From Bacteriovoracaceae bacterium (GTDB lineage: Bacteria > Bdellovibrionota > Bacteriovoracia > Bacteriovoracales > Bacteriovoracaceae), in assembly GCA_023954635.1 (NCBI GenBank), contig JAGSHI010000020.1, positions 1-38,819 on the forward strand: a stretch of DNA of 38,819 nucleotides. Reading direction: 5' to 3'. Below are positions 1 to 38,819 of this stretch, piece after piece; positions within the stretch are counted from its first letter, which is position 1, and every line of letters begins with the position of its first letter. The notes under the pieces were generated by a model. The model was not told where the DNA came from. It saw only the letters and a program-made list of their open reading frames with translations, and did no database searches. A program made the position numbers and the translations under genes.

Positions 1-642
1 ATACTTTCTTCTAAGTGAGCGTCCCAGTCTTCTAAGGGAGCGCATTGGCTTTCTTTTCTTTTTAATAATTGAACTTACTTTGTGGTTCCAATAATAATCG
101 AAGGTTTCCACAATGTTGTTCACAATCGGGCCTTTTATCCAGGCGTCTCGATCATTGTAATTATAGTTTTTATAATTAAAAAAGTATTCGTCTCCAAGGT
201 TTCGGCCACCAAGGAGTGCTTCTTTTTCGTCCACTATTAATACTTTTTTATGATTTCTGTACTGGTAAGACTTTACTCTTAAGATGCTTTTTTTGTTGTA
301 GTACTTAAGAATGATTCCGTGTTGTAAAAGTTCGGATGCGTCGTAGTGATTAAAAAAGAGAAATGGACTTTTATCGATGAGCATTCGAACGCGAACGCCC
401 TCGTTTGCTTTTTTAATAAGTGCGTGAGTTAGAATTCGAGCGGTTTCGTCTCGGTTGTACATGAAGTATTCGAAGTCGATGGATTTTTCGGCCTTCTCGA
501 TCATTTCAATTCTTTTGGCAAAGGCGGCTGGTCCATCGTTTAAAACGATAAACTGGTGTGGCCTTTTAGATTTGAAATAAAATCCACGGTCTGCCATCGC
601 GCTTAGTGGCAGCAAAAATAGTAAAATTAGAATAACTCTCAT
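1..642 (-). CDS. Phospholipase D-like (HKD) secreted protein, 3' end outside window
   Basis: The frame is open from the ATG at 642 to base 1, giving the first 214 residues of a protein that continues beyond the window. Residues 1-17 (MRVILILLFLLPLSAMA) form a signal peptide with an AxA-like cleavage site, so the product is exported. Residues 131-138 read HKKVLIVD, a complete HxKxxxxD motif, followed by GGRN as in cardiolipin synthases and PLD-type nucleases. Family members normally carry a second HKD motif, which would lie in the missing part. The visible end is very basic, with a repeated SLRR segment around residues 202-212. The substrate (phospholipid or nucleic acid) cannot be told from this half. 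No strong Shine-Dalgarno sequence is seen. The superfamily is sure, the activity is not. Confidence 0.82.
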   Translation of the reverse strand, partial: MRVILILLFLLPLSAMADRGFYFKSKRPHQFIVLNDGPAAFAKRIEMIEKAEKSIDFEYFMYNRDETARILTHALIKKANEGVRVRMLIDKSPFLFFNHYDASELLQHGIILKYYNKKSILRVKSYQYRNHKKVLIVDEKEALLGGRNLGDEYFFNYKNYNYNDRDAWIKGPIVNNIVETFDYYWNHKVSSIIKKKRKPMRSLRRLGRSLRRKY

Positions 643-734
643 CAAGATCTTTCTATCTACTCCAAAGAGGACTTTCAAAGGACTTGAAAATTTTACTAGG
701 AAGCAAAATGGCTTCGATCGAGAGAGAACAAAAA

Positions 735-822
735 TGGCGGAGAACAGGAGATTCGAACTCCCGATACCCGGAGGTATACACGCTTTCCAAGCGTGCGCCT
801 TCGACCGCTCGGCCAATTCTCC
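735..822 (-). tRNA. tRNA-Ser(GGA)
   Basis: An 88-base cloverleaf on the minus strand. The acceptor GGAGAAT pairs with GTTCTCC, followed by discriminator G and an encoded CCA. The D-arm reads TTGGCCGAGCGG, the anticodon loop TTGGAAA gives GGA, and there is a long variable arm typical of type II serine tRNAs and a T-arm with GTTCGAATC. It lies 48 bases after the tadA stop. A weak promoter-like TTGTCT is present upstream, so it may be made from its own promoter or processed from the tadA transcript. A T-rich stretch follows the CCA. Confidence 0.97.
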
Positions 823-870
823 GCATTTTTTGGAACTAATTAAGTAACATTTCAGGAGGTTGTAGACAAG

Positions 871-1368
871 CTAGGATTCTTTAACGAACTTATTCTTGTG
901 TTTATAGCCAGAGCGTTTATCACGAAAGAAATTACTTATAAGCTGACCACAATCAAAATGGCGAACACCACCAATGACCTTTAATTTGTGATTTAGCCGT
1001 GCGTCATTATTAAAAAGATAACCCAAGCTAAGGGCCCCACCCTTTTTGTCATAGGCCCCAAAAACAACAGTTTTCACCCTGGCCTGCAAAGCAGCTGACA
1101 AACACATCGGACAAGGCTCAAGAGTGACATAAAGAGTAGAGTCTAGAAGTCGCCACTCACCAGTTTTTTTGGCAGCTTCCCGGATAGCAATAATTTCAGC
1201 ATGCCCACAAGGATCATTTTCAGACTCTTTATTATTTCGACCTTTAGAAATGACTTTTCCAAAAGCATCCACAATAACAGCACCCACCGGAACTTCATTT
1301 TCGCGATAAGCCTGCTCTGCCATTTCTAATGCCAGCCCCATACTCCAGAGGTGATCTTCAAATTTCAT
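871..1368 (-). CDS. tadA: tRNA-specific adenosine deaminase TadA
   Basis: TadA deaminates A34 of tRNA-Arg(ACG) to inosine so that one tRNA reads CGU, CGC and CGA. The 165-residue product has the CDA-fold zinc site: H56-A-E58, where E58 is the proton shuttle, and P-C86-P-M-C89. The N-terminal MxxALEMAEQAY helix and VPVGAVIV strand are typical of the family, and the length is normal. The C-terminal tail is basic, as expected for tRNA binding. The start codon overlaps the stop of the upstream PilZ-like gene by four bases (ATGA), so the two are translationally coupled. The expected substrate tRNA-Arg(ACG) is encoded at 3581-3657. A RibD-type deaminase is ruled out by the short length and the lack of a reductase domain. 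Confidence 0.95.
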   Translation of the reverse strand: MKFEDHLWSMGLALEMAEQAYRENEVPVGAVIVDAFGKVISKGRNNKESENDPCGHAEIIAIREAAKKTGEWRLLDSTLYVTLEPCPMCLSAALQARVKTVVFGAYDKKGGALSLGYLFNNDARLNHKLKVIGGVRHFDCGQLISNFFRDKRSGYKHKNKFVKES

Positions 1369-2081
1369 GATTCTGTCTTTTTGAATTTGCTTTTAACTTT
1401 TGTATCTTTTTCATTTTTATATTCATTCATGAGTTCAGTATAGGCCTTCTTTTCTTCTTCATTTTCAAGATGAAACTTAAAGCCATAAGTCCAAGGCCTA
1501 CCAATTGAGTAACGCCTCTTACTCATCGTCTTCCCGACATAGGTCTTATCATTATGAATAATACTCAGTTTAGTCCCTATCTCTAAATCTTCGAAAAAAC
1601 GTATCCCTGCGGAATCCCGTCGAATATCATTCATTCGACCTCTAAGTGGTTCCAATCCTTCACATTCCGCCATTATTTTTAGGTCATGCCTGTAACGAAA
1701 GTCGTATTCCCACCACGAAACTATAGGGTAGTAAATGGGATTGTGGAGGATATACATTTCCATCACAACAAATATTAACGAGAGAAGGTGTAAGTAAAAC
1801 TGAACATCAGTTAAGTCTATAAAAAGCAAACTTGAAACCAAGTAAACAATGAGGACTATTGATAAAGTCCAAAAGGTATAAAAAAGTTTTTTTACTGTCT
1901 GATAATAAAGTCGATAGAAAGTAATCAGGAGGACTAGTAACACAGTATCGAATACAAAGGACTCAAGCTTGACCAAATCCGTCAGGACCGAAAGGGTTAA
2001 CATCCCAAAGTGAGTCCAATGCAAGACAAAAACTCTATCGAGTTCCTGTCTTAGTTTCAAATCTGTAATCGTTAACTTCAT
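1365..2081 (-). CDS. Membrane protein with a divergent PilZ-like C-terminal domain
   Basis: The 238-residue protein begins with about 110 residues containing three or four hydrophobic helices (roughly 20-38, 44-60, 70-90 and 95-112). A soluble domain follows. It has an RYRHD segment at 129-133 and, some 20 residues on, NDIRRDSAGI at 151-160. The spacing resembles the RxxxR and DxSxxG signatures of c-di-GMP-binding PilZ domains, but the match is imperfect: only one arginine pair and a shifted DSxG. Binding of c-di-GMP is therefore an inference. The tail is highly charged. It is the first gene of a two-gene unit with tadA, and its start lies only 16 bases from the start of the divergent msrA. 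No ribosome binding site is obvious, so translation may begin slightly later. Confidence 0.6.
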   Translation of the reverse strand: MKLTITDLKLRQELDRVFVLHWTHFGMLTLSVLTDLVKLESFVFDTVLLVLLITFYRLYYQTVKKLFYTFWTLSIVLIVYLVSSLLFIDLTDVQFYLHLLSLIFVVMEMYILHNPIYYPIVSWWEYDFRYRHDLKIMAECEGLEPLRGRMNDIRRDSAGIRFFEDLEIGTKLSIIHNDKTYVGKTMSKRRYSIGRPWTYGFKFHLENEEEKKAYTELMNEYKNEKDTKVKSKFKKTES

Positions 2082-2097
2082 GTTACTATTTTAAGTT

Positions 2098-2697
2098 ATG
2101 ATGACCATTCAACGCAATTTCTTGTTTCTCTTTTTTTTAGTCATACTAGGTCGGGATGCTCATTCGGCATCGACAGCTACCGTCGCCGGTGGTTGCTTTT
2201 GGTGCATTGAAGAGGCACTCGAAAAGGCAAAAGGCGTAAAAGAAGCAGTTAGCGGCTATGCCGGCGGGTCTAAGAAAAATCCAACCTATAAAGAAGTAAG
2301 CTCAGGTTCAACTAGTCACCTTGAAGCTGTTCAAATTTCATTTGATGAAAAGGTAATAAATTTTGAAACATTGATAAGAAAGTTTTTTATGAATATCGAT
2401 CCTACAGACAGTGGGGGACAGTTTGTCGATAGGGGCAGTCATTATGCCCCTGCCATTTTTTATCATAACGATGAACAGAAGAAGACGATAGAGAAGGTTA
2501 TTGTAGATTTAGATAAGAAAAAATTGTTTTCATCTAAGATTAATATTCAAATTCGAAAGTATGTCGGTTTTTATCCCGCTGAAGATTACCATCAAGACTA
2601 TTACAAAAAGAATCCCATTAGATACAAGTTCTATAAGTTCAATAGCGGTCGCGGACAATTTGTCGACAGCATTTGGAAAGGTCAGAATAAGAAATAA
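2098..2697 (+). CDS. msrA: Peptide methionine sulfoxide reductase MsrA, secreted form
   Basis: MsrA reduces the S-epimer of methionine sulfoxide in proteins. The catalytic motif GGCFWC lies at residues 31-36 with the nucleophile C33. The family blocks VSGYAGG, NPTYKEV, SGSTSHLEAVQ and the DPTDSGGQFVDRGSHYAPAIF region follow in order. The first 23 or so residues are a hydrophobic signal peptide (RNFLFLFFLVILGRDAHSA), so the enzyme probably acts in the periplasm rather than the cytoplasm. The signal peptide decides the start at one of the two ATGs at 2098 or 2101; neither has a good ribosome binding site. No MsrB domain is fused. The 3' end overlaps the stop region of the convergent CPBP gene by 16 bases. 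Confidence 0.93.
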   Translation: MMTIQRNFLFLFFLVILGRDAHSASTATVAGGCFWCIEEALEKAKGVKEAVSGYAGGSKKNPTYKEVSSGSTSHLEAVQISFDEKVINFETLIRKFFMNIDPTDSGGQFVDRGSHYAPAIFYHNDEQKKTIEKVIVDLDKKKLFSSKINIQIRKYVGFYPAEDYHQDYYKKNPIRYKFYKFNSGRGQFVDSIWKGQNKK

Positions 2698-3284
2698 GCA
2701 CCAACTCCAAATCCTAAATTAAAAAGGATATGGTAAATCGTTGGAACACTTATTGATCCACTTTCTATATATTTATTTCCCCACCAATAAGAAACCATTA
2801 ATGAGTACACTGCTTGAAACGCAATGAACGTCATGAAGGGAGTTTTAATCATAAAGATTGATTTAAAGTGAGCGAGACTGAAAAGAATTGAAGTAAGCAT
2901 TAACGTTCCACGCCTACAACCAATGACAGAGTCAATCCCGTGCCAGAGTGCAAATCTAAAAATAAGTTCTTCAAGTAGGGGACCAACAATAACAAGAAAG
3001 AAAAGAACAAAACTATTCGACATCGCAAAAGGAAGTTCAGTATTCAAAACTTTTGCAAGGATTACAGTAGCTAGGCCAAATAATAAACTGCAGCCAAAAC
3101 CTTTGGAGTACTTTCCAAAATCGACTTTAAAGCTAAGCCTTTCTCGATAAAGAATAAAGGCTACGATAACAAAACCAACTTCATAATAATAAGGAACAAA
3201 GCCTCTCCAAAATGGAAAAAGACTTTCTCCAAAAAAGGCGAGGAATAAATACAGAGCAACTAAAACAAGGCTTATTATTTTCAT
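2682..3284 (-). CDS. CPBP family intramembrane glutamic endopeptidase (CAAX/Abi type)
   Basis: A membrane protein of 200 residues if started at the ATG at 3284; a longer frame from a TTG at 3323 exists but has no ribosome binding site. It carries all three CPBP catalytic blocks: E105-E106-L-I-F-R110, F-S-L-A-H139 and H185-I-L-F-N189. The family includes CAAX prenyl proteases, bacteriocin self-immunity proteins and anti-sigma-factor proteases, so the substrate is open. About six to seven hydrophobic helices are visible. It is convergent with msrA and shares 16 bases with it. No neighbouring gene suggests a peptide substrate. Confidence 0.85.
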   Translation of the reverse strand: MKIISLVLVALYLFLAFFGESLFPFWRGFVPYYYEVGFVIVAFILYRERLSFKVDFGKYSKGFGCSLLFGLATVILAKVLNTELPFAMSNSFVLFFLVIVGPLLEELIFRFALWHGIDSVIGCRRGTLMLTSILFSLAHFKSIFMIKTPFMTFIAFQAVYSLMVSYWWGNKYIESGSISVPTIYHILFNLGFGVGAYFLF

Positions 3285-3334
3285 AACTCTATTTTCTTTC
3301 AAAACTAAATTTTTCACAAACAAAAAAATTTGAA

Positions 3335-3388
3335 TGAACGACGAAGCGAAAGTAATGACGAGGTTTTTTTACAATAATGGCGCAACCG
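3335..3388. repeat. 54-bp direct repeat, distal copy (contains tRNA-Arg 3' end)
   Basis: This copy is identical to 3538-3591 except for two adjacent mismatches (CG for TA at 3342-3343 versus 3545-3546). Its last eleven bases (TGGCGCAACCG) are the 3' end of tRNA-Arg including CCA, but the rest of the tRNA is missing here. The repeat thus duplicates the tRNA end plus 43 bases of its trailer. Confidence 0.9.
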
Positions 3389-3400
3389 TGTCGGGGACCG

Positions 3401-3435
3401 CTCCTGCTCACCCCGACATTCAGAGCATCCTGCTC
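3401..3435. repeat. Small structured intergenic element, copy 1
   Basis: GC-rich patch in an AT-rich spacer. CTCCTGC at 3401-3407 is followed, exactly 22 bases after its first base, by the perfect hairpin GAGCA-TCC-TGCTC (3423-3435). A second hairpin, TGTCGGGG/CCCCGACA (3389-3396 with 3411-3418), encloses the CTCCTGC block. The same arrangement with compensating base changes occurs at 34147-34181. Confidence 0.6.
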
Positions 3436-3458
3436 ATCCAGGATTCACAAGGACTACA

Positions 3459-3583
3459 CCATTATTGTTACAAAAGCCTCGGGCTTTCTTGAGCAAAGAG
3501 AGAAGCAAGCGAGCGTATTCGCATACGTGAGTGCGCGTGAACGATAAAGCGAAAGTAATGACGAGGTTTTTTTACAATAATGG
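3459..3583 (-). ncRNA. Possible structured tRNA-Arg trailer RNA
   Basis: In the minus-strand transcript the ten bases beginning with the tRNA-Arg CCA end (CCATTATTGT, 3574-3583) are perfectly complementary to ACAATAATGG at 3459-3468. Between them lie a hairpin with a GNRA-type loop (CGTAT-GCGA-ATACG, 3514-3527) and the hairpin AAAGCC-CGA-GGCTTT (3473-3487). A closed domain of about 125 bases directly on the tRNA end is therefore possible. No protein-coding signal fits. Function is unknown, and the feature could be only a processing structure or terminator. Confidence 0.35.
3472..3487 (-). terminator. Probable terminator of the tRNA unit
   Basis: In the minus-strand RNA, AAAGCC-CGA-GGCTTT forms a 6-bp stem with a three-base loop, followed by a short T-rich stretch (TTGT). 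The stem is short and the U-run weak, so termination may be partial. The hairpin lies about 95 bases downstream of tRNA-Arg. Confidence 0.4.
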
Positions 3584-3591
3584 CGCAACCG
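3538..3591. repeat. 54-bp direct repeat, copy overlapping intact tRNA-Arg
   Basis: Proximal copy of the repeat at 3335-3388. Its last eleven bases are the 3' end of the intact tRNA-Arg gene. The two copies are 203 bases apart in register, which resembles tRNA-linked repeats or an old attachment-site duplication. Confidence 0.9.
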
Positions 3592-3657
3592 GCAGGATTC
3601 GAACCTGCGACCCTTTGATTCGTAGTCAAATATTCTATCCAGCTGAACTACGGTTGC
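3581..3657 (-). tRNA. tRNA-Arg(ACG)
   Basis: A 77-base cloverleaf. The acceptor GCAACCG pairs with CGGTTGC, followed by discriminator G and encoded CCA. The anticodon stem TTTGA/TCAAA holds the loop CTACGAA, giving anticodon ACG, and the T-arm reads GGTTCGAATCC. A34 is the substrate of TadA, encoded at 871-1368. It is the third tRNA of the unit from the promoter at 3878-3906, and its 3' end is duplicated downstream. Confidence 0.97.
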
Positions 3658-3673
3658 ACTTAATTTAAAAAAA

Positions 3674-3761
3674 TGGCGGAGAAGGCGAGATTTGAACTCG
3701 CGGTACCCGAAGGTACGACACCTTAGCAAGGTGTTGGATTCGGCCACTCTCCCACTTCTCC
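3674..3761 (-). tRNA. tRNA-Ser(GCT)
   Basis: An 88-base type II tRNA. Acceptor GGAGAAG pairs perfectly with CTTCTCC, followed by G and encoded CCA. The anticodon stem ACACC/GGTGT holds the loop TTGCTAA, giving GCT for AGY codons. The long variable arm (TACCTTCGGGTA) fits serine. It is the second gene of the tRNA unit, with 16 bases between its 3' end and tRNA-Arg. Confidence 0.97.
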
Positions 3762-3778
3762 GAAGATAAAAAAGAAAA

Positions 3779-3866
3779 TGGCGGAGGACACAGGATTTGA
3801 ACCTGCGGACCCGTGAAGGTCAATGGTTTTCAAAACCACCGCTTTCGACCACTCAGCCAATCCTCC
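3779..3866 (-). tRNA. tRNA-Ser(TGA)
   Basis: An 88-base type II tRNA. Acceptor GGAGGAT pairs with GTCCTCC, followed by G and encoded CCA. The anticodon loop TTTGAAA gives TGA, and the long variable arm and GGTTCAAATCC T-arm are present. It is the first gene of the unit; its 5' end is only about 12 bases from the -10 box of the promoter at 3878-3906. With GGA and GCT, three serine isoacceptors lie within 3.2 kb. Confidence 0.97.
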
Positions 3867-3877
3867 GCGAAGCCCAG

Positions 3878-3906
3878 ATAATAAGGCCTTATATCTTTTT
3901 TGACAA
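3878..3906 (-). promoter_or_regulatory. Sigma-70 promoter of the Ser-Ser-Arg tRNA unit
   Basis: On the minus strand, -35 TTGTCA (3901-3906) and -10 TATTAT (3878-3883) are separated by exactly 17 bases. A GC-rich stretch (CTGGGC) follows the -10 box, as is common for stringently controlled stable-RNA promoters. A perfect 12-base palindrome ATAAGGCCTTAT (3881-3892) overlaps the -10 box and spacer and could be an operator. Confidence 0.8.
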
Positions 3907-3937
3907 TACTAAGATGACATTTGGGCGAAGCAAAATT

Positions 3938-6900
3938 TTATTTTAATTGTTTTATGAGCCCCTCGATCTGACCTCGGTCTGGAGCGTTCGGATATATTTG
4001 TAAATACGTTTCAAATGACTCTATAGCCAGTCCTGATTGCCCACTGGCGCGATAGACATAACCCAATTGCTTATGAATTTCAGGGTTTCCTTCTTCTTTT
4101 TTCTTGGCCCTCAGCAGCAATTCCCTCGATTCTTCATTAAAATTTTGCCGAAGTTTAATTGCAGCTAGCCCCAAAAGTGCCTCTACATATTTTCCGTTTA
4201 TAGAAATGGCCTTTTCATAGTTCTTGGTAGCATCCAACCATTTTTTTAATTTCAAGTTTGCTTCGGCCCTCACAAAGTAACCAAATTCCAATGTAGGGTT
4301 AAGTTTTACTTCTTCTTCTGCAAACTCTAGTGCTTTTTTTGCATCCCCCATGGCCATATAAGTTTTAGCCAAATAGTAATGTGTTTTCGGAAACGATTTG
4401 AGACGTTCAGTGATTGATAAAAATATTTCTATCGCAGATCGATATTGTTTTTCCCTAAATAGATATTCACCAAGAGTCATTCTTGTTTCAAGATCACCAG
4501 GGTTAACCTTAATTAACATTCGAGCGTATTTAATAACATCTTTATATCTTTCATCAAGCTTCGCAGCTTTGATAAGAAACTCATAAAAAGATTGGTCTTT
4601 CTTTACTAAGTTTTCAACTCGCTTTTTGTATTCTTCGAATTGTTTCATCTGACCACTTTTATAATAATAAATGGCCATCTCACCTAAGATTTGAGGATGA
4701 TCTTTATTCTCACTTAAAACATCTCTTAAATAACCAAGAGCTGCATCGATGTCTGAACGTTCGTATAAAATTCTTGCGTAGGTGAGCCTATAATCGACAT
4801 TTCGTGGATCTAGAGAAATAGATTCAGACAACATCTGCTTGGCACGATCATATTTTCTATTTTTTAAATAAACTTTTGCCAAAATAAAATAATCCCTATC
4901 ATTAAGGGGATATCGCTTAATAGACTCCTTAAGCCACTTTACAGTAAGAACAGGGTTATTTCTTTTATTATAGTATCGACCAAGAACAGAAGCATATTGA
5001 TAAGAAGCCCTAAATTTAGTTTGAGATACAACGTTAATTAATTTATTAGCATCAGCTAGTTTCATACTATCGATATAGGCCATGATTAATTTAAAGTTTA
5101 TACCTACATTGAGAGGGTTTTCAGTTCTTAGTTTTTCTAATGTACTTATCGCTGATTCGAAATAGCCTCGCATCACCTGAATCTCAGATAAAAGCAACTG
5201 AGCTGGAATATAAGCTGGCCCTAAATCTGCTGCCTCAATAGCCGTTTTGAATGCTTTCTCCCATTCCTTTCTTTGAGCAGAAAGTCTCGCTTTTTTCATA
5301 AGCTCGATAACTTTTGATTGGAGAATTAAGTTTTCAACAGAGGAATCTCCACCCAGGCTCAGTGCCGCAAGTTTTGATCGTAAAACATCGGACTCCTCAA
5401 TTTTGAGTGCAAGATTGAAAAGCTCAGCGGCTTTTACATTATTTTTATTAATCGCACTCATCATCCCCATATTTTCTAAAAATTTAGCATAATAGATTGG
5501 ACTTCCTTCACTACCAAGTTCTTCAACTCGCTGAAGAAGGATTTTATATTTTCGATAGTCGCCCTTTTCTAATTGATAATCTGAAAACTTTAGAAGCATA
5601 GGAACACTGTTAGGAAACTTCTTTAATCCTTCTTGGATTAAGGAATAACTCTCATCTTTTCTTTCATCGAGTTCTAAAAATCTCGCAAGAGACAGATAAA
5701 CCTCAATCGTTTTCTTCGGAAGATCTTTTAACTTATCATAAACTTTTCGAGATTTTACCAAGTCTCCAGATTCTCTCAAAACATCCATATATAGGGCCAT
5801 TAACTTTACGGTCGGCTTTCCAACTCGAATAAAGTTTTCGATTACATTTATAGATGTTTGGTATTTTTTGTATTCTGAATAAAACCTTGCTGCACCCATG
5901 GCAACATTTATATCTTTTAGTATTCTTGTTCTTCCGATCTTTAACAATTTAAAGAGGGTATTAGCGGCCTTTATTTTATCTTTAGCATTCCTAAAAATTT
6001 CAGCGTAAGTCAGGATTAACCAACCCAGGGCCTTATTTCCCCGAAACTGATAACTCAGACTATTTTTAAATAATATAGCTGCTTTTACAGTATTTAAATA
6101 TCCACCTTTAGAATAAGTTTCAACCCCCATCGCTAGGCTTTCTCTAGACTTTACCTCATCCATAACTTCGAATGTAACAGGAAATGATATTGTTATTCTT
6201 TGGGGAACAGGCTTAACTTTTTCTTCATCAGTATAGAGAAACCAAATAATTACGAGAAAAGCAAAGGCGACAATAGGCTTCATAGGCTTTTTCTTTTCTT
6301 CGCCGTCTCCTTTTTCTTTTTTCTTTTTCTTTTCTCTTTTGGGAATTGAGATTTTTTCTTTTTCTTCTATTATTTTTCTTTGAAATTCTTTTTCAGCAAT
6401 TAATGACTCATTTTTAACTGAAGGCAATAGTTCATTTAGGTTAGCCACTACGGTGGCCTCATTATAATCAACGTTCTCCTCAAGCTCCTCTTCTTCCTCC
6501 GGCTCTTCAACTTCTTCTGGCTCAGGCTCGGGTTCTGGTTCAGGATCCGGCAATCTCGTCACCACCGTTTTATCGAGATCATCTTCTCCACTTGTTACTG
6601 GCCTTCTAAGCACAACCGTTTTCTCAACGCCCTCATCTTCTTCCTCTTCCTCTTCTGGTTCTGGGGCAGGCTCCGTTTCTACTTCTTCTTGTTTCTTTTC
6701 ATAGTTTTTTTCTAATTCGTCATAGTTTACTTTGACGTCAGCATTGCCCTCTTTTGAGAATTTAAACTCTTCAAGTTTTTCTGATGGATTCTCTTCTTCT
6801 TCAGATTTTATAGACTTTAATTTTTTGGCAAGATTAACTCGAGCAAGGGTATCAACAGTTGTCTTATCCTGAAGATCTTCAGCTTGTTTCTTCTTAGAGA

Positions 6901-7087
6901 TGATTAACTTTATGGCATCTGTTATGACTTTAAAGTCTTTAACTTTATTCCAGTCACCACCTGGAAACATTTGGCAGTCCTCAGACCCAGTAATGTGTCC
7001 TTTTTCATACAGTTCACCAATTTGACCTGCATTGAACGGTCCAACGATTCGACCGGATGACAATTTAACTCTGTATTTCTTTTTCAT
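3938..7087 (-). CDS. GYF-domain / transmembrane / TPR-superhelix protein, last gene of the nuo operon
   Basis: The 1049-residue protein has four parts. Residues 1-60 resemble the GYF_2 (DUF4339) fold: YRVKLSSGR, then GPF at 16-18, a helix, and GGDW around 43-46. Residues 60-265 are a charged cytoplasmic linker rich in Glu and Pro, with the short motif [DE]xT[TV]V at 74, 155, 172 and 210. Residues 271-285 form one membrane helix after a lysine-rich stop, which predicts N-inside topology. Residues 340-1049 are some 14 or more TPR or TPR-like helix pairs, predicted periplasmic. The start overlaps the N' stop by four bases (ATGA), so it is coupled to the second complex I arm. Cytoplasmic GYF plus one helix plus a large periplasmic domain recalls the topology of Myxococcus gliding protein GltJ, but this is an analogy only. 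Function unknown. Confidence 0.75.
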   Translation of the reverse strand: MKKKYRVKLSSGRIVGPFNAGQIGELYEKGHITGSEDCQMFPGGDWNKVKDFKVITDAIKLIISKKKQAEDLQDKTTVDTLARVNLAKKLKSIKSEEEENPSEKLEEFKFSKEGNADVKVNYDELEKNYEKKQEEVETEPAPEPEEEEEEDEGVEKTVVLRRPVTSGEDDLDKTVVTRLPDPEPEPEPEPEEVEEPEEEEELEENVDYNEATVVANLNELLPSVKNESLIAEKEFQRKIIEEKEKISIPKREKKKKKEKGDGEEKKKPMKPIVAFAFLVIIWFLYTDEEKVKPVPQRITISFPVTFEVMDEVKSRESLAMGVETYSKGGYLNTVKAAILFKNSLSYQFRGNKALGWLILTYAEIFRNAKDKIKAANTLFKLLKIGRTRILKDINVAMGAARFYSEYKKYQTSINVIENFIRVGKPTVKLMALYMDVLRESGDLVKSRKVYDKLKDLPKKTIEVYLSLARFLELDERKDESYSLIQEGLKKFPNSVPMLLKFSDYQLEKGDYRKYKILLQRVEELGSEGSPIYYAKFLENMGMMSAINKNNVKAAELFNLALKIEESDVLRSKLAALSLGGDSSVENLILQSKVIELMKKARLSAQRKEWEKAFKTAIEAADLGPAYIPAQLLLSEIQVMRGYFESAISTLEKLRTENPLNVGINFKLIMAYIDSMKLADANKLINVVSQTKFRASYQYASVLGRYYNKRNNPVLTVKWLKESIKRYPLNDRDYFILAKVYLKNRKYDRAKQMLSESISLDPRNVDYRLTYARILYERSDIDAALGYLRDVLSENKDHPQILGEMAIYYYKSGQMKQFEEYKKRVENLVKKDQSFYEFLIKAAKLDERYKDVIKYARMLIKVNPGDLETRMTLGEYLFREKQYRSAIEIFLSITERLKSFPKTHYYLAKTYMAMGDAKKALEFAEEEVKLNPTLEFGYFVRAEANLKLKKWLDATKNYEKAISINGKYVEALLGLAAIKLRQNFNEESRELLLRAKKKEEGNPEIHKQLGYVYRASGQSGLAIESFETYLQIYPNAPDRGQIEGLIKQLK

Positions 7088-8430
7088 TTTAAACTATTTA
7101 ATAAAATAGTTGGTTTGACGCTTAAAACGACAAGAATAACCAACACTGTTGCACTGTACAATTGTAACCCAATTGTATCTTTCAACACAGTGTAATTATT
7201 AAGCCGACGCTCTGAAGAGTAACGATAAAATTTTAGGAAAAAAAGTCCTGCAATAACAACAGATCCTGCAGTAATAAACTCAAGTATATGTCCATTGGAA
7301 ACGAGAGACTTTAGAAGAAGAACCCTAATTTCAAATCCAGGAAACCCGGGAACTCCGACCATTGAACCCAAGCATATTAAGATGAGAACAAGGGGCAGTG
7401 GATTTTTAGGGATAAAAACATTTTCTGATGACTTCTCCAGATATTTTAAAGAATGGGGAATCAGAAGTGAAAAACTAATTCCTGTAATTAAAATATAAAG
7501 AACAGCAATTTCTTGGATCAATTCAGAATTTTCCAAAGTAAAAGTAAAAACTAAACATCCCATCAGAGCAGAATAAAGATAACTAACAGAGTCAAAGAAA
7601 TCTTTACCCCAAGCAGATATTAACGATGCATATACAATTGTTACAAAGCCAAGAATTCTTAAAACAAAGTAGAGGTACTCTTTATGTACGGGATCCATAT
7701 GACCAACGAGGGTCAGTAAAATTTTAACAGTAGCTAAATATATTCCTGATTTTACGATGAGTAAGCCAAGCGTGAACGTATCTACTTTTCCAGACCGAAC
7801 TATATCTGTGTCGTTACTATGAAATGGAAACACTCCTAGTTTTGATAGAAAATATATAAAAAACATAAGAACTGAAATGGAATACATTTCAGGTGCAACA
7901 ACTGATATTTCGGTGAGAGTAATATTGCCTGTAGAAATTCTTAGAAAGACCAGGAACAACAAAAAGAACCCTGCATAGAATTCGTTTTTTATAAACAATC
8001 GAAGAGAATTTAAACTTATATTCCGTCCTTCCTCTAACGCCATAAATCCAATCATAGAATAAAAAGTCATTTGCGATGATATAAAGAACAGAATAAGTGA
8101 GTTAAAACCAAGGCAACAAAGAATAGAAAAAATAGTAAAGCAAGAGACAATAGACTTTATAAGACCTTTACGAGTGTCTTCAATTAAAAAGAACCCGAGG
8201 ACCTGAATAACAACCAAAGCGATGGCCAATCGATACGAAAACCCAGACAGGTTATATATTTCTCCAAGCTTAATCTCGCCAAAGTTTACAATTTTGAACA
8301 GCAAAATTAATTGAAGTCCTCCAAAGAGTAGTTTAGAGATTCCATAATGAGAATATTTTGACACTCCAAACAATGTTATAGTGAAAAAAATTAAAAAGTA
8401 TATTCCAAGGAAATTTAATACTTCAATCAT
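7084..8430 (-). CDS. N': diverged NuoN-like antiporter subunit of a second complex I arm
   Basis: The 448-residue multi-helix membrane protein aligns with the intact NuoN of this operon (489 residues). The broken-helix segment K197-LGVFPFH204 matches NuoN K224-IACVPFH231, and K227 lies exactly 30 residues on, as K254 does in NuoN. Both channel lysines are thus kept. The essential glutamate of TM5 (E139 in NuoN, in YIGIETLSI) is Q120 here, and the TM12 lysine (GFVAK) is replaced by arginine (GFEIR). It overlaps M' by four bases upstream and the GYF-TPR gene by four bases downstream. An MrpD-like antiporter is possible from this gene alone, but the A'-H'-J' neighbours favour a complex I origin. 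Confidence 0.8.
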   Translation of the reverse strand: MIEVLNFLGIYFLIFFTITLFGVSKYSHYGISKLLFGGLQLILLFKIVNFGEIKLGEIYNLSGFSYRLAIALVVIQVLGFFLIEDTRKGLIKSIVSCFTIFSILCCLGFNSLILFFISSQMTFYSMIGFMALEEGRNISLNSLRLFIKNEFYAGFFLLFLVFLRISTGNITLTEISVVAPEMYSISVLMFFIYFLSKLGVFPFHSNDTDIVRSGKVDTFTLGLLIVKSGIYLATVKILLTLVGHMDPVHKEYLYFVLRILGFVTIVYASLISAWGKDFFDSVSYLYSALMGCLVFTFTLENSELIQEIAVLYILITGISFSLLIPHSLKYLEKSSENVFIPKNPLPLVLILICLGSMVGVPGFPGFEIRVLLLKSLVSNGHILEFITAGSVVIAGLFFLKFYRYSSERRLNNYTVLKDTIGLQLYSATVLVILVVLSVKPTILLNSLK

Positions 8431-9614
8431 ACTATCTTCTCCTCGGAAAATTCAGACTTTTTGAATAATCCCCTCGGAAGAGAGGACAAAATAGCCAAGA
8501 GTGATAGTATTCCCAGGATACCGAGGGGAGGTTGCTTTTCTAACACAATTTTTAATACAGATAAGATACGCTCTTGCATTGGCAAAAATGGAAAAGGGCC
8601 CACTAAGATGAAAATCAAAAGCCAATATACCGAAGTTAAGACTGCATTATCTTTAATCTTATATAAGTATGATTCAAATACTTCTCTTACAAAAAAGAAT
8701 AATAATAGTTGAAAATAAATATAGTAATTTGCCGTTTCAATTAGCTGACAGTTTAAGATACAGATAAAGAGAAGTACGAATTTAAGCTGAGAAAGCCTAT
8801 TGATTTGAGATTCTCTTTCATTATTTAAAATCAGATATATCGATATTGGAAAAGTTATACTTATAAAAATAAAAAAGTCTTCCATGTATGTATGATTCCA
8901 ACCAACGCTGGTTAAGAAATATTGCATAACAGAGAATACTCCTATCACTGAAATCAAGTTACTGCTCAATCTACTTTCAACAGGAATATCATCTTTTTTA
9001 GACTTGTGAAAAAGTTCTTCAAGGAATCCGAGACGTACAATGAGATATATAAAAATCAATACGTTTCTAATAAACACTGTTTTTAAATCAAAATCTTGGA
9101 GGAAAAAAACAATTGTTAACATCGTAATTGCTGAGCAAACGCCATTTTTCAAAAGGTAATATTGTCGAACTTCAGAATATTTTGCATCGAGATATCCCAA
9201 CACAACGATCAAGGAAACAAGATCTAAAACTATCATTCTCAAGATTAGTGAATTTACAAGAAACAAACCATAGAGCAATATTGGAAAAACAGACAAGCAC
9301 AGTATTTTCTTTTTAACTTCTACAATATTTTGTTTAGACAACACCCAAACCATAAGAGGGTAGATCAGGGATATCATTAATACTTCATCTATGCGAAGAC
9401 CTATCCCCACAGGAATTTCTATTATATTTCCTATTAAATATTCTTTATCTATCGGATTATTTACAATATTTTGATTTGAAAAGTAGAGACAAAGAGGTGA
9501 TGCAATAGCCGTTACGAGCAGGACCCAGCCTTCTTTCATTCGATTCATAATAAATGGCAACGCGATGGCCATTATTATAAAAAACAAAAATGTATACATA
9601 ACGTCTAACATCAT
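8427..9614 (-). CDS. M': shortened, diverged NuoM-like subunit
   Basis: A 395-residue membrane protein, against 515 for the intact NuoM. Position in the operon and weak local similarity identify it. GLRIDEVLM (72-80) fits NuoM GVDGISLPM, and SLILRMIVLD131 fits the TM5 segment ending in W143-E144, so the key glutamate appears to be aspartate. The TM7 lysine seems to be R194 (IVRLGF), but this part needs a two-residue gap and is tentative. The C-terminal third is shorter than in NuoM. It has four-base overlaps with both L' and N'. Without the neighbours one would call it only a hypothetical membrane protein. Confidence 0.65.
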   Translation of the reverse strand: MMLDVMYTFLFFIIMAIALPFIMNRMKEGWVLLVTAIASPLCLYFSNQNIVNNPIDKEYLIGNIIEIPVGIGLRIDEVLMISLIYPLMVWVLSKQNIVEVKKKILCLSVFPILLYGLFLVNSLILRMIVLDLVSLIVVLGYLDAKYSEVRQYYLLKNGVCSAITMLTIVFFLQDFDLKTVFIRNVLIFIYLIVRLGFLEELFHKSKKDDIPVESRLSSNLISVIGVFSVMQYFLTSVGWNHTYMEDFFIFISITFPISIYLILNNERESQINRLSQLKFVLLFICILNCQLIETANYYIYFQLLLFFFVREVFESYLYKIKDNAVLTSVYWLLIFILVGPFPFLPMQERILSVLKIVLEKQPPLGILGILSLLAILSSLPRGLFKKSEFSEEKIV

Positions 9615-11224
9615 AAAATCAACTTAATATAAAAAATTAGAATTATAGCGGTCAAAACCATCGCATATAATAAATTAGAATTTATCCCCTTGGGTCGAAT
9701 ACGGCTTAACCACCAACCAATATTTCCCAACACATCAACAAGAAATAATACCGGATAAACAAATGCCCCCCTCAATACTAACTCAAGTCCATTTCGAGTT
9801 GGGACGCTTAATCGATACATATTAATAGTGAAACTTTTATCCTCTACGTTAATTCTCTTAACAATAGTCCCCTTAAGTACAAACCTAACCCTTTCGATTG
9901 ATGAGTTGTTTAATAGACCCTTCCTTCTTAGAGTGACAAATACTGCTCCAAGTACAACGGGTAATAAAATTGAACAAAAGAATAATATATTTTTTAAACG
10001 CCAATTGACCCCAGGGTCCCCAGAGATCTCTAACCCAATTTTTTTCATTAAGATAAATGAATTACTTTCTGCAAAAACATCAGGAATTGTTAAATAGTAC
10101 GAAGTTCCAATAACCAAAAGGATTAGTAATGATTCACAGATATCTAAAGGTAACGGGCGATCACTATGTTCAGGTTCCATAAATTTATCATAAAGTTGAT
10201 CAATCGATATCCAAAATAGATATAAAGCAACAACCACGAAAGGAAGAAGGTAAAGCAAGCTAGCGTCCCTGGCCACAAACTCTGTTATCAAGAAATATAA
10301 GCTCCATCCGCCAGGGAAAAATGGCGCAAGACACAAACCACAAAGGAGTATGAGAGATGTAATTTTTTTTATCTTAATAAAATTTCCATTCTCAATAAAC
10401 TCTAAGCTCATTATTGCCCAAGATGCTAAATAAATGACCCATATAACGGATACTACTCCCGTAGATAAGATCAGCCCCAGAGCAGTTACATAGCATGAGA
10501 GAAGTAGGCCCTTGTGTTTATTTATCTTTTCTCCGCTAAACTCTAGACCAGCAAAAAGAAGCCCAAGGGCCATAAAAGCTAAACCAAAGTATTCTTTTAA
10601 ATCACCGTATTCTGAAGACAATACGTAAGGAACAATAAAGCCAAGCTCTGCTAAAACAAATATTAATTCAACAAACGAGCTATCTTTTTTATTTTCAAAA
10701 TTAAATTTATAAAAAAGAATTTTTATAAAGATTGTTATCATCACCATGATGAAGGCATATTCCGCAGGTAAAACGTATAAAGTAATGAGCAAGGCTGAGA
10801 ATAATAAAAACATGAATTTTACAGCAACTTCGTTTCTAAGCGACTCTCTTGGTAAAAAGATTGTCGATAAAGAAGAAACAAGTAAGTAGGAAAGTATATT
10901 TCCAGAACAAAAAGATAAAGAAAGTATCAATATCGGTATTGTAAATTTTGAGTCATTTAAAAAGACATTCGGGATAAACAATAAAAATATTGCAAAAAAT
11001 ATTATTGAGGTCCCGGTGACACTAAAACTAAGTCCCGTGTCAAAGAGGTTTATTTCTTCTGATCCGACCACACCAAAGGTAACAAACCCAAGAATAGTAA
11101 TCGTTACCAAATGAGTAAATAGTCTAACATACTGAGGGTTTGACTGAACCCAATCCTTAGCCTTCTTATTGAAAAGACTTAGGGCAAATAGTAAATATAT
11201 TATAACAATTGATATAACTATCAT
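9611..11224 (-). CDS. L': diverged NuoL-like subunit
   Basis: The 537-residue membrane protein corresponds to NuoL (723 residues in this operon). SGNILSYLLVSSL (107-119) aligns without gaps to NuoL SDNLLSVFIFWEL (143-155). This places S118 where NuoL has the functional E154, so the TM5 glutamate is lost. An intramembrane lysine (K168) may correspond to NuoL K244, though a gap of about 40 residues lies between. A C-terminal amphipathic stretch and a final membrane helix are kept, recalling the NuoL lateral helix and its anchor. It overlaps K' and M' by four bases each. Family assignment rests on position, hydrophobicity and these short matches. Confidence 0.65.
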   Translation of the reverse strand: MIVISIVIIYLLFALSLFNKKAKDWVQSNPQYVRLFTHLVTITILGFVTFGVVGSEEINLFDTGLSFSVTGTSIIFFAIFLLFIPNVFLNDSKFTIPILILSLSFCSGNILSYLLVSSLSTIFLPRESLRNEVAVKFMFLLFSALLITLYVLPAEYAFIMVMITIFIKILFYKFNFENKKDSSFVELIFVLAELGFIVPYVLSSEYGDLKEYFGLAFMALGLLFAGLEFSGEKINKHKGLLLSCYVTALGLILSTGVVSVIWVIYLASWAIMSLEFIENGNFIKIKKITSLILLCGLCLAPFFPGGWSLYFLITEFVARDASLLYLLPFVVVALYLFWISIDQLYDKFMEPEHSDRPLPLDICESLLILLVIGTSYYLTIPDVFAESNSFILMKKIGLEISGDPGVNWRLKNILFFCSILLPVVLGAVFVTLRRKGLLNNSSIERVRFVLKGTIVKRINVEDKSFTINMYRLSVPTRNGLELVLRGAFVYPVLFLVDVLGNIGWWLSRIRPKGINSNLLYAMVLTAIILIFYIKLIL

Positions 11225-11520
11225 TGCACCCTGATCTTCATATCTTCAGTCATTAATGTCTTTTTGGACTTATAAAACTTTACTGAAAACATTATTCCCA
11301 TTGCTAACTGGATAACGCTATAGAGAATGAGAATCAGAGGAAGATGAAATTGCTCAGTAGTTTTCATCTCTCCTTGGAGTACTAAAAACATCAAAGCTGT
11401 GGTTATTGTCATAATTGTTAGGCAAAGGATTGATGTTAGAATATTTCTCTTAAGGATCACTCCGGCCATTCCCATAAAAAAGAGAATAAGAAGAGGGTAT
11501 AATTCTTTATTTATCATCAT
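11221..11520 (-). CDS. K': diverged NuoK-like subunit lacking both key glutamates
   Basis: A 99-residue, three-helix protein that aligns along its whole length with the intact NuoK (101 residues): LKRNILTSIL matches ARKNIIAILL, and IQLAMGIM matches AEAAVGLA. In NuoK two membrane glutamates (E36 and E73 here) are needed for proton transfer. The equivalent positions in K' are T35 and Q71, so both charges are gone. MrpC/MnhC is the only other family of this size and fold. Two adjacent ATG codons (11520 and 11517) could start it. It overlaps J' by 14 bases and L' by four. Confidence 0.75.
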   Translation of the reverse strand: MMINKELYPLLILFFMGMAGVILKRNILTSILCLTIMTITTALMFLVLQGEMKTTEQFHLPLILILYSVIQLAMGIMFSVKFYKSKKTLMTEDMKIRVQ

Positions 11521-11971
11521 CGAATAACCCCACGAGTAGAACGATACCCAATAACATCATCATGGTAATCACCAAGATGACAGCATATTCTTGCTGAATA
11601 TCTGTTTTTAAATGTGCTTTTTCGATTAGACCTTTTTTTTCTGTTAAATGAATAACTAAACTAATTCCGCCAAGAGTGAATGCAGTGAAAATCATTCCCA
11701 CGACAGGAGTTATGTTTTTCTTATATGCTTTTTGAAACTCTTTTTCTAAGTCTACATTCATAAATAGCTGCAAACAGATCATTAAAGTTGAAACGAGTAA
11801 TAAAAACAGGACAATCGTCGAGTCCATAATATTGTTTTTCAATATGAATGTTATAAAGACGAGAAAAGAAAAACCAAAAAATGTAAATCCAGAGATTAGT
11901 GGTAGCCTCGAAAATATCGATGTCGCCCCAACAATCAAGATACCCAATAAAAGATAGAACATTATACCCAT
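11507..11971 (-). CDS. J': diverged NuoJ-like subunit
   Basis: 154 residues from the ATG at 11971, chosen because AAAGGAGAT precedes it at good distance; a longer frame reaching 12046 would run deep into H'. The protein has about five membrane helices and a charged loop near residues 74-88. The NuoJ TM3 segment with the conserved Y62-V-G-G65 pi-bulge motif aligns with L57-L-L-V60, so the flexible glycines used in complex I coupling are absent. It lies between H' and K', exactly as nuoJ lies between nuoH and nuoK, and overlaps H' by ten bases. Confidence 0.65.
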   Translation of the reverse strand: MGIMFYLLLGILIVGATSIFSRLPLISGFTFFGFSFLVFITFILKNNIMDSTIVLFLLLVSTLMICLQLFMNVDLEKEFQKAYKKNITPVVGMIFTAFTLGGISLVIHLTEKKGLIEKAHLKTDIQQEYAVILVITMMMLLGIVLLVGLFDDDK

Positions 11972-13011
11972 CCTATCTCCTTTAATAATTTGAAAACATA
12001 AGTTCCAAGTGCATTTAGCAAAAGCACAGGCGTCCAAAACTTCCACGCCTTATTAAGCAGCTGGTCTGTTCTGAGTTTTGGAATAAGCCATTTTACACTT
12101 GAGCTTAATGCAAGAATTATCATTGATTTTGTCATCAATGATCCAATTTGAACGAAGTAGAGAGAATTCGGAAAGTTTTCTATTAGAAACTCACTTCCTG
12201 GTATTACGTCATAGCCCCCCAAAAAAAGATGGCAAAAAAGTATGGAGTGACAAAAAAGGTTTATACGCTCTGAAATACTCGTCATATAAAGAGTTACAGA
12301 GTTCATATAAAAACCAAGATTGAACCTTGTTCCAGAAAGCTCAAAATTAAATATATTTTTAAGATACAAGGCCTTGACTGTAATATAGTAAAAATAGGCG
12401 AGGGCCACTATAGGCTGCAAATATATGCCATTAAGGTCAAGCTTTCCAAAGAGGACCTTATTTTGAATATTGTTTATCTGATGAAAATCTGCTGATTGAT
12501 AGGTAACTGTCATTATTAAAGTAATAATTAAGAACAAAAGTTCTATTGAAAAAAACTGCATGATTTTTTTTAAGTTACCCAAAATCGCTAAGTTATTATT
12601 TACACTCCAACCAATTAATATATGTGTAACTACGCTAACTTCAACCAGTGCAAGAAACATGAATACAGAGTTCGTATCTGAGAAAATTTCTGATTTTAAA
12701 ATCGCTCTGTTATAAACAAGGGGTTCACAGAACGTTAGAACCGCTAATGGCAATAATGATACTCCAAAGTGAAGCATCGGCATGAACAAACTTTTTGAGA
12801 GACTGCCCGTTTTATAATAGGCTAATTCTTTAAAAAATGAGTGAAAGAATCCCATTGGTCGAATCTTAATGCTATTTATTGATTTACCTATGCTCTTAGA
12901 TGAATACAAGTTGAGAAGAGACTTTTCTACAACGACTGCAATCAATATCGATAGCCCACATACAACAGCAAGAAAAATCATTTTTAATGGTAGGATATAC
13001 AGGTCAGTCAT
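11962..13011 (-). CDS. H': diverged NuoH-like subunit
   Basis: A 349-residue membrane protein, against 398 for the intact NuoH. Clear landmarks remain: VEKS (28-31) for AERK, a GWSVNNNLAI-to-SIE block for GGYSSNSKWS-to-SYE, LGGYDV for LGGYQV, and the C-terminal LRTDQLLNKAWKFWTP for LRVDQLMTLCWKYLTP. The cytoplasmic loops that hold the quinone channel and bind the peripheral arm are not conserved: RQGPNRVGPFG and the ETNRAPFDLPEAE acidic funnel are both lost. It is thus unlikely to form a quinone site with NuoB/NuoD. The start overlaps the A' stop by eight bases. Confidence 0.8.
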   Translation of the reverse strand: MTDLYILPLKMIFLAVVCGLSILIAVVVEKSLLNLYSSKSIGKSINSIKIRPMGFFHSFFKELAYYKTGSLSKSLFMPMLHFGVSLLPLAVLTFCEPLVYNRAILKSEIFSDTNSVFMFLALVEVSVVTHILIGWSVNNNLAILGNLKKIMQFFSIELLFLIITLIMTVTYQSADFHQINNIQNKVLFGKLDLNGIYLQPIVALAYFYYITVKALYLKNIFNFELSGTRFNLGFYMNSVTLYMTSISERINLFCHSILFCHLFLGGYDVIPGSEFLIENFPNSLYFVQIGSLMTKSMIILALSSSVKWLIPKLRTDQLLNKAWKFWTPVLLLNALGTYVFKLLKEIGWV

Positions 13012-13354
13012 CTAGACGAATTCCCCCAGATGCCCTTGCGATCAAATAACCAACAATAGTGACAATTAATATCCAACAGCTCATAAGTAGATAAGGCCAA
13101 TTTTCTTTTCCGAACCCAAAATGTACTCTAAGCATTATCAAGAGTGAGATACAAACTGATAAAAAACTAAACAGTATTGAGAGAGTAAAGTAATTATTCT
13201 TATGGCGATTTGTTTTTCGAATAAAGCTTTTAACGCCGCTTTCTAGAGATTCTACTTCTTTTTTAGAGTAAGACTTGGACTTTAAGACGAGGGCCACAGC
13301 AATTGGAATACCAACTGCTGAGAAAATAAAGATAAAGAAGTGTTGAAGATCCAT
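13004..13354 (-). CDS. A': diverged NuoA-like subunit
   Basis: A 116-residue, three-helix protein aligning with the intact NuoA (148 residues) through the central part without gaps. The loop motif Y46-E-C-G49 is L37-E-S-G40 here, removing the conserved cysteine that reports the active/deactive state in mitochondrial ND3. The membrane motif F74-D-V-E77 becomes L65-S-V-C68, so both acidic residues of the E-channel are lost. It is the first gene of the second set, 13 bases after nuoN, which shows that the two sets are transcribed together. Confidence 0.75.
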   Translation of the reverse strand: MDLQHFFIFIFSAVGIPIAVALVLKSKSYSKKEVESLESGVKSFIRKTNRHKNNYFTLSILFSFLSVCISLLIMLRVHFGFGKENWPYLLMSCWILIVTIVGYLIARASGGIRLDD

Positions 13355-13367
13355 TCAACTTATTTTC

Positions 13368-14837
13368 CTATTTCCCAAGGAAAATTGAAGCCCCTTCCGT
13401 CAAATGCATAATTCCACTCCAGAAAATTCCAATCATTACAACAGGAACAGTCATGGTCATAATTATACTTTGATTTAAGGCTCCAAAACCAACAATGGGC
13501 TCCATAGATTCTACTTCTCTGAAAACCATCAGTCTGATAATTTTCATATAGTAGTAAAGTGATACAACAGAGTTAAGTACTGCAATCAGTGCAAGAATGT
13601 AATACTTCTCTGAGAGTAGAGCACTTAGAATATTAAACTTCGCAACGAATCCACTTAGAGGTGGCATACCAGCAAGCGAGAACATTACGATACTCATCAT
13701 TATAGTCATCATTGGGTATCTTTTAATCAATCCGCTAAACCTTTCGAAGTGATCATTCCCATATTTATCGGCTACAAATGAAGTTATAAAGAAGGCCACA
13801 AGTGTCATGAATAGATAAGTAATTGAATAGAAAAGAATTGATCTAGTCCCAATTTCACTTACTACAACAACACCCATCATCATCATCCCAGCATGGGATA
13901 TCGAACTAAAGGCCAGCATTCTTTTAACTGATCTTTGTCCAATGGCCGAAACATTTCCGACAGTCATTGTTAGTGCGGCGACAACAGAGAGTATGCCAAC
14001 CCAGCTCACCTGGAGCGCACCTTCTTGACCGAAGAAAACCATAGTAACTCTTAAAAGAACTGCCATACCTGCGACTTTAGGAACAATACTAAAGAAGGCC
14101 GTAACAGGAAGAGGTGAACCTTCATAAACATCAGGGGCCCACATATGAAAAGGAACACAAGCAATTTTGTATCCAATTCCCGCGAAAAACATAATAAAAG
14201 ATGGAATTAAAACGGCAGTTTCAAATGTGCTTAACTCGTAAAGGCCAGCCATTATTTCTGGGAATTGAATTGAGCCAAGCATTCCAAAGATATGACTCAT
14301 TCCAAACAACATCACACCAGATGAGATCCCTCCATAAAGAGAGTATTTAAGACCAGCTTCACTAGATCTTTCTTCATTCTTTTTAAAGGAAGCCAATGCA
14401 TAAGATAAAATCGATAAGGTTTCGATTCCAATATAAACCATAAGAAGATTGTTTGCCGAAGCGAGTATCATTCCGCCAATCATCACCCCGATAGTCATTA
14501 TTGCAAATTCAGATTTTAACGAGCCGTATATATCCTTAGATTCTTTACTTAGGTAAATCGCTGCCATTGTCCCAAGAACCATAATTATTTTAACGAGTGT
14601 CGAGAACGGATCTATCACCATTGAATTCGTAAAGATTGCAGATGGCGCTTCAGTTAAGCTAACGCAAAGGTTTATGAAAACAAAAAGAAGACCAATAAAG
14701 GTTGCGGCATAAAAGAAACCTTTCTTTCTTTCGCTATTATCATAACAAGATTCAATAAGAACTAAACCGACCATAATCACAACTGAGAGTAACTCTGGTA
14801 CATACCTAGAAATGCTAGCTAAATAATTGATCGCCAT
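13368..14837 (-). CDS. nuoN: NADH-quinone oxidoreductase subunit N
   Basis: NuoN is one of the three antiporter-like proton-pumping subunits of complex I. The 489-residue protein has the expected 14-helix pattern and the functional residues E139 (YIGIET), K224 (GYKIACVPFHMW), K254 (IVPKVAG) and the TM12 lysine in SGFVAK. WAPDVYEGSP is diagnostic for the family. It follows nuoM by 10 bases and precedes A' by 13 bases. Nothing suggests loss of function. Confidence 0.95.
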   Translation of the reverse strand: MAINYLASISRYVPELLSVVIMVGLVLIESCYDNSERKKGFFYAATFIGLLFVFINLCVSLTEAPSAIFTNSMVIDPFSTLVKIIMVLGTMAAIYLSKESKDIYGSLKSEFAIMTIGVMIGGMILASANNLLMVYIGIETLSILSYALASFKKNEERSSEAGLKYSLYGGISSGVMLFGMSHIFGMLGSIQFPEIMAGLYELSTFETAVLIPSFIMFFAGIGYKIACVPFHMWAPDVYEGSPLPVTAFFSIVPKVAGMAVLLRVTMVFFGQEGALQVSWVGILSVVAALTMTVGNVSAIGQRSVKRMLAFSSISHAGMMMMGVVVVSEIGTRSILFYSITYLFMTLVAFFITSFVADKYGNDHFERFSGLIKRYPMMTIMMSIVMFSLAGMPPLSGFVAKFNILSALLSEKYYILALIAVLNSVVSLYYYMKIIRLMVFREVESMEPIVGFGALNQSIIMTMTVPVVMIGIFWSGIMHLTEGASIFLGK

Positions 14838-14847
14838 AAACTAAACC

Positions 14848-16395
14848 TTAATTAAATTTCGCCAATAGTGAAACTAAGTTACCTACTGATACTTTCATTA
14901 CATCTAATATTGGAGTTGGATAAATACCAAATACTACAACTGCAACAATGAGTGGACTCATGTAAAAAATTTCACGAGCATTCATGTCTGTATACGATTT
15001 ACATTCTTCAATAACTTCTCCAAAGAACATTCTCTTAAACATCCACAGAAGATAAGCTGCACCAATCAATAGTCCAAACAATGCAAGAACAGTGATAGTT
15101 GTATACTTCTCATAGATTCCTAGGAAGATAAGTGCTTCAGAGATAAATCCAGAGAGTCCAGGAAGTCCCATAGAAGCAAACATCGCTATGATAAAGACGA
15201 TGCTGTATTTTGGAAGTTGAGTATAAAGACCACCAAAACCTTTTGTTCCATCAGGTCTAACAATCCATCTATGGTGAGATCTTTCATATAAGATACCTAC
15301 CAAGAGGAACATCATCGCTGTTGAAGTTCCGTGATTAAACATTTGTAAAACGGCACCGTTCATACCCTGAACTGTCATGGCCGCAAGACCTAGCATTACA
15401 AACCCCATGTGAGATACCGAAGAGTAAGCAATAAGTTTTTTGACGTCTGTCTGGGCCATGGCACAAAGAGCACCATAAACAACATTGATAAGTCCAAGCC
15501 AAGCAATGCAATCAGCAAAGTGTACTGATGCTTGTGGAAAGATAGGGAAGGCAATTCTTAAGAATCCGTAAGTTCCCATCTTTAGTAGAACACCGGCCAG
15601 TATCACTGAAATAGCAGTAGGGGCCTGAACGTGCGCATGTGGTAACCAAGTGTGAAATGGAAATACAGGTACTTTAATCGCAAAGCCTATAAACATCATC
15701 ACAAAGAAAAACTTAGAGAATGAAATATCCATTCCGAAAAGTCTAAGAGATAGATCGGTAAACTTTCCACCTGACATGGCCAAAATATCAAACGTGTTCG
15801 TTCCAATATCTGGGTTGTCTGCAGAAACAAAGTATAGTGCAACCATACCCACTAGCATCAATACAGAACCAAAGAAGGTATAAAGGAAGAACTTAACCGC
15901 TGCGTATTCTCTGTTTTCTCCACCCCAAATTCCAATAAGAAAGAACATTGGAATAAGCATAACTTCCCAGTAAACATAGAAAAGGAAGAAGTCGAGAGAC
16001 ATGAACACACCAAAAACACTACTTTGCAAAAAGAGAAATAATGCGAAGTAACCTTTCACACTCTTCGATATTGTCCAGCTACACAGGATACATAAAGAAA
16101 AGAGTAGGGAAGTTAAGACAATCATCGGTAATGAGATTCCATCAACACCTAGGGAGTAGTTAATATTGAACTGACTAATCCATGGATGGAAAACATTAAA
16201 GTACTGCTGCATTCCAGGTACTGTTGGATCAAACTTCATATATAAAACAATCGTTAAAGCAAAAGTAATGATTGTATTAAACAATGCTGTGTATCTGATC
16301 CAGTTTTCTTTGGTCTTTGGGATAAGTAGAATTGCCAAAACTCCTAGCATTGGCATCCACAAAATCAGGTTCAACAAATTAGAATGACCGTTCAC
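14848..16395 (-). CDS. nuoM: NADH-quinone oxidoreductase subunit M
   Basis: Antiporter-like proton-pumping subunit of the complex I membrane arm, 515 residues. E144 (VYWEVMLIPMF) is kept at the same number as in E. coli, as are the TM7 lysine in FAIKVPVFPFHTWLPHAH, the TM8 lysine in LLKMGTYG and the TM12 glutamate in SGFISEAL. Length and helix pattern are normal. It lies between nuoL (31 bases upstream) and nuoN (10 bases downstream). Confidence 0.96.
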   Translation of the reverse strand: MNGHSNLLNLILWMPMLGVLAILLIPKTKENWIRYTALFNTIITFALTIVLYMKFDPTVPGMQQYFNVFHPWISQFNINYSLGVDGISLPMIVLTSLLFSLCILCSWTISKSVKGYFALFLFLQSSVFGVFMSLDFFLFYVYWEVMLIPMFFLIGIWGGENREYAAVKFFLYTFFGSVLMLVGMVALYFVSADNPDIGTNTFDILAMSGGKFTDLSLRLFGMDISFSKFFFVMMFIGFAIKVPVFPFHTWLPHAHVQAPTAISVILAGVLLKMGTYGFLRIAFPIFPQASVHFADCIAWLGLINVVYGALCAMAQTDVKKLIAYSSVSHMGFVMLGLAAMTVQGMNGAVLQMFNHGTSTAMMFLLVGILYERSHHRWIVRPDGTKGFGGLYTQLPKYSIVFIIAMFASMGLPGLSGFISEALIFLGIYEKYTTITVLALFGLLIGAAYLLWMFKRMFFGEVIEECKSYTDMNAREIFYMSPLIVAVVVFGIYPTPILDVMKVSVGNLVSLLAKFN

Positions 16396-16426
16396 CGGTA
16401 AACTCCTTATTAAAATATTTAACTTT

Positions 16427-18598
16427 TTATACTAATTTCCAAATATATCCGACCATAACAACGAGAAAGATAATAAAGTAAAACTGTATCTTTCCATTTT
16501 GAAAGGTTCTTAATATCACATTAAAAAATCTTACTGATGCACCTGTTCCGTCAACACCGACGCTATCAACAATTACATCATCAACCCATTTTGCAATTCG
16601 ATAGAAGAATCTGTTAACCGCTTCCCAACCGTCAACGGCATAGCGATCAAAAACTCCCATATCAAATCTCGATAAAAGATTATTAAAAGGTAGCAATCCC
16701 TTTTGAAGGATTCCTTTTACATACAAATCATCAAAGTAATATTTGTTTTGAAGGGCCCTGTACCAACCACTGAAAGCATTTACCCAACGACCAGGATTCC
16801 ACGCTCCTCGTGAGTACATCATGAAAGCAATAAACCAACCAGCAAGAGCAATTGCTATTGAGGCCCATGCACCAATCGCGTGGACGAGGTGAACATGGTG
16901 AGCTTCTTTTTCTGTAAAGTATTTATCTGGATTGAACTGAGACTCTTCAAAGACTCTGTCTGCTCCAGTATCAACACTTCCAAAAGGCAATGATTTATAG
17001 GCCTTGAAGTTTTCTACTCTAGGCTTTTCAATTAAAGTAGCAAACCATTCCTTATGTTCAACACCTGGAATTTTTACCCAACCACCAAAGAAGTGACCTG
17101 AGTACCAACCACCAAGAGTAAAAACAGTTAAGATTAAAAGAGGTAAGTTTCTATTCCAACTTAGCTTTTCAACATGAGTATGATCGTAAAGATCTTTATC
17201 TCTTGGCTCACCAAAGAAAGTTAAGAACATCATTCTAAACATATAAAAGGCTGTTAAAAGAGCCGCTGTAAATCCTAAGAACGCTGGGATCCAGTAGGCC
17301 TTACTTTGAGTGGCCATTACAAGTGCATCACCCAGAATTCTGTCTTTAGAAACGAAACCACTAAAGAGCGGGAATCCTGCAATGGCAAATGTACAACAGA
17401 GCATCGCTATAAAGGTAAGAGGCATTTTCTTTCTAAGTCCACCCATACGTGGCATTTCTTGAACGTGGCCATGGGTATGGTGATCGTGAAGTGAGTGAAT
17501 GACTGAACCCGCAGCCAAAAATAAACATGCTTTAAAAACAGCATGAGTAATTAAGTGCATGAAGGCGGCATTATAAGCCCCAACTCCAATCCCTAGAACC
17601 ATATAACCAAGTTGAGAAATCGTTGAGTAAGCAAGAACAGCTTTTATATCTGTTTGGACGAGTGCAATCGTTGCGGCCCCAAAAGCAGTTATTGCTCCAA
17701 TATAGGCAATAAAGGTTGTGATACCTCCAAGCTCCATTAAAGGATACATTCTTAAAGAGAGATAAACTCCGGCAGCAACCATAGTTGCAGCATGGATAAG
17801 CGCCGAACAAGGAGTTGGTCCCCACATCGCATCCGGTAGCCAAACCTGAAGTGGAAACTGAGCTGACTTTCCAATTGTTCCCATAAAAACGGAAAGGGCC
17901 GCGAAAGTTGCGAGTGGCAATCCTACGGCATAAAGTCCGTTGAAAGATCCATCTGCAATGGCCGCATAAATATCAACAAATCGAACACTTCCAACAGTTG
18001 TCCAAATGGCCAAGATTCCAACAAGGAAAAAGACGTCCCCAATTCTTGTTGTCATGAAGGCTTTCATAGATGCATTTCCAGCACCCTCTTTTTCGTAGTA
18101 GAAACCAATCAAAGAATATGAACAAAATCCCATAAGTTCCCAGAAGATGAAAACTGATAAGAGGTTGTCAGAAAGAACAAGTCCCAACATTCCAGTAGTA
18201 AATAAAGAGAGATAAACAAAAAATCTTCCGTATCTCGCATCACCGGCCATGTAATAAGTTGAAAAGATGTGAATAAGGAATGCACATCCAGCAACCATGA
18301 AAAGCATAACAGCTGACATGTTATCTAAATAGATACCCATATCTACAGCGAAGTTTGAAACTCCTGCTGCTTTCAGGTCAAACCATGGAAAAACTTTATG
18401 TACGTAATATCCAGTAGAATACTTTCCGAATACAAAGTCTTTGAAGATTCTAAATGAATAGAAAAGTGAGACAAACATACCAAAACAACTTAGAAAAACT
18501 CCAAGTTTAGTCCACTTCTTTACTATAAAGATATTGACCACAAAGGCCAAAAATGGACCGAGTAAGATTGGTAGAATACTTCCTAGTGTATATTCCAT
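16427..18598 (-). CDS. nuoL: NADH-quinone oxidoreductase subunit L
   Basis: The distal antiporter-like subunit with the long lateral helix. E154 in FIFWELMGFCSYSLIGF, K244 in GKSAQFPLQVWLPDAM, and HAATMVAAGVYL are all present. At 723 residues it is longer than the E. coli protein (about 613), mainly through a soluble-looking segment around residues 490-560 and an extended C-terminus ending in a membrane helix. The AHHVHLVHAIGA region precedes the lateral helix. It follows nuoK by nine bases. Confidence 0.96.
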   Translation of the reverse strand: MEYTLGSILPILLGPFLAFVVNIFIVKKWTKLGVFLSCFGMFVSLFYSFRIFKDFVFGKYSTGYYVHKVFPWFDLKAAGVSNFAVDMGIYLDNMSAVMLFMVAGCAFLIHIFSTYYMAGDARYGRFFVYLSLFTTGMLGLVLSDNLLSVFIFWELMGFCSYSLIGFYYEKEGAGNASMKAFMTTRIGDVFFLVGILAIWTTVGSVRFVDIYAAIADGSFNGLYAVGLPLATFAALSVFMGTIGKSAQFPLQVWLPDAMWGPTPCSALIHAATMVAAGVYLSLRMYPLMELGGITTFIAYIGAITAFGAATIALVQTDIKAVLAYSTISQLGYMVLGIGVGAYNAAFMHLITHAVFKACLFLAAGSVIHSLHDHHTHGHVQEMPRMGGLRKKMPLTFIAMLCCTFAIAGFPLFSGFVSKDRILGDALVMATQSKAYWIPAFLGFTAALLTAFYMFRMMFLTFFGEPRDKDLYDHTHVEKLSWNRNLPLLILTVFTLGGWYSGHFFGGWVKIPGVEHKEWFATLIEKPRVENFKAYKSLPFGSVDTGADRVFEESQFNPDKYFTEKEAHHVHLVHAIGAWASIAIALAGWFIAFMMYSRGAWNPGRWVNAFSGWYRALQNKYYFDDLYVKGILQKGLLPFNNLLSRFDMGVFDRYAVDGWEAVNRFFYRIAKWVDDVIVDSVGVDGTGASVRFFNVILRTFQNGKIQFYFIIFLVVMVGYIWKLV

Positions 18599-18607
18599 TC
18601 CAGTTTC

Positions 18608-18913
18608 CTATTGTAACAACTGGGTAGCATCATCAATATGAATGCTTTCCCTGATCTGAAAAAATCTAATAACAATTGCTAAACCAACAGCTGCTTCTGC
18701 AGCGGCTATAATAATGATAAAAAGGGACATGATATGCCCGTCCAGGTTGTTGTTCACAAACCTGGTATAAGCGACAAAATTTATTGCACAAGAATTAAGG
18801 ATTAGCTCAACCCCAAGAAGTATCGCAATAATATTTTTTCTTGCGATCATTACTGCGATTCCACAAACAAACAATAAGAATGAGATCGCCAAATAGCTCG
18901 ATAATGTAATCAT
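18608..18913 (-). CDS. nuoK: NADH-quinone oxidoreductase subunit K
   Basis: A three-helix membrane-arm subunit of 101 residues. The two essential buried glutamates are visible: E36 (LLGVELILNS) and E73 (AAAEAAVGLAIV). The RKN loop and the length match the family. The start overlaps the nuoJ stop by four bases. It provides the intact reference for K' at 11221-11520. Confidence 0.96.
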   Translation of the reverse strand: MITLSSYLAISFLLFVCGIAVMIARKNIIAILLGVELILNSCAINFVAYTRFVNNNLDGHIMSLFIIIIAAAEAAVGLAIVIRFFQIRESIHIDDATQLLQ

Positions 18914-19449
18914 GATTCTATTTTCCTTGGTCTAGCGATCAATGCCGCTCCAATCAAAGCTCCAAGCAACAAGACAGATGAAATTTCAAAAGCAAGTACA
19001 TGGTCAGTAATTAACAATTCACCAATTTTTTCAACTGTTGAAGAAAAAGGTGGAAGCTCACCCTTTGGCACAGCCTTAGTAACGTTTACAATTATTTTTG
19101 AGATTACGAGGGCCATTAATAGGGCCGATAGTCCAGCAAGAGTAAATGTTTTAATATTACCCATAGGTGCAATCTTCTCAATACCGAACTTATTCACCGA
19201 TTTATTATCGTTTCCGCCAGTTAACATAATGGCAAAAAGCATAAGAATAACAACGCCACCAACATAAACAACCAATTGAGTTGCTGCTAAAAAGTCAGCA
19301 CTTAATGTTACATACAAACCAGAAACTCCTATTAATGAAGTCAGTAGATATGTACATGCATGCATGAGGTTTGGTGATAAAACTACTGCAAGTGCACCAC
19401 AAACTGTTAGGGCCGCAGAAGATATAAATAAAAAATTATCAAACATCAC
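18910..19449 (-). CDS. nuoJ: NADH-quinone oxidoreductase subunit J
   Basis: A 179-residue membrane-arm subunit with five helices. The TM3 motif Y62-V-G-G65 in LVVYVGGVVILMLFAIML is intact; it forms the pi-bulge that changes during turnover in structures of complex I. It follows nuoH by 14 bases, and nuoI, which commonly lies between nuoH and nuoJ, is missing. Confidence 0.94.
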   Translation of the reverse strand: MMFDNFLFISSAALTVCGALAVVLSPNLMHACTYLLTSLIGVSGLYVTLSADFLAATQLVVYVGGVVILMLFAIMLTGGNDNKSVNKFGIEKIAPMGNIKTFTLAGLSALLMALVISKIIVNVTKAVPKGELPPFSSTVEKIGELLITDHVLAFEISSVLLLGALIGAALIARPRKIES

Positions 19450-19463
19450 TAATCTCCAGTAAA

Positions 19464-20660
19464 TTAATGGCCACCGGCCGCTGCTGCACCACTTTTAAAG
19501 ATAAGATTCCACATGGATTCTCCGTCAAAGTAGTAAACCCAAAAGGCAACACCAACAAGATTGATTAGTGCAATTGGGGTTAAGTATTTCCAACAAAGTG
19601 TCATTAGTTGATCAACTCTAAGTCTAGGTAACGTCCATCTGATCCAAATAACGACGTAATAAAGTGCACATGTTTTTGAAACAAAACCACCGACTTCTAA
19701 AAGTTGTCCAAGGATTCGAGCGGGCCCAAGAGGAAGACCAATTTTATTATGAAGAAGAAATGTATCACTTAGCTCAAATGGCACTTGGTAACCACCAAGA
19801 TAGAGAGCGACAGCAACACCACAAAGCACGAAGACTTCAACGTATTCCGCCAAAGCAAAAAACGCAAATCTCATTCCGGTAAATTCTGTATGGTAACCTG
19901 AAACGAGTTCTGATTCAGCTTCAGGTAAATCAAATGGAGCTCTGTTTGTTTCGGCCAGGGCCCCGATAAAAAAGACAATAAAACTAATTACTGTAAAAGG
20001 ATTATGAAAAATAAACCATTGGTGTGGAAGTCCACCCTGAGCACCAACAATATCTTTAAAGTTTAGTCCTCCACCAAGAAGAACCATTGCAATAATTGAT
20101 AATGTAACAGGCACTTCATAACTGATTATTTGAGAAGCTCCTCTCATTCCACCAATCATTGACCACTTAGAGTTTGATGAATATCCACCAAGAAAGATTC
20201 CGACTCCAACAACAGAGGAAACACCAAGAAGATAGAAAACACCAATATTTAAATGAGTAAGAGTAAACCCGGAGCTAAATGGAAGCACGGCAAGAGTTGC
20301 AAAAACACCGGCCATACAAAGAATTGGAGCGATAAAAAAGATCATCTTGTCAGAGTCTTTTGGAACGATATCTTCCTTCATAATCATTTTCACGCCGTCG
20401 GCTAGAAACTGAAGAATTCCAAATGGTCCTACTCTGTTAGGTCCTTGTCTCATTTGCATATCTGCAGAAATTTTTCTTTCTGCATATGTTCCTAAACCAC
20501 CGACAAGGGCCATCACGTTTACAATAACAAAGCATGCAACAAAAAAGGTTACAACTGTTAATAAGCCAGTTGCATTAAAACCTAAATATCTAGTTAGAAG
20601 CTCTGTTACGACTTGGTAAGGATGTGAACCTGAAAAAAATGTAACTACTGTCTCATTCAT
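19464..20660 (-). CDS. nuoH: NADH-quinone oxidoreductase subunit H
   Basis: NuoH forms much of the quinone channel and docks the peripheral arm. The 398-residue protein has AERK (60-63), RQGPNRVGPFG (71-81), GGYSSNSKWSMIGG (158-171), the acidic ETNRAPFDLPEAESE block (237-251) and the C-terminal LRVDQLMTLCWK. It is somewhat longer than the E. coli protein at both ends; the last residues are an Ala/Gly tail ending in His. It follows nuoA by 15 bases. Confidence 0.97.
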   Translation of the reverse strand: MNETVVTFFSGSHPYQVVTELLTRYLGFNATGLLTVVTFFVACFVIVNVMALVGGLGTYAERKISADMQMRQGPNRVGPFGILQFLADGVKMIMKEDIVPKDSDKMIFFIAPILCMAGVFATLAVLPFSSGFTLTHLNIGVFYLLGVSSVVGVGIFLGGYSSNSKWSMIGGMRGASQIISYEVPVTLSIIAMVLLGGGLNFKDIVGAQGGLPHQWFIFHNPFTVISFIVFFIGALAETNRAPFDLPEAESELVSGYHTEFTGMRFAFFALAEYVEVFVLCGVAVALYLGGYQVPFELSDTFLLHNKIGLPLGPARILGQLLEVGGFVSKTCALYYVVIWIRWTLPRLRVDQLMTLCWKYLTPIALINLVGVAFWVYYFDGESMWNLIFKSGAAAAGGH

Positions 20661-20675
20661 TATTTACACCTAACT

Positions 20676-21122
20676 TTACGCTGTTTTGCTTTCTGCAATT
20701 TGATCTCTATCTTCATTGTAGGAATTTAAAGTGAAACTTTTTACCCAATCCAGATCACCTTTTCTCCAGCAATAAACTATTCCTGAAACTAGGATTCCAA
20801 TAAAAAGTAAAAAAGAACCTAAGACAACTGCTCCGTTTCCAATCCCTTGAAACTTTCTAAAAACGACAGCAACAGGAAGCATTAAGGCACCTTCAACGTC
20901 GAAGATGATAAAAACTAAAGAGACCACATAAAAACGAACATTAAAATTCGACCATGCCGATCCAACTGGTTCTTCACCACATTCATAGGCCTGTTCTTTA
21001 AGAGCGGTAGGGTTGTGAGGTCTTAGTAATTTTCCTACCAGTAACGCCCCAACAACCATAACAATAGCTATGGCCACTAAGATCACTACTGGCATATACA
21101 CATTAAGATTATATGCCGACAT
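20676..21122 (-). CDS. nuoA: NADH-quinone oxidoreductase subunit A
   Basis: First gene of the operon, 148 residues, three helices. The YECG loop (46-49), the acidic membrane motif FDVE (74-77) and the C-terminal YCWRKGDLDW are all present. The start at 21122 is preceded by CGGAG. The 179 bases between it and the divergent mfd must hold the operon promoter, but no -35/-10 pair on the minus strand is convincing. nuoB, normally directly downstream, is not here. Confidence 0.96.
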   Translation of the reverse strand: MSAYNLNVYMPVVILVAIAIVMVVGALLVGKLLRPHNPTALKEQAYECGEEPVGSAWSNFNVRFYVVSLVFIIFDVEGALMLPVAVVFRKFQGIGNGAVVLGSFLLFIGILVSGIVYCWRKGDLDWVKSFTLNSYNEDRDQIAESKTA

Positions 21123-21301
21123 GAGCGGACTCCGTTAAATTGAAAAGTAAGCTCTCAAAGATTACACGAACTGTAAGATCATGGAAACACTTTGATTTTA
21201 ATTTTTAAGCTTAGCAAATTAGTCATTTTTCTATATCTATTTCTTTGATTTACACTTGCTAGGAACTGTCATAATTTGATTCGCTGTGTATAGGAGCAGT
21301 T

Positions 21302-24300
21302 GTGTTTGATTCACTTAAAAATAAAGTTATCGATTGGATGTCTACTGTTGACCGACCGCTCGAACTTACAGGAGTTGATGCACAACAATGGTCTTGGATT
21401 CTTCGTTCATGGCTTGAGATCGAAAACTCGAACTCCCCCTTGAAGAGGGGACACCACGTTTTTATTGCGCCTAATCAAGAAAGGGCCGAGCTATTATATT
21501 CAGAACTTTCTCGCACTGTTCCTCATTATAAGATTCGACTTTATCCTGGATTAGAGAACTCACCATATGGCGGTGCAGTGTCATCCGAAGTAAACTTGTT
21601 CAAGAGATTTCGAGTTTTAGAAGAGCTACAGCAGGCAAAAGAAAAGTTAATCATAATTGCCTCCTTTGACGCTCTACCTTTGAAAGTTCCTCCAAAAGAT
21701 TTCTTTAAAAGCTTTGCGTTAAATATTGAAGTTAGTGACGTGATCTCACCATACGAGCTCGCTGAAAAATTAACGGAAATGGGTTACTCATCTAGCACTA
21801 GTGTTGAGGAGCCCGGGACCTTTTGTAGAAAAGGGGAAGTTTTTGATATTTTTCCACTAGCACATAATCCTGTCAGACTTCATTACTTTGACGACATGAT
21901 TGAAGAAATTTTTGAAATAGATCAAGAGACTCAAAGAACATTAAAAGATTCTCCAATTGAGAATCTGAAGATTGGAGTTTCACCAGGGGCCTTTACTCAA
22001 AGTGAGTTGTCACAAAATTTACGATCAGCGCTTCCAATACCAAGTCCTAAATTTAAAGAGAAGTTTGAACACAGAAAATCTATTTTCCAAAGTTTGTCGG
22101 ATGGATTTCTTTTTGAAGATTATCCTGTTTATACTCCACTTTTTTTTAAAGAGACGAGTACCTTGCTTAACTATCTTGATGAAACGACAGTCATCACTCT
22201 TTTTCAAGAAATTGAAATTTCTCAAAACTTTTCACACCTAATAGATCTTTACGAATCTGAATTTGAACTCGATTGTGAGGATCCTGAAAGTGAAGGACTT
22301 TTGCCTTCTCCCGATCATTTATATGACTTTAGTTTTTACGAATCACTAACTGACTTTAGTATTCTTAAGGTTAACGATGTCCATATTGTCGAGAGCATAG
22401 ATCAAAGCACTTCTCAGCAAGTTGAATTACATTTAGAAAACTCTCGCTCCTGGTTTAATCGAACAATTAATCCTGCACAACCTCGAACAGAATACGTCAA
22501 AGATGTTTTTAATTTTATAAAGAATGAGTTTTTACACAAAGGTGAAATTGTATTCAGTGTTAAGACCGAAGCCGGCAAAAATGAAATTATACACCTCTTA
22601 GAATTAATGGAATTCCCAGAAGATTTAAAAAGAAGAGTTAACTTTGTTAAACATCGTCTCGACAAAGGGTTTTACTATCCATCTGGCCCTGTTTTGGTTA
22701 TTTCAGAAGGTGATCTTTTTTCCACCAAACAAACCAAAACAAAACATGTAAGACATCAAGACCTAGACCTCTTTGCTGAACAACTTGGAACCTTAAAAGA
22801 GGGCGACTACGTTGTTCACAATGAACACGGTGTTGGTAAGTATTTGGGCCTTGAAAGTTTGACTCATGGGGGACAGGAAGCTGACTTTGTTGTTCTCGAA
22901 TATACTTCTCAAGATAAAATCTATGTACCTGTTTACAAGTTAAACCTAATACAGAAACATGCCGATGCTGGTAGCACCGCCCATATTGACTCCCTTCGAA
23001 CTGCAAGATTTTCAAAGGCTAAACAAAGAGCAAAGTCTGGAATAAAAAAACTAGCAATCGATTTACTGAGACTACAAGCAGAACGACAAAATGCTCATGC
23101 CTTTTCTTTTTCTCCGCCAGATCACGATTTTAAAGAGTTTGAATTAAGTTTTCCTTTTGACGAAACTCCAGACCAAATTATGGCGATTGATGATGTTATA
23201 GATTCTATGCAAAAAGCTAAACCTATGGATCATCTGGTTTGTGGTGATGTAGGTTTTGGAAAAACAGAAGTTGCCATGCGTGCCTCTTACAAGGCCGTAT
23301 TAGATAATAAACAAGTAGCAATATTAGTTCCGACAACAGTTCTCGCACTTCAACATTATCACTCCTTTAAAGAACGCTTTAAAGACTTTGCCGTTAATAT
23401 CAATTTTTTAAGTCGCTTTAAATCTGCCAAAGAATCAACAGCAATTAAAGCTGATCTAGAAAGTGGTGAACTCGATATTATTATCGGAACCCACAAATTA
23501 CTTTCTGATAAAATCAAATATTCCGATTTAGGTTTGGTTGTGGTTGATGAAGAACAACGTTTTGGAGTCGGTCACAAAGAAAAGTTAAAAGTACTCAAAA
23601 AATCAGTCGACTTTTTAACAATGACAGCGACCCCTATACCGAGAACTCTGCAATTGGCCTTTCTTGGACTTAGAAACCTTTCACTTATAAAGACTGCTCC
23701 TCCGAAGAGACAATCTATTAAAACTTATTTAATCAAAGAAGATGATAGAACGATTCAAGCTGCTATTGAAAAAGAACTCGTTAGGGGTGGGCAAGTTTTT
23801 ATTGTCCATAACAAAGTTCAAGATATGGAAAACTATGTTGCCCACATAAAAGAACTTGTTCCAGATGCCAAAATTATTTTTGCTCACGGGCAACTCCCTG
23901 AAAAAGAACTTGAGTCACGTATGCAAAAGTTCTACAACAATGAATTTCAAATTTTAGTCTCAACTACTATTATCGAATCGGGAATCGATATCCCTAATGC
24001 AAATACAATGATTATTGATCGGGCCGATACTTTTGGTCTCGCTCAACTTCATCAACTGCGCGGTAGAATCGGTAGAAGTGACAAGAAAGCTTATGCTTAC
24101 TTTGTCATTCCTAAAAATAGAAACCTCACTCAAATTGCAGAGAAAAGATTAAAAGCACTTCAAACTTATGCAGAAGTTGGATCTGGATTTAATATTGCTA
24201 CTTGTGACCTTGAAATTAGAGGGGCCGGAGATATTTTAGGCGGCGAGCAGTCTGGTCACATTGAGGCCATTGGTCTTGAACTTTATATGGAGCTATTAAA

Positions 24301-24799
24301 AGAAGCGATCGCAGAGCTTAAAGGGGAGAAAAGGGTAGGAAATAAAAATATTGAAATCTCTGCTCCTTTTCCAAGTTATATTCCAAATGATTATATTGAG
24401 GATTCTGGAGTTAGACTAAAAACTTATAAAAAACTTTCTAATTGCACGGACCTTAATTCACTTAAAACAATGGAAGATGATCTGTTGGATATTTATGGAA
24501 CTCAACCAGGTCCACTTCTTAATTTATTCTCTTTATTAGAGTCTAGAAATATTTTACAAGAGACAGGACTAAGCTCTTTAAAGGTTGTAGGTAGTGCAGT
24601 TGTTATGCAATTTGATAAAGTAATACTTGAGTCGGATATTCAACTTAGAAATAAAATTGTTGAGATTTTTCTCTCAAATCCTAAAAAATATCAGTTCACG
24701 CCCGACTATAAGGTGCACTACGCCCACGGCGAAGAAGTTGACCGAGATGCTCTGATATCCATCGCAAAAAATATTGCTGAGCAAATTTATCCATGTTAG
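21302..24799 (+). CDS. mfd: Transcription-repair coupling factor Mfd
   Basis: Mfd removes RNA polymerase stalled at lesions and recruits UvrA. The 1165-residue protein has the UvrB-like N-terminal region, a CarD-like polymerase-binding module near residues 500-560 (GDYVVHNEHGVGKYLG), Walker A GDVGFGKT near 648, the DEEQ box near 748, the TATPIPRTL motif, and the helicase C part with GRIGRS and RGAGDILGGEQSG. A C-terminal TRCF domain ends the chain. Translation starts at GTG 21302 with AGGAG just upstream. A weak promoter candidate, TTTACA and CATAAT with a short 15-base spacer, lies at 21249-21275. Its partner uvrA is 2.8 kb downstream on the same strand. Confidence 0.97.
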   Translation: MFDSLKNKVIDWMSTVDRPLELTGVDAQQWSWILRSWLEIENSNSPLKRGHHVFIAPNQERAELLYSELSRTVPHYKIRLYPGLENSPYGGAVSSEVNLFKRFRVLEELQQAKEKLIIIASFDALPLKVPPKDFFKSFALNIEVSDVISPYELAEKLTEMGYSSSTSVEEPGTFCRKGEVFDIFPLAHNPVRLHYFDDMIEEIFEIDQETQRTLKDSPIENLKIGVSPGAFTQSELSQNLRSALPIPSPKFKEKFEHRKSIFQSLSDGFLFEDYPVYTPLFFKETSTLLNYLDETTVITLFQEIEISQNFSHLIDLYESEFELDCEDPESEGLLPSPDHLYDFSFYESLTDFSILKVNDVHIVESIDQSTSQQVELHLENSRSWFNRTINPAQPRTEYVKDVFNFIKNEFLHKGEIVFSVKTEAGKNEIIHLLELMEFPEDLKRRVNFVKHRLDKGFYYPSGPVLVISEGDLFSTKQTKTKHVRHQDLDLFAEQLGTLKEGDYVVHNEHGVGKYLGLESLTHGGQEADFVVLEYTSQDKIYVPVYKLNLIQKHADAGSTAHIDSLRTARFSKAKQRAKSGIKKLAIDLLRLQAERQNAHAFSFSPPDHDFKEFELSFPFDETPDQIMAIDDVIDSMQKAKPMDHLVCGDVGFGKTEVAMRASYKAVLDNKQVAILVPTTVLALQHYHSFKERFKDFAVNINFLSRFKSAKESTAIKADLESGELDIIIGTHKLLSDKIKYSDLGLVVVDEEQRFGVGHKEKLKVLKKSVDFLTMTATPIPRTLQLAFLGLRNLSLIKTAPPKRQSIKTYLIKEDDRTIQAAIEKELVRGGQVFIVHNKVQDMENYVAHIKELVPDAKIIFAHGQLPEKELESRMQKFYNNEFQILVSTTIIESGIDIPNANTMIIDRADTFGLAQLHQLRGRIGRSDKKAYAYFVIPKNRNLTQIAEKRLKALQTYAEVGSGFNIATCDLEIRGAGDILGGEQSGHIEAIGLELYMELLKEAIAELKGEKRVGNKNIEISAPFPSYIPNDYIEDSGVRLKTYKKLSNCTDLNSLKTMEDDLLDIYGTQPGPLLNLFSLLESRNILQETGLSSLKVVGSAVVMQFDKVILESDIQLRNKIVEIFLSNPKKYQFTPDYKVHYAHGEEVDRDALISIAKNIAEQIYPC

Positions 24800-24807
24800 C
24801 GTTTTTA

Positions 24808-24836
24808 TTAGCATCTATTTGAAAGTTTGATAAAAT
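24808..24836 (+). promoter_or_regulatory. Candidate sigma-70 promoter before the isomerase gene
   Basis: TTAGCA (24808-24813) and TAAAAT (24831-24836) are separated by 17 bases within the 72-base gap after mfd. The -10 box matches five of six bases, the -35 box four of six. It would give a leader of about 30 bases carrying the ribosome binding site AGGA before the ATG at 24872. Confidence 0.4.
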
Positions 24837-24871
24837 AGATTACAAATACGAACCAATTCATAGGAACTCGC

Positions 24872-25687
24872 ATGTTTCGTTTTATTACAATTTTAGCTTT
24901 TATTATTACTCCTCTTATTTCCAATGCAGCCAAGAAAGACTCGGTGATTGCAACGGTTGATGGCTCAAAGATTTTAAAGTCTGAGTTAGATGAGGCCTAC
25001 CGCCAAAGGATGTTGTTTGTTTCAGATAAACCGGCAACAAAAGATGATGTCTTAAAGGAATTGATCAATAGAAGACTTGGAATTTCAAGAGCGAAAAAGA
25101 ACAAGCTCGATAAGGATCCTATTGTTCAAAGCAAAATGGAAGATATTATGTATCACGCACAAGTATCTAAAGATCTTGAGCCAAAGCTTAAAAAGATTTC
25201 AGTCACAGATGATGACGTAAAAGGTTTCTATAAAGAACACCCAGAGTATAGAACTGCACATATTCTATTTCGTGTTAGGGCCCAACCTGATGATGTTGAA
25301 ATCGAAGAGGCCCTAAAGAAGTCTATTGAGGTATATAATACATTGAAGAAAAAGCCGGCCAAGTTTGCAGAGCTAGCAAATAAGTTCTCTCAAAGTAGTA
25401 CTGCTCCTAACGGGGGAGATATGGGGTTTCAACCAGCCATCAGGCTTGCTCCAGAATATTTTAAGGCCATTAAAGGTAAACCAAACGAATATATTTCTCC
25501 GCCTGTTCGAACTCAGTTCGGATACCACATCATTAAAATCTTAGCCGTTAAGGACTTTAAGTCTGTTAACATGCCGCTCTACAAAAAAATCGTCTATGAC
25601 AAGAAAAGAGACAGCGTTTTAGCTAAATATTTTGATGACTTACGTAAGGGTGCCAGTATAAAAATCGAAAAGAGCAAACTTAAGTAA
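24872..25687 (+). CDS. Periplasmic peptidyl-prolyl isomerase, parvulin type
   Basis: A 271-residue exported foldase. A signal peptide covers residues 1-19 (FITILAFIITPLISNA). A SurA-N-like helical region with VATVDGSKILKSELDEA character follows to about residue 120. A single parvulin domain then runs from AHILFRVRA through NGGDMGF and ends in QFGYHIIKILAVKD, all standard motifs. It resembles PpiC/PrsA-type foldases that help outer-membrane or secreted proteins. It probably has its own promoter and is followed by an intrinsic terminator at 25718. Together with the next gene it forms a periplasmic folding pair. Confidence 0.88.
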   Translation: MFRFITILAFIITPLISNAAKKDSVIATVDGSKILKSELDEAYRQRMLFVSDKPATKDDVLKELINRRLGISRAKKNKLDKDPIVQSKMEDIMYHAQVSKDLEPKLKKISVTDDDVKGFYKEHPEYRTAHILFRVRAQPDDVEIEEALKKSIEVYNTLKKKPAKFAELANKFSQSSTAPNGGDMGFQPAIRLAPEYFKAIKGKPNEYISPPVRTQFGYHIIKILAVKDFKSVNMPLYKKIVYDKKRDSVLAKYFDDLRKGASIKIEKSKLK

Positions 25688-25717
25688 ATATAACCATATA
25701 AATTCATATTAAATGTA

Positions 25718-25748
25718 AAAGCGACTTGTAAGGGTCGCTTTTTTTTTC
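25718..25748 (+). terminator. Intrinsic terminator after the parvulin gene
   Basis: AAAGCGAC (25718-25725), an eight-base loop and GTCGCTTT (25734-25741) form a perfect stem that runs directly into a T-tract to 25747. The A-tract before the stem could also allow function in the opposite direction. Confidence 0.9.
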
Positions 25749-25762
25749 TATTTTATACATCT

Positions 25763-26683
25763 ATGAAAAATACAAAATACATTTCTTTACTCTTTGCGTT
25801 ATTACTTTCTTTTTCTGCACAGGCAAGGCTTCTTGATAAGATAGTCGCTGTCTTTAACGACAAAGTTATTACTCACTCCCAAGTTAAAAGAGTTAAAAGA
25901 AATTTAGCTGCCAGAAGAAACATTTCACCTGCAATCTATAATAAGAAAAATTTCAAAGATTCTGAGGTTGCAAAGTTAATCACAAATCGACTTATGATTA
26001 GAGCAAAGCTAAGTGAGCTTGGTTATATTATTGAAGATGATCAAGTCGAATCACAAATTAAATCTACAGAAAAAAGATTAAGGTTAAACAGATCTGCACT
26101 TTTACAGTTTTTATCTTCTAACAACATGACCTTTGATGAGTATTTTGAAATTATTCGAGAAACTATTGAATATAATATTTTTAGCTCTAGGGTTATCCAG
26201 CCACTTATTTCAATTACTGAACAAGAGATTAAAAATCGTTTTTATAGAAAAAATATAAATAACAAAACGCTTAATTTTAAATACAACTTAGTCGACTTTA
26301 CTTTCCCTCGAAAAAAAATGTCTAAAAGAATGAAGGCCCAATTTTCTGATATGTTAAAGAAGTTTCAGACAACGGGAATTCTACCGAGTAAATTTCAGTC
26401 TCTTGAGACAAATGTTCTTGGTGATATTACTGAGGACGGTTTAACGAGAGACCTTAAGCGACTACTTAAAAAAACCGACGAGGGTTCATTTAGTCGAGTT
26501 ATCCTAATTGGCTCACACTACCATGTCTTTTTTATTAAAAAGAAGGATCTTGTCGCCAGTGAAATTTTCAAGAGAGCTAAGCCTAGAATTAAGCAAAAAA
26601 TATTCGAAGAAAACGCAAGTAAGATTACAAGCTTGTGGTTTAAAAGAGAGCAAAACAAGCACTATCTCAAGTACTTTTTATAA
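25763..26683 (+). CDS. SurA-like periplasmic chaperone with a degenerate isomerase domain
   Basis: A 306-residue exported protein with a signal peptide (residues 1-21, ending SFSAQA). The SurA N-terminal signature follows: DKIVAVFNDKVITHSQV, then LITNRLMIRAKLSELGY. A long helical chaperone region reaches about residue 165. The C-terminal half has only traces of a parvulin fold (FSRVILIGSHYHVFFIKKKD in place of the usual Q-F-G-Y-H-I block), and the HIL and GGDLG motifs are not recognisable. It is probably a chaperone without isomerase activity, acting on outer-membrane proteins. The gene starts 15 bases after a terminator T-tract with no Shine-Dalgarno sequence; TATACA just upstream suggests a very short leader. 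Confidence 0.78.
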   Translation: MKNTKYISLLFALLLSFSAQARLLDKIVAVFNDKVITHSQVKRVKRNLAARRNISPAIYNKKNFKDSEVAKLITNRLMIRAKLSELGYIIEDDQVESQIKSTEKRLRLNRSALLQFLSSNNMTFDEYFEIIRETIEYNIFSSRVIQPLISITEQEIKNRFYRKNINNKTLNFKYNLVDFTFPRKKMSKRMKAQFSDMLKKFQTTGILPSKFQSLETNVLGDITEDGLTRDLKRLLKKTDEGSFSRVILIGSHYHVFFIKKKDLVASEIFKRAKPRIKQKIFEENASKITSLWFKREQNKHYLKYFL

Positions 26684-26695
26684 ACGACTCCTTAT

Positions 26696-27607
26696 ATGAT
26701 ATTTATTACTCAGGGTTCAGACCCATCAATTGGACTTGAAGTTTTCTTCAAAAGTTGTCTTTGCTTATCTGAAAATCAGGTAGAGAAGTTTGTACTTTTT
26801 GCTTCAAAAAGTCTTGTTGATAAAACTCTCTCCAACATAAATATTCCATATACTCTTAATGATGATTCCATACAGTTATCAAATAAAAAGATTTCTACTT
26901 CTTGGGTTAGTGATCAAAATCCGACAATGTCTTCACTAGAGATGGCACTAGCTAGCATCACAAAGAAAGATACTCTTTGTACTTTACCTAGCGATAAAGC
27001 TTCATTGAGTTTTAATAATAAGACTTGTGCTGGCTATACAGAGTACTTAAGAAAAAGATTTAATAATGATAATCTTTGTATGGTTTTTAAAGGAAATAAA
27101 AACACTATCGGACTTTTAACAGACCATATTCCGCTAAGTAATGTTCCCAAGCTTGCAACTTCATTGGTACTAGAAAAGGCAGAAGTTATCTTGAATCATG
27201 ATGACTTTAAAGAAACTAAATATTTTCTTTTTTCAGGTTTAAACCCTCACTCAGGAGAGAATGGAATTCTGGGTAGTGAAGATACAGTAATAACTGAGGC
27301 CATAGAGAAGCTAAAAATTAAATATCCTGATAAAAATTTCTTCGGACCTATACCATCAGATACAATTTGGAATAATAAACATTATTACGGTGAAGATTCT
27401 TTTACATTCTTTGTCTATCACGACCAGGGATTGGGTCTTTTTAAATCTGAAAATAAATTTATTGGTGCAAATATTACCTATGGGTTAGACTTCGTAAGAA
27501 TGAGTGTGGACCATGGAACGGCACCCGATATTGCTTATAAAAATATTGCTGATTATACGGGTTGTCTTTTTGTCCTAAAGACAGCTCTTAAAAGGGAAGG
27601 GCTTTAA
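26696..27607 (+). CDS. pdxA: Divergent PdxA-like 4-phosphohydroxy-threonine dehydrogenase
   Basis: PdxA oxidises 4-phosphohydroxy-L-threonine in vitamin B6 synthesis. The 303-residue protein keeps the three metal-binding histidines: H144 (TDHIPL), H185 (GLNPHSGE) and H242 (YHDQGL). It also keeps PIPSDT, NITYGLDFVR and SVDHGTAPDIA. Two substrate-site blocks are altered: TGPVHKG is replaced by LPSDKAS near 97-103, and the phosphate-binding TGHTE reads AGYTE (Y114 in place of His). It is also about 25 residues shorter than the E. coli enzyme. It may be a fast-evolving PdxA or a relative with another substrate. It starts 12 bases after the SurA-like gene and ends one base before uvrA. Confidence 0.75.
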   Translation: MIFITQGSDPSIGLEVFFKSCLCLSENQVEKFVLFASKSLVDKTLSNINIPYTLNDDSIQLSNKKISTSWVSDQNPTMSSLEMALASITKKDTLCTLPSDKASLSFNNKTCAGYTEYLRKRFNNDNLCMVFKGNKNTIGLLTDHIPLSNVPKLATSLVLEKAEVILNHDDFKETKYFLFSGLNPHSGENGILGSEDTVITEAIEKLKIKYPDKNFFGPIPSDTIWNNKHYYGEDSFTFFVYHDQGLGLFKSENKFIGANITYGLDFVRMSVDHGTAPDIAYKNIADYTGCLFVLKTALKREGL

Positions 27608-27608
27608 A

Positions 27609-30422
27609 ATGAATCACGATTCTATAAAAGTCACAAAAGCAAACGTCCACAACCTTGATAATGTTACGATCAAGATACCAAAAAATACTTTAACCGTTAT
27701 TACAGGGCCTAGTGGCTCTGGGAAATCTTCTCTCGCCTTCGATACTATTTATGTAGAAGGTCAAAGAAGGTATATAGAAAGTCTTAGTAGTTACGCAAGG
27801 CAGTTCCTCGGTCAGTACCAAGCACCTGACGTCGAAAGTATCACCGGCCTTTCACCGGCCATAGCCATTGATCAAAAAACGAGTAGCCGAAACCCAAGGT
27901 CAACAGTTGGAACAATAACAGAAGTTTTTGATTACATGAGAGTTCTCTATGCAAGAGTAGGTACACTCTTTTGTCCTGTTTCTGGAGAAATAGTTAAGAG
28001 ACATACACCACCAGAAATTGTCCGTGAGATTATGGGACACAAGGAAAAATCAAAGGTTTTTATCTTGTCTCGAATAAATCATTCTAATAACAAAGAGCTA
28101 GAGTTCCAGATTAAAAAATTTCTATCACTTGGTTTTTCCAGAGCAAGAATTAACAACGAAATCTTACTCATCGATGACGAAATAAAGTTTAAGGCCAAAG
28201 AAGAATATGATGTTGAACTCGTAGTTGATAGAATTGTTCTAAAAGAAGGCGTAGATAAAAGGCTAACCGACAGTATTGAACATGCTCTCAAACTTGGAGA
28301 TGGAATTATTCATGTTCTGGTAGACAAGAAAGAGTTCGTGTTTAGTGATAAAAATATGGCCCCTTCATCTGAAATTATTTATCCAGACTTAGAACCAAGA
28401 CTGTTTTCTTTTAATTCACCTCTAGGTGCTTGTTCAACATGTAATGGACTAGGTGAAAGTAAGTCTTTTGACCCTGATCTTCTTTTATTCGATGATACTC
28501 TCTCAATACCTGATGGAGCACTTCCTGTTATTACCAAGAGAAACTCTTTTCTCTTTAAGATGGTTGAGAATATGGCGGAGCAAGAAGGAGTTGATTTTAA
28601 GACTCCTTATAAAAAGCTCCCAAAGAAATTTATCAAAATTCTCCTTGAGGGATCTCCTAGGATTTATGAATATAATTTCCAGAGCGAAAATAGTAAATTT
28701 CAATTTAAAAAAGCATTCCCTGGTCTTGTGTCCTGGCTAGAAAAGAAATTTTTAGAAACTGGTTCTGAAAGAGTTCGAAAGGGTCTCGAAGAATATATGA
28801 ATATTCGTACCTGTCGAAGCTGTAATGGTCTGCGTTTAAATGAAGTCGCTCTTTCAACTAAAATTGACAATAAAAACATTATAGATCTGTGTCTTTATAA
28901 TATTGATGAAGCTTCTAAGTTTTTTAATAAGCTAAAACTTGAAGGTGAAAAGAAAATTATTGGAGACAAATTGATTAAAGAAATTTCTAATCGATTAAAT
29001 TTTCTTGTTGATGTCGGTCTTGGGTACCTTTCACTAAATAGAAGTGCGGCAACACTAAGTGGAGGCGAAGGACAAAGAATTCGACTGGCGACACAAATTG
29101 GTTCGGCCCTGAGTGGTGTCCTCTATGTTTTAGATGAACCTTCTATTGGTCTTCACCAAAGAGATAATCATCGATTGATTGAAACACTAAAAAGTCTTCG
29201 TGATATCGGTAATACCGTTCTTGTTGTAGAACACGATGAGGATACAATGCTTGAATCTGATCATTTAATTGATATGGGTCCAGGAGCAGGTATTCATGGC
29301 GGAAAAGTTGTAGCCCAAGGGACTCCTAAAGAAATTTTAAAGAAGAAATCTATTACGAGTCGTTACTTAAATGGAAAAGACAAAATTGAAATTCCTAAAG
29401 AAAGAAGAGTTTCCACTGATTTTATTAAGCTTCTTGGAGCAAAATCTAATAATCTTAAGAGTATTGATGTAGAAATCCCTCTTTCATCGCTAGTTTGTAT
29501 AACAGGCGTAAGCGGTAGTGGTAAATCTACTCTCGTTCATAATGTTCTCACACCTGCTGTTCGAACTCACTTGGCCAGAAAAGATAAACATCTTTATCAA
29601 AAGAATAATTACCGTGCCATCACAGGACTAGGTGACATTAAAAGCATTATTGAGCTTGATCAAAGTCCAATTGGGAGAACTCCTCATTCAAACCCCGCTA
29701 CTTACTCTGGTGTCTTTGATGTCATCAGAACCCTTTATAGTAAAACCCCAGAGTCTCAAGTCAGAGGTTATAAACCTGGTCGTTTTAGTTTTAATGTAAA
29801 GGGCGGACGTTGTGAGAGCTGTGAAGGAAACGGAGTAAAGAAAATCGAGATGCACTTTCTTCCTGATGTATATATTGAATGCAGTGAGTGTCGAGGATCT
29901 AGATACAACAAAGAAACATTATCTATTCTTTATAAGGGAAAAAACATCTCTGATGTACTCGAAATGACAATCGAGGAAGGTTTTGAGTTTTTTACTAATC
30001 ACACAAAGATGAATCGAATTCTGGGTACTATGGTTTCCGTTGGACTCGGTTATATGAAACTTGGGCAACCTGCGACTACCCTCAGTGGGGGAGAGGCCCA
30101 AAGATTAAAACTTAGTAAAGAGTTAGCGAAAAAAACTCGAGGTCATTGTTTATATATTTTAGATGAACCAACAACGGGTCTTCACTTCGAAGATATCAGA
30201 GTTCTTCTTAAGGCCATTAACACACTTATAGAAAGTGGAAATAGTGTTATTATTATTGAACACAATTTGGACGTCATAAAAACTGCAGATCATATAATTG
30301 ATTTAGGCCCTGAAGGTGGGGACGAAGGCGGAAATATTGTGACAAGTGGTTCTCCAGAAGAAGTCGCAAAAGTTAAAAAAAGCTTTACAGGCAAATTTCT
30401 CTCAAAAGTTTTAAAGAAATGA
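27609..30422 (+). CDS. uvrA: Excinuclease ABC subunit A
   Basis: The damage-recognition ATPase of nucleotide excision repair, 937 residues and full length. Two ABC modules are present: Walker A GPSGSGKS at 33-40 and GVSGSGKS near 633, LSGGE signatures near 482 and 827, and DEPS and DEPT Walker B boxes. Zinc modules are visible as CSTCNG near 274, CRSCNG near 400, and a C-terminal CESCEG...CSECRG finger near 734-763 that binds DNA. Its last four bases overlap the start of the methyltransferase gene. Mfd, its transcription-coupled partner, is encoded upstream on the same strand. Confidence 0.98.
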   Translation: MNHDSIKVTKANVHNLDNVTIKIPKNTLTVITGPSGSGKSSLAFDTIYVEGQRRYIESLSSYARQFLGQYQAPDVESITGLSPAIAIDQKTSSRNPRSTVGTITEVFDYMRVLYARVGTLFCPVSGEIVKRHTPPEIVREIMGHKEKSKVFILSRINHSNNKELEFQIKKFLSLGFSRARINNEILLIDDEIKFKAKEEYDVELVVDRIVLKEGVDKRLTDSIEHALKLGDGIIHVLVDKKEFVFSDKNMAPSSEIIYPDLEPRLFSFNSPLGACSTCNGLGESKSFDPDLLLFDDTLSIPDGALPVITKRNSFLFKMVENMAEQEGVDFKTPYKKLPKKFIKILLEGSPRIYEYNFQSENSKFQFKKAFPGLVSWLEKKFLETGSERVRKGLEEYMNIRTCRSCNGLRLNEVALSTKIDNKNIIDLCLYNIDEASKFFNKLKLEGEKKIIGDKLIKEISNRLNFLVDVGLGYLSLNRSAATLSGGEGQRIRLATQIGSALSGVLYVLDEPSIGLHQRDNHRLIETLKSLRDIGNTVLVVEHDEDTMLESDHLIDMGPGAGIHGGKVVAQGTPKEILKKKSITSRYLNGKDKIEIPKERRVSTDFIKLLGAKSNNLKSIDVEIPLSSLVCITGVSGSGKSTLVHNVLTPAVRTHLARKDKHLYQKNNYRAITGLGDIKSIIELDQSPIGRTPHSNPATYSGVFDVIRTLYSKTPESQVRGYKPGRFSFNVKGGRCESCEGNGVKKIEMHFLPDVYIECSECRGSRYNKETLSILYKGKNISDVLEMTIEEGFEFFTNHTKMNRILGTMVSVGLGYMKLGQPATTLSGGEAQRLKLSKELAKKTRGHCLYILDEPTTGLHFEDIRVLLKAINTLIESGNSVIIIEHNLDVIKTADHIIDLGPEGGDEGGNIVTSGSPEEVAKVKKSFTGKFLSKVLKK

Positions 30423-31183
30423 TTACTGATATCAATGACAGTAGACTTAAGCCCTTTATTTCACTTAAAGGAGATTCCCTTCAAGATGGTTATTTCATAG
30501 CTGAAAGTCTAAAGGTGATCAGGAAGCTCGAGTCCTCTAACTATGAACTTGAATCTATTTTAATGTCTGAAACCTTTAAGTCTGAAAATCCTGATCTTTT
30601 TTTGGATTCTAAAATCCTCATAATTTCTGATGAGGTTTCCTCTAAGATTACCGGGAAAAAGTACCATAAAGGTATTATGGCCATTGGCAGAATGAGAAAC
30701 TTCTCCTCTTTAGACAGTTTAGAAGGCCCGATATTGGTACTAAATGGACTTACTTCTCCAGAGAATGTCGGTGCAATCATGAGAAATTGTGCTGGATTTA
30801 ATATTAGAAATGTCATCTTTGATAAAAAAACTTGCCACCCTTTTCTTCGAAGGTGTCTTCGAGTTGGAATGGGAAATACTTTTTTTCTAAATTTCGTCCA
30901 GTCTGAGAATCTAAGTGAAGACCTAATCAAGTTAAAAGATTTTGGTTACCAGATTCTAGGAACGGCCAATGAACCAGGGTCGGTGCCTCTTAACGATTTT
31001 AAGTTTCAAAAAGAATCTGCTTTAATAATTGGAAGTGAAGGGGATGGCATGGATGAAGAAATAAAAGCATGCAGTGATAAATTATTGAAGATTCCCATGA
31101 TGGAAGATGTTCAACACTTCAACGCTGCATGCGCTTCAGCTGTATTTTTGTATCAACTATCTCAGAGTTCAAATCTTCTATAA
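30419..31183 (+). CDS. SpoU/TrmH family RNA 2'-O-methyltransferase
   Basis: A 254-residue SPOUT enzyme that methylates a ribose in tRNA or rRNA using S-adenosylmethionine. Motif 1 is [11 protein letters not shown], motif 2 is [14 protein letters not shown] and motif 3 is [21 protein letters not shown]. Motif 3 usually reads SLN at its centre; here it is HFN, an unusual change next to the cofactor knot. An N-terminal extension of about 90 residues may be the RNA-binding part seen in the TsnR/RlmB group. It starts inside the uvrA stop (ATGA) and ends with a 22-base convergent overlap with ribH. The target nucleotide cannot be predicted. Confidence 0.85.
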
Positions 31184-31632
31184 AGACTACCCATTTCGAT
31201 AGCACTAAGAGCGGCATCCCAACCCTTATTTCCTGATTTTGTTCCAGCACGCTCAATAGCTTGCTCAAGGTTATCAGTTGTAACAACACCAAAAATTACT
31301 GGGATTTCAGTGTCTAAACTAACTTTTGAACAACCTTTTGCTACTTCTGCTGAGACGAAGTCAAAGTGAGGAGTAGATCCTCTAATAACTGCACCAAGAC
31401 AAATAACTGCATCATACTTCTTTGTTTGAGCAAGTTTTTTTGCGGCCAATGGAATTTCAAAACTACCTGGTACCCAAGCAATATCTACATTTTCCATATC
31501 TGCTTTATGTCTTTTTAAACAATCAACTGTTCCGTCTAATAATTTTCCTGAAATAAATTCATTAAATCTTCCGACAATAATTCCGAAGTTCAAACCTTCA
31601 GCATTTAAATGTCCCTCAAGCGTTTGGGCCAT
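31162..31632 (-). CDS. ribH: 6,7-dimethyl-8-ribityllumazine synthase
   Basis: RibH condenses the ribityl-aminopyrimidine with dihydroxybutanone phosphate, the penultimate step of riboflavin synthesis. The 156-residue protein has [43 protein letters not shown] (with the catalytic His) and GVVTTDN, all standard. It is the last gene of the rib operon and overlaps ribB by 17 bases. Its 3' end overlaps the convergent methyltransferase gene by 22 bases, and no terminator hairpin is visible there. Confidence 0.96.
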
Positions 31633-32269
31633 AATGATTCTCCGCTGTTGTGTAGAATGAGTTAACTACAATTCTTCTTTTATAATCTATTAAGTCTTCA
31701 ATACTTATTATTTTTAAGTCATGTTTTTTTGAAAATTCTATAAGCTGTGGAAGTCTAGCAAGTGTTCCATCTTCATTTAAGATTTCGCAAATTACTCCAA
31801 CAGATTTAAAGCCTGCCATCTTTGCTAAATCAACTGCTGCTTCTGTATGGCCGGGTCTTTCTAAGACTCCAGCATCTTTTGCGATAAGTGGAAAAATATG
31901 TCCTGGTCGACAAAGGTCATCTGCAGAGAGGTTATCATCCACTAATGTTTTTATAGTAAGTGCTCTATCATCAGATGAAATTCCAGTTCCACCATGTACA
32001 GAATCTATAGAAACTGTAAAAGCTGTGGAGTGAACAGAGTCATTGTTATTCACCATTGGATCTAGTTGATATTTACTTGCAATACTTGCTGATACTGGTG
32101 CACAGATAAGACCTTTTCCAAAGTTGGCCATGAAGGTTATATCTTCAGACTTAACTTTTTCAGCGGCCATAATAAGATCACCTTCGTTCTCACGATTTTC
32201 ATCGTCAACAACGATAACCATCTTTCCGTTTTCAATATCAATTACTGCTTCTTCAATTTTATTAAGCAT
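31616..32269 (-). CDS. ribB: 3,4-dihydroxy-2-butanone 4-phosphate synthase
   Basis: RibB makes the four-carbon unit of riboflavin from ribulose 5-phosphate. [17 protein letters not shown] holds the acidic metal-binding residues, and [13 protein letters not shown] and [12 protein letters not shown] follow. At 217 residues it is a stand-alone RibB: the GTP cyclohydrolase II domain often fused to it (RibBA) is missing, so ribA must be elsewhere. It directly abuts ribE upstream and overlaps ribH by 17 bases. Confidence 0.96.
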
Positions 32270-32923
32270 TTAATAACCCTGATCCGAAAGCCATCCCATA
32301 GTAATTTTTGATGACTCTTGTTTTTTATTTCCGTAATTAATCATGTTTTCCACATATTTAGCCAATATATCTACCTCGATATTCACATTATCGCCAGATT
32401 GTTTAAACTGTAAGATTGTCTCCTTCCAAGTGTGTGGAATTATTGAAAGGATAAATTCATTTTTCTGTGGCAAATGCTCGGCAATTGTCAGACTGATACC
32501 ATCCACACAAACTGAGCCTTCGGATACGAAGTATCGAGTAAGATCATCTGGATAATTAATTGTGACTATATAGTTTTCACCAGTATTTGAAATTTGAGTG
32601 ATTTTTCCAACAGAGTTAACATGACCTTGAACGATATGACCTCCAAGTCTATCACCAACTCTCATTGCTAATTCTGTATTCACTTTATCTTGTAGCTTCA
32701 ACTTACCTAAGTTCGTTTTTTCTAATGTTGTATGTACTGCTTGAAAACAAACTGAGTTTGAATTTACCTTGATTGCTGTTTGGCAGACTCCATTAATTGA
32801 AACTGAATCATCAATCTTAATTAACTCATCGGCATTTTTAAATTCGACTTCAAAAATTCGGCCTTCAGCATTTTCTGAAATATTTTTTACAGTTCCAATT
32901 TGTTGGATGAGTCCTGTAAACAT
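32270..32923 (-). CDS. ribE: Riboflavin synthase, alpha subunit
   Basis: Dismutates two lumazines to riboflavin. The start at ATG 32923 gives the family N-terminus [10 protein letters not shown] and is preceded by GGAG; two in-frame TTG codons further upstream are less likely. The two lumazine-binding repeats are visible, the first with [11 protein letters not shown] and the second with [12 protein letters not shown] and [11 protein letters not shown]. Length (217 residues) is normal. Its start overlaps the ribD stop by one base (TGATG), indicating coupling. Confidence 0.95.
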
Positions 32924-34041
32924 CAACAAACTCCATTTGATTCAATTAAGATCTGATTGTTAATCATTTCATAAGTAGGGTTATTTAAAACCAGTGCATC
33001 TTTCATCTCTAGTGTAGAGTTTTCAAAAAAGCTTCTACCATTTCCTACAATTTTTGGTGCCATAAAAATGGATATCTTATCGTATTTTTTATCGGCAATA
33101 AATTGAGTAAGAAGAGTAGGTCCACCTTCAACAAGAATACTTGCAATATTTTTTTCAGCAAGTGCATCTAAGATCTCTTCAGTGGTTAACCAATTTCCTT
33201 CTCCCTTTACCGCAATAAACTTTACGCCTCTCTCTTCCAATAACTTAATCTTTGAAAACTCTGTTACAGAAAAATTTCTATCTCTATAAATCATCAAAGT
33301 CTTATTAGAATAGTCATCATTAAATAATTGATAATGAGTTTCTAGTCCAGATGGGTCTCCAATTATTACACGCCAAGGAACTTTACCTTTTTCCTCTAAG
33401 TCGTATCTAATTGTTAAAGAAGGGTTATCATTTATTAATGTTTCTTTTCCCACAACGACAGCGTCGTATTTAAATCTTAATTCGTGAACTTTCTTTCTGG
33501 CGGACTCGTCAGTAATCCATTTTGAAGTTCCACCGTCAGTCACCATTTTCCCATCAAGGGTTTGGGCCAGCTTAATATGAACGAATGGTTTTTTCTCTGT
33601 TATGAACTTTTGAAAGGAAGCATTCATTTTTTCAGATTCTTCACCAAGGACACCAACCTCAACTTCAAAACCTTGATTTCTAAGGTAGAGAACTCCTTTA
33701 CCTGAAACACTAGGGTTTGGATCAAGGGCCGCAATCACTATCCTTTTGAATGGGATATTCTCTATGGCCTTTGTGCATGGTGGTGTTTGTTTATTGGTGT
33801 GGCAACAAGGCTCGAGAGTTACATAAAGAGTTGAGTCTGTAAGATCAACCTTTGCATCATTAATAGCATTAACTTCTGCATGGGCATGACCATATTTTTG
33901 ATGGTGGCCTCGTCCAATGACCTCATTATTCTTAACAATAACCGCTCCAACCATTGGGTTAGGGGAAACCATGCCTTCACCCTTACGGGCCAGCTCTAGC
34001 GCCTCTTGCATGAAATTGGAGTCTATTGTTTTTTGATTCAT
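32923..34041 (-). CDS. ribD: Bifunctional riboflavin biosynthesis deaminase/reductase RibD
   Basis: First gene of the rib operon, 372 residues. The N-terminal deaminase domain has H54-A-E56 and PCCHTNKQTPPC, giving the zinc ligands H54, C79 and one of C80/C89. MVSPNPMVGAVIV is typical. The reductase domain begins near residue 150 with HIKLAQTLDGK and contains GGTSKWIT, VVVGKETLINDNPSLT and the late VEGGPTLLTQF block. No FMN riboswitch (RFN element) is visible in the 195 bases upstream, which hold only the atpE terminator and a small repeat, so control by FMN through that element is not supported. Confidence 0.96.
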   Translation of the reverse strand: MNQKTIDSNFMQEALELARKGEGMVSPNPMVGAVIVKNNEVIGRGHHQKYGHAHAEVNAINDAKVDLTDSTLYVTLEPCCHTNKQTPPCTKAIENIPFKRIVIAALDPNPSVSGKGVLYLRNQGFEVEVGVLGEESEKMNASFQKFITEKKPFVHIKLAQTLDGKMVTDGGTSKWITDESARKKVHELRFKYDAVVVGKETLINDNPSLTIRYDLEEKGKVPWRVIIGDPSGLETHYQLFNDDYSNKTLMIYRDRNFSVTEFSKIKLLEERGVKFIAVKGEGNWLTTEEILDALAEKNIASILVEGGPTLLTQFIADKKYDKISIFMAPKIVGNGRSFFENSTLEMKDALVLNNPTYEMINNQILIESNGVC

Positions 34042-34146
34042 GAGGCTTTAAACCACTTCATCTTGCACAATGTCATTATGCAGGGTTTCATTTTAGTCTT
34101 TTTTTATGATTTGATGTAGTTCTGAGTGGGTCTCGCCGGCTCTCGG

Positions 34147-34181
34147 CTCCTGCCTCCGCTGGCATACAGTTCATCCTGAAC
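34147..34181. repeat. Small structured intergenic element, copy 2
   Basis: CTCCTGC (34147-34153) is followed, 22 bases after its first base, by the perfect hairpin GTTCA-TCC-TGAAC (34169-34181). It matches 24 of 35 positions of the element at 3401-3435. Two stem base pairs differ by paired changes. An imperfect outer stem GCCGGC/GCTGGC (34135-34140 with 34158-34163) encloses the CTCCTGC block as in copy 1. It lies between ribD and atpE. Confidence 0.6.
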
Positions 34182-34183
34182 AT

Positions 34184-34211
34184 AAAAAAAAGCGCCCTGA
34201 TCGGACGCTCT
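34184..34211 (-). terminator. Intrinsic terminator of the Fo operon
   Basis: On the minus strand AGCGTCC, a short loop GATCA and GGGCGCT form a seven-pair stem with one G-T pair, followed by eight Ts. It lies about 25 bases after the atpE stop. Confidence 0.9.
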
Positions 34212-34236
34212 TTTCATATATCTTGTAAGTGTTTAA

Positions 34237-34515
34237 TTAAACTAGGAATACAGAGATAAGTGTAAAAATCACAAGTGATTCCATAAGTGCAAGACCAAGA
34301 ATCATTGGAGTTTGAATTTTTGCAGCAGCAGATGGGTTTCTAGCGATCCCTTCTAGAGCAACAGAAGCAGCTCTTGATTGAGCAGCTGTTCCACCGAAAG
34401 CAGCAATTGCCATTGCGATGAAATAAGCAGGTGCTTTCCAAGTTGAATCTCCGTCAGCAGCGAAAGCAGCAGAAGACATAAGTAGCATTGGAAGAACATA
34501 AATAAGTTTTTTCAT
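34237..34515 (-). CDS. atpE: ATP synthase Fo subunit c, with signal peptide
   Basis: Subunit c forms the rotor ring. The 92-residue protein starts with a signal peptide (residues 1-20, MLLMSSAAFAA) before the usual two-helix hairpin, an extension not found in E. coli. The loop ALEGIARNPSA joins the helices, and the ion-binding carboxylate is E79 in ALMESLVIF. Q46 in helix 1 and S80 next to E79 match part of the sodium-binding pattern of Ilyobacter/Propionigenium c subunits, but the Thr and Tyr positions are Leu and Phe (L81, F84). Ion choice is therefore open. It is the last gene of its operon, 36 bases after atpB. Confidence 0.95.
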   Translation of the reverse strand: MKKLIYVLPMLLMSSAAFAADGDSTWKAPAYFIAMAIAAFGGTAAQSRAASVALEGIARNPSAAAKIQTPMILGLALMESLVIFTLISVFLV

Positions 34516-34551
34516 GATTTACTCCTAAGTAGTAATAAAAGTTAAAGTTAA

Positions 34552-35340
34552 TTAGTGGGCGTGAGCTTCATCATGATCGTGATGTTCTGTAGCCAAACTA
34601 ATATAAACCATTGATAGCATTGTAAAAACGTAAGCTTGTATAAAACAAACAAGCAGTCCCAATAAGTAAAAAGGCATTGGAACAAATAGAGATAGTTTCA
34701 ATCCAAGAACTTCTAAACCAGAAAATGTTTGAAGAACTTTGTGGTCTCCCATCATGTTTCCTTGCAAACGAAGTGCAAGTGACATTGGACGGATGAAGTT
34801 TGAAAGAATCTCAATTGGAAAAATAAGAAAAGCAAGATACCAAAGTGGACCTGCAAAGTGTTTAAGGTAATTAATCGTTCCTTGCTCCTTACAACCCTTG
34901 AAGTTGTAATAAACAAAAGTAAAACAACCAAGTGCCAAAGTTGTGTTCAACATTTCAGTTGGAGGTAAAAACCCAGGAATCAAACCAATTAAATTAGAAA
35001 AGAAAATTAAGATAAAGATCGTAGCAACGAACTGAAAATATTTTGGTGCATCTTTCTCACCAAGAACAGCGTTACATTGAGTGTAAATGAATTTCCCGTA
35101 AGCTTCGACTAAGTTTCTAAAAGTGATTCCTTTATCAGGTATAACTACATTTGAAACATTCGCAATCTTTGCTCTGTAGATTAAACCTACGATCGAAAGG
35201 AGTGATCCAATAATACCAAAAGTTAAAATATGTTCTGGTATATGAGTTTGCTTTGAAATAAGCCCGATCCAAGTGAACCCACCTGCGGCTTGAGAATCAA
35301 AAGAGAAAAGTAAAATTATAAGTGCTGTTATTTTTTTCAT
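34552..35340 (-). CDS. atpB: ATP synthase Fo subunit a
   Basis: The stator subunit that carries ions to and from the c ring. The 262-residue protein has the essential arginine R191 in ALRLQGNMMGDH (the E. coli R210 position), with SNFIRPMS just before. It begins with a signal-peptide-like stretch (KKITALIILLFSFDSQAAGG), as in some bacterial a subunits. The tail is very His/Asp-rich (residues 253-262) and could bind metal. It overlaps the atpI-like gene by four bases. Confidence 0.95.
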   Translation of the reverse strand: MKKITALIILLFSFDSQAAGGFTWIGLISKQTHIPEHILTFGIIGSLLSIVGLIYRAKIANVSNVVIPDKGITFRNLVEAYGKFIYTQCNAVLGEKDAPKYFQFVATIFILIFFSNLIGLIPGFLPPTEMLNTTLALGCFTFVYYNFKGCKEQGTINYLKHFAGPLWYLAFLIFPIEILSNFIRPMSLALRLQGNMMGDHKVLQTFSGLEVLGLKLSLFVPMPFYLLGLLVCFIQAYVFTMLSMVYISLATEHHDHDEAHAH

Positions 35341-35717
35341 TTTTTTCCTTCCCGTTGGTCATCAGTATTAAAACTAACGCCAAGCAAAAAGATCTGAATT
35401 ACATAATTAAGTAGGGGAATAATTACCCTATTACCCATAAAATGTACACCTAAACTTATCCCACCAAAGAGAAGCGCCATCTTACCTACGGCCATTCCAA
35501 GAAGGGTCCACTTTCTTTTTTTAGTCATCTCTTCTTCTGACTCGGTGAGTGATAAAACTAATTCAATAAGCATGAATTGATTAAGAACGGCAGCGATGTA
35601 AACTGTTATAATTCCGTAAATGTCTTGGATATCTCTGGCAAAGAAACAGCAAAAAGCTGTCGTGAGCAATGTAAAACCAAAATATTTCTTAAAATTAATC
35701 TTTGTTTTTATACGCAT
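35337..35717 (-). CDS. atpI: ATP synthase subunit I (AtpI-like) membrane protein
   Basis: A 126-residue, four-helix protein directly upstream of atpB. Position, size and the basic N-terminus with helix pattern match AtpI/UncI proteins, which help assemble the c ring. Sequence motifs in this family are weak, so the name rests mainly on context. It overlaps atpB by four bases and the preceding small gene by 23 bases. Confidence 0.7.
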   Translation of the reverse strand: MRIKTKINFKKYFGFTLLTTAFCCFFARDIQDIYGIITVYIAAVLNQFMLIELVLSLTESEEEMTKKRKWTLLGMAVGKMALLFGGISLGVHFMGNRVIIPLLNYVIQIFLLGVSFNTDDQREGKK

Positions 35718-35895
35718 AGTAAACCATCAAAAAAAGTATATTTCCTATTACTAGTAATAGGATCAATATGGCCACTAGCTTAGAAAAGTATCCTTGCCCG
35801 ACGCACCAAAATAAAAAAAGGGCGGAACCAAATATTGTTGAGGGCAAACTCAAAGCAAGACCCACGACCTTTATCCATTTTTTATCAAAATTCAT
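35695..35895 (-). CDS. AtpZ-like small two-helix membrane protein
   Basis: 66 residues from the ATG at 35895, which has AGAAAGAGAT upstream and begins one base after the lipoprotein stop; an in-frame ATG at 35934 lacks a ribosome binding site. Two membrane helices joined by a short loop (WCVGQGYFS) fit AtpZ/AtpR-type proteins found before atpI in many Fo operons. AtpZ with AtpI has been linked to magnesium or calcium uptake and ring stability in Bacillus. The assignment is by position and topology. Confidence 0.6.
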   Translation of the reverse strand: MNFDKKWIKVVGLALSLPSTIFGSALFLFWCVGQGYFSKLVAILILLLVIGNILFLMVYYAYKNKD

Positions 35896-35896
35896 T

Positions 35897-36754
35897 TTAT
35901 CTCTTTCTGGCAATTCTTCTTTGATAAATGGCATTCAGCCGACTTTGAACTACTTCAGTATTTGGATATTCTCCGAGAATCGAATAATAAATATTATAGG
36001 CCTTCTTTAGAAGCTCTAAAGTTTCATAAGCATTGGCCATTAAAAACTTTGCTTGAACAGCTTGATCTTTTCTTTTTTCTCTAGGGATATATTGATTCCA
36101 ATAGGCAATGGCCTGCTTCCATTCTTTTTGTTCAAAATGAATCATCCCAATTTGGTAAAGAGAATCAACTTGATATTCATGACCTTTGGTATTTAATATT
36201 TTTGCAAACTTTTCCAATGCTTTAGAAAACTTCTTATCTCGTGCGAGTGATAAGCCCCATCTGTATTGATAAAAATCTTGCTCGTTTAGTTTTGGAGTAA
36301 AATTTGAAAGCCTTTTATAACTTTCAATTGAGCGATTATAATCCTTTAGATATGTAAAACTTATGTCAGCTAATTTCTCTTCTGATTTCACTAACCAAAG
36401 GGGATCAGCTGTCGTTTCTTTTACTTTTAAATAATAATCAACTGCAATTTTATTTTTTCCAAGGTTAATCGAATAAATTTCTCCAAGTTGATAATAAATT
36501 TTAACCTTCAATTCTCTTTCAGGGTCAGCCTCTAAAATATTTTGATAAATCTGAATTGACTCCATATATCTTTGTTGGAGTACTAACTCTTGGGCCTCTA
36601 GGATTCTTTTGTGAATTTTAGGTGTGAAGTCGCATGCAACAAATGACATGAGAACGAAAAAGGGGAGCAGAAGCTCCCCAATATTTTTAAATCTAACTTT
36701 CAGTTGTTTCTTCAGGTGCGCTGTCCTCAGGTTCAGCAATTTTTTCAATTGCAA
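35897..36754 (-). CDS. TPR-repeat lipoprotein upstream of the Fo genes
   Basis: The protein has a lipobox-type signal peptide, LLLPFFVLMSFVAC with the lipidated Cys at residue 41 of the longest frame, and then six or so TPR-like helix pairs, recalling BamD or CpoB-type envelope proteins. The start is uncertain. Coordinates give the longest frame (TTG at 36754), which overlaps gyrA by 62 bases and has no ribosome binding site. A CTG at 36715, with GAGGA eight bases upstream, would give an ideal short signal peptide (n-region [13 protein letters not shown]). No ATG lies before the hydrophobic core. The gyrA terminator (36657-36679) lies inside the signal-peptide codons. It is followed one base later by the atpZ-like gene. 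Confidence 0.75.
   Translation of the reverse strand: MQLKKLLNLRTAHLKKQLKVRFKNIGELLLPFFVLMSFVACDFTPKIHKRILEAQELVLQQRYMESIQIYQNILEADPERELKVKIYYQLGEIYSINLGKNKIAVDYYLKVKETTADPLWLVKSEEKLADISFTYLKDYNRSIESYKRLSNFTPKLNEQDFYQYRWGLSLARDKKFSKALEKFAKILNTKGHEYQVDSLYQIGMIHFEQKEWKQAIAYWNQYIPREKRKDQAVQAKFLMANAYETLELLKKAYNIYYSILGEYPNTEVVQSRLNAIYQRRIARKR
36657..36679 (-). terminator. Strong intrinsic terminator directly after gyrA
   Basis: On the minus strand GGGGAGC-TTCT-GCTCCCC is a perfect 7-bp GC-rich stem with a four-base loop, followed by TTTTT. It begins 13 bases after the gyrA stop codon. The same bases encode the hydrophobic signal-peptide residues GELLLPF of the lipoprotein gene. Confidence 0.88.
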
Positions 36755-38819
36755 CTACTGATTCGCCATCTTTTAGTTTAATAATTCGAACACCTTGAGT
36801 AGCTCGACCCATTAAACTAATTCCAGAAATCTTCGTTCTAATAACCTGACCTTTATCTGTAATGATCATAAGGTCATCTTTATCCGTAACAGGTTTGATC
36901 GCAACAATTTGTCCGTTTTTATCAGTCAGACGCATGGCCAGAATACCTTTCCCGCCTCTTGTTTGCTTTCTATATTGAGAAGTAGAAGTTCGTTTTCCGT
37001 AACCTCTTTGAGTTACAGTTAGAATTTCAACAGAATCATCAATAATTTCCATACCAATAATTCTTTCTTCTGAATCAAGCTGAATTCCTTTAACCCCTTG
37101 AGAGACTCGACCCATAGATCTGGCATCACTTTCAGCAAATCGAATCACTTTTCCGCCTGTAGAGCAAAGAAGAACATCTTTTTCACCATCAGTAATTTTA
37201 ACAGAAAGGAGTGAATCACCGTCTTGGATTTTTATCGCTCTAAGTCCAGATTGTTTGATCTTTTTATATTCACCAAGTTCTGTTTTCTTAACAAGACCTT
37301 TTTCTGTGGCGAACATTAAGTAACGTCCTTCAAAATCAGAATCAGATTTAATACAAACAATGGCTTTAATTTTTTCACCAGCTGGAACTTGTACTAGGTT
37401 AGCAATATTTCTCCCTTTAGAAGTTCTTGAGCCTTCAGGGATTTGATAAACTTTTTGTGAGAACACTTGTCCACGTGAAGTAAAAAAGAGAATTGATGAG
37501 TGGGTGTTAGCTATAAAAATATCTGTAAAGAAATCCTCATCATTACCCGCACCTTTAACACCTGTACCACCTCTTCTTTGAGTTTTATAAGTGTCTGTTG
37601 GCATTCTCTTGATATATCCCTTGTGAGTAATCGTTACGATTACATCTTCTTTTTTAACAAGGTCTTCCATTTGAATTTCATCAGCTCTTCCAACAATTTC
37701 AGTTCTTCTTTCGTCACCATAATCTTCGAGAACTTTTTCAAATTCAACTTTAATGATTCCTCTAATTTCTTCTTCACTATTTAGAATACTTTCTAATCGA
37801 CCAATCTCTTCCATTATCGCTTTGTGATCAGCAATAATTTTATCTCTTTCAAGACCAGTTAAACGTTGAAGCCTCATATCGAGAATAGCTTGCGCTTGAA
37901 TCTCGGAAAGAGTGTAGTTACCCATTAATTTAGATTTAGCTTCAGCTGGGCCTTGAGATTTTTTGATCATCTCAACGATTTCATCAATATTTTCTACTGC
38001 TGTTTTTAAACCCTCTAAAATATGAGCTTTTTCACGAGCCTTCTTAAGTTCATAAACAGTTCTTCTAATAACAACTTCACGTCTATGATCAATGAAACAA
38101 TTAAGCTGTTGCTTAAGATCTAAAACTTTTGGTGAGCCATTACTTATACTTAGAAAAATAATCCCAAACGACGTTTGAAGTTGAGTCATCTTATAAAGTC
38201 TATTTAGAATTACAGTTCCAATTTCACCTTTTTTAAGGTCAATACAAACTCTAATTCCTTCTCTTGATGATTCATCTCTAAGATCAGAAATACCTGTTAA
38301 TTGTTTTCCATTTACAAGATCAGCAATTTTTTCAATCAATCTCGCTTTATTAACTTGATAGGGGAGTTCTGTTACGACAATTCTTTCTCTGTCGCCACTC
38401 TTTCCATAGTTTTCAATATCAGTTTTTGCCCGAATTTGAATCACACCTTTACCAGTATGAAATGCGGACTTTATTCCTTCTGTCCCATGAATTGACCCGG
38501 CCGTTGGAAAGTCAGGTCCAGGAATATGAGTCATTAAATCAGAAACTGTTAAGTCTGGATTTTCTAAGAGGGCCAAAAGACCATTCATAATTTCTGATAA
38601 ATTATGAGGTGGAATATTGGTTGCCATCCCAACAGCAATACCAGCAGACCCATTAACTAAAAGGTTTGGAACTTTTGTTGGAAGAACTTTTGGCTCTTTT
38701 AATGAGTCGTCATAGTTTGGTTGCCAATCAACAGTCTCTTTATCCAGGTCACGAAGAAGTTCTTCAGACATTTTCTTCATTCGAATTTCGGTGTATCTCA
38801 TCGCTGCAGCATTATCGCC
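36693..38819 (-). CDS. gyrA: DNA gyrase subunit A, N-terminal part outside window
   Basis: The frame is open to the window edge and begins in [13 protein letters not shown], so about the first 115 residues are missing. The DNA-cleaving tyrosine is the TAC at 38793-38795 in AMRYTE (Y122 in E. coli). [23 protein letters not shown] follows, then the coiled-coil and the C-terminal beta-pinwheel. A GyrA-box-like QRRGGTG and a later QTRGGKG identify gyrase rather than topoisomerase IV ParC. It ends in an acidic tail and is followed by a strong terminator at 36657-36679. Confidence 0.96.

Follow-up and report, generated by a model that had tools for sequence, protein, structure and literature searches.

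We show that the gene at positions 3938..7087 on the (-) strand of a 38,819-nucleotide stretch from a Bacteriovoracaceae bacterium (the window, i.e. the whole stretch analysed), a GYF-TM-TPR gene here called GT, is orthologous to Bdellovibrio Bd0075 and represents it in the Bacteriovoracaceae, and we hold with moderate confidence that its product is an envelope-spanning scaffold of a Tad/Kil-type (type IVb) predation apparatus. GT is an ORF of 1049 aa and the last of 15 same-strand genes (3938-21122), and its ATG lies inside the ATGA overlap (7084..7087) formed with the stop codon of the upstream gene N', both as stated in the initial annotation; all features described below are on the (-) strand. 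The attachment/killing phenotype and the two-hybrid contact with Bd0474 are known for Bd0075 only, and we infer the carry-over of function and partner to Bacteriovoracaceae as well as the topology of GT and its assignment to the Tad machinery. This reading moves an unexplained gene from respiration to prey attack, and Bd0075, known from one Bdellovibrio screen, is thereby found throughout an entire family of predators and across most of the sampled phylum.

The anatomy first proposed for GT, i.e. a GYF-like domain, a long linker, one helix and TPR-like repeats, was confirmed, with the TPR part comprising ~740 residues. The cytoplasmic GYF-fold domain (residues 1-63; 6899..7087) is followed by an acidic, Pro/Lys-rich linker predicted to be mostly disordered (residues 64-267; 6287..6898; AF2 pLDDT below 50 at residues 74-119, 138-217 and 244-270), a single membrane helix with a Lys-rich N-terminal side (~residues 268-289; 6221..6286) and a TPR superhelix predicted to be periplasmic (residues 311-1049; 3941..6157). 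The membrane helix spans residues 271-285 in the AF2 model and the hydropathy peak starts from residue 268, the flank charges being +6 and 0; net flank charge agrees with the expected topology in no more than 57 of 84 GT orthologues, which counts against the reading. Residues 311-1048 are modelled as TPR-type helices with a pLDDT of ~90, Pfam TPR models match GT down to E 1.9e-30, and the TPR arrays of CTR9, OGT, IFT-A and SKI3 are Foldseek matches to the superhelix, while a bacterial GYF-TPR scaffold as one chain was not among the Foldseek and VIA matches listed. GT is strongly constrained (pN/pS 0.17).

Structure prediction and comparison support a GYF fold for the N-terminus of GT, so that the absence of such a fold, named at the outset as the finding that would speak against the reading, did not occur. 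AlphaFold2 models residues 1-68 with a pLDDT of 91, with strands at residues 4-8, 14-18, 37-41 and 46-48 and helices at 20-28 and 53-67. The best 15 PDB rows obtained by Foldseek (probability 0.94-1.00, E 1.5e-3 to 0.07) comprise GYF entries together with the U5-52K chain of 4bws and three TIC-complex chains, the probability dropping to 0.08 at row 16; VIA returned Z 4.6-6.0 for GYF-titled entries or 4bws and 7.3 for a TIC chain, with the next unrelated row at 3.9. In a sequence-profile search of the PDB, the GltJ GYF domain came out on top (7z3c, E 6.6e-5). Pfam GYF_2 scores the N-terminus of the window's GT at E 0.03 and 14.4 bits, below the curated cut-off of 25.8, and did not list GT in a whole-genome search; GYF_2 matches 23 of 30 orthologue N-termini at E<=1, the best at 1.2e-5. 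The motif GP[YF]xxxx[MV]xxWxxx[GN]YF, given in PMC12034629 as forming the GYF proline-peptide pocket, is absent as such from GT, in which GPF is retained at 16-18 and I, L, H and I replace [MV], W, Y and F.

GT of the window and the protein from genome G111 are reciprocal best hits (forward E 5.8e-25), the back search into the window's own genome (G000) returning GT at E 1.5e-24 vs 1.5e-5 for the next place. The Bdellovibrio identity of the G111 protein rests on a residue test, in which 17 of the 19 residues named for Bd0075 in PMC12034629 are carried by the protein of locus L104. Both proteins share the order GYF - one helix - TPR and a similar size (965 aa for the L104 orthologue, counted from the second Met, vs 1049 aa), whereas identity is ~22% over the C-terminal 300 residues and the window differs in having nuo genes upstream, in the loss of the published interface residues and in serS being no longer adjacent. 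Matches to GT below E 1e-60 were found in 62 of 70 family genomes; of the remaining eight, seven lack serS altogether and one retains a serS end of 29 residues, and because serS is missing too we ascribe the absence of GT to the locus missing from these assemblies. A wider tally of 113/116 genomes includes generic TPR matches and is not a count of GT, and L121 (G087), with no serS and a weak score, is maybe not a true orthologue. Directly downstream of GT lies serS in 50 of 87 loci and tRNA-Ser genes in the window; serS adjacency is a synteny trait that was lost in the window's own branch and does not define the Bd0075 family.

The role in predation is taken from Bdellovibrio. According to PMC6561027, BD0075::tn failed to kill E. 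coli, was complemented and was placed in class 1 (attachment minus, killing minus). The protein Bd0474 has two FHA domains, one helix and TPRs, and its gene lies behind tadC, Bd0470 being the TadC upstream in the Bd0474 operon (PMC6561027). PMC12034629 reports a BACTH contact between Bd0075 and Bd0474 via the TPR C-domain, and a two-hybrid result by itself is weak support for such a contact. Bd0474::tn still attaches and BD0075::tn does not (PMC6561027), so the two proteins do not form one simple unit. For the 14 residues at the interface in the published AlphaFold-Multimer model, conservation does not exceed that of TPR-domain residues drawn at random (p 0.50 with 30 orthologues, 0.30 within 20 family members), suggesting that this particular interface may not be carried over.

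The operon type of Bd0474 is also present in the window's own genome, where the operon in G000:C41 reads T2SSF - DUF192 - FHA - FHA/TPR - double FHA/TPR - PP2C, a Bdellovibrio-type genome has T2SSF - DUF192 - FHA - FHA/TPR - double FHA/TPR, and G000:C40 carries a CpaF-type ATPase with two T2SSF genes. Matches to Bd0474-like proteins occur at E<=0.001 in 116/116 genomes, matches to FHA alone being counted as well, and GT lies inside the FHA operon in none of the loci read. Bd0474-type FHA-TM-TPR proteins and the Kil/Tad FHA proteins (PMC8460266) resemble GT in combining a cytoplasmic signalling domain, one helix and periplasmic TPRs; they differ in having FHA (phosphothreonine) instead of GYF and in being encoded in the tadC operon. 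We propose a model according to which GT would sit in the inner membrane, its cytoplasmic GYF domain docking a cytoplasmic partner and its periplasmic TPR superhelix holding envelope parts, and would serve as a scaffold across the envelope for the Tad/Kil-type (type IVb) apparatus of prey attachment and killing. The upstream nuo genes would give GT its transcription and, in the window, probably its translation by coupling, and the nuo products would not be its working partner. No Shine-Dalgarno-like stretch was found in the 24 nt upstream of the GT start.

The comparison of GT with Myxococcus GltJ/AgmX, made in the initial annotation, stands as far as the GYF domain and the shared broad order of cytoplasmic GYF domain, one helix and periplasmic part are concerned, while GT fails GltJ membership because its C-terminus is TPR instead of TonB and no glt cluster adjoins it. 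GltJ presumably carries an N-terminal zinc ribbon, for which GT has no counterpart motif, a CxxC pair being absent from the N-terminal 70 residues across 30 aligned GT orthologues. According to PMC8262864 the C-terminus of GltJ/AgmX is TonB. For the last 220 residues of GT, 22 Pfam families were listed at E<=1; almost all are TPR families and TonB is not among them. No glt genes lie beside GT in the locus maps, the upstream genes being nuo, mfd or housekeeping genes. GT might nevertheless be a candidate gliding-machine part filling the role of GltJ in its stead, as GltH, GltI, GltJ and GltK are reported absent from Bdellovibrio, as the TPR giant GltI is encoded beside GltJ (PMC3169522) and as an attachment defect is common to Bd0075 and AglS mutants (PMC6561027); with the domain and gene-order differences above and the contact published for Bd0075 being to a tadC-operon protein and not to a glt protein, we consider this unlikely. 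GT as a general envelope scaffold for cell wall/outer-membrane upkeep, its loss becoming visible only under predation, would fit its phylum-wide position beside housekeeping genes (serS downstream as above; rho-prfA-prmC-murA upstream in L104) and the generic nature of TPR arrays; transposon mutants growing without prey and failing at attachment and killing (PMC6561027) make this very unlikely in our judgement.

Upstream of GT lie nuo genes, the operon order being A H J K L M N, A' H' J' K' L' M' N', GT. The ordinary nuo membrane arm (N M L K J H A; 13368..21122; ORFs and alignments) is followed by a second arm consisting of A' (116 aa; 13004..13354; Pfam Oxidored_q4 1.2e-6), H' (349 aa; 11962..13011; NADHdh 1.8e-26), J' (~154 aa if the start is the Met of MGIMFY; 11507..11971; ORF list, no Pfam match), K' (99 aa; 11221..11520; Oxidored_q2 1.1e-10), L' (537 aa; 9611..11224; no Pfam match), M' (395 aa; 8427..9614; no Pfam match) and the NuoN relative N' (448 aa; 7084..8430). 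The long ORF of J' extends to 12046, and its counterpart in L036 has 153 aa. A'-N' resembles the respiratory complex I membrane arm (NuoAHJKLMN) in order, size and the Pfam matches of A', H' and K', and differs in that L', M' and J' have no nuo-like Pfam match at E<=0.01 and channel residues are lost. The description of the arm as charge-stripped applies to L' and M', which by alignment have lost their channel residues, but not to N', in which the channel Glu is replaced by Gln while the TM7 and TM8 lysines are retained; N' matches NCBIfam NuoM/NuoN at 3.7e-8/1.5e-5, far below cut-off, and K' has lost both conserved Glu.

Despite the lost channel residues, all seven A'-N' frames of the window are maintained by selection; they are open in both the window and L036 at 0.69-0.77 synonymous differences per site, leaving the idea of a plain pseudogene unsupported. 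A', J' and N' show dN/dS of 0.16-0.25, whereas saturation of dS precludes a dN/dS value for H', K', L', M' and GT; L' and M' are weakly constrained (identity 29% and 28%). In a NuoL tree (19 rows, no outgroup) the second arms cluster with those of other families (100/100), separate from the ordinary arm (100/100). Adding four NuoM rows as outgroup gives this split again (ordinary arm 98, rest 93; long branches flagged by the program), so that an origin of the second arm by tandem duplication of the ordinary one within the family is likewise unsupported. Those second arms in which decay is least advanced (L049, L065) group with the nuo genes adjoining GT in other families (100/100), making the pairing of GT and second arm old, and by this phylogeny the second arm belongs to the nuo lineage found beside GT in other families, which was unexpected.

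The nuo-GT link is common to several families. Directly upstream of GT in 60 readable family loci we found the second arm in 47, ordinary nuoN in 12 and neither in one, these classes being set by hand, with L073 and L080 put under 'both arms' despite decay of their upstream arm, and with L049, L071 and L091 put under 'second arm only' although an ordinary arm may lie beyond the contig end; L075 is a second GT locus of genome G029. A separation of GT from A'-N' in most relatives, which would have told against a link, did thus not occur within the family, while the exact ATGA junction is not conserved there, the spacing upstream of GT ranging from -59 to +105 nt.

In a reading close to that of the initial annotation, GT could work together with the second complex I, whose decayed arm would serve as a non-pumping membrane platform or sensor that signals to the envelope via GT. 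Besides the adjacency and the age of the pairing, the open frames at near-saturated or saturated synonymous sites and a separate locus keeping NuoB' and NuoCD', in relatives also NuoI', speak for this. However, membrane insertion and coupled translation can also constrain the arm sequence, the known phenotype (PMC6561027) is predation and not respiration, 9 of 24 GT loci of other families, including Bdellovibrio, have no nuo neighbours, with the Bd0075 orthologue in L104 lying behind rho-prfA-prmC-murA, and GT persists after ordinary nuoN in the 12 family loci and in G020 (87% complete) without an arm or detectable NuoD; PF00346 was not found in G020 and G037, both with GT (genomes 87-88% complete). 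GT as a complex-I subunit is rejected as the main reading on the persistence in G020 and the position away from nuo in Bdellovibrio-type genomes, the proposal that the second arm drives GT as one machine is not supported given these loci and the role of Bd0075 as a prey attachment/killing factor, and we regard a working partnership as quite unlikely. The GT-nuo neighbourhood is mainly old gene order, and with a link this old across several families, a genuine functional connection is still conceivable.

A whole second complex I, derived from the lineage associated with GT throughout the phylum and lacking proton channels, might be retained by selection as a membrane body without catalysis that was turned into a predation envelope platform, a pseudo-complex I with GT as its link into the periplasm, which we deem highly improbable. 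In a search mostly outside subscription literature, including PMC11656739, we found no paper describing a second complex I, or a decayed one, for this bacterial group. A complete complex I without catalytic and pumping residues but with open frames makes the use of a dead complex I testable. The cluster N2 cysteines of the second complex I are lost in the window's own genome, and among related genomes the complex is found at every stage of decay.

The GYF-TM-TPR gene (GT), which we read as the orthologue of Bdellovibrio Bd0075, lies at 3938-7087 on the minus strand as an ORF of 1049 residues and is the last of 15 genes sharing one strand, its start codon being placed inside the stop codon of N'. 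On the same strand, GT is separated from the ordinary nuo arm (A, H, J, K, L, M and N; 13368-21122) by a second, decayed complex I membrane arm, whose seven related genes, A' to N' (7084-13354), are smaller; mfd (TRCF domains) is the divergent gene upstream of the 15-gene operon. Downstream of GT are tRNA-Ser(tga) (3779-3866), tRNA-Ser(gct) and tRNA-Arg. At 3581-3866, these two tRNA-Ser and one tRNA-Arg genes occupy the spot after GT held by serS in many relatives.

A search of 116 related genomes returned GT matches below E 1e-60 in 62 of 70 Bacteriovoracaceae genomes and long ORFs also elsewhere in the phylum. That GT is missing from the other eight family genomes reflects their assemblies, since seven have no serS at all and one has only its last 29 residues. 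Scanning a named collection yielded 48 loci. The 23 true GT matches (L165-L187) all sit in records that carry the names Bacteriovoracaceae, Bacteriovorax, Halobacteriovorax, Bdellovibrionales or broader classes, which identifies the family as Bacteriovoracaceae; the other 25 match the TPR part only. The match in the Bdellovibrio-type genome G111 is a protein of 965 residues; of 19 residues pointed out in Bd0075 by PMC12034629 it has 17, and it is hence Bd0075 or a near copy. A back search from this protein finds GT as the best place in the window's genome, G000 (1.5e-24 versus 1.5e-5 for the next), as well as in G004 and G020. We have high confidence in the orthology of GT and Bd0075.

The AlphaFold2 model of GT (23 sequences, overall pLDDT 79.6) comprises a folded N-terminus, a disordered linker, a single helix (271-285) and a helical array continuous over 311-1048 with a pLDDT near 90. 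The N-terminus modelled alone reaches a pLDDT of 91, and its first 15 PDB rows in Foldseek are GYF entries, 4bws_C or chains of TIC complexes, row 16 dropping to a probability of 0.08; in VIA-align the first 11 rows score Z 4.6-7.3 and the following row 3.9. A profile of 23 close GT N-termini matched the GYF domain of the Myxococcus gliding protein GltJ (7z3c) at E 6.6e-5 with a runner-up at 0.3; a broader profile of 30 N-termini gave 7z3c at 0.01 and human GIGYF2 second at 0.03, and a single Bdellovibrio-type N-terminus gave GIGYF1 and Smy2 only, at 0.4-0.7. GT does not reach the Pfam GYF_2 cut-off (14.4 of 25.8 bits), and judged by the motif given in PMC12034629 it retains GPF but not the aromatics of the proline-peptide pocket. 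Its C-terminal 220 residues match TPRs and not TonB. In Foldseek the whole model resembles the TPR superhelices of CTR9, IFT-A, SKI3 and OGT, a likeness that informs on fold, not on function. Other GYF_2 proteins are encoded in G000 (C61:5851-6294, C86:77654-78142, C3:13681-13830), and two carry GYF domains in tandem.

According to PMC6561027, Bd0075 mutants neither attach to prey nor kill and can be complemented, and Bd0470 is TadC, forming one operon with Bd0474, a double-FHA, one-helix TPR protein. In PMC12034629, two-hybrid assays show contact between Bd0075 and Bd0474, chiefly through the TPR C-domain. FHA searches in seven genomes found the same FHA trio in every family genome examined and in G111. 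The operon of G000 (C41; L161:4698-11663) encodes T2SSF, DUF192, FHA (524 aa), FHA-TPR (352), double FHA with TPR (782) and PP2C (245), and that of G111 T2SSF, DUF192, FHA (565 aa), FHA-TPR (376), double FHA with TPR (674) and a 228-aa protein lacking a Pfam match. In G000, two T2SSF genes also accompany a CpaF-type ATPase at C40, and C49 has another ATPase with T2SSF. The Bd0474-like protein is strongly conserved within the family; similarity extends to G111 over its TPR part (residues 473-780; 26% identity, E 1.8e-17). The 14 published Bd0075-Bd0474 interface residues are conserved no better than random TPR-domain positions of Bd0075 orthologues, which counts against carrying the Bd0474 contact over to GT. 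Just upstream of the C41 operon and on its strand are MreB (14681-15715), a GH3 gene and a weak match to PilZ.

GT is most likely a scaffold. Its TPR arm would be outside and its GYF domain inside, and the long flexible linker between them would let the GYF domain search the cytoplasm close to the membrane; GT would connect a signal or motor part from the cytoplasm with a Tad/Kil-type assembly in the periplasm, beside the FHA-TM-TPR protein. We hold a role of GT in prey attack in Bacteriovoracaceae with moderate confidence and its tie to Tad with fair confidence; for the functional link to A'-N' suggested in the initial annotation, our confidence is low.

How nuo came to adjoin GT is indicated by gene order and phylogeny. 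Upstream of GT, the 63 family loci (62 fetched plus the window) have both arms in 33, the second arm only in 14, the ordinary arm only in 12 and none in 1, with 3 cut. Among 24 loci of other families, GT lies behind nuoN in 8, likewise with one reverse-strand gene between in 3, and behind a fetched stretch without nuo genes in 9, 4 being cut; serS directly follows GT in 50 of all 87 loci. In the NuoL tree the second arms showing the least decay (G016, G033) group with the nuo genes of other families (100/100), the family's ordinary arm standing apart from both, and an outgroup-rooted tree gives the same split. Synteny, serS position and tree together argue that the order nuo-GT-serS is old and that the second arm represents the old nuo, the ordinary arm being of a different lineage placed upstream. 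G026, whose GT locus lacks a second arm, has a further nuo run (NuoA/H/J/K matches and PF00346) at L129 (G026:C17) in addition to the arm adjoining GT.

Channel Glu and Lys of L, M and N are all retained by the second arms of G016 and G033 and in part by that of G022; in the window they are gone from L' and M', two lysines are left in N' and both Glu are gone from K', and at L085 L', M' and N' are down to 217, 245 and 310 residues. Comparison of the window with L036 gives dN/dS values of 0.03-0.11 in the ordinary arm; in the second arm they are 0.16 (A'), 0.25 (J') and 0.17 (N'), the remaining genes being saturated. Frames open despite such divergence mean that the second arm is under selection. 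For the arm, the needs of inserting into the membrane and of coupling translation to GT might suffice; they would not explain the unlinked NuoB' and NuoCD'. These genes of a second Q-module follow a 549-aa lipoprotein-like gene at the end of contig C10 in G000 (L122:6844-8751) and recur at L127, L124 and L130, with NuoI' additionally in G001 and G004 (seen in L127 and L124); G016 and G033 have one run of genes fitting B, CD, E, F, G and I by size and order, with PF00346. Across seven genomes examined, the N2 cysteines of NuoB' are gone in G000, G001 and G036 and present in G004, G022, G016 and G033.

A complete second complex I membrane arm, an orthologue of the older nuo genes of the phylum and with frames still open, can be seen at every decay stage across one family (window 7084-13354; L036-L097). 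The lipoprotein-like protein (483-551 aa; L122:5198-6847, L127, L124, L130, L217, L218), three examples of which gave no confident match in Pfam, always precedes NuoB' or NuoB and is conserved far beyond the decayed nuo genes (565 bits between G000 and G001).

Follow-up and report, generated by a model that had tools for sequence, protein, structure and literature searches.

Why would an operon that encodes the membrane arm of respiratory complex I encode what appears to be the same arm a second time? This question is raised by a 38,819-nucleotide contig from a Bacteriovoracaceae bacterium (GCA_023954635.1, JAGSHI010000020.1; hereafter the window), where seven consecutive minus-strand frames in nuo order, A'-H'-J'-K'-L'-M'-N' (7084-13354), follow nuoAHJKLMN (Table 1). 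Neighbouring frames from A' to N' are open and overlap by 4-14 bases, as expected of the full and maintained second A-H-J-K-L-M-N set that the initial annotation had proposed. A' starts 13 bases past the end of nuoN, and N' shares 4 bases with the next gene, which encodes a GYF-TM-TPR protein, so that a single operon of 15 genes appears to run from nuoA (21122) through the TPR gene (to 3938). The listed GTG start of J' at 12046 makes the frame too long, and a start at about 11971 was used.

Table 1. Genes of the probable operon in the window, with the basis of each assignment (values are E-values unless marked otherwise)
Feature	Position	Strand	Basis
GYF-like domain + TM + TPR protein (1049 aa), Bd0075 family	3938..7087	-	profiles; 115/129 family genomes
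N' (NuoN-like, 448 aa)	7084..8430	-	NCBIfam NuoM 4e-8, NuoN 1.5e-5; bridging 4e-27; 47% identity to G002
M' (NuoM position, 395 aa)	8427..9614	-	position, TM count, 29% identity to G002 M' only
L' (NuoL-like, 537 aa, heavily diverged)	9611..11224	-	HHalign to relatives 1e-5 to 3e-10; Foldseek
K' (NuoK-like, 99 aa)	11221..11520	-	Pfam Oxidored_q2 1.1e-10; bridging 9e-12
J' (NuoJ-like, ~154 aa, 5 TM)	11507..~11971	-	bridging HHalign 8e-11
H' (NuoH-like, 349 aa)	11962..13011	-	Pfam NADHdh 1.8e-26; bridging 1e-37
A' (NuoA-like, 116 aa, 3 TM)	13004..13354	-	Pfam Oxidored_q4 1.2e-6; bridging HHalign 2e-6
nuoN, adjacent type-1 complex I	13368..14837	-	tree
nuoM (type-1)	14848..16395	-	trees
nuoL (type-1)	16427..18598	-	tree
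nuoK (type-1)	18608..18913	-	
nuoJ (type-1)	18910..19449	-	
nuoH (type-1)	19464..20660	-	tree
nuoA (type-1), first gene of probable 15-gene operon	20676..21122	-	

Pfam models matched A', H', and K' above cut-off, and N' matched the NuoM and NuoN models of NCBIfam below cut-off; searches of both collections gave no direct family match for J'. Bridging, that is, profile-profile comparison with HHalign through less-derived relatives, placed A', H', J', K', and N' in their own classes (Table 1), assigned L' to the L/N antiporter class (1e-5 / 3.5e-7), and left M' undetected (0.011). AlphaFold models of L' and M' were weak (pLDDT 49 and 48, respectively). The top 31 Foldseek matches of the low-confidence L' model were all NuoL/M/N-family chains, which we treat as supporting evidence only, because the alignment behind this model included less-derived relatives that may have pulled its fold toward NuoL. 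Direct BLAST of the second against the canonical set within the window alone reproduced earlier by-eye alignments for H' (4e-14) and K' (1e-4); it gave only a marginal match for N' (0.003) and returned nothing for A', J', L', and M', so that the by-eye alignments of A' and N' were not confirmed from the window alone. At the level of sequence, membership of a complex I membrane arm is confirmed for six of the seven subunits by family models (A', H', K', and N', directly) or bridging profiles (J' and L'), and M' is placed by position only. As a caution, most of these subunits receive no name from family models.

The adjoining position and identical gene order of the two sets would be explained if the adjacent nuo set had recently been duplicated in tandem and the copy had then diverged fast, and the second set had been described as a copy of its neighbour. 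Phylogenetic analysis implies instead that it belongs to a different, older lineage of complex I. Single-gene NuoM trees could not place the second arm, which formed long branches (AU p 0.31 and 0.50), and its placement was settled by a concatenated H-L-M-N tree. In this tree, the second arms of two genera, g15 and g51, grouped with Bdellovibrio-type complex I, and the canonical sets fell in another group (SH-aLRT 95 for the former group, with 13 members, 81 for the step that links it to Bdellovibrio, and 100 for the canonical group). Once these relatives were included, the AU test rejected a common clade of second and canonical arms (p 2.9e-71). Also against duplication, the subunits of less-derived second arms are nearer to Bdellovibrio-type complex I, and in related families the TPR gene lies directly behind the nuoN of the native, type-2 complex. 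Several other Bdellovibrionota families carry type-1 and type-2 arms in tandem, both full-length and readily recognised. Tandem duplication is already refuted for g15 and g51; for the window genus, where the argument comes from common synteny and linkage to the TPR gene, we consider it hardly credible. On the same grounds, the seven genes of the window genus probably encode the membrane arm of the 14-subunit, type-2 complex I that is native to Bdellovibrionota. A complete nuo2 operon, present in g56 and others, was considered as the ancestor of the second arm and rejected, as it formed a separate clade in trees.

One earlier suggestion had been a machine without a redox domain. The second arm does have peripheral genes of its own: cognate NuoB', NuoCD', and NuoI', together with a family-specific lipoprotein, are encoded at another genomic locus, and NuoE', NuoF', and NuoG' are also present in g15 and g51, which thereby encode a complete 14-subunit enzyme. 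EFG genes were absent from the second peripheral locus of genomes G001 and G002, and the G000 contig ends inside CD'. NuoF-family members numbered none in G001 and one each in G000 and G002, at another locus. NuoI' often keeps both 4Fe-4S motifs. The lipoprotein-B'-CD'-I' genes are kept in g56, where no second arm was detected.

Residues required for catalysis and proton transfer have been lost from the second complex to different degrees. All four cysteines that bind the N2 4Fe-4S cluster in NuoB (CC..C..C) are replaced in the NuoB' of G000, G001, and G002. The THG His and DY Tyr of NuoD, which we take to be quinone-site residues, are gone from G000 and G002, where the corresponding segments read GPHHPVMKN and ERLNHQ/ERLNSQ, and H' has lost the conserved acidic loop of the quinone chamber. 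Position D79/E81 of A' is S/C, E36 and E72 of K' are T and Q, and the equivalent of Tyr59 in J' is L. In the window genus, where the alignment of L' and M' is itself uncertain, replacements affect nearly all of the proton-path residues tested (A D79/E81; K E36/E72; L E144/K229/K399; M E144/K234/K265/E407; N K217/K247/K395), and g15 retains every one except N K247. Over N2 cysteines, quinone site, EFG, and proton path together, loss follows a gradient from G016 and G042, which keep essentially all, to the window genus, which keeps almost none. As judged from these replacements, the window genus is not predicted to have the N2 cluster, quinone site, or proton path of a functional complex I.

These losses also bear on the proposal of an ion-driven machine without redox domain, in which protons or sodium moving along rearranged residues would drive the periplasmic TPR protein mechanically. 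Retention of all three antiporter-like subunits, a TPR protein laid out like a transmitter of force or signal across the envelope, and charged residues in normal numbers in the TM cores of L', M', and N' (L' 11/225 compared to 6/210 in canonical L) are consistent with such a machine. However, residues at conserved positions have been lost from A, H, K, L, M, and N, with no consistent replacement from genus to genus, and L' and M' have shrunk to ~210-300 aa in some genomes. This reading is therefore weakened, and we regard it as unlikely.

The order and approximate sizes of A' to N' recur in ~30 further loci, and frames are intact throughout the ~40 loci read. Stops occur inside some search matches; these most likely reflect alignments running past gene ends, as the called frames there are open. 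Retention in frame is the rule for A' to N', NuoB', NuoCD', NuoI', the lipoprotein, and the Bd0075-like protein, which are under purifying selection where this is measurable. Evolution is nonetheless fast, with identities between G000 and G002 of 28% for L' and 29% for M', where canonical L, M, and N reach 84-92%, and no arm lies next to the TPR gene in g56, g39, g50, g4, g2, and G020, although most genomes are drafts in which absence is not proof of loss. Such features would fit a redundant complex I that is slowly being lost and has no present function. Against decay, dN/dS is below 1 in five of five pairs (mostly 0.1-0.45 where unsaturated, compared to ~0.02-0.11 for canonical genes; rough values, since many synonymous rates are saturated and all pairs lie outside the window's own genus), no frame is broken, operon order is conserved across many genera, and the genes are kept where no canonical complex I remains to explain the operon. 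We therefore think decay quite improbable.

Persistence of the second set in some genomes without the canonical arm, where mfd is followed directly by A', likewise weakens the earlier suggestions of a heteromeric arm or a regulatory partner of complex I, in which A' to N' would bind the type-1 complex or exchange with its subunits. The shared operon and the 13-base gap between nuoN and A' would favour such an association. By contrast, the set is also kept where no type-1 49-kDa subunit was found (a CD'-type protein is the only one seen in G011, G013, G054, and G060), it comes with B', CD', and I' subunits of its own, which degenerate in parallel, and its phylogeny is that of a separate complex. 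Together, these findings make an association with the type-1 complex very unlikely.

The partner encoded behind N' belongs to the Bd0075 family, with an N-terminal GYF-like domain, one TM helix, and C-terminal TPRs that are probably periplasmic, given the topology and published work (PMC12034629). Its family matched Bd0075 of Bdellovibrio bacteriovorus, which has the same domain layout, with an HHalign E-value of 1.5e-30 (GYF, 5.8e-9), and the profile match spans the GYF part as well as 705 columns of TPR; the Pfam GYF_2 model scored below cut-off in relatives and was absent among the matches listed for the window. The identity of Bd0075 was checked by its length (965) and by 13 of 14 published residues that match by number. 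A Bd0075::tn mutant fails to attach to and kill prey, and killing was complemented (PMC6561027). Bd0075 binds Bd0474, which shares an operon with TadC (PMC12034629; PMC6561027). A search of open-licence papers gave no report linking Bd0075 to complex I.

Our favoured explanation is that the type-2 complex I has probably been dismantled as an enzyme and kept as a non-respiratory membrane assembly, whose function we infer. In the Bacteriovoracaceae, dismantling would have been stepwise, starting from the complete enzyme still kept in two genera: loss would have begun with the NADH module (E, F, G) at the locus, gone on to the quinone site and the residues of the proton path, and in some members, including the window genus, reached the N2 ligands of NuoB' as well. 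The remaining proteins would still assemble into a large inner-membrane complex without NADH:quinone-driven proton pumping. This complex may be a platform on which the lipoprotein and the Bd0075-like protein, with its GYF domain in the cytoplasm, a single TM helix, and TPRs in the periplasm, are held or gated in an envelope process tied to surface attachment and possibly predation, and NuoI' clusters may let it sense redox state. More tentatively, a whole bacterial family might use such a "pseudo-complex I" as a non-respiratory envelope machine that, together with the Bd0075-like protein, serves for attachment to prey or for some other process at the surface. Some observations run counter to the favoured explanation: the charged TM cores of L', M', and N' leave room for some ion path, Bd0075 is not beside nuo in Bdellovibrio, unlike the TPR gene of the window, and some lineages have lost the arm and kept the TPR protein, as g56 has kept the peripheral genes.

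Complex I is usually viewed as an enzyme whose parts persist only because of pumping. One family appears to preserve living intermediates: some members have a complete 14-subunit enzyme, others have lost the NADH module and quinone site, and others N2 too, with the arm kept. A role of complex I besides respiration would become directly testable, natural variants could separate conserved residues that assembly requires from those required for pumping, and the Bd0075-type link may join bioenergetics to predation.

A search of open-licence papers gave no report of this second complex I. Respiratory complex I (NDH-1) of the 14-subunit Bdellovibrionota type, as in Bdellovibrio, has the same subunits and order and falls in a common tree group. 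In g15 and g51, EFG, N2, and the quinone site are retained, as are nearly all tested proton-path residues in g15. The window genus, on the other hand, lacks EFG at the locus, the N2 cysteines, and the His and Tyr of the quinone site; it has hardly any canonical proton-path residue, and its L' and M' are shortened. The 11-subunit NDH-1 forms (photosynthetic NDH-1, Fpo, and Campylobacter-type) likewise have B, CD, I, and seven membrane subunits without the NADH module NuoE/F/G, but with N2, the quinone site, and the proton channels still in place. The membrane modules of Mrp antiporters, group 4 hydrogenases, FHL, and MBH are related to L/M/N, K, and H, and some of these systems appeared among the Foldseek matches of L' and M'. 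They have functional ion and redox chemistry, and they are not known to have a full A-H-J-K-L-M-N set or a GYF-TPR partner; an Mrp-type antiporter is also contradicted by the presence of A', H', and J' and by the lack of an Mrp E/F/G neighbour. In 2M-type complex I, duplication of NuoM adds one extra antiporter subunit to one complex, whereas the genes described here belong to a second complex.

The initial annotation had placed a second complex I membrane arm, A'-H'-J'-K'-L'-M'-N', behind the canonical one, and its seven minus-strand frames were borne out. Neighboring frames overlap by 4-14 bases, nuoN and the start of A' are 13 bases apart, and the end of N' overlaps the gene for a 1049-aa TPR protein by 4 bases. 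Family models named H', K', and A' with scores above the cut-off and N' with a score below it; when the second set was compared directly to the canonical set of the window, only H' and K' matched clearly. When bridged by less-derived relatives, HHalign comparisons assigned A' (2e-6), H' (1e-37), J' (8e-11), K' (9e-12), and N' (4e-27) to the expected classes and L' to the L/N class (1e-5/3.5e-7; 3e-10, then 1e-8, in a second bridge via genome G001). The first 31 Foldseek matches of a weak L' model, whose alignment held less-derived relatives, were NuoL/M/N-family chains, Mrp and FHL antiporter subunits among them. M' was not detected by bridged HHalign, and its assignment rests on position.

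Features and their coordinates
Feature	Location	Strand	Description
Second set, A' to N'	13354 down to 7084	minus	seven frames
1049-aa protein	3938-7087	minus	GYF-like motif at the N terminus, a single TM helix near residues 268-286, TPRs
Genes resembling ATP synthase subunits c and a	34237-35340		same window as both arms
Lipoprotein (alignment A2)	L129:6553-8217; L127:6198-7847		many invariant cysteines; beside NuoB'-CD'-I'
Peripheral locus L204 (genus g56 or g39)	G125:C1:1086000-1105000		see text

The GTDB family of the window genome also holds Halobacteriovorax and Bacteriovorax MAGs, and the TPR protein is present in 115 of 129 family genomes. Membrane ORFs in A'-N' order and of approximately the same sizes precede the TPR gene in ≈35 of the loci read, where the shortest frames fell below the length cut-off in some loci and where assignment in many genera was by order, size, and TM count, the sequences being too diverged for BLAST. 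The canonical arm is missing from G013, G011, G061, G058, G019, and G142, and the second set there adjoins mfd, the gene before canonical nuoA in the window. No second arm was found beside the TPR gene in genera g56, g39, g50, g4, and g2 or in genome G020. Maintenance of the set, also claimed initially, was supported by unbroken frames in all second-arm loci read and by dN/dS values for five pairs of species, drawn from family genera other than the window's. These values were mostly 0.1-0.45 where unsaturated (one value, 0.71); those of the canonical L, M, and N genes were ≈0.02-0.11. Selection on the second-arm genes is thus relaxed but purifying.

The initial reading of this set as a diverged copy of the adjacent arm did not hold. 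In a concatenated H-L-M-N tree, the second arm was represented by g15 and g51, the only genera in which it evolves slowly enough to be placed. The window's canonical set clustered there with so-called "first copies" from four further families (SH-aLRT 100), and the g15/g51 second set shared a group with the complex I of several families, Bdellovibrio included (SH-aLRT 95, with 81 at the node joining it to Bdellovibrio). An AU test rejected a single clade of both sets (p 2.9e-71). In families f3, f16, f7, and f13, both types of arm stand in tandem, arranged as in the window, and BLAST recognizes the subunits of each type, which are full-length; the TPR gene follows native nuoN in f20, f19, f15, f8, f4, and f7, with a GYF-like start in most. 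From these sequence comparisons, we conclude that the native complex I is represented by the second set and that its neighbor is of another type; for the window's own genus, the argument is the synteny it shares and its link to the TPR gene. Several genera also have a further complete 14-gene complex I operon, nuo2 (L055, L056, L058, L060, L065, L066), which forms a clade of its own and brings the complex I lineages in one genome to as many as three (e.g., G071, G055).

The second set does not lack a peripheral arm, since NuoB', NuoCD', and NuoI' are encoded at another locus. Nearly all family genomes have a second 49-kDa protein, which is a NuoCD fusion where its surroundings were read, in a cluster lipoprotein-NuoB'-NuoCD'-NuoI' (identified using Pfam); g15 and g51 have NuoE', NuoF', and NuoG' between CD' and I'. 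In the window's own genome (G000) the contig that carries this cluster ends within CD' (470 aa seen), and G001 and G002 supplied the NuoI' sequences for its genus. The lipoprotein occurs in 89 genomes, all within the family, and in 0 of ≈185 other genomes of the phylum. Its residues ≈160-260 match inorganic pyrophosphatase far below cut-offs (Pfam, 0.0085; NCBIfam, 1.9e-4), as does its profile against PDB (0.18). Genera g56 and g39 keep the lipoprotein, a degenerate B', CD', and an I'-sized ORF, although no second arm precedes their TPR gene, and this locus (L204; L201 in G056) also has a 4-TM ORF of ≈360 aa.

The peripheral proteins are intact in g15 and g51; g21 keeps the N2 cysteines without EFG; g23, g47, g18, g3, and g45 keep N2 with an altered quinone site; and the window's genus (g1), g40, g10, g19, and others have lost both. 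NuoI' of most genera, including g1, retains both CxxCxxCxxxC motifs. In the membrane, g15 keeps every tested A, K, L, and M position, the acidic H loop, and the tested N positions except K247. The window has S/C at D79/E81 of A', T/Q at E36/E72 of K', R/L/V/gap/R at the tested positions of M' (its L' and M' alignments being uncertain), and a remodeled acidic loop in H'. Since charged residues in the TM cores are not depleted overall, a changed ion path through the second arm is possible. The second arm is real and maintained, as first proposed; the interpretation given to it needs correcting, toward a native complex I that has been dismantled as an enzyme.

A genome search found no NuoF-family protein in G001 or in the Halobacteriovorax-type genomes G004 and G076. 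This points to a canonical complex I of 11 subunits, lacking the NADH module, in all three. No further F1Fo genes were recognized beside the subunit c- and a-like genes of the window.

What is established here is gene content, lineage, losses, maintenance, and linkage. Beyond this, the second-complex proteins may assemble as one particle, which in the window's genus would have lost pumping by quinone reduction and would hold or gate the TPR protein and lipoprotein. The Bdellovibrio relative of the TPR protein (965 aa) is the sole match in its genome at the threshold used, has 13 of the 14 residues numbered for Bd0075 (PMC12034629), and aligns with the 1049-aa family by HHalign over 705 columns (1.5e-30; GYF parts, 5.8e-9). 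In many Bdellovibrionota families (L215, L226-L228, L216, L218, L219), a soluble ORF of ≈420-475 aa lies behind the Bd0075-like gene, directly or with a small 3-TM ORF between. Bd0075::tn mutants do not kill and attach poorly, and complementation restores killing (PMC6561027); Bd0075 binds Bd0474 (PMC12034629), whose gene shares an operon with tadC (PMC6561027). Kinship to Bd0075 suggests a possible role in prey attachment, function being the weakest link of the mechanism. If a non-respiratory function were shown, the second arm would become categorically new.
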